Source: Tomocerus qinae
Taxonomy: Eukaryota; Arthropoda; Collembola; Entomobryomorpha; Tomoceridae
Direction: 5' to 3'
Length of the DNA stretch: 64,000 nucleotides
NCBI GenBank assembly: GCA_020055645.1
Contig: CM034546.1
Span: forward strand, 34,286,001 to 34,350,000
Shown here: positions 1-64,000 of the stretch, one piece after another
Layout: every line of letters starts with the position of its first letter
Position numbering within the stretch: the first letter of the stretch is position 1
Notes under the pieces: model-generated
The model's input: only the letters and a program-made list of their open reading frames with translations
Told to the model about the DNA's origin: nothing
The model's database searches: none
Position numbers and translations under genes: made by a program

Positions 1-790
1 TATATATTTACTTTGTTTTGCCAAGTTTCATTTTCTACAGTAGTCATTATTTTCAATTGATAAAATGATTGTTAGTGGGCAATTCCCTTTTTATTTACAA
101 TCTGGCATCTTTTACATTACTATTTTTAGATATTTATATAATTAAAGCAATATATTTAAAGTATCAGCTTTAAAAATTAATAAATAAATTGGTAATATTC
201 AGACCTTAATCAATCAAAGCTGGTAAAATGGTATATTAAATAAATGCTACGAGGACATTTTTTAAGTGTTTGTAAATGTATGTAGTAAAACTAAAAATTA
301 AATAATAACAAAAAAACTAATAATGCTATTATTAGCTTTTTTATCGCTTTTTACAGATAAGTAGAGAATCGATTGACGCGTGCAAAGACTACTTCCGAAA
401 TGACTTGCAAAAAAGCGACTGGCAATTAATTGTGGAGATGAAGAAAACGTTTCAAATTATGTAGCACAATTTTAAAAATGTTATAAGCTAAGTTTTATGT
501 TATATCATTCCTTTATATAATCTTAAAAAATGTTGGCGTACAAAGTATGTGCCAATATGTAACCTGTTTCAAAGAATTTAAAACAAGTAACTTAATTTAT
601 ATCTTTAAGTTTATTTATATAACTAAACATTTTAAGTGTTTATAATCGAAAAATGTATGTCTATGTAATAATTATAGCATAGTGAGTTCATTTAGTGGAA
701 GAAACAAATTGATATTTTTTATGTAAGTAGTTAGGTAAAAAATGATACATTATTGAAGACTGTTACCTAATCTGATACATAATAATATTC
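1..790. other. Left flank, no gene seen
   Basis: AT-rich sequence with no open frame that looks coding. It lies 3' of the first protease gene. A minus-strand poly(A) signal (AATAAA) can be read near position 612 and could end that transcript, but other matches exist in such AT-rich DNA. Confidence 0.5.
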
Positions 791-3180
791 TCAAGTACAA
801 AATTGTTTTTTGCAGTTATTGTTTTCATTTCGTTTTATCCAAATCATGTAATGTGTAACATTTGTATACACGCCAACTTCGTGAGGAGGAGGATTTTTAC
901 ATTCTGTACCGTATGATACGACTCCACAGAGAAATTGCGAGCGATTGTCTTTAGATTTACATACCATTGGTCCTCCTGAATCTCCTCTACACGCATCTGG
1001 TCCATGCGAACCACCTCCACACCTTTGCAAACCTTTGCTGGAGACGTTATGTTTTTCACACGATTGTATTTCAATAGTTGCAACTTGAAGTCTGTGAACA
1101 TCTGTTTCTGATTCGAATTTGTATCCCCATCCACTTATTTGTGCAGAATCTTACAACAATGAAAAATGTTTTTAGGTTAGTATTAATACTAAAACTGTAT
1201 TAATTAATTCTTTTGCTAATCGTGACCTAAATGGTTAAAATCTTTATCATTGCCTTCGTTTATCAACAAAATACCATTTTCCGTATATTGTTAGCACTAA
1301 CCCTCAATCTCAATTTATATGTGGTTTTTTTGGATTTCTTAATTCAACAGATTACATAACCACACAAATACATCTCAATCTGTTTTGTAATAATATATGC
1401 CTAGTAATGCATTGTAACTGTTATATTTTTAATACTTGATAATTGGGTATCCTTCAGAGGTATAATTGAAAGTGCTTCAATTCTTTTCGGTATTTTTTTC
1501 AAAGGTGTCCGCAATTTTACTAGAGCAATGTCATTGTAGGAATTTTTATCTTTTTCGTCATAATTTGGGTGTATAATAACGAGGCACGCCTTTGAGACTT
1601 GTCTTATTGAACTGTTTTCGTGGACCTCCTTAATACCTGCAGTAACCGTAACTTCCATTTTAGACGTCGCTTTCGGGAAGCAATGGGCTGCAGTGATTAT
1701 TTCGGTAAAGTAATGCGCTTTCGGGTTTCTTGAATAAATACTTCCCCCACAACGATAATCAGTACCGTCAACTACAGTTTTAATGAGTACCTGAAAGGGA
1801 ATATAATCCGAATCCATTCCTCCGCCTATTTTTCTTTTGGCTAAAAAACATACAAAATTACTTGTCATAGTCAACGGTTCGGGCAGCAAAAAAGTTTAAC
1901 ACTCTTTTATTTTTTCCCCTTTAAATTTTTATTTAGCGACTGCAAACTATATTACAGTAGGTACGCAGTGCTCCAGAAACTTCAAATACATGTACAAGTT
2001 AAAACCAACTTATATGGGTTTATAAGTCAATTACTCATTACATTACATATAATATTGTCACATACAAGGACGTATTTAGGGGGGGTGCTAGGGTGCTTAA
2101 GCACCCCCTTAATTTCCCAAAAACACACTAGATAATTCTCAAAAATTGTTAAAAGATAATTTTGTGCATAAGAAAAATCTGCTCGAATGTTTAAGCACCC
2201 CCTTAATTTGATTTCTGGATACGCCCTTGGTCACATATAACATAAGCTGTACATGCTCTATAATACAATTCTATGATACATAATATGGACGAGATTAAAA
2301 ATGATCATATTTTTGAAAGAGAAAAAAATCATTGAATTAAAAGATGTGATTCCATAATTACCAAATTGTTATGCAAACATTAATATTAAGACTAGTGCTG
2401 TAGAAATATTAAATGCTATATTATGCCAGAAATGCCACCGTTAATTTATTAGAGACGTGCATCTAAAAGCTTACGGGTTTTTGTGGTTTTGGTTCTGTCT
2501 GTTATCAACATCCTTGTGTGAGGTTCTGCTTCAGACTTCTGTTGGCCAGTATACATTGTGGCAGAACCTGTTGTGGTTTAGCGAATAACATCGGCATAAG
2601 ATAACATAAAATGAAATTTCTTTCAGTGATTACATTTATTGCCCTAATTTCATTGGGCATCATTTCAATTGTCTACGACTATATTTTCAAATAATTGCAT
2701 ATTTCTTAACGACACAGGGTTACAGACTTGTAATAATAATAATATCACTTGATCGCAAAGATTATTTTCCTTGATGCTTCCAATAAATATTGGCTGGTGG
2801 GTTTGATATACGGTTAAAGGAGAAATTATTGAATATTTGGCTAACACATAAAAGTATATATGTTATATAGTACGTATACAAGGCATAAAATATTATATAA
2901 CTACATGTACTCTATCACAAGTTCTTCAACTTGGTTCATGGTTCATTCATTCGTTGTGTAATCAAAGATATTTGGCAGGAAGTGATCATGTATTTAACGG
3001 TATATCGTAAAATGAAGAAAATATAGGTATTATTTGAAAATGAATTGAATGGTATAAAGTATATAAAATGAATCAATGCTCACCCAGATTTAAAGTTTGC
3101 CGTTGATATTTGCCAACTGTAATTAATATCATCGAAAGATTTATTATAACTAAAGAAAGAATAATTAATTTACACTCCAT
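791..3180 (-). CDS. Trypsin-like serine protease 1 (three exons, secreted)
   Basis: Secreted S1-family (chymotrypsin-fold) endopeptidase of about 286 aa. I join exons 3180-3084, 1840-1436 and 1149-791 (861 nt). The introns are GT-AG and all in phase 1. Exon 1 starts at an ATG (3180) and encodes a short signal peptide, with a hydrophobic core of Leu, Ile and Val. The activation site is Lys-Arg-Lys followed by IGGG. The catalytic triad is visible: His in TAAHCF, Asp in YNDIAL, Ser in GDSGGP. An Asp six residues before the Ser (PDACRGDS) predicts cleavage after Arg/Lys. Compared with the neighbouring paralogue it lacks the extra linker exon, so its propeptide is shorter. The substrate is unknown. 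Such proteases act in arthropod digestion or in haemolymph cascades; there is no clip domain to favour the latter. Confidence 0.85.
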
Positions 3181-3264
3181 ATTACAGCCTGCTCGTTTGA
3201 AAGACGAAATTAAATAATACAAGACTTTACTAATGAACTAAAATGCTAGATAACAAATTACTTC

Positions 3265-3270
3265 TTTATA
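3265..3270 (-). promoter_or_regulatory. Putative TATA box of protease 1
   Basis: TATAAA on the minus strand, about 85 bases upstream of the start codon at 3180. The paralogue has a TATA box at a similar distance, which supports the call. The transcription start is inferred, not seen. Confidence 0.45.
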
Positions 3271-4211
3271 TTGTCTTGTCATGCTATAAATTTATGTTGA
3301 GATGAGCATAATGGGAAGGGGTTAACTACTTTAGTTTAGAAAGAGGAAAATAGCCAGTCTAGCATAGTACACAAGGAAAATCAACAAAATTAATGTTTAA
3401 ATAATTCAGTTAACTTATGTGCTTAGTTGAGAATTGTGAAGAGAAGTTTCTATGGTTGGCCCTTTAGCACACGAGTAAGTATTATTATATTATTGTCTAT
3501 GTATAGCCATAACCTGAATGAAATGCTAGAACGTAGCGGAAACACATACTCTTGCAAACTTTAAATTATTGTTTATTTTCTTATATTTATCGGAGCAACT
3601 AATTGGCTTGCCAAGTAAAATATATAAAAATAAACGTCCGCATGTATATTGTATATAACTAATATCTATTACTTTTCCTTAATCTATAAACATTAGTCTG
3701 AATAGGGTATAGGTATTTTAATAATTTCCATGAAATGCGTTCATGACATTCTTAGTTTAAGTCAAACTCTATTTTCAAAAAGCTAGTTTTGTCGGTTTAT
3801 ATATAGTAGACATTGTTTTTTATGCCAAATCTCAACTAAATGTTAGTCTTGGCTGTTTTGTGTGACTTAGTCTTAGTATTAGTCTTAGTGCGCCTATTGA
3901 CATGTTATTTTTATAATTTATGCGACTGCTTATAAGTACAAAATTTTTTCTTCAAAATGTTAAAACTATTAAAAAACAATTTTGTAACGTTGCATTTTGT
4001 AGTCGTGCATTGTTCTCAGGTATTCAATCGTACCATTTGAAGGAATAAAGATACATTTACTCTTTTTATTTGGGAAATTCATCACATGAAATGTAAAAAC
4101 TATGTCCAATGTTTATGAAAAGAATTAAAATAATTTTGAATATTCAGATATCCAATTATACTATTTGCACTAGTAGTCAAGTGTATCAAGATTTCCAAAG
4201 GCAATAATTAA
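3271..4211. other. Intergenic spacer; left part of duplication copy A begins here
   Basis: No coding sequence seen. From about 3,780 onward the sequence matches 41,080-41,850 with scattered differences, so the left edge of the large direct duplication falls in this spacer. A possible minus-strand poly(A) signal for protease 2 lies near 4,065. The matching region in copy B carries a 373-bp solo LTR that is absent here. Confidence 0.55.
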
Positions 4212-6390
4212 TTAGCAATTATTGTTTTGATTTTGGTTAATCCAATTTATGTACTTTGACACATTTGTGTATACTCCAACGTTATGAGGAGGAGGTCTTG
4301 TACATGTTGTACCATGTGATACGACTCCGCAGAGAAATTTCGAACGGTTGTCTTTGGATTTGCATACAAGTGGTCCTCCAGAATCCCCTCCACACGCATC
4401 AGGTCCATTCAAACCTCCTGCACACCTTTGCAAACCTTTGCTGGGCACGCCTTCTTTTTCACAAGATTGTATTTCAATATCTGCTACTTGTAGTCTGTTA
4501 ACAACTCTTCTGAATTGATCGAATTTTGTTCCCCATCCACTTATTTGTGCAGAATCTGCAAAATGATAACAAAATAATACTTAAATAATGCATTAATAAT
4601 AAAAAAATAATATTTATAATAGTATCGGCGTTAATCAGCTGTCTTCTCCAGCAATGATTTAGCATATTGACTTTAATATACGCATTTAAATATGTATAAT
4701 AAGTTAGCATGTGTTAATACTTGATAGCTGGACGTCATTCACAGGCATAATGGAAAGTGCTTCAACTCTATTTGGTATTCTTCTGAAGGGAGTTCTCAGT
4801 TTAAGTAGAGCAATGTCATTGTAGTGTCTGTTGTCTCCTTCGTTGTAGTTCGGGTGGACAATGACTCGGCATGCGATGGACACTTGTCTTGTTGTACTCT
4901 TTTCGTCCACCTCCTTAATTCCGGCTATAACAATAACTTCTCTTTTGTTAGTCGTTCTCGGGAAGCAATGGGCTGCTGTTATTATCTCCGTGAAGGAATG
5001 CGAGTTCGGGTTTCTTGAATAAATGCTTCCTCCACAACGAGATGTACTACTACCATCGACAATCCTGAGAAGTACTTGATAGGGAATATAATCCGAGTCT
5101 TTTCCTCCTCCTACTTTTCTTGTACGACCTGTGAATGCACACAGAATTACGTTATAGTTATATGAATATTTTTAAGCAAAGCAATACATTTAAGTATTAA
5201 ACTAAACTGTAATGACTTGACTTTATTCTCACATAGGTTTAGTATTCCAAAATCCATATCAATGGATTTTTTATAATTTCAGCTTAAGAGTGTATAAGCA
5301 ATAATATTGCTATCATATAAGTTTATTTCCTAATTATTTTATTTTGTATGTTAGTTGATATAAAACATCCTCCTAACTTTAAGAAACTTTTTAGCTGTGC
5401 ATAAATTAATTAGGTCAAAACTCAGTACTATAATTGTTGCCCAAAAAATAATTTTACAAAAATTAACGACTTATTGATGGTTTAGCAAATCTTTAATCAA
5501 ATATTGAGTTCACACTATTTACCATAACTGAAATACTTAGTACTGCATCCAGTTAAATATTTATCTAGTAGAACTTCCATTTAGCAGTATAATTAAATTT
5601 TAGTGTATAACCCGAATGTTTTGCATGGATTCTACTATTTGTTAAACTTAAATAATGAACAAAACCACGTACCTTAATTGATAATCTAACGACCCATTAA
5701 CACTTACAAATATGTAGACAATCCGAATATTTTAATAAAACTGATAAACCCACAGGAAATTCCAATACCACAATTAACTATCTATATTAGAATGACAAAC
5801 ACACTCAAATCTCACCAGTTTTTCTTGTAGTAGTTTTAACACTCTCAAGTATGCCTGTTATCGATGCCTGTGCAGAAGAGCTCTCGTATGCTGGAGATTT
5901 CTGTTGATCGTTGTAATACAGGGAATTGACATCTAAAATAACAAAAATAAAATTAGAGAGTAAATGCTTTTGTTTTCTCAGTTATCTATAGGTGTATGTA
6001 ATATCAGGTTTGAAGCCTTAAAATAATTATTGCTAAACCAAAAACATGTACATTTTACTCCAAAGCGATAATGCAGGACAATACAATTTTAAAATTTGGC
6101 AGTTTTAAAATTACAAATATATATTTAGTGAGGCTAATGACACTATTCTGACAACGATGATAGCAGAAATATTTATAACGAAATTTGTCTAAGCAGGATC
6201 CCATAATCCCATCTAATGTACAAATACACAATAATAACTGTATTATTACATTCGTAGGCAATCAATAATAACGTCATAAAAATTACTCACCTTGATTAGT
6301 AGTTGGCTTATTGTATCTTGCAGTAGTAGATGATACATTCGAAATAATTAACACCATTGAAAAGAGGAGAAGCTTTGATATCAGCTCCAT
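4212..6390 (-). CDS. Trypsin-like serine protease 2 (four exons, secreted)
   Basis: Secreted S1-family endopeptidase of 322 aa. Exons 6390-6291, 5932-5816, 5128-4721 and 4555-4212 total 969 nt, with GT-AG introns all in phase 1. Residues 1-22 or so form a signal peptide (MELISKLLLFSMVLII...). Exon 2 is a Ser/Thr-rich linker. The activation cleavage is expected after Lys77 (RTRK then VGGG). The triad is His126 (TAAHC), Asp177 (YNDIAL) and Ser267 (GDSGGP); Asp261 at the base of the S1 pocket predicts trypsin specificity. The GWG motif and paired cysteines are present. It is the intact counterpart of the pseudogene at 41,853-44,843 and is paralogous to the gene just 3' of it. No lesion was seen. 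Confidence 0.9.
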
Positions 6391-6484
6391 ATTACCAATT
6401 TAATTTCAAATAAGGTAATAAATGCCAAACTGATGAATTGTGAGAACTACTAAATGGACTGAGAGACGATACGTGACAAAATCT

Positions 6485-6492
6485 TATTTATA
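6485..6492 (-). promoter_or_regulatory. Putative TATA box of protease 2
   Basis: TATAAATA on the minus strand, about 95 bases upstream of the ATG at 6390. The same box is kept upstream of the duplicated pseudogene at 44,900-44,907, inside otherwise diverging sequence. Confidence 0.5.
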
Positions 6493-7304
6493 TTGACAGT
6501 AAAAGTATTGATATGCGGTCAAATGTTTGAATCTAAAAGGAGGAAAATGGTCAAAAAGTTAAGAAAGGAAATTTAACAAAAATTGTTAATACAAGCGTAG
6601 TTAGTAAGTAGTAGGAATTTACATATAAGGTTTGAAATGAGTAGAAATGAGTAGAAATCTATTTGTGGTTAGTACAAACGACAAAAAGCTACCTTGCAGT
6701 AATAATATACACATTTGCTTACAGAACCTGCGTAGGTTATAGCATTATTGCGGAGTAACCAACAGAATTTATCAGAAACCGTACAGGATACAATTAATTG
6801 GCTTTTTCCTAATGATTTACTATATTCCTGCTCTGCATCCACATAAAAAGGGTTTGAATGTAGACAAATGCCATATAATTATTATTTTGCGTTATTAGGA
6901 AACTGTCACAACGTCTGAATCAGGCATTCCTAAATTCCATGAAACTACTTTCCATATGTTCATAGCCGACATTGAACCTCAATTTTTACGAACGCCACCA
7001 TAATGCAATACAAGGAATTCCGCAGGCAATCAGGCAATGTCTCTTACTCTTGGGATAAAGAAAATTACCAGAATTACCACTTACTTTAAGTATCAGAAGG
7101 TTTGACATGGAAGAAGTCAAAAGATAGAAAATGACATTACATTGTTGTAGTATTAATTTTTGAAAATTTGAAAGTTGTACTATATGCAATAAGTTTGGGT
7201 TTACTAACCCAAATGTTAAGCTTTGTTATTTTATTCTGTTAATAATGTATCATTAAAAATTTCAATTTAAATTAATTTTTTGTTTTTGCTCAATTACACT
7301 TACA

Positions 7305-7421
7305 GAATAGCATTTTAGACCTTGTAATTGACTTGGAAGAAAAATTGAAAGAGGAAAAACTGTTTCCGAAGCCACGAAGAATTTGGAATGTAAACAGAGA
7401 AAGTCAGAACTATTTCCATGT
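7305..7421 (+). pseudogene. Possible exon remnant of an unrecognised gene
   Basis: A plus-strand open stretch of about 39 codons is framed by an acceptor-like TTACAG and a donor-like GTGAGT. It encodes a charged peptide (NSILDLVIDLEEKLKEEKLF, then a basic part). Further open pieces lie at about 7,640-7,737 and 7,780-7,860 in the same direction. The matching region of copy B (about 45,600-46,270) shows the same pieces broken differently. I read this as decayed coding sequence that predates the duplication. No family was recognised. Confidence 0.3.
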
Positions 7422-8389
7422 GAGTTAAGTTATTCACGTTTTGATTCATCTTTCTAGGTGAAAAATTTCGATACGGAAAAAAATTTCCAAGTCTTATTTT
7501 AACATCCACACTCCTATATTTTTGATTCAGTCCATGAAAAATAGTTTCATTTCTAAAATAGTTATTTACGGAAAAATATTTTTATTTTTCAGTCGATATT
7601 CTGTACAATGTACACTTATCAGATATTTAGTACCATTTTTGGTTTTTAAATCCGGATTCGATCATGCAAGAATTGCCGTTTGGTCAATTCTGGCTGCAAA
7701 GTGCAAAGCAAAATGGATTTTGAGAGGAGTAAGCTAGAGTATCATTCTCAGTTGCCAATAACTTATCAAAATAAAGAGATGCTTTCAAAGATGCAGACTG
7801 TCAACCGGACAGTTTCGAATTTGAGGAAGAGCTAGGAGACTTTATAATATTGAAGATATTTCTAAGCGAAAACTACTGATTAATAAAAGAGCTGAATTGG
7901 AAAAGAATATTAAGTATGAAAACGCGAAAGCTCAAAGTCAATATGCAGTAATTCAATTGGTCTAAATTTGAGCAAATTAATACTGTCGTGTTTGTCACTT
8001 GAATAAAGCTGAACTCTGAGCTCTCGTGTGAAAAGGGAACCAAATTCAACCTTGATTTATTTAGATCGAATTCATTCTATTTACCACATTACTTTGAGAA
8101 TTTGTATTTTTGTTCTAGATAGAGAGTACCGATTCAAAATATCCTCAAAGTTTATATACTCTAGTTTGCTAGTTTCGTAATGTTTGCGCGTCACAATGAT
8201 AATGAAATTAATTTGGAAATTAAAAAGTAATTTGATAAAAACCATTTCTTTTTAAATATCCGGTAAAGACATTGTTTAAAAAGGATTAGGACTTAGGAGT
8301 GTACAAATGAGATTTGCTTTGCCATTGACAGATTTTTGGATAAAAATATTTGTATTTTTTGGTTGGAAAAATGATAGTTGATGATCACG

Positions 8390-9565
8390 TTGGCAACTTT
8401 TTATATCTTAGGCGGATCTTGACTATAGAGTAGAAGACAGTCTCTCGATTGTTGTCAATTATTGTCCTTCGGAGATTAAAATGAGAAAATAGGGTACCGA
8501 TGCAAATCGGATGAAATTGGATTTGGCAAATTTGAATTGAAATTGAAATAAATCTTTTAATTAAAACAAAATAAAATTTCTAAATATTAAAGGCACTAAA
8601 TTGTTAGCTCTTCCATTTATTCCAAACCGATTGAGACTTTTTGTCTTTGGCGAGAGTTAACAATAGAGAAGTTTGCCGTCTTTCGGTTACTTACTGCTAA
8701 TAATTATTGTCTGGTGGTCGAAATAAAAAAACATCGAGCCACGCCAGTTGATATGTAATCATAGTTAGGTTTCGGCTGAAAATAAAAAAAATGTATTTAT
8801 GGAGCACGGCAAAAATTAATTTCACTTCTTTGATTACCATGTAAGGAATTGTTTAAGAAGACGAACGTAGGGTAAAGTTTTGAACAGTTTTACATCAAAT
8901 TGGACTAATCTCTAAATGAAAATGATTGAAAATGAAAAAAAAGCTTGCTAATTATGAAGCACGAAATTACAATTGTTTGAGAAGACGGAGGTAGAGATGA
9001 CCTTGACCTAGTTTTACATCAGCTTGGCTTGGATTAATCTCTGGGTGAAGATGTTAATTAACGTAAGTTAAGTTAACTAACTTTGTAGATTTTACTTAGT
9101 TTATTTTATTAGGATTGTAAATATCTGCTAAGTTGGATTATCTGCATTTTATGAAAATTGCCTTTTTGGCAGTAGAATAATTAGTATTTAATAAACTTGC
9201 TGGGAACTTTTTATGTCTTCGGCGGGTATTGACAATAGAGTACGTTGCAATCTCTCGATTGTCACCAGTAATTTCTGGGTGGTGCCTGAAATAAAAAATA
9301 CAGTGGAAGTGTAGTTAGTTTTTGGCCTGAAAATAAAATAAATTTTGAAAATACGAATTACGCTCAAAAATTTGTCGTGTAAATTATTACCGTATAAGGA
9401 TTTGTATGAGTTGGACATGAACAAGGAAAAGTAACTTTTTATGTCTTCGGTGAGTGATGACAATAGAATGGGCTACTGTCTTTTGATTGCGACCAAGAAA
9501 TGGTTGTTAATGGTCAAAATGAGAAAATGCGGTAGCAACGCCAGTGGAACAAAAATAGATTTTAT
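8390..9565. repeat. Four dispersed copies of a ~110-bp hairpin-forming motif
   Basis: Near 8,394, 8,630, 9,203 and 9,430 a motif recurs: ACTTTTTATGTCTTCGGCGG, then TTGACAATAGAG, a short loop, CTCTCGATTGT, a GGTGG-like part, and AAATGCGG with ACGCCAGT in some copies. GACAATAGAG can pair with CTCTCGATTGTC. The copies differ by substitutions and sit between protease 2 and gene A. Two more copies lie in the matching place of the duplicate (46,657 and 46,998). This could be a repeat family or a small structured RNA. Confidence 0.5.
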
Positions 9566-9803
9566 AGCTTATTTACATGCAATTTAATTTTAGAAACTAT
9601 AGTGTTATAACACTGATAATAAATCTTGTTATTCATTTATATATTCATAAAGGTTAAACAATTAACTTTATTTCAGTTGTTTCAGATCTGTGTGAATAAA
9701 ATATAGAAGGATGAAAATGTAATAATTAAAAAAAACTTTAATATCTAATTAAGTCAACTGTCAAGCACTCAAATGACAATAATATGTATATATTCGAAAA
9801 GGT

Positions 9804-12800
9804 TTAATACAACTTCCTTAACTGCTCAAACTCTTTCTCCTCCATTCCCCTCCCCTTTCCTCCCTCCCACAAATAATAATCTGCTGTTCTGTCAACGTGG
9901 GAGGAGAGAACCGACAAATCTCTGGAGAACAAATCCCAATTTATTCTCCCGACTGCAATTCTCTTTATTTCTTTCTTCGTCAACTCAATCAACTCTTTTG
10001 GTGGAATTGAAGATGAGTAACCAGAGTAAACAATGAGTTCGTCTGTCTGAAAGTGACCCAACAATTCCTTCACTTCTTTAACAGAAAAGTCTTCTAGAAT
10101 GAGTTTATCCACTCTCCTCACTCCACCAACAACTATCGTCTTATAAGTTATTTTGATGTGGGTGATGCTTTTGGGTATTAGATCTACATTCACTTCTTTC
10201 ATCACATCGAAGTGTATGTGTGTGAAGTTGGCAGATCGGAAAGAAGACAAGAAGGAATAATCGGACATCCATTTAAGTGTCAAATATTTCAGATTTGGTA
10301 GGTCAATTGGATCATTATAAACCACTTCTGCCCACTCTAAATACAGTTTTTCAATTGTTGGAGGAAGACAAGAAATGTCCAAAGAAGAAAATCGAAAGTT
10401 CATCTCTTTGACTTTCATTTTCGTCTTTTCCACAAATAGAATACTATACAATTCTAATCCTTGAATATTCCATCTGGCCTCTTTCCAGTTCAACACTTTC
10501 AATCTACTTAAGTGAAGATATTCCATGGAGATTTCGTCACTCAACTCGATAGACATTTTATCACCCTCGAGTGTCAATTTATTGATTTTGTGTAAGTCAC
10601 AGAATTCGTTGAGATTCGCCTCCTCCACTTCCCGTCCATTTCTATTGAGTGAGACATCCTCTACCTCCAATTTCTCTGGAGACAGTCGATCGAAAGATGA
10701 AAGATCCAATGAACATTCCCTCAATTGAATTTTACTTGATTCTCCTCCCAATTCCAATTTGATTGTAGATCTATCCTTTACGAGAGAATAATTGGACTTT
10801 ATGAGATCTGAATGGACTAATCTAATCAAAGTGGCAAGAGAATCTGTGGAATAAATGAGACCAAATCTTCGACTAGTTTCTTTTGTATCTTCCATTATGC
10901 ATTGAATAACTATCAAATGGATATCAAACAAGTTTCTGGACAATTCTTGTTTCAATCCCAAGATTCCCATTTCTATAGCATCTTTAGAGTAATATCTCGC
11001 TTCCTCCATCTCCTCCATCTCTAATTTCTTCAGAATATCCAAACTTTCTTTAAATTCTTCATTTTTGGCCAGACAAATTGACAGATTAAATTTCGCTGTT
11101 AAAGTTTTCAACTTTTCTGCAATTATGTTTGCTAACTGAACCGATTCTTTGAATCTTCTTTGTTTTATCACTCCACGTAGAATATAAATTAGATGAGTTT
11201 CATCTGCAATCTTTAGACCAATTGTCGATGCTTCGTCAATCCTCCCTAAATCCAAACAGAGATAGAAGATCGGATCTCCAATTTCCTTTTTGGTGGGTTC
11301 TTCTTTCAAGTCCATCAACTTCAAATCTATTTCGACATTTATTCGTTTTTCGTCAACTGTTTTTAAATATTCTAACATCTTTCCTAGCGTTTTTACCATT
11401 TCTTCTTTTATAGGATCAATTTTTGTTTCAACATTCAATTCATTCATAAAATCCAAACATTCTTCTTCCTTTCCATTCCAATGCAGGCAAACAGCATAAT
11501 TAAATTTCGATGCTTTAGTGTTCAACTCTTCATTAATAAATCTAGCCAACTGAACCGACTCTTCTACTCTCCCTTCTCTTAGTAATTTCTTCAATTGTTC
11601 TTGATCGAGTAACTCTGCTTTCACTTTTGGAAATTCTATTCTTAGTTCTTCATCAGCGTATTTGGTGAAAGGAATGAATTTGTAGCCGATGAATCCCACG
11701 CAGCCGAGAATCTTCTTCAGCGTCTCCTTTTCATTTTCTCGTCCGTTGTAACGAATTACTTGCTGCAGAAGTCGATGGACACTCAACGTAATCTTGATTC
11801 CATTGTCAATCTGCATTTTTGTTTCCCCGGCAAGGGAATATTTCTTTAAGATTTTAATTGCTCCTTTCAACTTTTCCTCGTTATCATAATTTAATACTTT
11901 CATTAAGAATTGGAATTCCACATCATATGGTCGAATATATCCAAAAATCAGCAACATTTGGTGGGCTTCTTTCCCGTAAGTTTCTTTTAATATTAATTCT
12001 AGGGCAATCTCTACATTGTTATTAATTGTCCGTTCATAATCATCAAATCGGGCGTCTACGACCTTTTCAAATCTATTTCTTTCGAGGTAGCTTTTTAAGC
12101 TAATTTTCCCATCATTCAGCAAAGCGACAGTCAATTGAAGAGCCAAAGGTAGATTTCCTGTCAATGTGCATAATTCCTTCAGTTGGAAATCCGTTCTTCC
12201 TATTGATTCAAATAATATTGATGTTAAGAATTCCAGACTTTCTTCTTCACTGAAAATGTCTATTTCTAAAGTTGACATTTTTCCGAATCCAATCTTATTA
12301 ATTCCTAATTCACGACTTCTTGACGTGATGATACAATAAAAGTTTTTTTCGTCTTTAGGAAGGACATTTATGATTCCATCTTCTCCTTTGTAATTTTCAG
12401 CATTGTCGTAGATCCACAGACATTTACATCCAGATAGAGCATGAAAACATTTTCTAGAACAATCTTGAACTTTGACTAATTCTTTTCTGTTTGGTATTTC
12501 TAAGTCTCTGGCGAGAGTTTCAAAGGAGGTGAGTAGACTTCCTTCTCCGCAGTCGATCCAGATGATGTGATCATATTCTTGTTCGTAGGCGTTTGCATAC
12601 CATTTGGCGGTGAGAGTTTTGCCGACACCGCCCATCCCAGAGTATTTAGTCGCAGCTGAAGACTCGCAGACTACGAGCATTCGGTTTTCGTCCTTCGAAA
12701 TTCGGTCATGTAACTCGTCAATTAAAAGTTTCTGTCCATATTTTCTTTTCAGAAGGGATTTGATTAGCAATTTACTTTCTGGCCACCACTTTTTTATTTT

Positions 12801-12950
12801 CGGATTGAGACAAACATGTCGGGTTTGAATTGGAAGGCCTCCATGAGAAATAGAATGTCTGTCGCTGGTTTCTTGAGTTTCTTGCCTTGTCTTCTGTAGT
12901 TTGTCTTTCGTTTGCAGTGTAGACAGCAGGTTGTTTTTTCTGGTTTCGTC
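9804..12950 (-). CDS. Gene A exon 7: NB-ARC, TPR-like and LRR-like domains
   Basis: One 3,147-nt exon (1,048 aa) beginning after the acceptor TTTATTTACAG. NB-ARC motifs, numbered in the full protein: P-loop GMGGVGKT 884-891, Walker B CLWIYDNAEN with Asp961, ITSR sensor 987-990, GNLPLALQL from 1044, and VHR near 1170 in place of MHD. The VHRLLQ form is common in NB-ARC proteins with TPR-type tails. Two similar helical units follow, each with a KFN-A/S-CL core. The C-terminal third repeats Leu/Ile-rich strands (for example INKLTLEG, IEKLYLEW, LKYLTLKW). One oddity is an eight- to nine-residue stretch (ESSAATKYS) between the first strand and the P-loop, where most NB-ARC proteins have none. Confidence 0.85.
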   Translation of the reverse strand, partial: DETRKNNLLSTLQTKDKLQKTRQETQETSDRHSISHGGLPIQTRHVCLNPKIKKWWPESKLLIKSLLKRKYGQKLLIDELHDRISKDENRMLVVCESSAATKYSGMGGVGKTLTAKWYANAYEQEYDHIIWIDCGEGSLLTSFETLARDLEIPNRKELVKVQDCSRKCFHALSGCKCLWIYDNAENYKGEDGIINVLPKDEKNFYCIITSRSRELGINKIGFGKMSTLEIDIFSEEESLEFLTSILFESIGRTDFQLKELCTLTGNLPLALQLTVALLNDGKISLKSYLERNRFEKVVDARFDDYERTINNNVEIALELILKETYGKEAHQMLLIFGYIRPYDVEFQFLMKVLNYDNEEKLKGAIKILKKYSLAGETKMQIDNGIKITLSVHRLLQQVIRYNGRENEKETLKKILGCVGFIGYKFIPFTKYADEELRIEFPKVKAELLDQEQLKKLLREGRVEESVQLARFINEELNTKASKFNYAVCLHWNGKEEECLDFMNELNVETKIDPIKEEMVKTLGKMLEYLKTVDEKRINVEIDLKLMDLKEEPTKKEIGDPIFYLCLDLGRIDEASTIGLKIADETHLIYILRGVIKQRRFKESVQLANIIAEKLKTLTAKFNLSICLAKNEEFKESLDILKKLEMEEMEEARYYSKDAIEMGILGLKQELSRNLFDIHLIVIQCIMEDTKETSRRFGLIYSTDSLATLIRLVHSDLIKSNYSLVKDRSTIKLELGGESSKIQLRECSLDLSSFDRLSPEKLEVEDVSLNRNGREVEEANLNEFCDLHKINKLTLEGDKMSIELSDEISMEYLHLSRLKVLNWKEARWNIQGLELYSILFVEKTKMKVKEMNFRFSSLDISCLPPTIEKLYLEWAEVVYNDPIDLPNLKYLTLKWMSDYSFLSSFRSANFTHIHFDVMKEVNVDLIPKSITHIKITYKTIVVGGVRRVDKLILEDFSVKEVKELLGHFQTDELIVYSGYSSSIPPKELIELTKKEIKRIAVGRINWDLFSRDLSVLSSHVDRTADYYLWEGGKGRGMEEKEFEQLRKLY

Positions 12951-15900
12951 CTGTAAATAAAGTTTAACGTGCATAATACCAACATATTTTATATCCCAGA
13001 GAGAGTAAAAATTCTTTTAAGAGGTAAAATATATAATGAGATCAATCAAATATTCGTGAAAGGATGTCGAGTATTTAGTAAATTGTTTTGTGGTAATGCC
13101 TAAGTAATTAAGTGTGCAATGGTTTTAATTTCAATACCTTAACCATTGAAAAGCATTTATGCTTAACTCCTTAAGAAATATCAGTTTTTCTCGTACTTCA
13201 AGAGAATTTCCAATATTCTGAAGGAATGTGACTGCTACCAGAAAAATAGTAATGTAATACTTTCACAAATCAATAAATGTAAATTTTTCTCGAGCGTATC
13301 GCGAATTTATGATTTACTGCATATTATAAAACGATTAAATATCGCCCCTGGGATATATTCTATAGGTTTGGCAGCCAGCTAAAATCCTGATTAATTACGA
13401 TGATAAATACTTACCTTGGGGGGCTCTTCAGAGGGTGCGAGTTTGGGTTTCCCATTGATACAGGTGTCGACTTCGTCAGCATTTCTGGAGAATGGCTGAA
13501 GTGTCTGAAGTTTGGATTTTTTCTCGGTGAGCGCATACTTTAATTTGCTCCATCTATCCAACACTTGGATCTTTTTGGTTTCGATCGAGTCGTTGGCGTA
13601 GTGGTTGGATGAAGTCAATTGTTGGGCAAACGTTGTGAGTTGACACATTTTCTCCTCCTGCCCAGAAATGTCCTCGTCAAAGTCTTTGATATGCTTAATA
13701 GGTGACTTTGTGTCGTATAAATTTTTGTCATCCGACAGAAAACTCTCCCTACAATGATATAACATACATTTAGTCCGTGTCCTTGTAAATGTGATAATTT
13801 AATTTGTTACCGGTTGGCCATCCAGTCCTCTGCCTCTTGGCAGTCCCTGTAGAAGAGTTGGAGTTCCAAACATTGGTCTAATTGCAATTTTCTTTCCATC
13901 CATATTTTCTCCAGTTTTCCCTGGGCATCACAAGCCAATTTCAGTGTCTCTTCTATTTGGACACTGGCGTAATGGCGTGAGTCGAGAAGTTGTTTCCCAA
14001 AGAGCTCAAATTTCTGGAAATTCTCCGAATGAGCATCCAAGTCTGCGCGGTGTTTCTTGTGACGCTCCACAAGTGCTTCTGCTCCTGTCACATCAGAGGC
14101 CAATTCATCCGAATGCACAAGACTCATTTTGGCATTTATCATATCAATGAAGTCCTGGTTGTCGCTCAAGAAACGCCGTAGGTCGTTACTAATGGGAAAA
14201 ACAATAATATAGAGAACTGAAAAAATTAAATCCCCATAAAATAAACACAGAAGTTGTAGAATATTTATTTATTTCAAACTTGTCATACTTTAATTTTATT
14301 CAATAGAATTTGCCCACTTAATGTTTTGCAGTTCAACCTGTTTTGGTTTATTGCCAATATCATAATTATAGTAAAGTATTTACAAAAGTGAATCCAGAAT
14401 TAAAAGTTGTCAAAACACAATACGCATAGCGTAATGTGTAATTATGCAGGGTAAAAAAGATACCTTATAATAATTTTATAAGCTTTGATATACAGAGAAA
14501 GAATTTTCCCTCTCCCTTACTCGAGCCCTCTTATACTTAAATTGCAATTTTATAACATCGAGCAAAAAAGGATCTTTTTTGCCTTTTTTATAAAAAAGGT
14601 AGGAGTAAGTTTTTTAAAAAGCAGTCCTTTTTTGATGTATTTACATCGAATTAACATGTAGTACTTTTTTACTTCTTGTAAAAAAGAAGTACCTTTTTTG
14701 TTTCATGTTTTATAGTAAAATAACTAAGATCAAAAAGTACATGTTATAAGAACAAAATCTATCTATTCAATTTTGATATTTTGATGGAACATTAATCTGT
14801 TTTGTTTTTTATTGATTTTAATTGTCATCAATAGATTGACTGTCCTGCTTTTAGTAACCTGTTTTGAAAACATCCCGATTTAAGAAACGGCCATTTTTCA
14901 ATTGAATAATAATTGGTGACTGCAAGCGAAAATTTTCACTGCAAATAATAATTTTTTCGCACTGTCCTTTTGCGAAGCTTAGGCTATTTTTGGCTATTCT
15001 CGTGGAAAGTTATAAAATTTTCGTGGTTCGCGCAATTATGAGAATTTTAGGCAATGTATTTGGCTAAGCGTATTAAAATTTGTCCCATTTTGGATTATTT
15101 TTGGTAAACAATATAATTTCTGCGCCTAACGTGATTATATACGAATTGTAGCCTATTTTGAGCAAAAAGAGACTTTGATTATAAAAGACTTTTAGGCTAT
15201 ATTGTTATCAATTTTTGGCAAAAAAGGTTAAATTTAAATAAATTAGCTGTAAATATTTCTAACAAACATAGTAATTATATTATGTGCAGTCATTACTGTA
15301 TAGAACTCCTAGTTTTCCCTAGTCAAATTATAGTCAGCCTAATCGTCAGTAATCAATTTTTGATTTTATACTGCTATTTTCATAAGCAATATATTTTGGT
15401 TTTCTGGCAATTTTGATATTCAATATTAACCTAATTTTAATTTCGACTAAGCTCATCTGTAGTAGGTACTTCATATTTACGTATTCTCACCATATTGAAA
15501 GTTTAATTTCGTTATTTTATACACTAATTTATTTGAAATTGCTCAAATATTGAAATCTGATTGCTACTGTGTTAATGGCAAATCTTAAATTCAATAGTCT
15601 CTTGTCTAATCTAATACTTTCATCCTTGGAGGTCAAAATTAATCTACTTCTAACTTCTGATAATTTAAGTTTTTATTTATTTTGATAGTACTATTATTCC
15701 ATTTTGATTTGATTTTGAATTTAAAAGCCAATATTTAACTACTTTTTCTACTCAGCTACCAAGCATGTTTACGCGGTACTGTCTGTTTACATACCTGTCT
15801 TTCATATCTTTTTGTTGTTTATCAAACTTCTCTATGGCCACAGAGCTTTGTTCTTTTAGAGCTGAGTTTAACATGTCGTTAAATTCTTGTAAAACGTAGT

Positions 15901-18900
15901 ATGGTTCATTTTTAAATACGGCGATAAATTCGTTTCGAATTTTTACTTCTGCTTTGCCAATGAAATTAGATAAATCTTCTGCATGTTTCACGCTTTTTTC
16001 TACGTCAGCTAACTCCTGTGTATAACTCAGCACGGATGAGTTAAGAGAATCTTCCAAGGTTTTTCTGGTTTGTTCTAATTTTTTACTGTTTTCTTGAATT
16101 AGATCCACTTGACCTTCCTGAAACAATTAAAATGTTATAAATACAGTTTTATTGGGTATACTATGGCTCAAAAATCAATTTAATAACTAATATATAAGTA
16201 CCTAATTAAGATCTTTCAATTATCAATAAAATAATTTTCTCAAATCAAAACTACTTCAACGTGAATCCGTAATCTACAGATTCATATTTCGACTCCTTTA
16301 GAAATCTTAACATAGCTTATAACGTACCAAGGAAATAAAATTAAATTTTATCGGCATTCCCATTGCAATGTCTTCCAATTGAATGCGTTGGTTTGGTTCT
16401 TTTTCCGTCAGACGAAGTATCAGGGAGTTCAGCCAAGAAATTTTTTGGATTTTACTTCCTGTCATTCTTGCATATTTAATTTTGCCGAACTTCTCCATCA
16501 AATTTTCATTCGTGGGATCAAAGATTTCTGACAAAATCAATCCAAACGAGAACCAGTCCACGTGCTGGCCATATTTTGCTTTGCCATCTGCATGCTTTTC
16601 GTCCATTTCAGGTGCCCTATATTGTGGATTTCCTACTGCAATTGACAGTGATTGTAACTCGTACTGTTTGCTTGTAATCGACAATCCGAAGTCGCCGATT
16701 TTAACTGGAGGAGCAAAATTTATGTTCGAGAAGTAAATGTTGTCAGGTCTTAGGTCTCTATGAATTAGCCTATTTTGGTGTATGTAACATAAACCATCAG
16801 CTATTGCTTGGCCGATGAACTCACACATGGACATTTTTGGCTGATTGTTTTCATTCAAAATTGTATTCAGCCATTCCCTCAGCGTTTCGCCACAAAGTTC
16901 AGTTTTTATGATAAGCCCTGTCACTTGGCCATTATTAGCAGAATCAAAACACAATGCAAAATTTGCACGAGTGTACTCTAATATTTTGTCCTTGTTTTCC
17001 CACTGAAGTATTTCCTTAATCTTATTTACAGATAGTGAAAATTGGTCAGATGATTTGTACTTAACAACATTAGGATGATCAAGTTTTGCTTGGTTCCTCA
17101 ACTCTCTTAAGATATCGTTAGTGTTCCCATAGGATACATTTCGGTTTGGAATGATTTTTATCGCGTAAATTTGTTGATCAATAGTGTGTGTAGCGGAAAT
17201 AACAACTCCGAAACACCCACTTCCCAGTACTTCAATCGTTTTGTAATTCCAACTTTCAATGACAAAGTTATCTGTGTAAACAATATATTCTTATTTTAAA
17301 ATTGCGAAGCTACAAATTCATTTTACCTATTAACAAAATCATTTATTTATATAAAAAATGACTGATATAAAAAATTCAATTTCGGTTCAAGGCTCCTGCA
17401 TATCGACTGCTCTATATGTCTTTTATTTTTTTTTTAAATTTAAAAAATGCGGAAAGCAGTAGTTGCACTATTTTAGAACAGTGTTTAAATTAGATCATAA
17501 AACATGACATGACAGCAACCCCAAAAACCCGCATTTTTGGGTATTCAACAGCAAAAACCGGAATCTTCGGGTATCAAACAGCAAAACTCCCGGTTTTTGG
17601 GTATTAAACAGAAGTTCTATAACGGGGTCGGATCTACTTTAAAATAGGGATTATGTCCCAACGAAAAAAATTTCAATGAACATAATATACATTAGAAACT
17701 ATTTTATATGTAGGTCCTCTGGGAGGGAGAGAACATGAGACGAATTAAGGACTAGCCTTAAATTCTCTACTCTCAATTCAATTGCTCCCTAAATTAATTT
17801 TGTAACTAACAATCAACGTCAAAGTCAATACGTGTTGAATTATAAAATTGTCCTCCTTGCTGACATTTTCGAACAAAAACACCTTTAAAATAACTGTCTG
17901 ACTGTCTTCGACCCATGATATCTTTTGCATCGAAACGACGTGAAGGACCAATAAATCAGGCAAGTATCAAAATATTTGGTCAAAGTGGGTGGAGGCGCAG
18001 TCAAACATATTGTCAAAAAATAAGACAAAGTACAAAAGTTTGAAAACCTTTTTGGGGAAAATCTTTTTTTCTCAGATTTAGAGGGAGGGGCTGTGACGAA
18101 TATAAGTTAAATTGGTTAGTTTATATCCAACATAAAAATCGAAGCTAAAACCTAAATATCGTCCCCTAAGGAACCATTTAGCCTAAAACCACTTTTCGTT
18201 CTCCATACTCCATAGCCTAGACACCCTCTACATGAATGGCGCAGCATTTAGGCTATGGTGTTTAGGCTATTTGGTACACAAAACGAAAAATGGATTTAGG
18301 CTATTTTTTACACAAAACGAAAAATGGATTTACGCTATTTTGTACACAAAACGAAAAATGGATTTAGGCTACTTTGTACACAAAACGAAAAGTGATTTTA
18401 GGTTAAATGGTTCCTTAAGGGACGATATGAGACAATGCTGTATTTATCGCTATGATTTATTTAACCCCATATTACTCAAAATTATGTAAGCCATTGGACC
18501 TTATGATTGTATGATATTTATACTAATTTGCAAAAGTTAGTGCGATAAGTTTTGGCTCGCTGACGCTGAACTAGCAAATAATGCTCTATTCGATTCTATT
18601 TGACTTTGCTGAGTGTAAATCGTATCCCAATTTAATGAAATTATTACCTGATCCCTGTAATCTGTTCAAAATTTTCTCCGCTAATTTTCCAGCTGCGTTT
18701 TCTTCCAGTGCAGAGAGTAAGAATGGTAAAACCTCCTCAATTGGCTTTGTCGAGATAGCAGAATAAAATTTCGTGTTTACTTCAGACACAACCTTTCCCG
18801 ATTTCTATATAATATAAACATATATATTTTATGTAAGTGGGTTTTATTATATTATTATTATTATCAACAATTAATTAAACCATAATCAAAGATAGAGATT

Positions 18901-19107
18901 TCTTACAATATGTTCGACATCATTTGCTGATAAATTACGAGTGGACATCATATGAAGACACAAATTCGACAGACACGCTTCAGTTGTGTCATGAACCAGA
19001 CACGGCAGTAAAGTTGTGATAGTTTCTTTGAAATCATCTTGAGTCCAATTTTGTGACTGTATTTGTAATTTATATTTTGTAGCTTTACGACTAACCGTGT
19101 CTGACAT
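9804..19107 (-). CDS. Gene A: kinase / spectrin-repeat / NB-ARC / LRR fusion protein
   Basis: Seven exons: 19107-18907, 18804-18648, 17271-16328, 16117-15795, 14188-13811, 13748-13415 and 12950-9804, 5,484 nt, 1,827 aa. Every junction is GT-AG and the phases agree (0, 1, 0, 2, 2, 0). Approximate order: unrecognised helical region 1-119, protein kinase 120-434, coiled coil 435-541, two alpha-spectrin-like repeats 542-779, NB-ARC about 850-1175, helical TPR-like repeats about 1215-1480, LRR-like repeats about 1510-1800. NB-ARC proteins are ATP-dependent switches, and repeat tails usually sense or restrain. The kinase would be an unusual output domain. No signal peptide or membrane segment was seen, so it is probably cytoplasmic. 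The gene could be two adjacent genes only if the coil and spectrin junctions are not used; the phase match and the duplicated copy argue against that. The start at 19107 is the first ATG of that open frame; earlier exons cannot be excluded. Confidence 0.75.
12951..13414 (-). other. Gene A intron 6
   Basis: 464 bases between the second spectrin exon and the NB-ARC exon. It starts GTAAGT and ends TTTACAG. The matching intron in gene B is 2,255 bases long because of inserted sequence. No gene seen. Confidence 0.65.
13415..14188 (-). CDS. Gene A exons 5-6: alpha-spectrin-like repeats
   Basis: Exons 14188-13811 (378 nt) and 13748-13415 (334 nt), split by a 62-base intron, encode residues 542-779. 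The sequence follows conserved alpha-spectrin closely: SSDELA-like start of a repeat, GAEALVERH, DQCLELQLFYRDC, AEDWMANRESFLS, and VLDRWSKLK. In metazoan alpha-spectrin these motifs occur in this order in the repeats of the second half of the protein. The first codon (AG+T) restores a spectrin-like Ser-Asn-Asp-Leu-Arg-Arg-Phe. Spectrin repeats are three-helix rods; here they would space the kinase from the NB-ARC domain. The second repeat ends early, in a Pro-rich linker (EEPPK). Confidence 0.85.
14189..15794 (-). other. Gene A intron 4, with repeats
   Basis: 1,606 bases. It contains a hairpin-rich AAAAAAGG/CCTTTTTT patch at about 14,560-14,700, and a degenerate dispersed repeat from 14,840 onward (blocks like TTTTAGGCTATTTTTGGC). 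The latter is matched at the same place in gene B (53,420-53,830), with a related copy at 19,480-19,810. No gene seen. Confidence 0.5.
15795..16117 (-). CDS. Gene A exon 4: coiled-coil linker
   Basis: 323 nt, from acceptor TTGTTTCAG to donor GACAG|GTATGT, encoding residues 435-541. It is rich in Glu, Lys, Gln and Leu with heptad-like spacing (LEQTRKTLEDSLNS, ELADVEKSVKHAEDLSNFIG). It resembles no catalytic family I know. It probably forms helices that join the kinase to the spectrin rod and may drive oligomerisation. The copy in gene B has eight extra codons near its start. Confidence 0.8.
16328..17271 (-). CDS. Gene A exon 3: complete Ser/Thr protein kinase domain
   Basis: 944 nt encoding residues 120-434 in one exon. 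Glycine loop GSGCFGVV (136-143), ATP-anchoring Lys158 (YAIKII), a candidate alpha-C Glu near 176, HRDLRPDN with catalytic Asp292, DFG Asp313 and YRAPE at 338-341. All key residues are present, so activity is expected. The stretch VDWFSFGLILSEIF and the long insert after the early strands recall the eIF2-alpha kinase (PEK-like) group; the YRAPE motif is less typical of it. Family placement is therefore tentative. The acceptor is TTTACACAG and the donor TTG|GTACGT. Confidence 0.85.
17272..18647 (-). other. Gene A intron 2, with MITE and degenerate short repeats
   Basis: 1,376 bases. 17,520-17,605 holds about three degenerate ~33-bp units ending GGGTATTAAACAG or GGGTATCAAACAG; a longer array sits in the matching part of gene B (56,890-57,075). 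A 266-bp MITE occupies 18,160-18,425. No gene seen. Confidence 0.55.
18160..18425. mobile_element. 266-bp MITE with TA target duplication and internal tandem repeat
   Basis: Ends TCGTCCCCTAAGGAACCATT and its near-exact inverse, arms about 45 bases, flanked by TA. The matching site in gene B (near 62,684, AAATATGAAAC) is empty and shows a single TA, so insertion happened after the duplication. The inside carries about four ~33-bp units containing CACAAAACGAAAAATGGATT. TA duplication suggests a Tc1/mariner-type source; no transposase is present. Confidence 0.8.
18648..19107 (-). CDS. Gene A exons 1-2: unrecognised helical N-terminus
   Basis: Exon 19107-18907 (67 codons) and exon 18804-18648 (157 nt) are joined by a 102-base phase-0 intron. 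Residues 1-119 are mostly helix-forming, starting MSDTVSRKATKYKLQIQ. The second part (EEVLPFLLSALEENAAGKLA) looks like an amphipathic helix pair. A death-fold domain is possible because such domains often begin animal immune switches, but I see no defining motif. Copy B lacks these exons at the expected place. Confidence 0.65.
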
Positions 19108-20023
19108 CTTGATAAGATATTTTCGTGCTGATAACTTTTATTACAAATAAGACCTGTAACAGAATGAATAATCTTTAAACGCTGATTTATATAAGCGGGT
19201 AACGAATAGCTTACACTTACAGGAGATAAAAAATGCAATGTTAATTACTAAAAGGACACACCAAAATTTTTAAACTACTAGCCACAATTTGCTGCATATT
19301 TCATTATTAAATTCCTTTAACCTATCTAATCCCAATCCCACAAATAATCCTATTTATAATCGCACGAAGCGGGAAAAATTTTGGTAATTTGAGAAAAAAT
19401 TTCCTGTTTCTTGGGTTCAGACCCTGCAAACCATCCCTATTGGTGTGAGCATGTATATGTCTGCCTTTTTCACGAACGATTCAACGATAGGCTGTCCTGT
19501 TTTTGCTGACCTGTCCCGGCGTTCCGAAAATGTCCCGTTTTCAGAAACGCGTCCCGTTTTTTGGAAAACATTTAGTATCTGTACCGACTGTGAACGTAAA
19601 AAGGAAAATTTCGGCTGAAAGTAACAAAATTTGTCGCGCTTCAGGAGATCATTTATGACAGTTTAACAGAATATTCATTGGCTATTTTCAAGACCTATAA
19701 TTTTTATAGCTTGACCAATTTTTGGGAATTTTAGGTCATTTTTTAGAAAAGGAGCTTAAAATCAATGCTCAGAAGTGAATTATAGTCTATTTTTGGCGAA
19801 ATGGACGTCATACTAAGCCCTTAAGTCAGATGTTCGTCGCATTGAAAACAATTGCCAATTATTTAACCAAATCTCTTCCGAAAATCAGTCTTGGGATGAA
19901 ACATCATCATGAAGAGCAAATCAGACATGACGCAAGAGAACCTGAATTTGTTGTAGTACAAAACAAGTTACAAAATTGTTCCGAATCGTTATCTGAAATG
20001 AAGGCCATAATTACAATTTTCAC

Positions 20024-20304
20024 TATTGTTGTCCCAATGAAAGATCTACGTACAGGGCAGGATACGATCCATTATCGTCGTGTAAACAGTATAAAATTAT
20101 TGACTTTTGTCGAAGTCAGAACTGTCCCCCGTAAGGCCTATGCTAAAGTGAAAACAACGTATTTGAGGCTGTCACAACCTCCTGCCCTATGAGAAAGTCA
20201 TTTTGGATAACATCTCTAGGCTTTTTCCATGGGGGGGGGGGTGAAAAACAGATCAAATTGGTCAATCTCCATTTAAGTTTACGTAGATCTTTCAATGGGA
20301 CAAC
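20024..20304. repeat. Foldback with ~25-bp arms
   Basis: TTGTCCCAATGAAAGATCTA at about 20,028 recurs inverted, with one change, at about 20,280-20,304. The loop is about 230 bases and contains a poly-G run. Probably a small non-autonomous element; target duplications were not identified. Confidence 0.5.
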
Positions 20305-23300
20305 TATACCACAGCAGCAGAAAAAAAGTTAGAAAGGAATGACGAAATCGAACTCCCGAAACTGGAAGTTCGAAATTTCAGCGGTCGTTCTTAAGACCAC
20401 AACAATAATAAACTGTCGGCAACTCAAAAACTACAGTACTTAAAAGGACTGCTAACAGATGAAACTTGCTTTCACCACTTTCCAATCATTAGTCGTAGCT
20501 ATTATGGAGCCTAGGATTTGCTAAATCCAGATTTAAAATCCAGGTTTAAACACAGGAGAGAAATAATCAAATGTTAATTGGATCGTCTTTTATCTCTCCC
20601 CTAAAAAGTCTTTTACCTCTCCCGGCTAATTCTATACAAATTTAAGAAAAATCGGCGATGACACAAAAATACCTGAAACTGGACTCTTTTATCTCCGGAA
20701 ACGAGTAAAATTTTAGCTAAATTTAACCGATTGGAATGTATAATGAGGTTTAGAAGGACATTTTATATGTGTACGACATAATTCTGTCTGTTAGTCTATT
20801 TTTTATGGCTAAATTTTATTTTTTGATTTTAGCTAACTTGGCCTGCTGCCAAACGAGTTTGCGAATCGTCAGGTCAATGGCTTTTAACTTTTGAGTCCAA
20901 AAATGATAATACCTATATACAAGGCCGTATTGAGGGGGGCATTGAGGGCAAATGTCCCCCTGAAATCCAAGAAAAAGGGAATTTCTTCTCAAAATACTAA
21001 AAAATTTCGTGCTTCGCGCGATTTTATGTGATTTTTAGACTATTTTTGACTCATTTTAGACAAAATAAGCCAAAATTCAAAGTGGGTTTCAGACGGGTTG
21101 AAAACCCGGGTTTAAACCTGGTTCGAGTCAATTCTAACCCAGTTTTCAAGAATGCAAAACTGGTTTCGAGTTATTACTTTTCGCTGGATAAAGCAATTCA
21201 TTTCTGATATTTCATTTTTTAATATATTTTCATCCAAACAGAGCCAATAGTGATAACGAATTGTACCTCTTGTATCAAAAATGTGTCCGTAATTTTGAAA
21301 ACAAAAGACAGAAATTATTAGAGATGTGTAAATGAGAAAAAACATGACATTACGGAGTGAAATCATTAAGATCTTCTGATTTAATTTCGGTCCCCTTCAG
21401 AGCACGGGAGTCCCAAAGGTTAAATTTTTGAGAATTAATTAAAAATTAACGACTGACCGATTTTTATGAAACCTTTACCAAAATTTAAGTAATAACTTTG
21501 TCCATTTTTACAGTAAATATTATAATGTGACATATCAACCGAGAGGTAAGGACTTGAACAGTCATAATACGGCATTCGTTTAATAATACAATTACCTCCA
21601 GTTGGAGTCAAAGGCCAAAGTGGACTTTTATCAAATATATATATATAATAATATAATATGAAGTACTACTAATCGAAGGGTGATAACTTCAGTTAGGGAT
21701 TTAAGTGTTTGTTTATACATTTAGAAACATGTTACAAATTACATTGCGTCACAAGATGTCAATAATTAATCTGACAACACATTAATTAGGTGCTTGAATG
21801 CTTTATATACTGCATACTACAATTACATACTACAATTATAATTTGTGCTTTTTATATATAGTTTGTGTTCACAGTGTCATTTTAGCGGCATAAAATTATT
21901 TACATTTAGTTGAACGAACTTGCGTATTTGCTTTTATATGGATAATCTACTATTATAAAGCATATAGTGATAAGTGTAAATATACATTTTAGTCTTCCTA
22001 TAAAATGTTGCTTATCATTTTTATAATGCTAAGGTTAAGTACAAGTGAGGTGCATGCATGAATAGTTACGCAGTTACGCTTCAATTATTGTTATGGCTGA
22101 ATAACTACATAAAATGCAACTTTTTCATGTACTGTAATATGTATTACTTCATATAAGCTGAAATGAGAAAGAGAGTATATAGAGAGTAGTGACTGAATGA
22201 AAATGATGTCACTAATCTGACATTGAAGTGATAAACATTTTATAAACGAAGGAATGCTGTCGCTTTGGTCCATTCATTGAGCTGATAAGATTATACAGCC
22301 AATAATAAATAACATAATAATCCTTTTTATTTATCTTCTGTATTCTGTATGCTTTTGCTTATGCTTGAAAATTCATGGCAAAGAATCAATCAATATCGTT
22401 AAACGGTGTTGGATTCCGCGTAAGTATTTTATGGTGGTAATGAAAGTGTTAACAAATCCAAAAAATCAAGCGAATACAATACTATGCCATGGTAGAAAGG
22501 AATTGAGAATTATGATGGAGAAATTGTGTCTATATATTTCAATTAAAATTGAGTCTAATTTTCAACTATATAAGCCTTCAGAATATTATGCGGCCTAGTC
22601 ATGCATGATAAGGGTGACTAAATTCAAAGTCTCAAAGTTGATCATGTTTATTGTATGGATGCGTTGCTTTGCTACATGAAACAAACCGGCCATACTAGTA
22701 GGAGATTGCAGAAATTTCATCTGTATCATTGTCGTACGCCTGTGTTTCGGATACAAGTCTAACTGGCGTGGGATATTTTTTAAATTTTTTTCGAAAAATT
22801 CGAGTAGTAATGAAGAAAAATGACTGCTCAACCAATCCCTTGAATTTCTAAAAAATATTCCTTAATGCTACATATTTCCTATACTGAGATACACTCGTCT
22901 CATTAGTTCGTTACCCATGATTTTCTGTATTTTCTGTACAGTTTGATCTCCACAACAGAGACTTTTAGGACATTTGCAACCACTTATTGTTATAGTTTTT
23001 CATATTTCTGATTTTTGAAACTATTTTTAAGGGAATCTAAAATATCTATTTGTCGATCCTATGGAAAATTTAATATCATGCCCCATCAGCCAAATGATAT
23101 GTGTATAAACATAAATGAATGATCTTACAATTTCCTCGCTTTCAGTTATAGAGATGATTTAGAACTGCTCCAAATGGCCCGCACTTATGTTAAATTTGTT
23201 GGATTCACTATTAAGAAAACCAGATTTTTTGTTTAATTTCGTCGTACAAATTTTCGATGGATATGATTAATATATCTGATAAAAAGTGCTGAGAAAATAA

Positions 23301-26300
23301 CAATGCGGTTGTAGGCAAGCCAACGAGGTAAATGGAAGAATTCTAAAATGGCTGAAGTGCGGTGAGTTGGTATTTGAGGTTAAGAGTGTTTGAGGTTGGA
23401 GGATGATGAAATTCTGGGAGTATAAATATTCGTCGTGTTTCCTTTGTCGTTTTATGTTATTATTTATATGTGGTTTGTAGTTTTTATACTCTTTTGGCAC
23501 CTGAGCTAGGCGTTATCAACAGATAAAATGTATTTATATATTTTTATGTATATGTGGCAAGATTAAACAGGAACTATTATAAACGATATGTTCCCATGAT
23601 ATATTGTCTTATGGAGATGAAATTTAATCTGAATATCATAACTCAGTTTTATGCATTGATATATTTGCATGTTAGTTGACAGTTTGAGCCACAGAATGGG
23701 ATGTCATAGTTGTACTATGACAGCATTATATCATTATTTTCTGATTTCTACCTAAAATTAAAATTCGATATTTTCAAAAGTATTCAAATCAAAAGCATAT
23801 TTATTTTACTATATTTAATATTTGGTCATCTTTTATTATCATTATCTATTATTTCTATAGTTATTTTTCTGTTCAAGATTGGAGTACAAGTATTAATAGT
23901 ATTTGTGAGTTGAAAGTACGGGTTGGCCTATACTTCTGTTTACTGATTTTCACTGGTAAATATTACTTCTCCTATACACACAACATTTCATGCTTCATTC
24001 ACAAAAGTATTGTTAAAATTAAAGTTGACCGTACTACTTTTTAGTCAAATAAGGATAATAAATCAAATTAAGAATCGCTTGAACTGAATTCTGAAATATT
24101 ACATTTATTTTCGGATTACAATTGCATCCTATTCTTACTTCCCATGTCGTTTTAGATTTAAGGCCCTGATCATCGCAACAAAATGTGGGTAGGCTTAACA
24201 TTAAATAGTATTTAATGCTGTATAAATAATCAAACTGCCATCACGCTTACATGTAGCAGTTAAAAGTTCGGGAAATTCTTTGCTTGCTGTGCATAAATAA
24301 ATATATCTCACACGAGATATTGTAATTTACCAACAAACATGAATTGCGGTACTTCCTTTGTATGCTGCTGTTGCAGAAGACAAAAGGACTGTAGTTTTAA
24401 ATGTAACACAACACAATTTATTAACCTCTGAAAAACACTGACATTCATGGACATTGACGAGAGGACGAATTGTGACGTGTGACTCTTGGACTCGCTAAGC
24501 CTAGTTATTAGGACATTTGTACGTTTGCATTTAGCCTCGAACATCCTTGGATTCACAAAAATATGTTACAATATTTATTATTAGAAAAATGAAGGAATCC
24601 TTTAATTGATAGCTACTACCTACTTGTATTTCAAACTGAAACGTGAGATATCATAGTATGTTAAATATGGGCAGGGAATTTGGGAATCAGAAAAACTATT
24701 TTTGTAAAAGGTTCTGTCTGTGACATTTCGTTCGGTCCTAAACCGGCCAATGTTCAGCACGTATCCAGAGAGAGGACCCGAAGGCCCACCTAAATCTCCA
24801 GTTAAAGACGATTTTTTGTCAAAAATGGTTAAAAATCGATTTTTGCGATTCGCGCGAATGTTTTATGATTTTACCAATATACTTTGGTGTCTCCACCTTT
24901 TATCAAGTTCCTAAGTCAGGTCAGCGTCAGATATCACTTGGTTTTAACTGGGATATTCTGTTTATATTTCCTTTCTCAATATATGGTTTATGTTTATGGT
25001 ATACGGTTTATTTCATTCTAGTACAAGATTCCCTTTGATTTCATCAACGAAGATACCATTGTAAATTAGGGGGCGGCTCGAGCACCCCAAACCCCCCTCT
25101 GGATACGTGCCTGCTCCATCCGTGCCCATTTTTTAAGGACTAGTAGATTTTTTGTTTGTTTTCATTAATATTATATGAATTTCGAACTTTAAAACAATTT
25201 ATTACAAAATTTAGAGCGGATTCTAATCACCATTGTAATTAATACTTGCCCAAGCATTTATCGTAACTTTTCATTTGGCTAGGTCAGGTCACAAAAGAGA
25301 CTCATGTCAATTTATCAATCAATCAAAGTTTTATTGCTTTGAATTTTTCAGCAAAATACAAGTCCTGTTGTTCTCCCACAAGGGACATAACATGACATAA
25401 ATACATAAATATGTCTCGTTTTGACTGCATAAAATTCCAGAACTTAAAAATTATTATAAAAAGTATTATTTTTTAAATTTCTCCTATTGAATTTTCACAC
25501 CACATATCTAATTATATAAGACCGATAATCTATTTTACCTGTTTTATAATAGTCGGGTTCGAAATAATAATGTTTATTATAATAACGGGCTATTTATATT
25601 CATATAGTTATGCAGCACTTTAAAAGTCCCATTTCACAAGAGGGCAGCAATTTCAAAAGATATGTTATGTCCACTTTTTCTGGCTTTGGAATGTACACGA
25701 CCAAAGAGGTCAGCAGCAAATAGTACATTGTACGCCTTTCCAAGTTTTTGACGCTTCCACCAATTTTTGATTTTCCTTTGCACATTTCTTTTAGGAAATT
25801 ACGCCTGCACAATCGATGTCTTTACCTATGTAAGCAAGAAAGGGTGGACACAATTTTTTCATTTTGTATAAGGAAAATAGTTTTATTCGAAGTAAACGTA
25901 AAGTAATGGAGCAACAAATCTATTTTTCATAGGGAGACATTCGAGGCAGGCATACCTGCTCTCAGGATTTGTCAATCCCTATGTATGAGGTTGGGTGGTG
26001 GTTCGAAAATTTCTGTAAAGGATATCTCGAAAACTTGAAACTTCTGGGCAAAAATTATAGAGACAATATTAGTAAACAATTCTTCGACGGAGTGTGCTTT
26101 AATTCAGCAACTCTGTCGGAGGACCGGTTCTCCCGCTAGAGCCCGAAGATTCGGTTGTGACCTTGTTTGGTTAGCATAATTCAATTGTCAAATTTAGTTT
26201 CCGTAGATACAGTGCACTAGTAGTAGTAGTGCAGTATTCTTCCCAATCCGTATCATCACGTCCTCTCAATCCATTCTTGTCATAGTAATACACACGGTGG

Positions 26301-26775
26301 CTGAATACCGTTGCATAATACTAACCCAAACGATTGAATTACTACTGGTACCACCAACTACAACCACAACACTCACTTTTCATTCCCCTGGCGGGGGTTG
26401 GGGGGCAGAGCCCCACATAAATCCAAATACTGATATTATTTGATTGAGTATATTATTAATACTTTTGCGAACAAATGATAGATAGTCAGAGATAGACATT
26501 TCCGAAATGGGGGAAAATTCTAGGGATTGAATGTTTTAGAAATTGGAATAAGCTCAATCAATTTTCGAAATTGGGGAATATTCTAGGACTGAAAATTATT
26601 CTTAAAAATTGAAAAATACTCCAGGGACATAAATTTTTTTAGAAATGGGAAAATATTCCAGGAAGGGAAAAATATTGTTTTATGTACAACATCCCTAAAC
26701 ATTCTCACTTATACCGCTATAACGATCAATAGAATAGTTCAACTACATTTCATATGAACAATAAAAACTATAAAA

Positions 26776-27568
26776 TAAATTAAAAAGTAAAAACTTAAAA
26801 AAATTCATAGGGAGACGCGAGAAAAACCAGAAAACAAGGAATATTAAAGTTTCTGGATAATCAGAATATCTCGTAAATTAAAAAACATATATGCCCCAGT
26901 CTCCCGATTGAAATTACAATTCCAAAATCATCTTTTCACGCAAATTAATAAATAAAGTAAATTAATAAACAAATACTGTAAATTATAATATTGAAAATCC
27001 TTTGTCCTGATTCAAAAAGGTTCACCTGAAATGGATTAAAAATTATGAAAATACCTCACTGCATAAGAAAGAAAATGAATATCTTTCGGAAAATTTAGAG
27101 TCGGCTGAAACTAATCTAAATGACAATAGTGGTTTGACCCAGGGTTTAGAATTCCGGGCACAGTCAGACTTTTTTGTTGCTTAGCTATGTGGTCGCCGTG
27201 TGACCCCCCCCCCCCTCCCAAGCTAAAGCAACACAAAAAATCCAAAGTGATTGGGAATCTCGTAGGTTGGCTTTGACAGATACCAGATGGAGATAATCGA
27301 AAATTTAGACTTCTACTATCTTTAGACTACTTTAGAGTTACGATACTCCTATATATTTACAGTTTGAGACTTACAATTGTCTCTACTCACACTTTCCAAT
27401 TTCACAATGCTAAAATGATTCAAAAACAATTTCAACTGGTAGTCTGAGGCATATATGTTTTTTAATTTACGAGATATTCTGATTATCCAGAAACTTTAAT
27501 ATTCCTTGTTTTCTGGTTTTTCTCGCGTCTCCCTATAAATTTTTTTAAGTTTTTACTTTTTAATTTAA
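26776..27568. repeat. Foldback element with ~120-bp arms
   Basis: The left arm 26,776-26,899 (containing GGAGACGCGAGAAAAACCAG and TCTCGTAAATTAAAAAAC) is nearly exactly inverted at 27,447-27,568. The inside is about 550 bases without a recognisable protein. Short degenerate repeats (AATATTCTAGG-like) precede it at 26,500-26,670. Confidence 0.65.
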
Positions 27569-30546
27569 GGAAAGGAAAAGAATTTTTCATTTTTAACAAT
27601 AAATTGCGGTCTCCAATAAGGTAAAATCGAAATCTCTATGTATGTATGCATGTATGTATGTGGTTTTATTTCAGAAAAGTTATAGGCAGTCAATCATTAT
27701 TACATATACATACTTATTGAATAGGCACATACATTATAATAACTTCAACTGAAATTACAACTTTGAAGTACAATAACTTATAGGATAGAGTTACAGACAA
27801 AACAAAAAACTATTTCACTGGTATTTTTTGCAGAGGCAAAACAAGGAAATCGAATTTAAGAATTATAAGGGAACAGCCTTAAAAGTAAGGAATGAGGCCG
27901 CAAACCCGCGCAAGTTGCAGCAGGAGCTTACATTCACCCTACCAGCTTATTCGAAGATTATTTAGATAATGAATACTTATACATATATAAATTTATATTT
28001 GTAATGCAATTACAACTATATTGCCGAATTTTATAATAAGTAACATTAATATTATCTATTACCTTACACCCAACTTCACAGAGTTGGGGGAGCCGAGTCG
28101 TGCTTTGCATTTTGGTTAATTTACGTATACGTCGACGGATTAGTACTGAGCGAACTGTGAGTACGTGTGTATAACTGTTATTACCTTGAGTTGAGAGCAT
28201 GTCCAGTTGTATCTTCAGATGGGGCAAATTTTGAGCCCAAATTCTGTAATGTAGCGGCAATTTTAGGCTAGTAAATGACGAATTGAACGGAGCTCCAAAA
28301 CACACGTACTCACCTCGACCAAAGCAACGACTCGACTATGGGTGGAAAAATGTTCCATTTATGGTGATAGTTTTATTGTTCCACTTCTGAAAGGGAATTC
28401 CTTCCTAATTTGGGTCCATGAATACCATTACAGGTTAACTAGAGTTATTTGGACCTGCCGTCAATGTTCAACTAATTAGCAAAAAGAGCAACATAAATGA
28501 AAATGTCTAGTATATTGAAAATGAAATCAAGTGAAATGTTGCACCTTAAGGTATGAAAAGCTCAATATGCATTTTCAGGTTGGTAGTGAAGATGCGCAAT
28601 ATGCATATAAGGAGCAAAGTGAGATTTTATGATAAAATGAGAAAGCATAAAATTCTATGTAAGATTTCCACAATTTGAATTTTTATAGCTGCAAACAGCT
28701 GAGCTATTAGTGATTGTAATTGTAATAAATCATATGTTCTACCTACACACGTTGTATTTATTGTGTCTCATGCTCTCTCCTGTAAAAATGGCGTCATGCA
28801 TATTGCGCATTTTCACTGGTCAGACACTGGGATCAGACGGTCTGTTTGTCTAATTTTACATGAGACAAAAAGAATCTCCTTTTTACATACTAATTTTTAT
28901 AAGAAGGCCATTCAGACGACGGGCCTATACTTCGACCAATAGCACCCATCTTGCTGTGCCCTAAATAATGTAATTGTAAACCAAGGATTATTCGGTTAAA
29001 ATGCACCTACTAATTGCAAGAAAATGATGGAACTTAGACTTAACAGCTAAGCAAAAAGGCGGAATCTGCCTGTCTGTATTAGACAGACTGTAGTAGTACA
29101 GTATTTGTTGATCTGCGAGGGAAATTTGGTTTAATGGGGTCTTCAAAACGATGAGCTGTCCGCCAGAAGTTGTACTAATTATGGTTAACACAAAGCTAGT
29201 TCGGTTCAAATTTCAAAGCTACAGAATTATTCAATGATTATGTATGATATTGCGACGATAGCTAGCCATTATAACAGTTTTGCAAGTTCCTCAATAACCA
29301 TTTATTTGAAAATGGTAAAAGCAGAATTTGCCATGATTAGCAGTTTGAAAAACAACTCTTATAGCTATGTAGACTATCTAATTATTTGGAGACACTCAAA
29401 TAAATATATAATACGTGTTACCCAAATTCAAATATTTTCCTCGGTTCTTAATAATCAGACATATTTTTCATTCGTTTTTTGATTTTAATTTACCATGTAA
29501 CCTGTTCTTTCAATTTAAAATGGTTGTTCATATATGTACTCTATAATGATGCCATGGCTACAGCAAAGGAGAAACACCGGGGAACGTGCCCCCGAAATCG
29601 TGAAAACCAGTCATTTTAGTCTTAAAGCGAAAAATATGTAACATCATAGATAGCGAATGCCAACTTACGAAATGAAATGGTTGTCAAAATAGAAGAAAGG
29701 AGATTCAAGAGAGATTCAAAAGACAAGTTTGTACAGATTACCTACCCCATTTTAATAACAATTTAATAACTTCAAGATTTCGACTGAGAAATACCAATAG
29801 TGGGAAATTTCCTCCTATTTCTCACTGGAAAATGTGGGTATCAAAATTGGCAAGGATATATGGAATGTGTGAGCATTGGGAATAGCAACTAAAGCAAAAA
29901 TTGCACCAAAAAAATTTTGTTTCCCATTTCCCACAATTTCTCGCATTTCCCGGACACTCAACAAAGTTCTACACTTACACTTATTCACATGTATTTTATA
30001 AACGATGTCAACGATATGCATTCATATTCATTATTCCCACCACACCCCATGCAAGGGCATAGCTAAGTCAGTCATCTACAATTGGCTTTAAAATTTGACA
30101 TGATTTGGTATCGTTATAAATATTTATAAAATACATAACGATAACTTCAAAGAAATTTGATGTGGGTTTTCTGAAATATTGGTGGGTTTCAGCCCCCATT
30201 CACTGTTCTATTCTATCTGCGCCTTTGGGTACCAATGATGTTATCATAGTCTACAACCACTGTGTATCTAATAGTCACAAAATATGCAGGTAGCACTTAA
30301 TTTAATGACGCATTAAAAGTTTTCACCCGTTTATTTTATTTTCGTGTCCTCAAATAAGCTCATTTCTGTGAATGTGTTCAAGGTACAAGGTCTGAAATTG
30401 TTATATCATGAAATAAGCAATAAAAGAATCCTGGTTTAATTTTAAATTATTTTGAAATTGTATCTCAAAATGATTTCCCATTGGATGTTTCTTGCTTTGA
30501 AATGGAATTTTAAAGCCTTTAGTTTCTTTGGGTTGATTCCTTTTGA

Positions 30547-32198
30547 GTGGAACGACAAAGTCAATCTTCTAAGTGTCAGCAATCAAAAATGAAATTCTTC
30601 GGTTTAATGGCAGTGGGACATTTTCTAGTAGTGATTTATCTCATTTCTGTTTTTCTTTTCAATATCGGCAATTTAAAAATGATCAACAAGATTATTATAC
30701 TTGTGGAAATATTTGCTTCTATAATCGCTACTGGGGCAAATGTCTCCTTAATGCGTTTTGGAGTTCAAGATTATACTTCGTTTTTAAGCGGTTGTATCGA
30801 AATAGATCAAAAATTTTCACGTAAGTAATTTATATAGTTCAAAATAAGAAACGTTTATTTATTTATTATCAGTGTAAAATGAAAATAGCGATCATATGTT
30901 AAACACCAAAAACACAAGTTATTGTAACTCCAAAAATTGATTTTCAAAGGTGTAAGCAACGTAGATTATTTCATAAGGAATTTCCTTTTTTAATTTCTTT
31001 ATTTACCGAACAAAATCTTCGATTTACATTTTAGTAAAAAATCTCCTTCCATTTTAAAAAGCAGTATCACTATTTTACTACGAAATAATAGGGGAGGTGT
31101 TCAACATTTAATATATTAATTAATGGGAGACGCCAGCTCCTAATATAAATAACTATATAACGCAATATAATCTATATAACAAAATAATTATTTAAAAAAA
31201 GCTAAGATATGAATCTTAATTGTGGTAATCACAGAGTTTGGAGGTCATCATATGTTTTAAAAAGATAATGTATCAACATTTGATTCAATGTCGAAATGTA
31301 GTAATATAGTACTAATTGTGGGAAGGAAAATGAATTGACGTCATTTATTTCTCGTAGAAATTTCAATTTTCAAACTATATAGAAGAAACAAAGGATTTAT
31401 GATTTAACAATGAAAATAATTTTTAAGGAATTGTGAATGAAGTCGGGTTTAAACAAGAAAGGCGCAAACAATTCGATTATTTCGGAGCAGTAATTTTGGC
31501 ATTCTACCCAAGTGAAATGATAATAGGGACACTGATGACGATTGGGATCTTTTTAGGATGAGAACCATATTTTTCGATCGAACCACCTTACAGGATAGGA
31601 GAGGCGATGGCATCTCAAGAGATTATTAATCGTCTGGTAGTCTTCGTCCTTTATCTGTCCATGATGTTCACTCGAGTATTCTCCTTAAACGTCTACATCA
31701 TGTTTGGATCCATCGGTATCAAATTTCTAAATTACTGGACCGAGAAGATTCAACATTGTCCCTATAAGAAGGAAGCTGTTAAAATTCTGGCCCAGTAAAG
31801 CATCTTACGTTGCATTCACAAACAAACATCTGTCAGTATTCGTCCCACTTCTCATCATAACTGGACATTATCTAATTGTTGTGGCAATTTGTGGAACTGT
31901 TAAACTGAGAGTTGTAATGGGAATGCCTCTCTATCTCATAATGCCAACTGTGGTCACGTTATCCTCTCTCATAGCAAAATTTATGATTGCTGAAACAGGG
32001 CAGATGCACACAAGAACCGCAAAGTTTATATCATCATTAAAATCTCACAAAGATGGAGAACTCAAACGTATTGCCAGAGGACTGCAACCGATTTCAATCT
32101 GAATCGGTCCATTTGGATTTGTTGACCGAAGTTTTGCACTTACCTTTATTGGATCCATCATTAACAACGTTGCTAACATTCTGATTTTGCTGACTTAA
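30547..32198 (+). pseudogene. Chemoreceptor (gustatory-type 7TM) pseudogene
   Basis: Exon 30,547-30,820 ends at a GTAAGT donor; a second block starts after an AG at 31,428 and runs to a TAA ending at 32,198. The protein is rich in membrane segments and ends in FGFVDRSFALTFIGSIINNV, a C-terminal pattern I associate with arthropod 7TM chemoreceptors. Lesions: TGA at 31,559-31,561, a frame change around 31,796 (TAA in one frame while the homologous frame continues), and TGA at 32,100-32,102 just before the conserved end. Two in-frame stops plus a frameshift make a functional receptor unlikely. The N-terminal part may extend further 5'. Confidence 0.6.
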
Positions 32199-32558
32199 AA
32201 TCTTCAAGTGTAACTGTATTTTATAGAATGTAGATTAGATTGCTGGCTGCTTAATATTTTTGTAATTTCTAAACTATTTACCCATTTACAAACACTTTAT
32301 ATTACTTGTGTAATCTAAGACTACAACGTTTGTTGACATCATAAATAAAATATGCATAATAAATAATTTCTGTGTTATAAGTAGAAAATATTGTCATTCT
32401 ATAGAAAGAATTCTAAACAAATCAGAGAGCTCATCAGCTTCTGAGGCTCTCGCTGGCTGCAACTATAATTTTTGCATGAAATCTCTGAAGATGAAATCCG
32501 GCATTCAGCCAATATTCAAATGGTGGTGACTAAAATTCCTTAATGCATATATATTGTA

Positions 32559-32660
32559 GGCCGTCCATTATAATGCAATACAATACAGTGATCTAGTAAG
32601 AATGCAGAAAAGTAGTGCTAGTATATACTACATCCCTGTATTACATTATAATGGACGGCC
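32559..32660. mobile_element. 102-bp palindromic MITE
   Basis: GGCCGTCCATTATAATG at the left end is exactly inverted at the right end, and the similarity continues inward. No protein inside and no clear target duplication. Confidence 0.6.
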
Positions 32661-33107
32661 CCCTTTTTTTGTCTGCAGTGTTCAGTTGCATTAAATCAAC
32701 GTTGGGTCTATAATGCCAGTTTTTCAAAGAAAGGAGATATATATTATGAAATGAATATCTTTGGATATTATATTATATTTCATGGTTTATTAGAATATTT
32801 AGTTTTTATGATCCCATACAGTTGTTAGATTTTTAAACTCATGAGTAAATTTATAGTTTGAATACAAGAATTGACACGAAAGTGATAAATGTTGAATTTT
32901 AAAGTGATAAAATGGGTCAATTTCAATAGTTCCAAAGAATTTCATTATTCGGCTGGTGTTAAGTATTTTATTGCTAAAACATGACAGTTTTAAGTGTATA
33001 TTGTAGGCATTCACATGTCTAATGGGTAACGCCTGATCGATGTTTGATATTACTAAATGCTTTATAAATTCATAGGAATATTTGGCAACCTTTGTATTAT
33101 TAATATA

Positions 33108-34258
33108 CCGTAAATATCGATATAATTCCGCGCGGAATTATTGTTTCAAAGGAACAAAAAAAATGGTGAATAGTCGAAATAGCCGCAGCTGTAGAATTAT
33201 TTCGATACGCGGAATTATTTTTCAGTCAATTTTTATTTAATTTTCAATGCAAAAGTTAAAAATGAAAAAAAGTTTAATAAAAAATGAATTTATATTTCAT
33301 CTTCTGAAGACTGATATATCCATCGGGTACACAAGATCGAGGTCCATGTCTTCGTCGTCCGAAGGCAGTAAAATATCATCCTCATGGATCAGGGGCTGTT
33401 CCAATTGCATGTACTGCTGCTGTAGCATTTCTCTCCCTTCATTACAATCTTTGCCTGGTTTAAAAGCAGTAATTAAATTATCCTGGCTTCCATCCGTAGC
33501 ATTTAAAATTTCACATGAAAAGAAGGAATTTTTTATGACTTATGTTGTTATAGAATCCCAGGCTTCGACGATCCAACTGCAGCGGCCTTGCATTACCTCC
33601 CTTAGTTGTTTTAACATTTCCTGGGGTTGACACCCATTGATTGTATTGCTTCCGAATGGAGTCCTTAAATGGCTTGTTCCAACTGACATCGGCGGGTTGT
33701 CTATATTTAGTACAGCCTCCTGGGATTATAGCAGAATCGATATTTAGTCTGCGTAATTCTTTTTTAGTAGCTTCGCTTAAGTGGCATCTGAAACTGTCCC
33801 ACACCACAAGTTTCGTCCTAAACAAATCTCTGCCAATGACTGTCCTCAGGAATATTGTAGTTAAGGGATCATCCATCCACACTTTTCCGGCATAAACTAA
33901 TTCTAGTTTCGCATTGAATTTCTCTAAATCGTTTATTGTACGCACTCGATTTAATAACACAAAGGGTTCCAGTTTGGTTCCGTCCGCCTTGACAGTCAAC
34001 ATGATTGTAATGCGTAGTTTATTGTGTCCAGTTGTAAGAATTGTTCTTATTTCCTTAGTACATATGCACTTATTTATTTTACCTTATCATTAAATTTGCC
34101 TTTTACCTACACTGACATGAATACGCAGGTAAAGGTACGCGGAATTATTTCGATACGCGGAACTATTTGCTAGAACGGCCTAAAAAGCTAAGTAAAATCG
34201 AAATAATTCCGCGTACGCGGAATTATTTCAGTAGGCGGAACTATATCGATATTTACGG
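33108..34258 (-). mobile_element. Decayed pogo-like DNA transposon (TA target site)
   Basis: Ends CCGTAAATATCGATATA and the inverse, flanked by TA at 33,106-33,107 and 34,259-34,260. Sub-terminal copies of GCGGAATTATTTCGATACGC occur near both ends, mostly on the right, as possible transposase-binding sites. 1,151 bases is too short for a complete element of this group. Inside lies the C-terminal half of a DDE transposase on the minus strand. Confidence 0.8.
33511..34002 (-). pseudogene. Truncated pogo/Tigger-type transposase (DDE_1)
   Basis: About 163 codons. Typical text is LTVKADGTKLEPFVLL, KLVVWDSFRCH (second catalytic Asp) and QPADVSWNKPFKD (third acidic position). The helix-turn-helix region and the first catalytic Asp are missing; the sequence stops at the element's right side. 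So the copy cannot encode a working enzyme. Confidence 0.75.
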
Positions 34259-34260
34259 TA

Positions 34261-35007
34261 TACAAGCAGAACTTATTGGGTTTCCGAATATTTACAATAC
34301 AAATTCTTACCATTTAGAAATGTTTATAAGAAAATTCAAGCCTGTCTGTAAGTTCGACTTGAAGCGACTTTACTTGGCAGTCTAGCAAAACTTAAAAACA
34401 ACCAACAACCGTCATATAATTAAACTAGTTGAGACCTAGCACATAAGATGTGCTAGAAAAATGTTGAAACATAATATTCTAGCGACTGCATATTAGCCCG
34501 AAATTCAATGACAGGCCGAAGATTTCAACCGCATAAAATTTCATAAATTCCTCAGCCGACATACTAACACGAATTTCATCCATCCCTCTATTTATTGCGC
34601 AATTCCACCTCAGCTTTATATGTACTATTGGTATGATATAAATAGGTAGGTAAGTGATGAATATCTTTTGATAAACATCCCAACCAACCCATCATGACAT
34701 CCGGATGGGAAGGTATTGGTTCTCATCCAGCACACCGAACAGACTCGATATCAAAGCTTAAAGGATATTTCGTTTTCGTTACAGGTATCTACGTATAGGT
34801 TGCTTAATTCGAACATTTATTTGTATTTGTATTAATCATAATTTGTATTAATTTATCTGTAAAAATAGCATGTACTTTCTAACGGTCGGCTATTTCGAAC
34901 CTTTTAGTCGTAAAAATAAGCTTCTTTTAGATACTACGATGCCTTTTGTTTGCCTAAAACACATTCGATTCACTCTAAAGGATGTGACAAAGTGACAACC
35001 GGTATTG
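34261..35007. other. Spacer between two elements
   Basis: AT-rich and without coding evidence. Confidence 0.4.
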
Positions 35008-35044
35008 GGAATTTTCACATCTAAAGTTTTACATCCTGGGGTAG

Positions 35045-35541
35045 TGAAGTTTTACAACCAGCCACTGCAGTTTTACAACCGGCCACTGCAGTTTTACAAC
35101 CGGCCACTGCAGTTTTACAACCGGCCACTGCAGTTTTACAACCATGCACTGCAGTTTTACAACCAGCCACTGCAGTTTTACAACCGGCCACTGCAGTTTT
35201 ACAACCGGCCACTGCAGTTTTACAACCATGCACTGCAGTTTTACAACCAGCCACTGCAGTTTTACAACCGGCCACTGCAGTTTTACAACCGGCCACTGCA
35301 GTTTTACAACCATGCAATGCAGTTTTACAACCAGCCACTGCAGTTTTACAACCGGCCACGGCAGTTTTACAACCGGCCACTGCAGTTTTACAACCGGCCA
35401 CTGCAGTTTTACAACCGGCCACTGCAGTTTTACAACCATGCACTGCAGTTTTACAACCGGCCACTGCAGTTTTACAACCGGCCACTGCAGTTTTACAACC
35501 AGCCACTGCAGTTTTACAACCACAAATGGCAGTTTTACAAC
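35045..35541. repeat. 21-bp satellite, about 24 units
   Basis: The unit is CCACTGCAGTTTTACAACCG plus G, A or ATG-type variants. The variants follow a higher-order order (one AGCC unit, two to three GGCC units, one ATGC unit) of about 84 bases. Because 21 is divisible by three and the unit has no stop, several frames on both strands stay open. I regard these as non-coding. Confidence 0.9.
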
Positions 35542-36467
35542 CTTTCAAATGTAATGAACTCAAAGTTTGGTAAAACCTAAATAAATGCTTGATAATTATA
35601 TTAAGACGAAGTTTGGTTAATAACCGAAGGAATGGTGCATTATGATAAATGCTCCATTCAAATGCAAAAGGTAGGTAGAGATTATGATTGTATTTACATA
35701 CAATGAAAGTAAACTTGTTGTCGAGAAATCGGAACTGAAGTACAATAAAGCTTAGACATTTGACGCAAGCGGTAGTTAGCAGTTTTGCAATAGCAGCATG
35801 GCTAGTTTCGTAAAATTAGTGTGAATTATTCGCAAGGAGGTGGAATAGAAGAATCATATCATTTTTTTAACGCAAACATTCCAATCTAAAATCAACAGAA
35901 TTAATTAATTTACAAATATAAAAATATTTGTAAATGTCACTGTGTCAGTAATGACAAGCTGACAAGTGTATTTAATAAAACTTCAAAATGTTCATACAAA
36001 TGATACATAATTAATTTTTCTCACCTTGCAGGCTCCGGAATGTGTTCGTGTTCCTTGATTTTTTTCTATTCCACCTCCTTACGAATAATTGAATAATTTT
36101 CCCTTACAATTAGGTCTTCTCTCACAAACCCAATAAGAACCTCCATGCTTATAATCCTCCACATGACAATAAACGAAACCACGGAAAGCTAAGTTTCCTT
36201 TTCCTCTAACTGATTTTACAAAACTAGCCATGCTGCTTTTACAAAACTGCTACCTACCGCTTGCGTGCTTCAGTTCCGATTTCTCGTCTACAAGTTTACT
36301 TTCATTGTATGTAAATACAATCATAATCTCTACCTACCTTTTGCATTTGAATGGAGCATTTATCATAATGCACCATTCCTTCGGTTATTAACCAAACTTC
36401 GTCTTAATTTAATTATCAAGCATTTATTTAGGTTTTACCAAACTTTGAGTTCATTACATTTGAAAGG

Positions 36468-36730
36468 TTGTAAAACTGCCGTTTGTGGTTGTAAAACTGC
36501 AGTGGCTGGTTGTAAAACTGCAGTGGCCGGTTGTAAAACTGCCGTTTGTTGTTGTAAAACTGCAGTGGCTGGTTGTAAAACTGCAGTGGCCGGTTGTAAA
36601 ACTGCAGTGGCCGGTTGTAAAACTGCCGTTTGTGGTTGTAAAACTGCAGTGGCTGGTTGTAAAACTGCAGTGGCCGGTTGTAAAACTGCAGTGGCCGGTT
36701 GTAAAACTACAGTGGCTGGTTGTAAAACTT
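36468..36730. repeat. 21-bp satellite, inverted arm, about 12-13 units
   Basis: The same unit as at 35,045-35,541 but in reverse orientation (TTGTAAAACTGCAGTGGCCG), with CCGTTTGTGG and CCGTTTGTTG variants. It is shorter than the left arm, so arm lengths changed after the palindrome formed. Confidence 0.9.
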
Positions 36731-37120
36731 CACCACCCCAGGCCCCTATTTCACAATGATTACAAGTCTACAAGTACAAGTAGTTGTCGACAAACATGTG
36801 TCACTTTTGTTTCATAGGAAAACTACAAACTTGTCACATTTACAATTAAATTGACTTGTAATTACAATTGTAGAGCGCGAATTGTCAATGTTTGGTTTCA
36901 TAACAACCTTTGCATTTTCACAATATTTGTAAATTGTACAAATTTTAACAACAATTTCTACAAAGGTAATACCCTCCATCAGTCAGTCGTTTTGCGGTAG
37001 AAAACAGGTACATAATACTCAAAATAATTTATTATCACATTCATATTATGAAAATATCGGTTTTGTTTAATCATCTACAGATCCTTATGATTTAAAATAA
37101 TTTTTATAATAGATAATAAA

Positions 37121-38124
37121 ATGCATTCAATCAGTAGTAGCAGTGAAGATTCCGAAGACGATGTTCCCTTACTAAGAAGACCTAAAATATTCAAGCAAAG
37201 GACAAATTTTAATGTTGAAGACGAGTTTACGTTTAAAGAGAAATTCCGTATATAACTAGACCTTCGTTTGATTATATCATTCAAAAGATTAGTCATCATT
37301 TGGAGCACCCAAGTGGAAAAAGTGGAGCGTTATCGTCAACTCAACAATTAAAAGTTGCCTTACATTGGATGGGGAATGGCAGTCAGCTCCATTCTGTCGC
37401 AGATATGCATGGAGTAAGTAAAGCAACTGTTCACCGATGCATTCGAAAAGTTAGCTCCGTAATTGTTCATCAATTGTTTCGCGAGGAAGTTCGGTGGCCT
37501 ACTGACTGCAACAAAATTGCAACAGATTTTCGAACCTACGCAGGATTTCCCCAATTGGCAGGCTGCGTAGACGGATCGCTTATCAACATTGATGCACCTA
37601 CCGAAAATGAAGCAGCATATGTCGACAGACATGGAGACCACAGCTTGAACTGCATGTTTATCTGTGGACCTAATTTGCAATTCTTTTACGCGAATGCAAA
37701 TTGGCCGGGAAGCGTTCACGACTCGAGAGTTTTGCGTAACAGTACTATTTTTTCTCGATGGACTGACGGATGGAGGCCCTTTCCAAATGCTCTATTGCTA
37801 AGGGATAGTGGTTATCCTTTGCTCAACTGGTTACTAACACCAAAAAACCCAGGCGATACGCAAGAAGGCTGCCTTAGAAGATATTTAAGGAGACACAAAT
37901 CTACTCGAAGATTAGTGGAATGTTCATTGGGGGTGCTGAAGGAAAAGTTTCCCTGTCTTAATTATCTGCGCTTGCATCCTAAGGTAGCTGCCTACGTTAT
38001 CCTTACGTGTGTGACGCTGCATAATGCAGAAAACCGGATCAACGGTTATGGCACTGTTGACTTATCCGTTGGTATAAATAATATTATTTATAATATAATT
38101 TTCTATTTACATATTGACATATAA
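37121..38124 (+). pseudogene. Harbinger (HARBI1-like) transposase, frameshifted
   Basis: DDE_Tnp_4-type nuclease. From ATG 37,121 an acidic N-terminus runs into a TAA at 37,253-37,255; the homologous sequence resumes one frame away (TRPSFDYIIQKI) and continues to about 38,124. A helix-turn-helix-like part (MHGVSKATVHRCI) precedes the nuclease. Catalytic acids: Asp in AGCVDGSLI, Asp in SVHDSRVL, Glu in VECSLGVLKEKF. Apart from the frameshift the core looks intact, so the copy is fairly young. Confidence 0.7.
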
Positions 38125-38281
38125 CTTTTATTGATAACTCGTTTTAAATGAATGACTAAATAAAGATCTTTTGCTGTCATAGATGAGAATGATGATGAGG
38201 AGCCTTTGGAGAATGAAGGAGTACAACACGGGGCTGCAGCTGGAAGGATTCATGTTCGCAATTTTATTAATTTCAATTTCC

Positions 38282-38407
38282 AGCGTTAATAATTACTATA
38301 TAAAGCGTTAATAATTACTATATAAAGCGTTAATAATTACTATATAAAGCGTTAGTAATTACTATATAAAGCGTTAATGATTACTATATAAAGCGTTAAT
38401 AATTATT
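38282..38407. repeat. 22-bp tandem repeat inside the Harbinger element
   Basis: About 5.7 copies of AGCGTTAATAATTACTATATAA in near-perfect head-to-tail order, between the two element genes. Confidence 0.85.
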
Positions 38408-38514
38408 ATTTAAAATACGTTGTGTTATACAGCATGAAAATATAAAATATATATTATAGTAATGAAAATTCTGGAACAATATTGTGGTTTTACTTTGGAT
38501 CTCTAGAGAGATAC

Positions 38515-39345
38515 TTAGCCTTGGGAACTTGTACTACCATCGCAATGGCTGCCGTATGTTGCTGAATAAAAGATAGATGACAATTCTGACATCGGCAGTC
38601 CTCCTCTTTTTTCTGCCTCTAAAATTTCCAATTTCTTTTTAAAAATGTCAAGTTGCAGAGCCTCGATTTGTGTTCTTATTTTTGTCTTCTTTAATTCATT
38701 CATTTCCTCGTCACTATTGCATCTCATTGGGAACTTTCTTTTAGGAAAGGCATCTTTGGACTTTGTGTGAGTTAAATTTACTTTGGCGTTTGATGTGATG
38801 GTCTCCGTCACCACTCTGGAACTCGTGGCGGGTTCTTCTAATAAATCAGTTGAAGCTGTGCTTTCAAAGACAACAAGTTCATTTGAAGAAGCTGATTCTG
38901 GTACATCCAATCCATCTAATATGGGAGAATCATTGCCGATTATATCCAAAATTATTAGATCTGCGTCGTCGTATTGAACGGCTTTACCACCACCTCTTCC
39001 AGTCTTTCCTTTCTTGTCTTTTTTTCCCTAAAAATCACAATTTAATTTTCTCAAAAACATATTATTTAAATTATACAATAAAACAATTGTGTAAGGGGCA
39101 AAAGAAAATATTTATCTTGGTATGTATATATATATATAATGATAAGTTACCATCGTTCGTCTTCTCCAGTTTTGCCAAGTTATGTCTCGAACATCGGTCC
39201 ATTTTTTATCCTTACTAATAATGGACATCGATACTGCATTTTGGAAGATGTCCTTCCACGCCTCTTCCTTTTAGGTATTGGTAATTTTGTTGGAAAATTT
39301 TCCAAAGAGAAGTTCCTTGTTTCCCCTTACCATTGTTAACAGAGT
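38515..39345 (-). pseudogene. Harbinger Myb/SANT-like DNA-binding protein, broken
   Basis: The N-terminal exon lies within about 39,149-39,345 (minus). It has LLFGKFSNKIT, a TAA where a codon is expected, then KEEAWKDIF and WTDVRDITWQNWRRRT, ending at a GTAAC donor-like site. The C-terminal part, 38,949-38,515, has an acidic Ser/Thr-rich stretch and an ALQLDIFKKKLEILEAEK helix. This is the usual second gene of Harbinger elements, needed for DNA binding and nuclear entry of the transposase. The in-frame stop suggests it is dead. Confidence 0.6.
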
Positions 39346-39694
39346 GACTTTACATGCATTTCGATTCGACATCGCTAATGAACCAACACGATTTTAGTAA
39401 TTAGTGATAAACGGAACTTTAATCGTAAAGAAATTTAATTTGAATAAATATTCATTAGATTACCAAAATATTCTGTCAATGGTTAACACTTTTTCAATTC
39501 AAAACTGCGCGCTATCAATCTTGTTACAATTCGACAAGTTTCTGTAACTTGTGACAATATTCACAAAACTTTCATGAAACGCATATGACAAGCAATTGTC
39601 ATGTACAAACTACAATTATACAAGTTTGTAGTTGTAGACTTGTAATCATTGTGAAATAGGGGCCAGGATGTAAAACTTTAGATGTGAAAATTCC

Positions 39695-41289
39695 TGGATC
39701 CGTTTACATCTATGGTGAGTTGGTATGCAGCATAAATACAAACATATAAGGAATATTTCAATACGCATTTCCAAACTTCGCGTTTATACTTTAAAAATGA
39801 TATTTATCAGCCGCCGCCGGTAAACCTCGGCTAAGGTGGCTCCGCCAATGAAAAATTGGGGATCAACCGCAGCCGCTACTAAATATCGCGGCTGGGGCTT
39901 TGCTCATGTGTACATACAAACACACAAACATACGTACATACAAACGTATTTAATATTGTGCCCCAAAGCAGTTTACCCGACGTCCACCACACGCAACATG
40001 CTTTTTTCGGGTGCCTTCCGAATTTACCTAACAAAGACGCTCTGCTAATAGTGGACTTCGGGTAAACTGCTTTGGGGTACATTATTAAAAACATTAATTA
40101 TTCAAAACGCGTGCGCTAGTTTATGTTTATACTTAGTCTTGATGATTGAATCTATACACATACGGCTAGCAGCTGTTTTATTCAAGTATCCCAAATGTGT
40201 CTAAAAACTAACATTCTGACATACTGAAAATTGTGGTTTTGCGTTTAATGTAATATTGCTTATTGTGCAGCATTCTTTGTTTTTATTAACAGTATATCAA
40301 AATAATAATTGGATGTTAGTGATTTACGGACGAGTTTTCCATTATACATTATTGGAATCACATTTCAACACGTCTCAAGTTGGTAAGTTTTGTAGTACCG
40401 ATTTTCGTTCTGCCGTTTCTCCTTATTTCTCATACCGGGAGCAGGTGTAATGTGGAGCTAATACAATAGGGAGCAGGTCCAACGGGGAGCTGTTACAATA
40501 GGGGAGCTAGTCCAATACGGGAGCTATTGCAACGTATTCGCTAATACGTAATTATGTTTTGTAATTTATTGCAAACCTTTTTGACGTTATAGAACAATCC
40601 AGTTAAAATAAATCAATATCCTAATACCGCCCAAAAGAATTTGCTGCAAACCCATATTCAATGTTATTATTTTCGCTTCTACATAATAACATTTTATATG
40701 GACAAGTAATAAAAGTTAAAATATACTGGCAATCGGTTAGTGATAATATAGTTTACAAATCGAAAACTTTGAAAGGCACAAAATTGCGGATAAAGTATTT
40801 TATTAACATAATATCCACTTTTAGTCTTTGCTAATGTATGATTTAAATATTCCAAGCCTTAAAAACTTTATGCTTAAGATGCTTATTTTCTGTTTTTACT
40901 TTATCAACAATATAAAAGTAATTTATCGGTTGAATATTGTATTAATTTGATCAGTGGATACTGATTCGGTAGAAAATATATTATATTAAATGAATCGTTT
41001 ACTGTCATAAAATTACTATTGCTTTATTTAATGACATAATTTAAACACAGATTGATTTTTATTGCTATAGAAATGGATTTTGGTTACTTAGAGACTTAAA
41101 GTAGCCCTCATTTTGTGACTTAGTCTTAGTATTGGAGTCTTAGTGTGCCTATTGACATATTATTTTTCTAATTTATGCAATTTTTTAGAAGTGCAAAATT
41201 TTTTCTACAAAATATCAAAACTAATAAAAAACAATTTTTGTAAAATTGCATTTTGTAGTCGTGCATTGTTCACTGTTATTCAATCTTAC
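39695..41289. other. Spacer before duplication copy B
   Basis: No gene seen. It contains a 123-bp hairpin MITE (39,958-40,080). From about 41,080 the sequence resembles 3,780 onward, marking the left part of copy B. Confidence 0.5.
39958..40080. mobile_element. 123-bp hairpin MITE
   Basis: GTGCCCCAAAGCAGTTTACC at the left is inverted with two differences at the right (ending GGGTAAACTGCTTTGGGGTA). About 30-bp arms; no coding capacity; target duplication unclear. Confidence 0.65.
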
Positions 41290-41662
41290 TGTGCAAGAAC
41301 ATAGCACACATTCAATTATCTTTAATTATAATACAAAATGTACTCATTTTTATTAAACACCTTAATTTACATATAGATTAAATTGTACCTATATTTCCAG
41401 TTGTGGTCTGACAACCACACCCTGTCAACTATCGTCATAGGTAGGTACTTAATCTAATATAAATACTCTACCCTGCTGTCCATAGGGCACGGACGGAGAG
41501 TGGAGTAACATTAATCCAATATACAATGTAACTATTGTAATCTTGGTTGCTCTCCGCAACCCCCCCTCTTCAACTCTCATTCTTTATTCTAATAAAACTA
41601 CTACAAACCGAATTACTACCTTTTCGACTATATTCATTTACACCGTAATAATATCTATTACA
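41290..41662. mobile_element. Solo LTR (373 bp), specific to copy B
   Basis: Starts TGTGCAAG, ends TATTACA (TG...CA), and is flanked by TTAC on both sides (41,286-41,289 and 41,663-41,666). The matching place in copy A (near 4,026, CAATCGTACCATTTG) lacks it. It contains a TATAAATA and, further on, AATAAAA, as an LTR should. Superfamily not determined. Confidence 0.7.
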
Positions 41663-41852
41663 TTACCATTTGATGTAATAAAGATATACATTTAATCATT
41701 TCATTTGGGTAAGTCATCACATGAAATGTAAAAACCATGCCCAATATTTTTGAAAAGAATAAAAATAATTTTAAATATACAGATATCCAATTATACTATT
41801 TGCACTATTTTATACTGTCGAGTGTATCAAGATTTCCAAAGGCAATAATTAA

Positions 41853-44843
41853 TTAGCAATTATTGTTTTGATTTTGGTTAATCCAGTTTATGTACTTTGA
41901 CACATTTGTGTACACTCCAACGTTATGGGGAGGAGGTCTTGTATATGATGTACCATGTGATACAACTCCACAGAGTAATTTCGAACGGTTGTTTTTGGAT
42001 TTGCATACAAGTGGTCCTCCCCCCTCCACACGCATCTGGTCCATTCAAACCTCCTGCGCACCTTTGCATATCTTTGCTGGGCACGCCTTGTTTTTCACAA
42101 GATTGTATTTCAATATTGTAGTCTGTTAACAACTCGTCTGATCTGATCTGATCGAATTTTGTTCCCCATCCACTTATTTGTGCAGAATGTTTAGAAACAA
42201 TATAATACTTAAATAATAAATTAATAAAAATAATGAAAAATAATATTACCTATAATAGTATCAGCGTTAATCAGCTGTCTTCTCCAGCAATGGCCATATG
42301 GAGCATATTGACTTTAATGTACGTATTCAATACAGTACAATAAGTTGGTATGGGTTAATACTTGATAGCTGGGCGTCATTCACAGGTATAATAGAAAGTG
42401 CTTCAACTCTTTTTGGTATTCTTTTGATAGGAGTTCTCAGTTTAAGTAGAGCAATGTCATTGTAGTGTCTGTTGTCTCCTTCGTTGTAGTTCGGATGGAC
42501 AATGACTCGGCATGCAATGGATTCTTGTCTTGTTGTACTCTTTTCGTCCACCTCTTTAATTCCGGCTATGACAATAACTTCTCTTTTGTTTGTCGTTCTC
42601 GGGAAGCAATGGGCCACAGTCAGTGTTCGATGACCAGCCGGCTGGTTGATTAAAATGGCTGGCCGGCTGGTTAAAATGGGTGAAATGGCCAAAAATAGTC
42701 AAATGGGGCTATGTGAACTGAGAAAATCATCCTTGACTTGGCGGAAATTTAAAAATCATGATTTTTAGCCATTTTGGCCACTAGCCATTTCAGCCACTTT
42801 AGCCGGCTGGCTGGTCAAAATCATTTTTAGCCGGCTAAAATGGAACATTGGCCACAGTGATTATCTCCGTGAAGGAATGCAAATTCGGGTTTCTGGAATA
42901 AATGCTTTAACTCTGTTTGGTATTCTTCTGAAGGGAGTTCGCAGTTTTAGTAGATCAATGTCATTGTAGTGTCTGTTGTCTCCTTCGTTGTAGTTCGGAT
43001 GGACAATTACTCGGCATGCGAAGGACTCTTGTCTTGTTGTGCTCCTTTCGTCCACCTCCTTAATTCCGGCTATAACAATAACTTCTCTTTTGTCAGTCGT
43101 TCTCGGGAAGCAATGGGCCGCAGTGATTATCTCCGTGAAGGAATACGAGTTCGGGTTTCTGGAATAAATGCTTCCTCCACAGCGAGATGTACTACTGCCA
43201 TCGACTATCCTAAGAAGTACTTGATAGGGAATATAATCCGAGTCTTTTCCTCCTCCTACTTTTCTTGTACGACCTGTGAATGCACACAGAACTACGTTAT
43301 AGTTATATGAATAGTTTAAGCAAAGCAATACATTTAATTATTAAACTAAACTGTAATGCCCTGACTTGTTTTATTGTCACAAAGATTTAGTATTCCAATC
43401 AGTAAAATCTATATCAATGAATTTTTTGATTTCAGCTTAAGAATATAAGTAATAATATTCCTACCAGATAAGTTTATTTCCTCTGTAGTTATTTTATTTT
43501 GTATTTAATTGATATAAAAAAACCTCCTAATTTTTAGAAGTTTTTTAGCAGTATATAAGTCAATTAGATCAAAAATTCTAATTGTTGCCTTAAAATAGTC
43601 TACAAAAGTTAACATTGATGATTTCGCAAATCTTTAATCTCGTAGTAAATATTGACTTCATACTATAACATAACCTTATTTACTATAGTATTGCATCTAG
43701 TGTGATTAATTATTTAGTATAACTTCCATTTAACAGTTTATTAATATTGTTGTGTATATATGCACGAATGTTTAGCATAGGCTGCTATACTATTTGTTAA
43801 ACTTAACTAGTGAACAGAACCCTGATAATGTAACGACCCTACACTTAGCACTTACAAATATATAGACAGCCCGAATATTTTAATAAAACTGATATAAACC
43901 TACCGGAAATGCCAATACCACAATTAACTCCCTATATTAGAATGACAAAAACACTCAAAGCTCGCCAGTTTTTCTTGTAGTTGTAACACTCTCAAGTATG
44001 CCTGTTATCGATGCCTGTGCAGAAGAGCTTTCGTATACCGGAGATTTCTGCTCATCGTTGTAATACAGGGAACCTACATCTAATATAAGAAAAATAAAAT
44101 TAGAGAGTAAATTTGTTTTTCAGTCATCTTGGTATTTGATGTTAGGTTTGAAACCTTAAAGTAATTATCATTAAAGTCCAGAACATAAGATAAGACTTTT
44201 TTCGTCCAATTATTTTGTGGCTGGTCTATATTTAACTACTCTAAACTCCATTTAAATTATTAAAGCTCTTTTTTTAAATTGAAAAATGGAAATTTTGGGC
44301 AGATCAAATGGCATAGTAAGCTTTCATTAATTTTAAAAGTAAATTTTATATTTCTAAAATTTTGCCAAATACATTTTGAAAACATTTCATGTTCAACCGT
44401 TCTCCCAATTCCCATGTATTTTCTATATCGTAAGTTTCAATCACAAACATTGAATGCCACGTGTCTACGCAAATTATTTTCTTTAACCATAAATATACTT
44501 TAAATACGCTAAAGCGGTAGTGCAGAACAATTCAATTGTAAAAATTGTTAGTTTTAAAAATTGCAAATCGTTGCATGTAAATTTAGTGAGGTTAATGACT
44601 TTATTTTGGCAACGATAGCAGAAATATTTTTAACAAAAGTTTTCTGAACAGGATTCCATAATTCCATCTGAATGTACAATTACACCATAATAACTGTATA
44701 CTGTATTACATTCATAGCCAATCAATAAAAATATAAAAATTACTCACCTTGATTAGTAGTTTGCTGATTATATCTTGCAATGTAGATGATGCACAAAGAA
44801 TGATCATCGCTGAAAAGAGGAATAATTTTGATATAAACTCCAT
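41853..44843 (-). pseudogene. Trypsin-like serine protease pseudogene (duplicate of protease 2)
   Basis: Homologous to the gene at 4,212-6,390, with all four exons traceable: about 44,843-44,746, 44,079-43,966, the 43,280-42,371 block, and 42,185-41,853. Lesions: a frame change near the end of the signal-peptide exon; GC instead of GT at the exon 2 donor (43,965-43,964); exon 3 present as two partial tandem copies fused near 42,903; a 230-bp hAT-type MITE inside one copy; 8-bp and 5-bp indels in exon 4; and a 5-bp deletion that removes the Asp-Ser of GDSGGP and shifts the frame. One Cys of the active-site loop is also replaced by Tyr. It cannot make an active protease. Confidence 0.9.
42621..42850. 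mobile_element. 230-bp hAT-type MITE in pseudogene exon 3
   Basis: Ends CAGTGTTCGAT and, inverted, CAATGTTCCAT, with an 8-bp target duplication GCCACAGT at 42,613-42,620 and 42,851-42,858. Inside are repeated CCGGCTGG/CCAGCCGG and AAAATGGC motifs. CAGTG ends and an 8-bp duplication are the hAT signature. No transposase present. Confidence 0.85.
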
Positions 44844-47425
44844 ATTACCAATCTACTCTCGGATTAGGCAGTAAATAACAAAATGATGAATTTAAAACTT
44901 ATTTATATTGACAATGAAAGTGCGGTCAAATGTTTGAGTCTATAAGGAGGAAAATGGTCAACATCAACTGACGAAAGGAAACTTAACAGAAATTGTTAAT
45001 ACAAGTTTAAGTAGAAATTTACAAGGAAGGTATGAAATGGTTGGTTTATTTGTGGTTAGTACACTCGACTAAAAGGGAAATTATACTTACTTGCGAAACC
45101 TGCGTAGGTTACAACTTTATTGCTGAGTATAACCAGCATAATATATCAGAAGACAGTACTTCCTGGATACAATTAAGTGGCTTTTTCCTAAAGATTTACT
45201 ACATTTCTGCATCCTTATGATAAAAACTACTTGAATGTCAACAAATGCCATCTAATTATCATTTTCCTTTATTAGGAAACATTCACATCGACATTAGCCT
45301 TCCATAAATTACATGCAATTACTTACCATGACGTTCATAGCCAACACATTTTTATGAACGCCAACACAAGACCACATTGCAATGCAAGGAATTCCAGACA
45401 TGACTCTTGAGGCAAAGAAAATAATTGTTATGTTATGTTACATTGTCATAGTATTAATTTTTGCAAATTAATCATTTAGGTTTTAAACCTAAATGATTTT
45501 TTTAATTTTTATTATTTTCTGGGTTATTTTATTGTATAAGTTTAAGAATTTTCAATTAACATTTATTTCTTGTTTTTCCTCAATTACAAAATAGCATTTT
45601 AGGCTTTGTTACATTAACTTGGAAGAAAAACTGAAAGAGATAAAATTGTTTCCGTAGACACTAAGAAGATGGACTAAACAAATAGTCAGAAATATTTTAC
45701 GTTTTGATTCAACTTTCTGGGCGAGTTAATAAACCATTCCATTAAAATAGTTTTATCTCTTCTCCTCTTTATGTTATTAAAATTATTTCAGGATAAGTTG
45801 AATTTGAAGTTTTTGGCTTTTTAAATCTGGATTTGATTAAGAATTGTCGTTGGGTGAATTCTGGTGAAAGTATAAAATGGATTTTAAGACGAAATTTAAC
45901 GTGTCGTTTTTAATTGCGAGCAACTTGTCAAAATACAGATCTGATTTTGATTTCATAGATGCAGACTATCAACCGGACAGTTTCGAATTTAAGGAAGTGC
46001 AATGAGAATTCCCAATATTGAAAATATTGCTAAGCGAAAACTAAATATCAGTCAATTAATTGGTCCAAACTTCTTAGTACTGTCGTTTGAAAAGGGAACA
46101 AAATTCAAACTAGATTTAGATCAAATTCATTCTATTGACGACATTATTTTGCGATTTTGTATTTTAGTTTTATATAGAGAGTGCAGATTCAAAAAAGTTT
46201 CAGTAATGTTTGTGCGTGACAAAAATAATGAAATTAATTTGCAAAATAAAATAATGAAAAACATTTATTTTTAAACTATCCTATAAAGACTTGTTTAAAA
46301 AGGATTACGATGGTTTAAATGAAAATTTAGGGCTGAAAATATGACAGTTAATGATTATGTTATTGTTATTTATTGACTACGCAAAAATTAATTTCATTTC
46401 TTTTATTACCATATAAGGAATTCTTTAAGAAGACGAAGGTATAGGGTTGAGATTAACAGGTGGAGGGTTTTACCCAGTTTTAATACATCAATTTGGACTA
46501 ATCTCTGAATATAAATGGTAATTCATAGCGACATTTGCACGTAAATAACAAGTTTTTTTATATTATTTTAAATTTCCAAATATCTGAAAAGTTGGATTGC
46601 CTGCACTTGTATGAAAATTGCCTTAGGAGGAATCAAAATTTGATCAATTTGTCGGAAACTTTTTATGTCTTCGGCGGGTTTTGACAATAGAGTACTTTGC
46701 AGTCTATCGATTTTGACCCATAATTGTTGGTTGGTGCTTGAAATAAGAAAATGCGGTTGCGACGCCAGTTGGAGTGTAATTAGCTTTCAGGCTGAAAAAA
46801 TAAATTTCTAAAATACGAATTATGCCACAAAAAAGAATTATTTGAGAAGACGGAGGTGGATAAATAGAGATAAACATGCTATTAAGGATTTGAGACAGTT
46901 TTACATCAACGTAGTCCAGTTTCTGCATGAAAATGTTTGTCCAACATGGCATTTTTGTCAAATATGGCTTTTTAGCACGAAAATTGATATTTCATGTCCA
47001 TGTAGGAAACTTTTTATGTCTTCGGCGGGTGTTGACAATAGAATAGATTACTGGCCTTCGATTATGACCAAAAAATGTCTGCTAGCGATCGAAATGAAAA
47101 AATGCGGTTGCGACGCCAGTTGGAGGGAACTGGAGTTTATGGTTTATTTAGTTTTCACAATAATATAAAATTTATTAAATGTAAGATTTAATTTATGAAA
47201 TTTCATAAATGATTGTTATTATATAACTTTATTTCTTTGCATTTTAAGATATCTGTGGATAACATTTAGGAGGATTGAAATGTAAACATGAATAAAGAAA
47301 AAATAAACAGACCATTAAAGTAACCATGAGAGGAATTACTACACCACCAATTGGACAGAAATCTCAATATCCAATCCTCGACATCAACTGGAATCTCAAT
47401 TATTGGTAATTGGTAATTAATCAAA
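44844..47425. other. Spacer between protease pseudogene and gene B
   Basis: Matches 6,391-9,803 of copy A with many indels. A TATA-like box for the pseudogene stays at 44,900-44,907. 45,600-46,270 holds the decayed counterpart of the possible coding remnant at 7,305-7,860. Two copies of the hairpin motif lie at about 46,657 and 46,998. No intact gene seen. Confidence 0.5.
46657..47130. repeat. Two copies of the ~110-bp hairpin-forming motif
   Basis: Copies at about 46,657-46,770 and 46,998-47,130 share CTTTTTATGTCTTCGGCGGG, GACAATAGA, a loop, TCGATT, and AAAATGCGGTTGCGACGCCA. Their similarity to the copies in 8,390-9,565 is higher in the first 40 bases and in the GCGGTTGCGACGCCAGT part than around them. 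Confidence 0.5.
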
Positions 47426-49402
47426 CTAGTTTAATACAAACTCCTTAAACTCTTTCTCCTCCATTCCCCTCCCCCTTCCTCCCTCCCACAAATAATAATC
47501 TGCTTTTCTGTCGACGTGGCTGGAGAGAACCGACAAATCTCCCCGCCAATCTATTCTTCCGACTGCAATTCTATTTATTTCTTTCTTCGTCAACTCAATC
47601 AACTCTTTTGGTGGAAATAAAGAGTTCCATCTAGATTGAACAACGAGTTCGTCTGTCTGAAAGTGACCCAACCATTCCCCCACTTCTTTAACAGAAAAGG
47701 CGAATAGAATGAGATTTTCCACTCTCCTCACTCCACCAACAACTATCGTCTTAGAATTAGTTATTTGGATGTGGGTGAGGCTTTTGGGTATCTGATCTAC
47801 ATTCACTTCTTTCATCTGATTGAAGTGTATGTGTGTGAGGTTGGGAGATCGGAAAGAAGACAACAAGGAAGAATCGGACATCGGAGGAAGTGTCAAATAT
47901 TTCAGATTTGGAAGGTCAATTGGTTCATTACAAACAACTTTTGGTCTACTTAAATCCAGTTTTTCAATTGTTGGAGGAAGACAAGAAATGTCCAAATAAG
48001 AACAATGAAAGTCCATCTCTTTGACTTTCATTTTCGTCTTTTCCACAAATGGAATAAACCTCAATTCTAATCTTTGAATATTCCATCTGGCCTCTTTCCA
48101 GTTCAACACTTTCACTCCCCATAAGTAAAGATATTCCATGGAGATTTCGTCGCTCAACTCAATAGACATTTTAAGACCAAAGAGTTTCAATTTCTTGATT
48201 TTGTGGAAGTCACAGAATTCGTTGAGATTCGCCTCCTCCACTTCCCGTCCATTTCTATTGAATGAGACAAACCGACCTAACTCCAATTCCTCTGGAGACA
48301 GTCGATCGAAAGATGAAAGATCCAATGAACATTGACTCAATTCTATTTTACTTGATTCTCCTCCCAATTCCAATTTGATTGTAGATCTTTCATATTCCTT
48401 TACGAGAGAATAATTGGACTTTATGAGATCAGAATGGACTAATCTAATCAAAGTGCCAAGTGAATCTTCTGAATAATTGACCTCAAAACTTTGTTTAGCG
48501 TCTTTTCCTCCTTTCGATTCATTTTTCAGTTCTATTCTGCATTGAATGACCTTTAAATGGATATGAACCAAGTCTGTGGACAGTTCTTCTTTCAATCCTA
48601 ACATCCCCATTTCCACAGAATCGATAGAATATTTTCTCGTTTCCCCCATTTTTTCCTTCTCCAATTCCTTTAGAATCTCCAAACTTTGATTTAAATTCTC
48701 ATTTTTGGCCAGGCAAATTGCGAGATTAAATTTTGATGTTTTTGTGTTTAACTGTTCGACAATTACCTTAGCTAATAGTACCGATTGTTTAAAGCTTCTT
48801 TGTCTTAGCATTCCACCCAGAACGTTAATTACGTGGCTCTCATCTGCTATCTGTAGACCAATTGTCGATGCTTTGTCAACCCTACCTAAACCCAAATATA
48901 AATAGAATATCGGATCTGCAATTTCCTTTTTGGTGGGTTCTCTTTTCAAGTCCATTAACTTCAAATCTATTTCAACATTTATTCGTATTCCGCCAACAGT
49001 TTTCAAATATTCTAGCATATTTCCTAACGTTTTTGCCATTTCCACTTTTACCGGATCTAGTTTTGTTTCATGATTTAGTTCCTTCAGAATATTCAGACAT
49101 TCCTCTACCTGTCCATTTTTATGCAGGCAAACTGCATAATTAAATTTGGTTGTTTTAGTCTTCAACTCTGTATGAATAAATTTCGTTAGTTCAACCGATT
49201 CCTCAAATCTCTCTTCGCTTATCAATTTCTTTAATTGCTCTAGATCTAGTAACTCTGCATTGACTTTTGGAAATTCTTTTCTTAGTTCATGCCGGGCTTG
49301 AATCGGAAAGAGGTCGCTGGTTTTTTGAATTTCTTGGTTTGTCTTCCGTGGTTTGTCTTTCGTTTCTAGTGTAGACACCAGTTTGTTTTTTCTGGTTTCG
49401 TC
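47426..49402 (-). CDS. Gene B last exon: TPR-like and LRR-like repeats, NB-ARC deleted
   Basis: 1,977 nt, 658 aa, 1,170 nt shorter than in gene A. The sequence passes from FPIQARH directly to ELRKEFPKVNAELL. In A these two pieces lie about 389 residues apart, with P-loop, Walker B, GLPL-type and VHR motifs between them. The net loss is a multiple of three. The helical repeats (EQLKKLISEERFEESVELTK; KFNLAICLAKNE) and the Leu-rich C-terminus are kept. Confidence 0.85.
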   Translation of the reverse strand, partial: DETRKNKLVSTLETKDKPRKTNQEIQKTSDLFPIQARHELRKEFPKVNAELLDLEQLKKLISEERFEESVELTKFIHTELKTKTTKFNYAVCLHKNGQVEECLNILKELNHETKLDPVKVEMAKTLGNMLEYLKTVGGIRINVEIDLKLMDLKREPTKKEIADPIFYLYLGLGRVDKASTIGLQIADESHVINVLGGMLRQRSFKQSVLLAKVIVEQLNTKTSKFNLAICLAKNENLNQSLEILKELEKEKMGETRKYSIDSVEMGMLGLKEELSTDLVHIHLKVIQCRIELKNESKGGKDAKQSFEVNYSEDSLGTLIRLVHSDLIKSNYSLVKEYERSTIKLELGGESSKIELSQCSLDLSSFDRLSPEELELGRFVSFNRNGREVEEANLNEFCDFHKIKKLKLFGLKMSIELSDEISMEYLYLWGVKVLNWKEARWNIQRLELRFIPFVEKTKMKVKEMDFHCSYLDISCLPPTIEKLDLSRPKVVCNEPIDLPNLKYLTLPPMSDSSLLSSFRSPNLTHIHFNQMKEVNVDQIPKSLTHIQITNSKTIVVGGVRRVENLILFAFSVKEVGEWLGHFQTDELVVQSRWNSLFPPKELIELTKKEINRIAVGRIDWRGDLSVLSSHVDRKADYYLWEGGRGRGMEEKEFKEFVLN

Positions 49403-52400
49403 CTGTAAATAAAGATTAACATACAATAATAACGACATATTTTATACCCGAGAGTACTAAAAAATTTTCTAAGAGGTTGAAATATAGTGAATATAGTCTG
49501 TGATCAAATATTTGTGAAAGGGAATCAAGTCTTTTCGGCATGCAATTTTGACTCATTAGTTCAATGATATTGGGTTCAATTCCATACAACCTAAGGCATG
49601 TTAACAGGTTAACATTTCATAATTTATAATGCCTTTTTAAATACTTTAAGGCTCACGTCTCCAACGTCACGGGACTTGACCTCGACTATCAAATTAGCCT
49701 TTAACTCTTTTCGGAAACCGGATATAACTCCGAGAATACTGGTTGTAGAAAGACAAGGTTGGTCTCTAAAATCGTAGAAAATCCTGGTCAAGGGCGGCTA
49801 CTCTGCATTTCTTGATATTCATCTCCGATTTCGAGATATTAACGTTTTAACGATTAAAAAGTCAATTTGAGCACTATTCATTGATTCACCAAATTGTTTT
49901 CACTTTATTTGATTAAGAATGCAAGTATAGATTGTATTTTATATATTATTTTATACTCGATGACATTCGACTTTTCATTTTTCCAAACTAGCACCATTTC
50001 TATTTATTTGCTCAATCACAACATGGAATAAGTAGCTTTATTTTTTGCTTTTCTATTTTCGGATATCAAAATAGCAAAAATGCCTTCTTAGCTAATTTGA
50101 TAAAATCGAAGGTTATAAATAGCTTATGGTGACCAAATCCGTCAGTATGTTTGTATTGGTATTACTTTTCAGCGTTGTTATAACTCAATTAGGTATAATC
50201 TACATCTTACTAAAACATAACTTAATTTGACCTAAAAATGGTCCATTTTCAAGTAATGGCAGTGTTAATTAAAATCAAGTATTAATGGCATGCTTACATT
50301 AATATATGGTGCCTCAGAAGTCAACCCTGCCCCTGCCTCACAATTATGTCATTTTAGCTCGTTTCGCGCGGATAATCCTAGTTTAGTATTCAAAGTATTT
50401 TTAAATCCTCGTTTTATATTGATTTGTGTTAGTAGAGCCCCAAATTATAATTTCCTACGATTAAAATCCCAAATTAATTTCTAGTTTATTAAATTCAAAA
50501 TGACTCAGTCATCGTCTGACATCTGAAATTAGTATTAGTTTCTATCGTTACAAAAATAATGTTAATTAACTATAGTTCTATAGAGTACTATTCTACTAAC
50601 ACTAATTTGCATGGGATTAAAATTTTTAAATGTAAAAAAAGCATTTTAATTATTACAAATTTAATTTATTGGTGTATTTTTATACAACTACACACAACAA
50701 AAAAGTTTGCTGATGGTAATGTTTGTATATTGAACGAATTGCTCCCTATAATAACGAGGAGAGGTTTCTTTGCATATTTGGAATCATAAATCAGTGTAGA
50801 CTGCAAAAGCTTTCACCCGCATTTGTGAAATTAAGTTTTAATTGCTTTCCGTTTTCATTGAAACCAAAATGCCCAAATTTTGAAACATCATTCTGTGGAC
50901 CGATGGTCTATGATCTCAAATATCGTAAAGGCTATAGATAGTACTCTATAGAAAACATTATTTTTTGTAACGATAGAAATTGAATTTATATTTACTTTGA
51001 ATGGAATTAGACAGAGTGTGAACAGGCACAACCTATACAGAACTGGGTGTAGGGGGGGCTAAGATTTCCAATAGATATTTGAAATTTTTTGGCATTTTTT
51101 GACGGAAATGAGTCAAAAATTTCATTAAAATGGCAAATAAGTGCGGGGAAATTTTTTCTATTTTGAGAAAGTCGCTTTTTCTTGAATTTGGGGTGAGCTT
51201 CAGCCCCTAAAGCCCATCCCTCAATACGTCCTAGCCTATGCTTTCTATAGTCACCATTCTTCCAATTAAGACCTAGGGCCAATCTTTAGTTCATATGCAA
51301 AAATGGTCAAATAAAATTGCAAACATCAAGAAATTGATTATTTAAAAACCAGAAATATTTTCACAATTTGCCCGATTATCTAATGTGGTAATAAATTGAA
51401 ACCATTGAAAAGCATCAATACTTACAGAAACATAAGTTTTCTTCATACTTCGAGAGAATAACCGATATTCTGACGGAATGTTGCTGCTACCAGAAAAGCA
51501 TGTAATACTCCCACAAATCAATAAATATAAATTTTTCTCCAGCGTGTCGCAAATTTATGATTATGTAACGATTAAATATCGTTCCTGGAATCTATTCTCC
51601 ATAGGTTTGGCACCCAGCTAAATAAAATCTTGTTTAATTCAGATTATAAATACTTACCTTGTGGGGTTCTTCAGATGCTAATTGGGTGAGTTTGGGGTTG
51701 ATCCACCAGTTGTCGACTTGGCCAGCGTTTCTGGAGAATTGCTTGAGTGTCTGGAGTTTGGATTTTTCTTCGTTGAGCCCATCCTTGAATTTGCCCCATC
51801 TCTTCAGCACTTGGATCTTTTTGGTTTCGATCGAGTCGGCGGCGTAGTGGTTGGATGACGTCAGTTCGTGGGCAAACTTTGTCAGTTGACTCATTTTCTC
51901 CTCTTGTTCAGCAATGTCCTCGTCAAAGTCTCCGAGCTTCTTTGTCGTTGACTTCGCATTGAGGGATTTTTTGTCCTCAGACAGAAATCTCTCCCTACAA
52001 CGAAATATACAGTTAGTCCTTGTCGGTGTAATAGTCATAATTCAATTTGTTACCGGTTGTCCATCCAGTCTTCTGCCTGTTGGCAGTCCCTGTAGAAGAG
52101 TTGCAGTTCCAGACATTGGTTTAGCTGCCTGCTTCTGTCACTCCATTGTTGTTCCAGTTTCTGCCATTCATCAGTCATTGACTTCAGTTTCTCTTCAATC
52201 TGGCTACTGGCGTTATGGCGTGACTCGAGAAGTTGCTTTCCAAAAAGCTCAAATGCCTGGAAAGCCCCCGAATAAGCATCTAATTCTGCGCGGTTTTTCT
52301 TGTGACGCTCCACCAGTGCCTCTGCTCCATTCACATCCGAGGCTAATTCATCCGAACACACAAGACTCATCATAGAGGTTATCCTACCCGTAAGGTCCTG

Positions 52401-55400
52401 GTTGTCACTCAAGAAACGCCGGAGGTCGTTACTAATGGGATAAACAATAATACAGGGAATTAAAAACAATAAAAAGCTTAAATCCTAGAATTAACACAGA
52501 AGTTGTAGAACATTTACTTATTGCAAACTTGTCATCGTTTTTTAGGAAATCGTTTATCGATTTTAGTCTTTCCAATAGAATTTCCCCAATTAATGTTTTA
52601 CAGTTCCATCTGTTTTGCTTTATTGCCTATTATCATATTTTGATATAATTGCAAAAGTGAAAAAATAATCAAGGTGGCCAAATCAAAACACGTAAAGTGT
52701 AATTATGCCGAGTAAAAAGGGTACCTTTACAACGCTTACAGAACAAAAAGATTGTGATGCGTGAGATATTATCACAACAAGTGAAAGGGCTAAAAATATG
52801 GCCTAATAATATCCTCATTTAAATTTGTAAAGGTTGAAGTAAAGCATTGGTTTGAAGAAGTGGATATAGGGGAGTAACAGTATGAGAGGCGTGTGGAAGA
52901 TTTTAATAACGTGCGTGGATTTTATAAGATTTTTCACTCATAGTATTCCACCAAAGTACAATAAATAAAACGTAAATTTAATGTATATTATATATCGACT
53001 GTCAAAAATGATTAATATCAAGTAGGGCATTTTTCTGACAAGTTTGATAGTGCCAAATCCCGAAACATTTTTTCTACCGACTAATGTCAGACTTTATTTT
53101 GATAAAAAATCAGTTTTAGACCCTAATATTTATTTTATAGCTTATTGAGTCGCAAAGTCACAATCGCCCGTGCGCTAGGACTACCCTATGTCCGTACCAT
53201 GACCATAAGACCATAACTCGGCCAGACTGAACTGACTGACTGACTGAAAGGCCCCACTCTTCAAACCTAACGTTATTTATCATAATATAACCAAATCTAA
53301 AGATAAAAATTGTAATTTAATGCGGCTCTAATAAATTATAAATTTTTAGAGCTATGGATAATACAAAATATTTCCTGAAATTATGATGTTTATAGTTAAG
53401 TAACTAAAATCAAAAAGTTTTTAAGAAACGCGTCTCTTTTTTAATTGAATGGTGTCTGGTGTAATGGCTGCAAGCAAAAACTTTCACTGAAACTAATAAT
53501 TTTTCACACTTTCCATTTGTGAAGCATTAGGCTATTTTAGGTTATTTTCGCCGAAAATTATAGAATTTTCTCGGGTCGTGCAATTGAATTAGAGTTTTAA
53601 CAATATTTTAGCTATTTATGGCAAGATTATTAGAATTTGGCCCATTTTGGGTTATTTTTAGTAAAAATTTATAATTTCTGTGCATAGGGAGATTATATTT
53701 GAATTTTAACTTATTTTGGGCAAAAATAGCCTCCGATTATTTATGAGTTTTAGGCTATTGTTAGCTTTTTTGGCAAAAAGAGCTTAAAATGAAATAAAAT
53801 AGCTTAAATGAAATATTCCTAACATCCATAGTTATATGACGTCATTACTGTATAAGAATCTCGATTTCCCTTGGTAGGATTATGGTCACCCAAATTGCGA
53901 ATAATCCAGTTTTGATTTTATGTTGATTTTGGTAATCGAATTTGATTTACTGCTGATTTTCATGGTAACTATATTTTTGTTTTCTGACGATTTTCTTATT
54001 CAATATTAATCTAATTTTAATTTTGATTAACCTGATCGGCCGTACTTGATATTCACTTATTCTCTCCATATTGAAAGTTTTATTTCGTTACTAATATATG
54101 TTAAATTATTTCAAATTGCTCAATCTAATATATATTGAAATATTATGACTGCGTTAATAGCAAACCTCAAATTATAAATTCAATATATTAATTAAACACA
54201 TACACTCTGTCTCCTTTATATCAAAACTAATATACTTTTAACTTCTAATAATTTTATCTAATAATCGTATTTATTTTCTTTGTTTTTGTTTATTTCTAAT
54301 TGTCATTGTTATTCCATTTGGATTTGCTTTTCAATTTTAGAGCCAATATTTAACTGCCATTTTTACTCAGCTACCAAACATGTTTAAGTATCCTTTTCTC
54401 AGCAAGCTTTCTTGGTACGGCTTGCCCTGTATTTTTTAATATACTCCACATTAGAATTTTATTTATTGTGTTTATTCGCCTCAAAATGCATAGAAAATGT
54501 CTTACTTTACCATATTGAATAATTTTTGACAGCCTTGACACATTTAATAATGTGGGCTATCACAGTTGACTATTTTATGTAAATATCCTGGAACAAGTCC
54601 TCTTTAACCGCGAAACATGCAATATTTACCAATATAATTAATCAGAAATTTGCATTATCCGTAGTCAAATGGCCTTTTCAGAAAATTATGACGTGAACAT
54701 CGTTCGTTTTTGGGTTTCCCATGACTCTCTGTGTACATACCTTTCTTTCATTTGTTTTTGTTGTTCATCAAACTTCTTTATAGCAATAGAGCTTTGTGCT
54801 TCTAGAGCTGAGTTTAACATGTCGCTAAATTCTTGTAAAACGTGATGTGGCTCATTTTTTAAGGCCGAAATGAGTTCGTTTCGAATTTTTGCTTCTGCTT
54901 TGCAAATGAAATTGGATAAATCTTCTTTGCGTTTCACCGTCTTTTGTATGTTAACTAACTCCTGTGAATAACTCAATACGGCTGAGTTAAGAGAATCTTC
55001 CAAGGTTTTCCTGGTCTGTTCTAATTTTTTACTGTTTTCTTGAATTAAATCCTTTCTTTCTGTGGCATCAAGCTCCGCTTGACTTTCCTGAAATACATAA
55101 AATGCAATTGACTGTAAATATATATGTAGGTTTAATGGGTATATCATAGCTTCAAAAATCAATTTACTAATACCTAATATATAAGTAATTTAAATCTTTC
55201 AATTTTACAAAATATTTTTCTCAAATGTACTATCTCAGTGTGTATCCATAATCTTCAGATTTTGACTCCTTTAGAAATCTTAATATAGATTATAACTTAC
55301 CAAGGAAATAAAATTGAGTCTTATCGGCATTTTATCTGCAAGATGTTTCAGTTCAATTCTTTCCTTGGGTTCTTCTTCAGTTAACTGGAGTATCAGGGAA

Positions 55401-56247
55401 TTCAGCCAAGATACTTTTCGGATGGTATTTCCTGTATTTCTTGCATACCTAATTTGTCCCAATTTCTTTTTCAGATTGCTTTCTTTGGCGGGATCAAAGA
55501 TTTCTGACAAAATCAATCCAAAGGAAAACCAGTCCACATGTTGACCATATTTGGCCGTGCCATCCTTTTGTTCTTCCTCCATTTCAGGTGCCCTGTAATA
55601 TGGATTTCCTACTGCTATTGACATCGTCTGTACCTCGTACAGTTCACTTGTAATAGACAATCCGAAGTCGCCGATTTTAACTGGAGGAACAAAATTTGCC
55701 TTTGAGAAGTAAACGTTGTCTGGTCTTAGGTCTCTATGAATTAGCCTTTTTTGGTGTATGTAACATAAACCATGAGCTATTTCTTGACTGATCAACTCAC
55801 ACATAGACATTTTTGGTTGGCTGTTTTCATTTAAAAGTTTATTTAGCCATTCTCTCAGCGATTCGCCACAAAGCTCCATTTTTATAATAAAACCTCTGAC
55901 TGGACCATTTTTAGCCAGTTCAAAACACAGTGCAAAATTTGCACGAGTGTACTCTAATATTTTGTCCGTGCGGTCCCATTGGAGTATTTCCTTAATTTGA
56001 TCAACAGTTAGTGAAAATTTTTCAGATGATTTGTACTTAACGACATTAGGATGATCAAGTTTTGCTTGGTTCCTCAACTCTCTCAAGATATCGTTAGAAT
56101 CCCCAACGGGTACTTTTCGGTTTGGAATTATTTTTATGGCGTAAATTTGCTCATCAATAGTATGTGTTGCAGAAATAACAACTCCGAAAGACCCGCTTCC
56201 CAGTATTTCAATCGTTTTGTAATTCCAACTTTCAATGACAAAGTTAT
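47426..56247 (-). CDS. Gene B: kinase / spectrin-repeat / LRR protein lacking NB-ARC (5' end not found)
   Basis: Exons 56247-55301, 55087-54741, 52431-52054, 51994-51658 and 49402-47426 match exons 3-7 of gene A with the same phases and GT-AG borders, about 1,328 codons including the stop. The kinase keeps all key residues (GSGSFGVV, YAIKII, HRDLRPDN, DFG, APE). Coil and spectrin repeats are open. The last exon continues from the linker straight into the TPR-like and LRR-like parts; the whole NB-ARC domain (about 389 codons in A) is absent without breaking the frame. Exons 1-2 are not present where expected, so the product needs another first exon beyond 64,000 or is N-terminally truncated. 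The open 4 kb reading frame argues for recent or ongoing selection. Confidence 0.75.
49403..51657 (-). other. Gene B intron before the last exon, enlarged by insertions
   Basis: 2,255 bases against 464 in gene A. Ends GTAAGT and TTTACAG. Extra sequence spans about 49,560-51,340 and contains a foldback element (50,538-50,984) and a CCCCC/GGGGG-bordered repeat fragment (51,030-51,240). No gene seen. Confidence 0.6.
50538..50984. mobile_element. Foldback element in gene B intron
   Basis: TTTCTATCGTTACAAAAATA near 50,538 and CTATAGAGTACTA near 50,577 recur inverted at about 50,938-50,984. The inside has no recognisable protein. Absent from gene A. Confidence 0.6.
51658..52431 (-). CDS. Gene B spectrin-repeat exons
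   Basis: Exons 52431-52054 (378 nt) and 51994-51658 (337 nt), intron 59 bases. They carry the alpha-spectrin-like motifs SSDELA-type (here CSDELA), GAEALVERH, CLELQLFYRDC, AEDWMDNRERFLS and LKRWGKFK. One codon longer than A in the second exon. The linker EEPHK precedes the last exon. Confidence 0.85.
52432..54740 (-). other. Gene B intron before the spectrin exons
   Basis: 2,309 bases, the counterpart of 14,189-15,794. It shares the dispersed AGGCTATTTTTGGC-type repeat at 53,420-53,830. The hairpin-rich patch seen in A at 14,560 is not recognisable here. No gene seen. Confidence 0.5.
54741..55087 (-). CDS. Gene B coiled-coil exon
   Basis: 347 nt, phase 0 to phase 2, matching gene A exon 4 with eight extra codons (around LDATERKD). 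Glu/Lys/Leu-rich heptads continue. The upstream intron is 213 bases. Confidence 0.8.
55301..56247 (-). CDS. Gene B protein kinase exon
   Basis: 947 nt, one codon longer than in A. GSGSFGVV replaces GSGCFGVV; the Lys of YAIKII, HRDLRPDN, KIGDFGLS and YRAPEM are all present. Differences from A are scattered and mostly conservative, and there is no stop, which fits a retained function. Confidence 0.85.
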
Positions 56248-57625
56248 CTGTGTAAACAAATAAGTCTTATTTTAAAATTGGGAATGTTTCAAACATTTTC
56301 TTTTCATTTTTCCAATTAAAAAAAGGAGTGATTTATTTAAAATGAATATTAAAAATTATTAATGTATGTAATATTATATAAAATGAAAATATATTGTCAA
56401 AAATAATTTTTAGATAAAGTTATCTTTTGGACAAAATATTATTGATATTCAAAAGGAGTAATTTTTAGAGTGTGCTGTACAAAAATGTTTTTGGAAAACA
56501 ATTATTTTTGTAAGGGTTTTTTATCGGCAGCTTTATATTTTTCGAGGTAGTAAAAAATGCATTAGGGTGTAAAACCAACACAAATGGGAGTAATATAAAA
56601 GTCATTTTATATGGCATAGTAGTAGAATAGTTTTACTTTAAATGTCCTAATTTTTATTTAGGCCATTTTAATAAAGCTTCGATAGAAAATTGTACCTATT
56701 TCAACCCTAATTTTAAAACGTTATCTCAATTTCGGTTTGTCTGCGGTATAAGACTGCATATCGACTGCTACATCTATACGTCCTTTATTTTAAAAATATG
56801 CGGAAAGCAATACTTGCGGCATTTCAGAATAACAGTGCTTAAATTAGACCATAAAGCAGGACGTATGTGACATGACAAGTCAACATCAAAATACCCGGAT
56901 TTTTTGTACCAAAGAGAAAAACTCGGACTTTTGGGTATCTTAAATCAAAAATCCGAATTTGCGGGCCTCAAAAAGCAAAAACCAGGACTTTGGATATCAA
57001 ACAGAAAAAGCTTTATTTTCGGGTATCAAACAGAATAAAACCCGATTTTTGGGTATTAAACAGCATTTCTACAACGGGGTCAGAGCTACTTTAAGATGGG
57101 GATAATGCCTCGATGAAAATAAATTCAATAAACTTAAAAATCATTAGAAAACATTTTTGTATTGTATGTGCATACTTTACTAACTTTACGACTTATATTT
57201 AAAAAATATTACAAATTCCACAATTTCAGGCTCATTGCTATTATACTATAAGTTAAAAATTCTACAGTGACGTTTGGGTCTTCTGAAAGACAGATAACAT
57301 GAGGCGAAGTATTCTATAATATAAACGTCATCGAAATGTTTGTATGTTGTATGTTTGTGTGTACGGATATTTGTGTGTACGGATGTTTGTGTGTACGGAT
57401 ATTTGTGTGTACGGATGTTTGTGTGTACGGATGATATGAGGTTACTAGCCGGTCACAGGGCCCAGGCCCTGTTATAAATACAGCTAGTGTGCATTCCGTC
57501 CGGGGCAATATTGTAAGAAGAATAGAATGTATTTCAGAAACTTCTTCCCCTCACCCACCTGGTGCGTGATGAGGGGAAGCAGTTTATTTGCTTATGGTCG
57601 GATAAAACAGAATAACACTTGGCAG

Positions 57626-57901
57626 CATAGGTGTAAGTTGTAGTTGTAGGTAAACATCCCATCCAATGAAAAAGGTGGAACATCCAACCCCATCCATCCC
57701 ATCATCACCAAACACCCAAGAAAAGATCAACATCTTATCCAGCCCACCACCAATATCCAAATAAAGTAATCCATCTAATATAGCCCATCCCCAGTTTCCA
57801 AATAAAGTACCATTACAGCCATCACCAACACATCCCTTTCAGCCAATTCATACACCTGGATGGGGATGTTGGGTATAATGGATGGGATGCTTACATCTAT
57901 G
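57626..57901. mobile_element. 276-bp MITE with 8-bp target duplication
   Basis: Ends CATAGGTGTAAG and, inverted, CATAGATGTAAG, flanked by CTTGGCAG at 57,618-57,625 and 57,902-57,909. Internally rich in CATCCCATCC motifs in both orientations. An 8-bp duplication points to a hAT-type source. Confidence 0.8.
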
Positions 57902-58225
57902 CTTGGCAGTATGCATAATCATGAGTCAGAGTAACGCAGACGTAACTTTATACCCCAAGTCAAAAGTGTGACCATAATGGGTGACCAGAGTAAGTGCCGA
58001 TAATCACAATACAATTCCAACACAAAAATATTGGCCCTTGGTCGTAATACGCTGAAGTTTTAGAAAATTTTTTAACTCCGGGATTGGAATAACTAATTAC
58101 TTATACTACCAATGTATAGTGTAAATGCAAGGAAAATACCAGACATTCCTGACTATGACCAATGAAAATGGCATCACTGCATCACATTAAAGAAATATTC
58201 TATACTCATTTGTTAAGGGTTACTT

Positions 58226-58375
58226 AAACTCATCCTATTATTCCTATTATCATCACGATTTGTGACGTCATATCACTTTATTTTAAATCTACTAAAAATG
58301 TTTCCAATGAGATATAACGTCATTTTGACGTCACCAAGCATGATGATGATAGGAATAGGATGAGTCTAAAATGGC
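58226..58375. mobile_element. ~150-bp palindromic MITE
   Basis: ACTCATCCTATTATTCCTAT at the left is matched by the inverse of GATAGGAATAGGATGAGT at the right; TGACGTCA occurs in both arms. No protein. Confidence 0.6.
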
Positions 58376-58677
58376 CTTTAGTCACCTGCGAAAATTAGGA
58401 AAATTGGGAAATGTATGGATATCAAAAGGTGTCATAATTTTATGATAATAAATCTTATTAACACATAGGCGGCGGCACATTCAAAACGTACACATTTGAA
58501 ATTAATTAAAATAGTTTACCACTTCATCCCGCTCTTAATATTTTCTATTTAAGAATGGACTTAGCTTTTCTATTTAATATTGTTAACCTCTTATTAGTTT
58601 AAAACCATTTGCGAATTGAAACATAAATAGTTTCAATATAAATAGTCAAATTTTAAACTTTTCTGCGTATAAAATAA

Positions 58678-59375
58678 GGTCACGGCACAGTAAATTGAAT
58701 TGAAAGAAAGAGTTTCAACTACCACGTCGCACAACAGTGACTTTCATAATTTTATCACCGCGCAAGCGTGTATGCATAAAACCAAGTTCCATCTGGATGG
58801 AAAATTTAGAATCTGTAGCAAATAAACAAAATATATACCATAATAATAATATAAACTATTATATAAATAATCTATATAAAACATTGAGAAAACTACAATC
58901 AAAATCATATGACATGGCTAAAATATTTAAATCCTCACATGAAAATGGGGTTTTAGTCACCGGTTGTAGTCACTGTATGTAAATATATTGCAGTCCAGTT
59001 TAACAGATTGCGAAATAGGCCTCCGCTAATGGCTGCCTCCAATCACAAGAGCGAAATATTTTTAACATTTAAGGTATAGACAATGCTGTATATAGATTAT
59101 TTATAGTATAGTTTTTATATATATGGCGTACATACAAACATCCGTACATACAAAAAATATTTCGATCACGTTTATATTATAGAGTGATGAATGTTATTAC
59201 TCGGCCACCGTACGGTTATTTCAAAATGTATTAACAACACAGTTTGGTTTATTTGCAAAAGATGCTAAATTCCATACAGATGGAACTTGGTTTCGTGCAT
59301 ACACGCTTGCGCGATGATGGAAGTCACTGTTGTGCGACGTGGTAGTTGAAACTTCTTCCTTCAATTAAGGGTACT
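58678..59375. repeat. Foldback with ~130-bp arms
   Basis: About 58,678-58,820 (with CAACTACCACGTCGCACAAC) is inverted at about 59,258-59,375. The loop is about 440 bases and contains a sequence (59,100-59,190) that is itself inverted relative to the left end of the composite insertion (57,312-57,430). Confidence 0.65.
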
Positions 59376-61943
59376 GTGTCTTATTAAATTACTAGCCGGT
59401 CACAGGGCCCAGGCCCTGTTATAAATAAATCTAGTGTTTAGTCCGGGGCATAAATTGTACGATGATTAGAATGAAATAAAAATCTAACAGATACACAGAT
59501 TTTTTAAAATAATTCCGATTGATCTTCCTACGGTTTCTCATTTTGTGGGACGGTAGGTAAAGATTTTACATTCATAGAGTCAAACAGTATTTCAAAACTT
59601 TGCCTTAGTACGAATCTAGAGTCAGCTTTTTGTTTTGAAATAGAATTGTGGGTAATGGACTGGCAAGTCACTCCGGTCACCTACCATGATCACATGTTTG
59701 ACTCGTGGTTTACGGTACTCGAACCACCATTATACATACTGCCATTAATTGACAACGGACCATTTTGAAGTCAAGTTAGCATTAATAGCATCATTTTAGC
59801 GTCAGGCGGTCAATTAGAAAACTGAATAATTTTGATTGTAATTTTTTGGTCCCATTAGAGAGTTAAAACATTTATCTGTGATTTTTCTAGCTGATAACAT
59901 TATTCTTGAGTTCCATTCCTGTTACAGTGCTCTGCTGTTATAGAGAAACCAAAACGGACTCACTTTTTTAGAAATCTAACTTTTTTAAGCTTTAAATTAA
60001 AGATATCAAAAACCCCATCACCACATTTTGTTTGTGGATAGTCCACGATTCCAAAATTTCATGTAAGACCCATAACAATCAAATTCCTCCTTTGGGAACA
60101 ATTAAGCCGGATGTAAAAACAAATGGAGGTTGACCTGAAATGTTTATCATGGAATATCTGAGGGCATAGGTGAACACAATGTAAATTAGAACTATCTTTT
60201 TATTTATTACGCTGCCAAATTATTCCCCTGAGGTAGTGAAATAGCCGGACAGGTTAACATGACATGACGTTTCGGCTTGAGCCACATTTCGGCAATAAAT
60301 TTTGAAAATTGTTTTTATTTCGTTAGCAACCAACTGTGATGAGCGTCCTTAATTGAAAAAAGGAGACAAAAAATGTCGTGTAAAAAGTGAGTATTTTCAG
60401 ACAATATTCCACCTAGTTCTAATGTTAGAGTTTCCTCCAAATATCTTGAACGTATTTTTGTCTATTTCTTTTTTCAATTAAACTATTGGTTGGGAAATTC
60501 AGATATAATAATATGATAATTCAATGTAAATGGACCAATTATAAATTTTCCCGCACATGAAATAATGGGATCCCTGATGAGAGCACTCAGCACTGAGAGC
60601 TGGAAAAATTTGCATACAGAATGCATGCACTACTTCTGTTATGAAATATTTATTTTCCACCTTGTTGTAAGTCGTAGCAGACTTAACTGACCGCACAGTA
60701 CACAGAATGACAACATACAAACGGAATTGGTCACCGCGAATGTCAAACTTTTACGGTTTATCGTCTACTCCTAATACAGTGGCACGGAAATCTCTTGATA
60801 CATAAATACAACCTACACGAATACCGACAAAGATACACATACGGAATTAACTACGCGCATGTCCCACTTGACACTTATAAGAATAGATGTCTACCTTTTT
60901 ATTTCCATAAGTTTCCCAGGTTTCCTGATTTTCCCAGGTGACTATCAAAATAAGGTGGGTATTTATGAGTGTAGAATATTTCTTTAATGTGATGCTATTT
61001 TCAGTTTGTCATGGAAATATAGACATTTTCAGTTGGTCATGAAAATATTGACAATTTCCTGAAACCTTATAAGAAACTTGCATTGACACTACATTAATGA
61101 TGCTATGCGCGATGAGTTACTTTCAAAAAAGGAGTCAAAATATATTCTAAAACTGCACCTTATTACGACCTAAGGTCAACGTTTTTGTGTTGAAATTTTA
61201 TTGTGATTATCGGCACTTTATCTGACCAGTCATTAGGGTCACATTTTTGACTTAGGGTATAATGTTGCTCTGACTCATATTATGAGTCTTATAATTAATT
61301 AACTCCAAAGCCAAAGCCAAACTTGACCTCAAAATGGTCCATTGTCAATTAATTGCAGTATGCATAATGGTGGTTCAGAGTACCGTAGACCCTTAGCCAA
61401 ATGATCATGGTGGGTGACCGGAGCAAGCATGTATAAAGGAATTTGACCAAGGGGGTCGAAAAAAATATATGAAAACGAAGACAGATTCGATTTGAATTTG
61501 TTTTGGATTTTTAACTTTTTTTACAAAAAAAATTGCTTTCCCCGGCCCCCCTCCCTCTGGTTACGTGCTAGGACCGGAGTAAGTTACCAATTCCCACATT
61601 TCAATTTAAAAACAAAAGTTGGTTGAACTAAGACAGCGGTTGCACAAAAGTTCCTAACACAATCACTCTCTTACTTCAACCCAAAAAGTTGATTCAGTTT
61701 TACTAAAGCAAAGTTTTGGAATAATTCTTGACTCTCTATCAATGTTAAATCTCTACCTCTGGCCCACTATATTAGAAACCGTGAAAAGGTCAATTGAAAT
61801 TAATATAAAACATCTATGCATCTGAATTACATTCTACTTAAATCGTACAATACTGCCCCGGAATACACACTAGCTTTATTTCTAACAGGGCCTGGGCCCT
61901 GTGATCGCCTAGTGTAATAATAATCCTCAAATTCTCTACTCTC

Positions 61944-62340
61944 CAAGGAACAAAAAAGCAATGCCTTTTTTACTTAAAAGGTAAAAAGGTACTTATTTTA
62001 CCTTTTTTACTTAAAAGGTAAAAAGGTACTTATTTTACCTTTTTTACTTAAAAGGTAAAAAGGTACTTATTTTTTTACCTTTTTTGCTTTTTTACCTATG
62101 CATAACAAAGATGTAGTCAGTCTTAAACTACTACGCAAACCAAATATAAAATCAAATATAAAACATTTGTAGTGTGAAATAGTGTTTTAAATCAATAAAA
62201 CACTAATCTAGAATTATCGGGCTGCAAAATAAGACATTTTCTTTATTTTTTATTGCAACTTTTAGGAACGTAAAAAAGCAAAAAGGTAACCTTTTTTACA
62301 AAATACAAAAAAGCAATAAAATGTTCTTTTTTGTTCCTTG
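61944..62340. mobile_element. 397-bp non-autonomous element, hAT-like
   Basis: Ends CAAGGAACAAAAAAGCAAT and, inverted, CAAGGAACAAAAAAGAACAT. Flanks CTACTCTC and CTACTCTT (7 of 8 identical). The matching place in A (17,766-17,775) is empty. Inside are three ~37-bp units with TTACTTAAAAGGTAAAAAGG. Confidence 0.75.
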
Positions 62341-62779
62341 CTACTCTTGACTGTTCCCTAAATTAATTTTGTAGCTAAGAATTACTGTCAAAGTCAATAC
62401 GTTTTGAAGTATAAGGTAAAATTGTCCTCTTGGCAGACATGTTCGAACAAAAATATCTTTAAAATAACTGTCTTCGACCCAAGATATCTTTTGCATCGAA
62501 GTTACGTGATAGATCAATAAATCCCGCAAGTATCAAGAAATTTGGTCAAAGCGGCGCAATCAAAAATATTGTCTATAATGAGACATACATTTTTTGGGAA
62601 AATATTTTCTTTTTCTCAGATTTAGGGGGGCGCAGCGACGAATATAAGTTAAATGGGCTAATTTATATAGAACCTTTATTGAAATATGAAACAATATTTT
62701 ATTATTTATCGCTATGATTTAACTCATGCAATATTAATCAAAATTTTGTAAGCTATTAAACCTTATGATTAAATCATAT

Positions 62780-63374
62780 TGAAAGGCAGACTCCGTCTGC
62801 CGGATAATTTTAGAAGCAAAGTAGGCAAGGAGGAAGAAAAGGAGAAGCAAAGGAAAAAGAACAGGTTTTGGAGTTAGGCAAGTTAGTTGAAGTTTCGATC
62901 TGAACGAGTGGAAGTTTGGATCTGAAAGAGTCCGGGTCTGGGTTTTGCCAAAGAAGCAACCAAAAGTCGAGGTTTGGATCTGAAGGAGTCAAAGTCTGGA
63001 TCTGAAGGGGTCTGGGTTTTGGCTTTGGCAAGGAAGCAACCTGAAGTCAAGGTTTGGACCTGGAAGGAGAAGCCGTGGTTTAGAATTGGAGACCTGAAAG
63101 AGGAGCCGAAGAAGCCAAGGAAAGAAGGAAGCAGTTTTGTCCCGAAGGAAAGTGTTTAAACCAAGCCCAGAATTGCCGTTGTGTGGACATCGTGTCACTG
63201 TGTCGTAGTCATCCAGCCACAACCGTGACTGTTGTCGTCATTCTGTCCCAACTGTCATAGTAGCGAATCTCGGCCCATCTCGGTCGTAAAATATAATTAT
63301 ATTATTGGTCTACATTTGTAATAATATTGGAAATTGGAATTGATTATCTGAAAATAAAATCCCCCCACCCCACA
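62780..63374. mobile_element. Solo LTR (595 bp), specific to copy B
   Basis: Starts TGAAAGGCAG, ends CACCCCACA, flanked by ATAT at 62,776-62,779 and 63,375-63,378. Copy A lacks it at the matching place (near 18,520). AATAAAA lies close to the right end. Internally it has imperfect repeats of GTTTGGATCTGAA and TCTGGGTTTTG. Short open frames on both strands follow from this repeat structure. Confidence 0.7.
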
Positions 63375-63490
63375 ATATTTGATATTAATTTGGAAAATTT
63401 AGTGCGATAAGTTTTGGTACGCTGACGCTGAACTAGCAAATAAAACTCTATGCGATTCTATACGACTTTGCTGAAAGTGAACCGTATCCA

Positions 63491-63640
63491 ACCCACTGGG
63501 AAACCCCGCTAAAACCCATCGAGGGGTAGGGTACATATCCGACTGCCGAATGGTAGATAGCCGACCGCCAATAGGTACGTATGCGAAAGCCGAATGGTAT
63601 TTAGCCGAATCCGAAAACTTCCGAAAGGGTATATATTCGA
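63491..63640. other. Right breakpoint of the duplication
   Basis: Homology to copy A (18,536-18,630) ends near 63,490 at GAACCGTATCCAA, about 20 bases before gene A exon 2 would begin. The following 150 bases contain GCCGAATGG-type fragments related to the minisatellite. Confidence 0.6.
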
Positions 63641-64000
63641 ATACGAAGGGTTACCTAGCCGAATACGAAGGGCTACCTAGCCGAATACGAAGGGTTGCCT
63701 AGCGGAATACGAAGGGTTGCCTAGCCGAATACGAAGGGTTGCCTAGCCGAATACGAAGGGTTACCAAGCCGAATACGAAGGGTTACCTAGCCGAATACGA
63801 AGGGTTACCTAGCCGAATACGAAGGGTTACCTAGCCGAATACGAAGGGTTACCTAGCTGAATACGAAGGACGAAGGGTTGCCTAGCCGAATACGAAGGGT
63901 TACCTAGCCGAATACGAAGGGTTACCTAGCCGAATACAAAGGGTTACCTAGCCGAATACAAATAGTTACCTAGCCGAATACAAATAGTTACCTAGCCGAA
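63640..64000. repeat. 22-bp minisatellite, about 16 units, running off the window
   Basis: Unit GAATACGAAGGGTTACCTAGCC in head-to-tail order with few variants (TTGCC for TTACC; later ACAAATAG for ACGAAGGG). One unit near 63,862-63,880 is irregular (GAAGGACGAAGGG). The array continues past the window end. Confidence 0.92.

Follow-up and report, generated by a model that had tools for sequence, protein, structure and literature searches.

Receptors of the NLR/STAND type in plants and animals (NB-ARC-LRR and NACHT-LRR proteins) carry a nucleotide switch between an output-like domain on the N side and C-terminal repeats, and outputs in NLR-type proteins usually sit on that N side. The eIF2alpha kinases PKR and PERK undergo mutual phosphorylation upon dimerisation. 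An arthropod NLR is already in print, namely the shrimp LvNLRC of the NLRC subfamily (PMC12370184), and in fungi kinase and NLR can share one polypeptide: the main text of a study of Sordariales describes 12 kinase NLRs of CHK2-like type, with the kinase C-terminal in 9 of the 12, and does not contain the word 'spectrin' (PMC12258605). In the open-access literature searched, we found no paper joining NB-ARC with springtail and none joining NB-ARC, a spectrin repeat and a kinase, with or without LRR; NB-ARC and an eIF2alpha kinase came together in a plant review only, as far as its accessible text goes.

Here we describe a locus of the springtail Tomocerus qinae which shares with plant and animal NLR/STAND receptors a nucleotide switch that has an output-like domain on its N side and is followed by putative C-terminal repeats. 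It also shares replacements on the predicted LRR face, a conversion-like tract and, between its tandem copies, presence/absence variation. It differs from them in its N side, which holds a PKR/PERK-like kinase and two alpha-spectrin repeats, in the TPR-like repeats that separate NB-ARC from the LRR-like end, and in an LRR-like unit that matches no Pfam LRR family.

Results

Gene architecture and a paralogous copy

The window, i.e. the whole 64-kb stretch of DNA that was analysed, contains two related genes on the minus strand. In the first (copy A, 19107-9804), seven exons join into a single open frame that encodes 1,827 aa and ends in a stop codon, with GT donors, AG acceptors and compatible phases at all junctions, just as a sequence-only reading of this DNA had proposed. 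The features of copy A are as follows:

18907..19107, minus strand: exon 1, ATG start, 67 aa, GT donor, in-frame stops upstream, no Pfam match
18648..18804, minus strand: exon 2, codon score higher than in any of 113 non-coding open stretches
16328..17271, minus strand: exon 3, protein kinase, catalytic motifs present, long beta4-beta5 insert (Pkinase, 3.3e-37)
15795..16117, minus strand: exon 4, linker, possibly a coiled coil, kept in copy B
13811..14188, minus strand: exon 5, alpha-spectrin repeat (Spectrin, 1.9e-19)
13415..13748, minus strand: exon 6, the following alpha-spectrin repeat, colinear (Spectrin, 4.9e-15)
9804..12950, minus strand: exon 7, NB-ARC, TPR-like and LRR-like regions and stop (Pfam, NCBIfam)
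11721..12737, minus strand: NB-ARC module within exon 7 (NB-ARC, 1.1e-11)
10851..11657, minus strand: TPR-like helical repeats within exon 7 (TPR matches below threshold; omega 0.30)
9807..10850, minus strand: LRR-like region within exon 7 (few synonymous changes; replacements concentrated at LxLxx positions predicted to be exposed)

The kinase, spectrin and NB-ARC assignments of the earlier reading were thus all recovered by Pfam. Exons 1 and 2, when joined, had no Pfam match. The codon score of exon 1 was equalled or exceeded by 13 of the 113 non-coding open stretches and that of exon 2 by none, on a scale that was trained on exons 3-7 of both copies and is blunt, with even the kinase exon scoring low (0.092). 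By this measure exon 2 looks coding, and exon 1 is a putative coding exon.

Strong support for a fusion within one gene comes from the paralogue (copy B, 56247-47426), which repeats exons 3-7:

55301..56247, minus strand: exon 3, kinase (Pkinase, 1.8e-38)
54741..55087, minus strand: exon 4, linker (homology to copy A)
52054..52431, minus strand: exon 5, alpha-spectrin repeat (Spectrin, 4.5e-20)
51658..51994, minus strand: exon 6, alpha-spectrin repeat (Spectrin, 2e-11)
47426..49402, minus strand: exon 7, TPR-like and LRR-like regions without NB-ARC (1977 bp against 3147 bp in copy A, in frame)

Over these exons the phases of the two copies are identical (1,0,2,2,0), four of four donors and five of five acceptors are conserved, and the frame of copy B has a single stop, its last codon. 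Indel lengths in exons 3-6 are multiples of three in 3/3 cases, including a single 24-bp in-frame indel in exon 4; for the four introns that separate exons 3 to 7 the figure is 9 of 48. Shared splice sites, phases, frame and indel lengths rule out a chance chain of exons. In exon 7, five of nine indels are multiples of three when counted on hand-cut pieces; of the rest, the TPR-like piece has one of length 1 and one of length 5 (sum 6), the 5' piece one of length 2 and the last piece one of length 13, and the final residues of the protein differ between the copies. The evidence from the paralogue covers exons 3-7: on the N-terminal side of copy B homology ends at 63489, an array of 22-bp repeats runs to the end of the window, and exons 1-2 have no counterpart in the copy B part of the window.

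Codon tests, which compared the two copies after leaving out stop codons and columns with a gap in either, gave an omega of 0.29 for the kinase, 0.46 for the exon 4 linker, 0.46 and 0.49 for the spectrin repeats and 0.30 for the TPR-like part, each below 1 at p<0.05. Since these parts are under purifying selection, the fusion is older than the duplication and has been retained. The start of exon 7, with 38 testable codons, looks neutral (omega 1.34, p=0.69).

Kinase and alpha-spectrin segment

The kinase motifs GxGxFG, AIK, HRDxxxxN, DFG, APE and VDW were found in both copies, with the catalytic Lys, the HRD Asp and the DFG Asp all present, as expected of an active kinase. In searches of PDB sequences with the whole domain, PKR and PERK took the top 8 places, both among 1,429 sequences and, with a two-copy profile, among 64. 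An insert of 51 residues between NVVKYK and beta5, found in both copies, aligns opposite the PKR insert. In both whole-domain searches, however, calcium-dependent kinases rank above HRI and GCN2; this ranking and HRDLR in place of HRDLK are differences from the eIF2alpha kinases. The N-lobe alone puts calcium-dependent kinases first, and the C-lobe alone retrieved nothing significant. The predicted kinase structure had a pLDDT of 31. The kinase is active-looking, of Ser/Thr type and similar to eIF2alpha kinases; among solved structures it is nearest overall to PKR/PERK, with any family assignment tentative in view of the half-domain searches. Pfam scans of both copies revealed neither a dsRNA-binding domain nor any other sensor domain known from eIF2alpha kinases. 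Kinase rows from PADLOC and NCBIfam, the latter below cut-off, were read as general kinase similarity. If codons are numbered from the first complete one in exon 3, an ATG first appears at codon 146 in copy A and at codon 123 in copy B, so the kinase requires upstream sequence.

Exon 5 matches brain alpha-spectrin (PDB 3fb2) at 7.6e-45, with 70 of 124 residues identical, and exon 6 matches the adjoining stretch of the same chain (8.3e-16), so that the two are colinear. The repeats score above the Pfam Spectrin cut-off and are nearest to the alpha type. The likeness to alpha-spectrin lies in these two colinear repeats; the difference is that about two repeats only are present, set inside another protein, and Pfam scans of both copies found neither EF hand nor SH3. 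Decayed spectrin pseudo-exons are ruled out by the open frames, the conserved splice sites and the omega of 0.46-0.49. A fragment of a full alpha-spectrin gene was likewise rejected, as tblastn with the 1,827-aa product as the sole spectrin query gave spectrin matches in the 64-kb window only at the two loci.

NB-ARC, TPR-like and LRR-like regions

In copy A, the NB-ARC match (PF00931) reaches 44.9 bits against a cut-off of 23.5 and includes the P-loop GMGGVGKT at 12638-12615; copy B has no such Pfam match, the module being missing in frame. This in-frame absence of NB-ARC is new here, and it places the module outside the selection comparison between the copies. The bacterial NB-ARC-TPR model NF040586 (FxSxx_TPR) aligns at 1.2e-31 over residues 72-410, so that about 340 residues of the NB-ARC module are covered, and TPR-like repeats follow the module; the score of 110 bits lies below the curated cut-off of 300, and the kinase-spectrin side is foreign to the model. 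Scans that reach close relatives only found none of NB-ARC in prokaryote genomes and none of exon 7 or the kinase (two-copy alignment) in viral contigs. A weak plasmid match was recorded (49% over 16%).

The TPR-like and LRR-like repeats of the earlier reading fared less well, in that neither the TPR nor the FNIP rows reach the Pfam cut-off (best: TPR_19 at 2.3e-4 and FNIP at 6.1e-4, both in copy B) and no Pfam LRR family is listed for the LRR-like end. The predicted structure of exon 7 (mean pLDDT 41.9) has helices in the TPR-like part and repeated beta strands at residues about 781-970 (block pLDDT 54-84). Foldseek with this low-confidence model returned mostly TPR-type proteins among the best 50 of 1,039 rows, at TM <=0.33, which lends weak support to the TPR-like helices; none of the same best 50 rows from this poor model bore an LRR title.

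Synonymous sites changed at 19 of 216 positions in the LRR-like end and at 190 of 583 elsewhere. Predicted exposed LxLxx positions were replaced in 19/44 cases against 50/293 for other positions of this end (p=0.0002), in a test devised after the alignment had been inspected; 12 versions with the motif slid gave p from 0.04 to 0.97. No such excess was seen in the kinase (3/21 vs 66/284) or the TPR-like part (4/23 vs 88/250). For the whole LRR-like end omega was 1.61 (p=0.09), with a second estimate of 1.42 (interval 0.89-2.38); a sub-region whose bounds were set after viewing the data gave 3.02 (p=0.0028), and of six 60-codon windows omega exceeded 1 in four, with an interval excluding 1 in one. 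Replacements are concentrated on the predicted binding face, as in plant resistance receptors, and a comparable pattern is reported for a plant NLR cluster (PMC3113787). To the proposed sensing role this pattern lends indirect support; an immune role remains something we infer.

Discussion

With some confidence, we favour the explanation that the locus is a tandem gene pair for an intracellular STAND/NLR-like sensor, with the kinase as output and the alpha-spectrin segment serving as a rod or as bait. Copy A runs from a short N-terminus with no assigned domain through the Ser/Thr kinase, the linker, the pair of alpha-spectrin repeats and NB-ARC to the TPR-like and then the LRR-like region. The LRR-like end would bind a variable foreign or modified ligand, which could release NB-ARC to exchange ADP for ATP and then to assemble. 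Assembly might bring kinase domains close together for mutual phosphorylation, as in PKR and PERK, and the activated kinase might act on a substrate, possibly eIF2alpha, with translation being stopped. The spectrin segment may act as spacer or dimerising rod, or as bait by mimicking cortical alpha-spectrin.

The suggestion that a nucleotide switch controls the attached kinase is, however, undercut by copy B, in which all the parts from the kinase to the LRR-like end are kept except NB-ARC. As the module is absent, copy B, if functional, must do without its own switch, perhaps as partner or brake. The fuller proposal of an animal NLR-type switch wired to an eIF2alpha-type kinase, passing from a diversifying LRR face to translation arrest, with a spectrin bait and the switchless duplicate as partner or brake, is put forward as tentative and on balance doubtful. 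If true, it would mean that an animal has a resistance-gene locus resembling those of plants, offer a direct test of whether animals drive a stress kinase by NLR-type switches, and show integrated domains and LRR faces evolving outside plants. With NB-ARC missing from one copy, the tandem pair is a natural deletion experiment.

Two alternatives to a sensor with a kinase output are each unlikely to a similar degree. The kinase and spectrin parts could be an integrated decoy, copying host proteins that pathogens attack and fused as bait, in which case the kinase would not be the output. Against this speak the position of the kinase, on the N side where outputs usually sit, and the catalytic motifs, which both copies keep at a kinase omega of 0.29 and which a bait would not need. 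In favour of a decoy, the protein contains a colinear piece of alpha-spectrin whose two ends are open, flanked by an acceptor and a donor that are both conserved, and a decoy role is proposed for fungal NLRs with CHK2-like kinases (PMC12258605). The second alternative is a non-immune regulator, in which a STAND module tunes a cytoskeletal or stress kinase and the changes in the LRR stem from self-recognition or from partners diverging between copies. The constraint on spectrin and kinase fits this and nothing in the analysis ties the gene to infection, but an excess of LxLxx replacements together with a conversion-like tract is what recognition genes typically show (PMC3113787).

Finally, it is very improbable that two or three adjacent genes were misjoined, or that most transcripts are short alternatives such as a kinase alone ending in intron 3: poly(A)-like hexamers do occur in introns (among them ATTAAA in intron 3 of both copies and AATAAA in that of copy A), but each spectrin exon has conserved splice sites on either side and no closed end, a conserved acceptor opens exon 7, the phases agree in both copies, and the kinase depends on sequence upstream of its exon.

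Gene model and domain content

Rebuilt from sequence, copy A comprises seven GT-AG spliced minus-strand exons, from 19107 to 9804, in a single 1,827-aa frame, and its junctions are exactly those proposed in the sequence-only reading. Of the domains claimed there, the kinase, spectrin and NB-ARC parts are recovered by Pfam above cut-off (one kinase, two spectrin repeats, one NB-ARC); TPR-like and FNIP rows score below cut-off, and there is no LRR family among the Pfam matches. Its alpha-spectrin content and its introns would suggest an animal gene. Since the first ATG within the kinase exon lies at codon 146 in copy A and codon 123 in its paralogue, copy B, at least one upstream exon is required; the codon score of exon 2 exceeds all 113 control stretches and that of exon 1 is equalled or exceeded by 13 of 113. 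In intron 2 of copy A, at 18156-18428, lie short repeats, some direct and some inverted, centred on a TTTTCGTTTTGTGTAC-like unit.

Among the titles and abstracts of the open-access matches listed, we found no protein with a kinase-spectrin-NB-ARC-type architecture. Kinase-domain NLRs are described in fungi in the parts consulted of two papers (PMC4986451; PMC12258605), a shrimp NLR is on record in a source consulted in part (PMC12370184), and the main text of an arthropod immune-gene paper makes no mention of NLR, NACHT, NOD-like or nucleotide-binding (PMC4833078).

A paralogue with conserved structure

Comparing the window with itself by blast, we found ~3.9-18.6 kb duplicated in the same orientation at ~41.1-63.5 kb, a block carrying trypsin-like protease ORFs and copy B.

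Exons of copy B, numbered after copy A
56247-55301, minus, exon 3
55087-54741, minus, exon 4
52431-52054, minus, exon 5
51994-51658, minus, exon 6
49402-47426, minus, exon 7

Across these exons 4/4 donors and 5/5 acceptors are kept, each exon has the same phase in both copies, and splicing copy B together gives a frame whose only stop is the terminal one. Identity between copies is 68-83% in four introns and 78-89% in exon pieces. Indel lengths are divisible by three in all 3 cases in exons 3-6, against 9 of 48 in the four introns; for exon 7, cut into pieces by hand, the count is 5 of 9.

Pairwise codon models place omega below 1 (each p<0.05) for the kinase (0.29, 314 codons), the putative exon 4 coil (0.46, 107 codons), both spectrin repeats (0.46 and 0.49; 126 and 112 codons) and the TPR-like part (0.30, 266 codons); over the first 38 codons of exon 7, change appears neutral (1.34, p=0.69). 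Judged by these substitution patterns, the kinase, coil, spectrin and TPR-like parts have been retained as protein after duplication, and the fusion therefore predates it.

Divergence of the LRR-like end

The C-terminal LRR-like part behaves differently at synonymous sites, with 19/216 changed versus 190/583 in the remainder; its dN (0.13) is within the 0.12-0.20 spanned by the other parts. Low synonymous change with ordinary dN is compatible with the copies having recently exchanged or converted sequence and then gained replacements. The codon model puts omega at 1.61 for the full 344 codons (p=0.09) and at 3.02 for codons 1400-1660 (p=0.0028), the limits of this shorter stretch having been picked post hoc. 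By counting, it is 1.42 (interval 0.89-2.38), exceeding 1 in four of six windows, with an interval excluding 1 in one of them.

Predicted exposed positions of the LxLxx strand motif changed in 19/44 cases versus 50/293 for the other positions of this part (p=0.0002), in a test that is free of chosen bounds but was conceived once the alignment had been viewed. When the motif was shifted to 12 other offsets, p ranged between 0.04 and 0.97, and neither the kinase (3/21 vs 66/284) nor the TPR-like part (4/23 vs 88/250) showed an excess. Against other non-core positions, p is 0.001 with the motif called on copy A only and 7e-6 on copy B only. In the consulted part of a study of a coffee NLR cluster, xxLxLxx residues are the only place with strong evidence of positive selection, and paralogues undergo conversion (PMC3113787).

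Spectrin, NB-ARC and kinase

Spectrin in each copy is identical to brain alpha-spectrin (PDB 3fb2) at 70 of 124 residues, 63 of them shared by all three sequences, and the exon 6 match carries on along the same chain. For NB-ARC, the closest solved structure is Roq1 (E=0.004), and the single NCBIfam row belongs to a bacterial model of NB-ARC-TPR type, under that model's cut-off. The module is absent from copy B, where exon 7 is shorter by 1,170 bp and stays in frame. Since TPR repeats commonly follow NB-ARC, loss in copy B seems likelier than gain in copy A on a comparison of these two copies.

Catalytic motifs are present in both kinases. PKR and PERK take the top 8 places among 1,429 PDB sequences (78-90 bits), followed by a calcium-dependent kinase (71.8 bits) that ranks over GCN2 and HRI; with a two-copy profile they are again the top 8 of 64, ahead of calcium-dependent kinases and then HRI and GCN2. 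With the N-lobe alone, calcium-dependent kinases beat PKR by 4.5 bits; the C-lobe alone was uninformative. These similarities suggest a PKR/PERK-like kinase, short of a proven eIF2alpha kinase. PKR is scored absent in seven insect genera in the table of a review consulted in part (PMC7917218).

By analogy with NLRs and PKR-type kinases as established, the likeliest chain would begin with a ligand bound at the LRR-like face, leading to nucleotide exchange and then assembly by NB-ARC, whereupon the clustered kinases would trans-phosphorylate. The spectrin segment may act as spacer, dimeriser or bait, and copy B would be expected to bind, yet not self-assemble.

Genomic surroundings

In the self-comparison, the two duplicated blocks each also match a protease-like stretch at 0.8-1.8 kb. 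Five of six ORFs tested match Pfam Trypsin, the exception being 41926-42249. Homology of copy B to copy A stops at 63489, beyond which a repeat array runs to the window end.

Features around the two copies
794-1895, 4215-5171 and 41926-43337, minus, trypsin-like serine protease ORFs (several copies) that neighbour the kinase-NB-ARC gene within the duplicated block
33514-34083, minus, transposase-like ORF between the copies (DDE_1, 9.5e-12)
37237-38121, plus, transposase-like ORF between the copies (DDE_Tnp_4, 6.5e-29)
63638-64000, 22-bp tandem repeat, 16 copies, near the expected site of copy B exons 1-2

A further repeat array at 35025-36732 shows 21-bp step offsets and inverted halves (plus matching minus), mostly ~90% alike.
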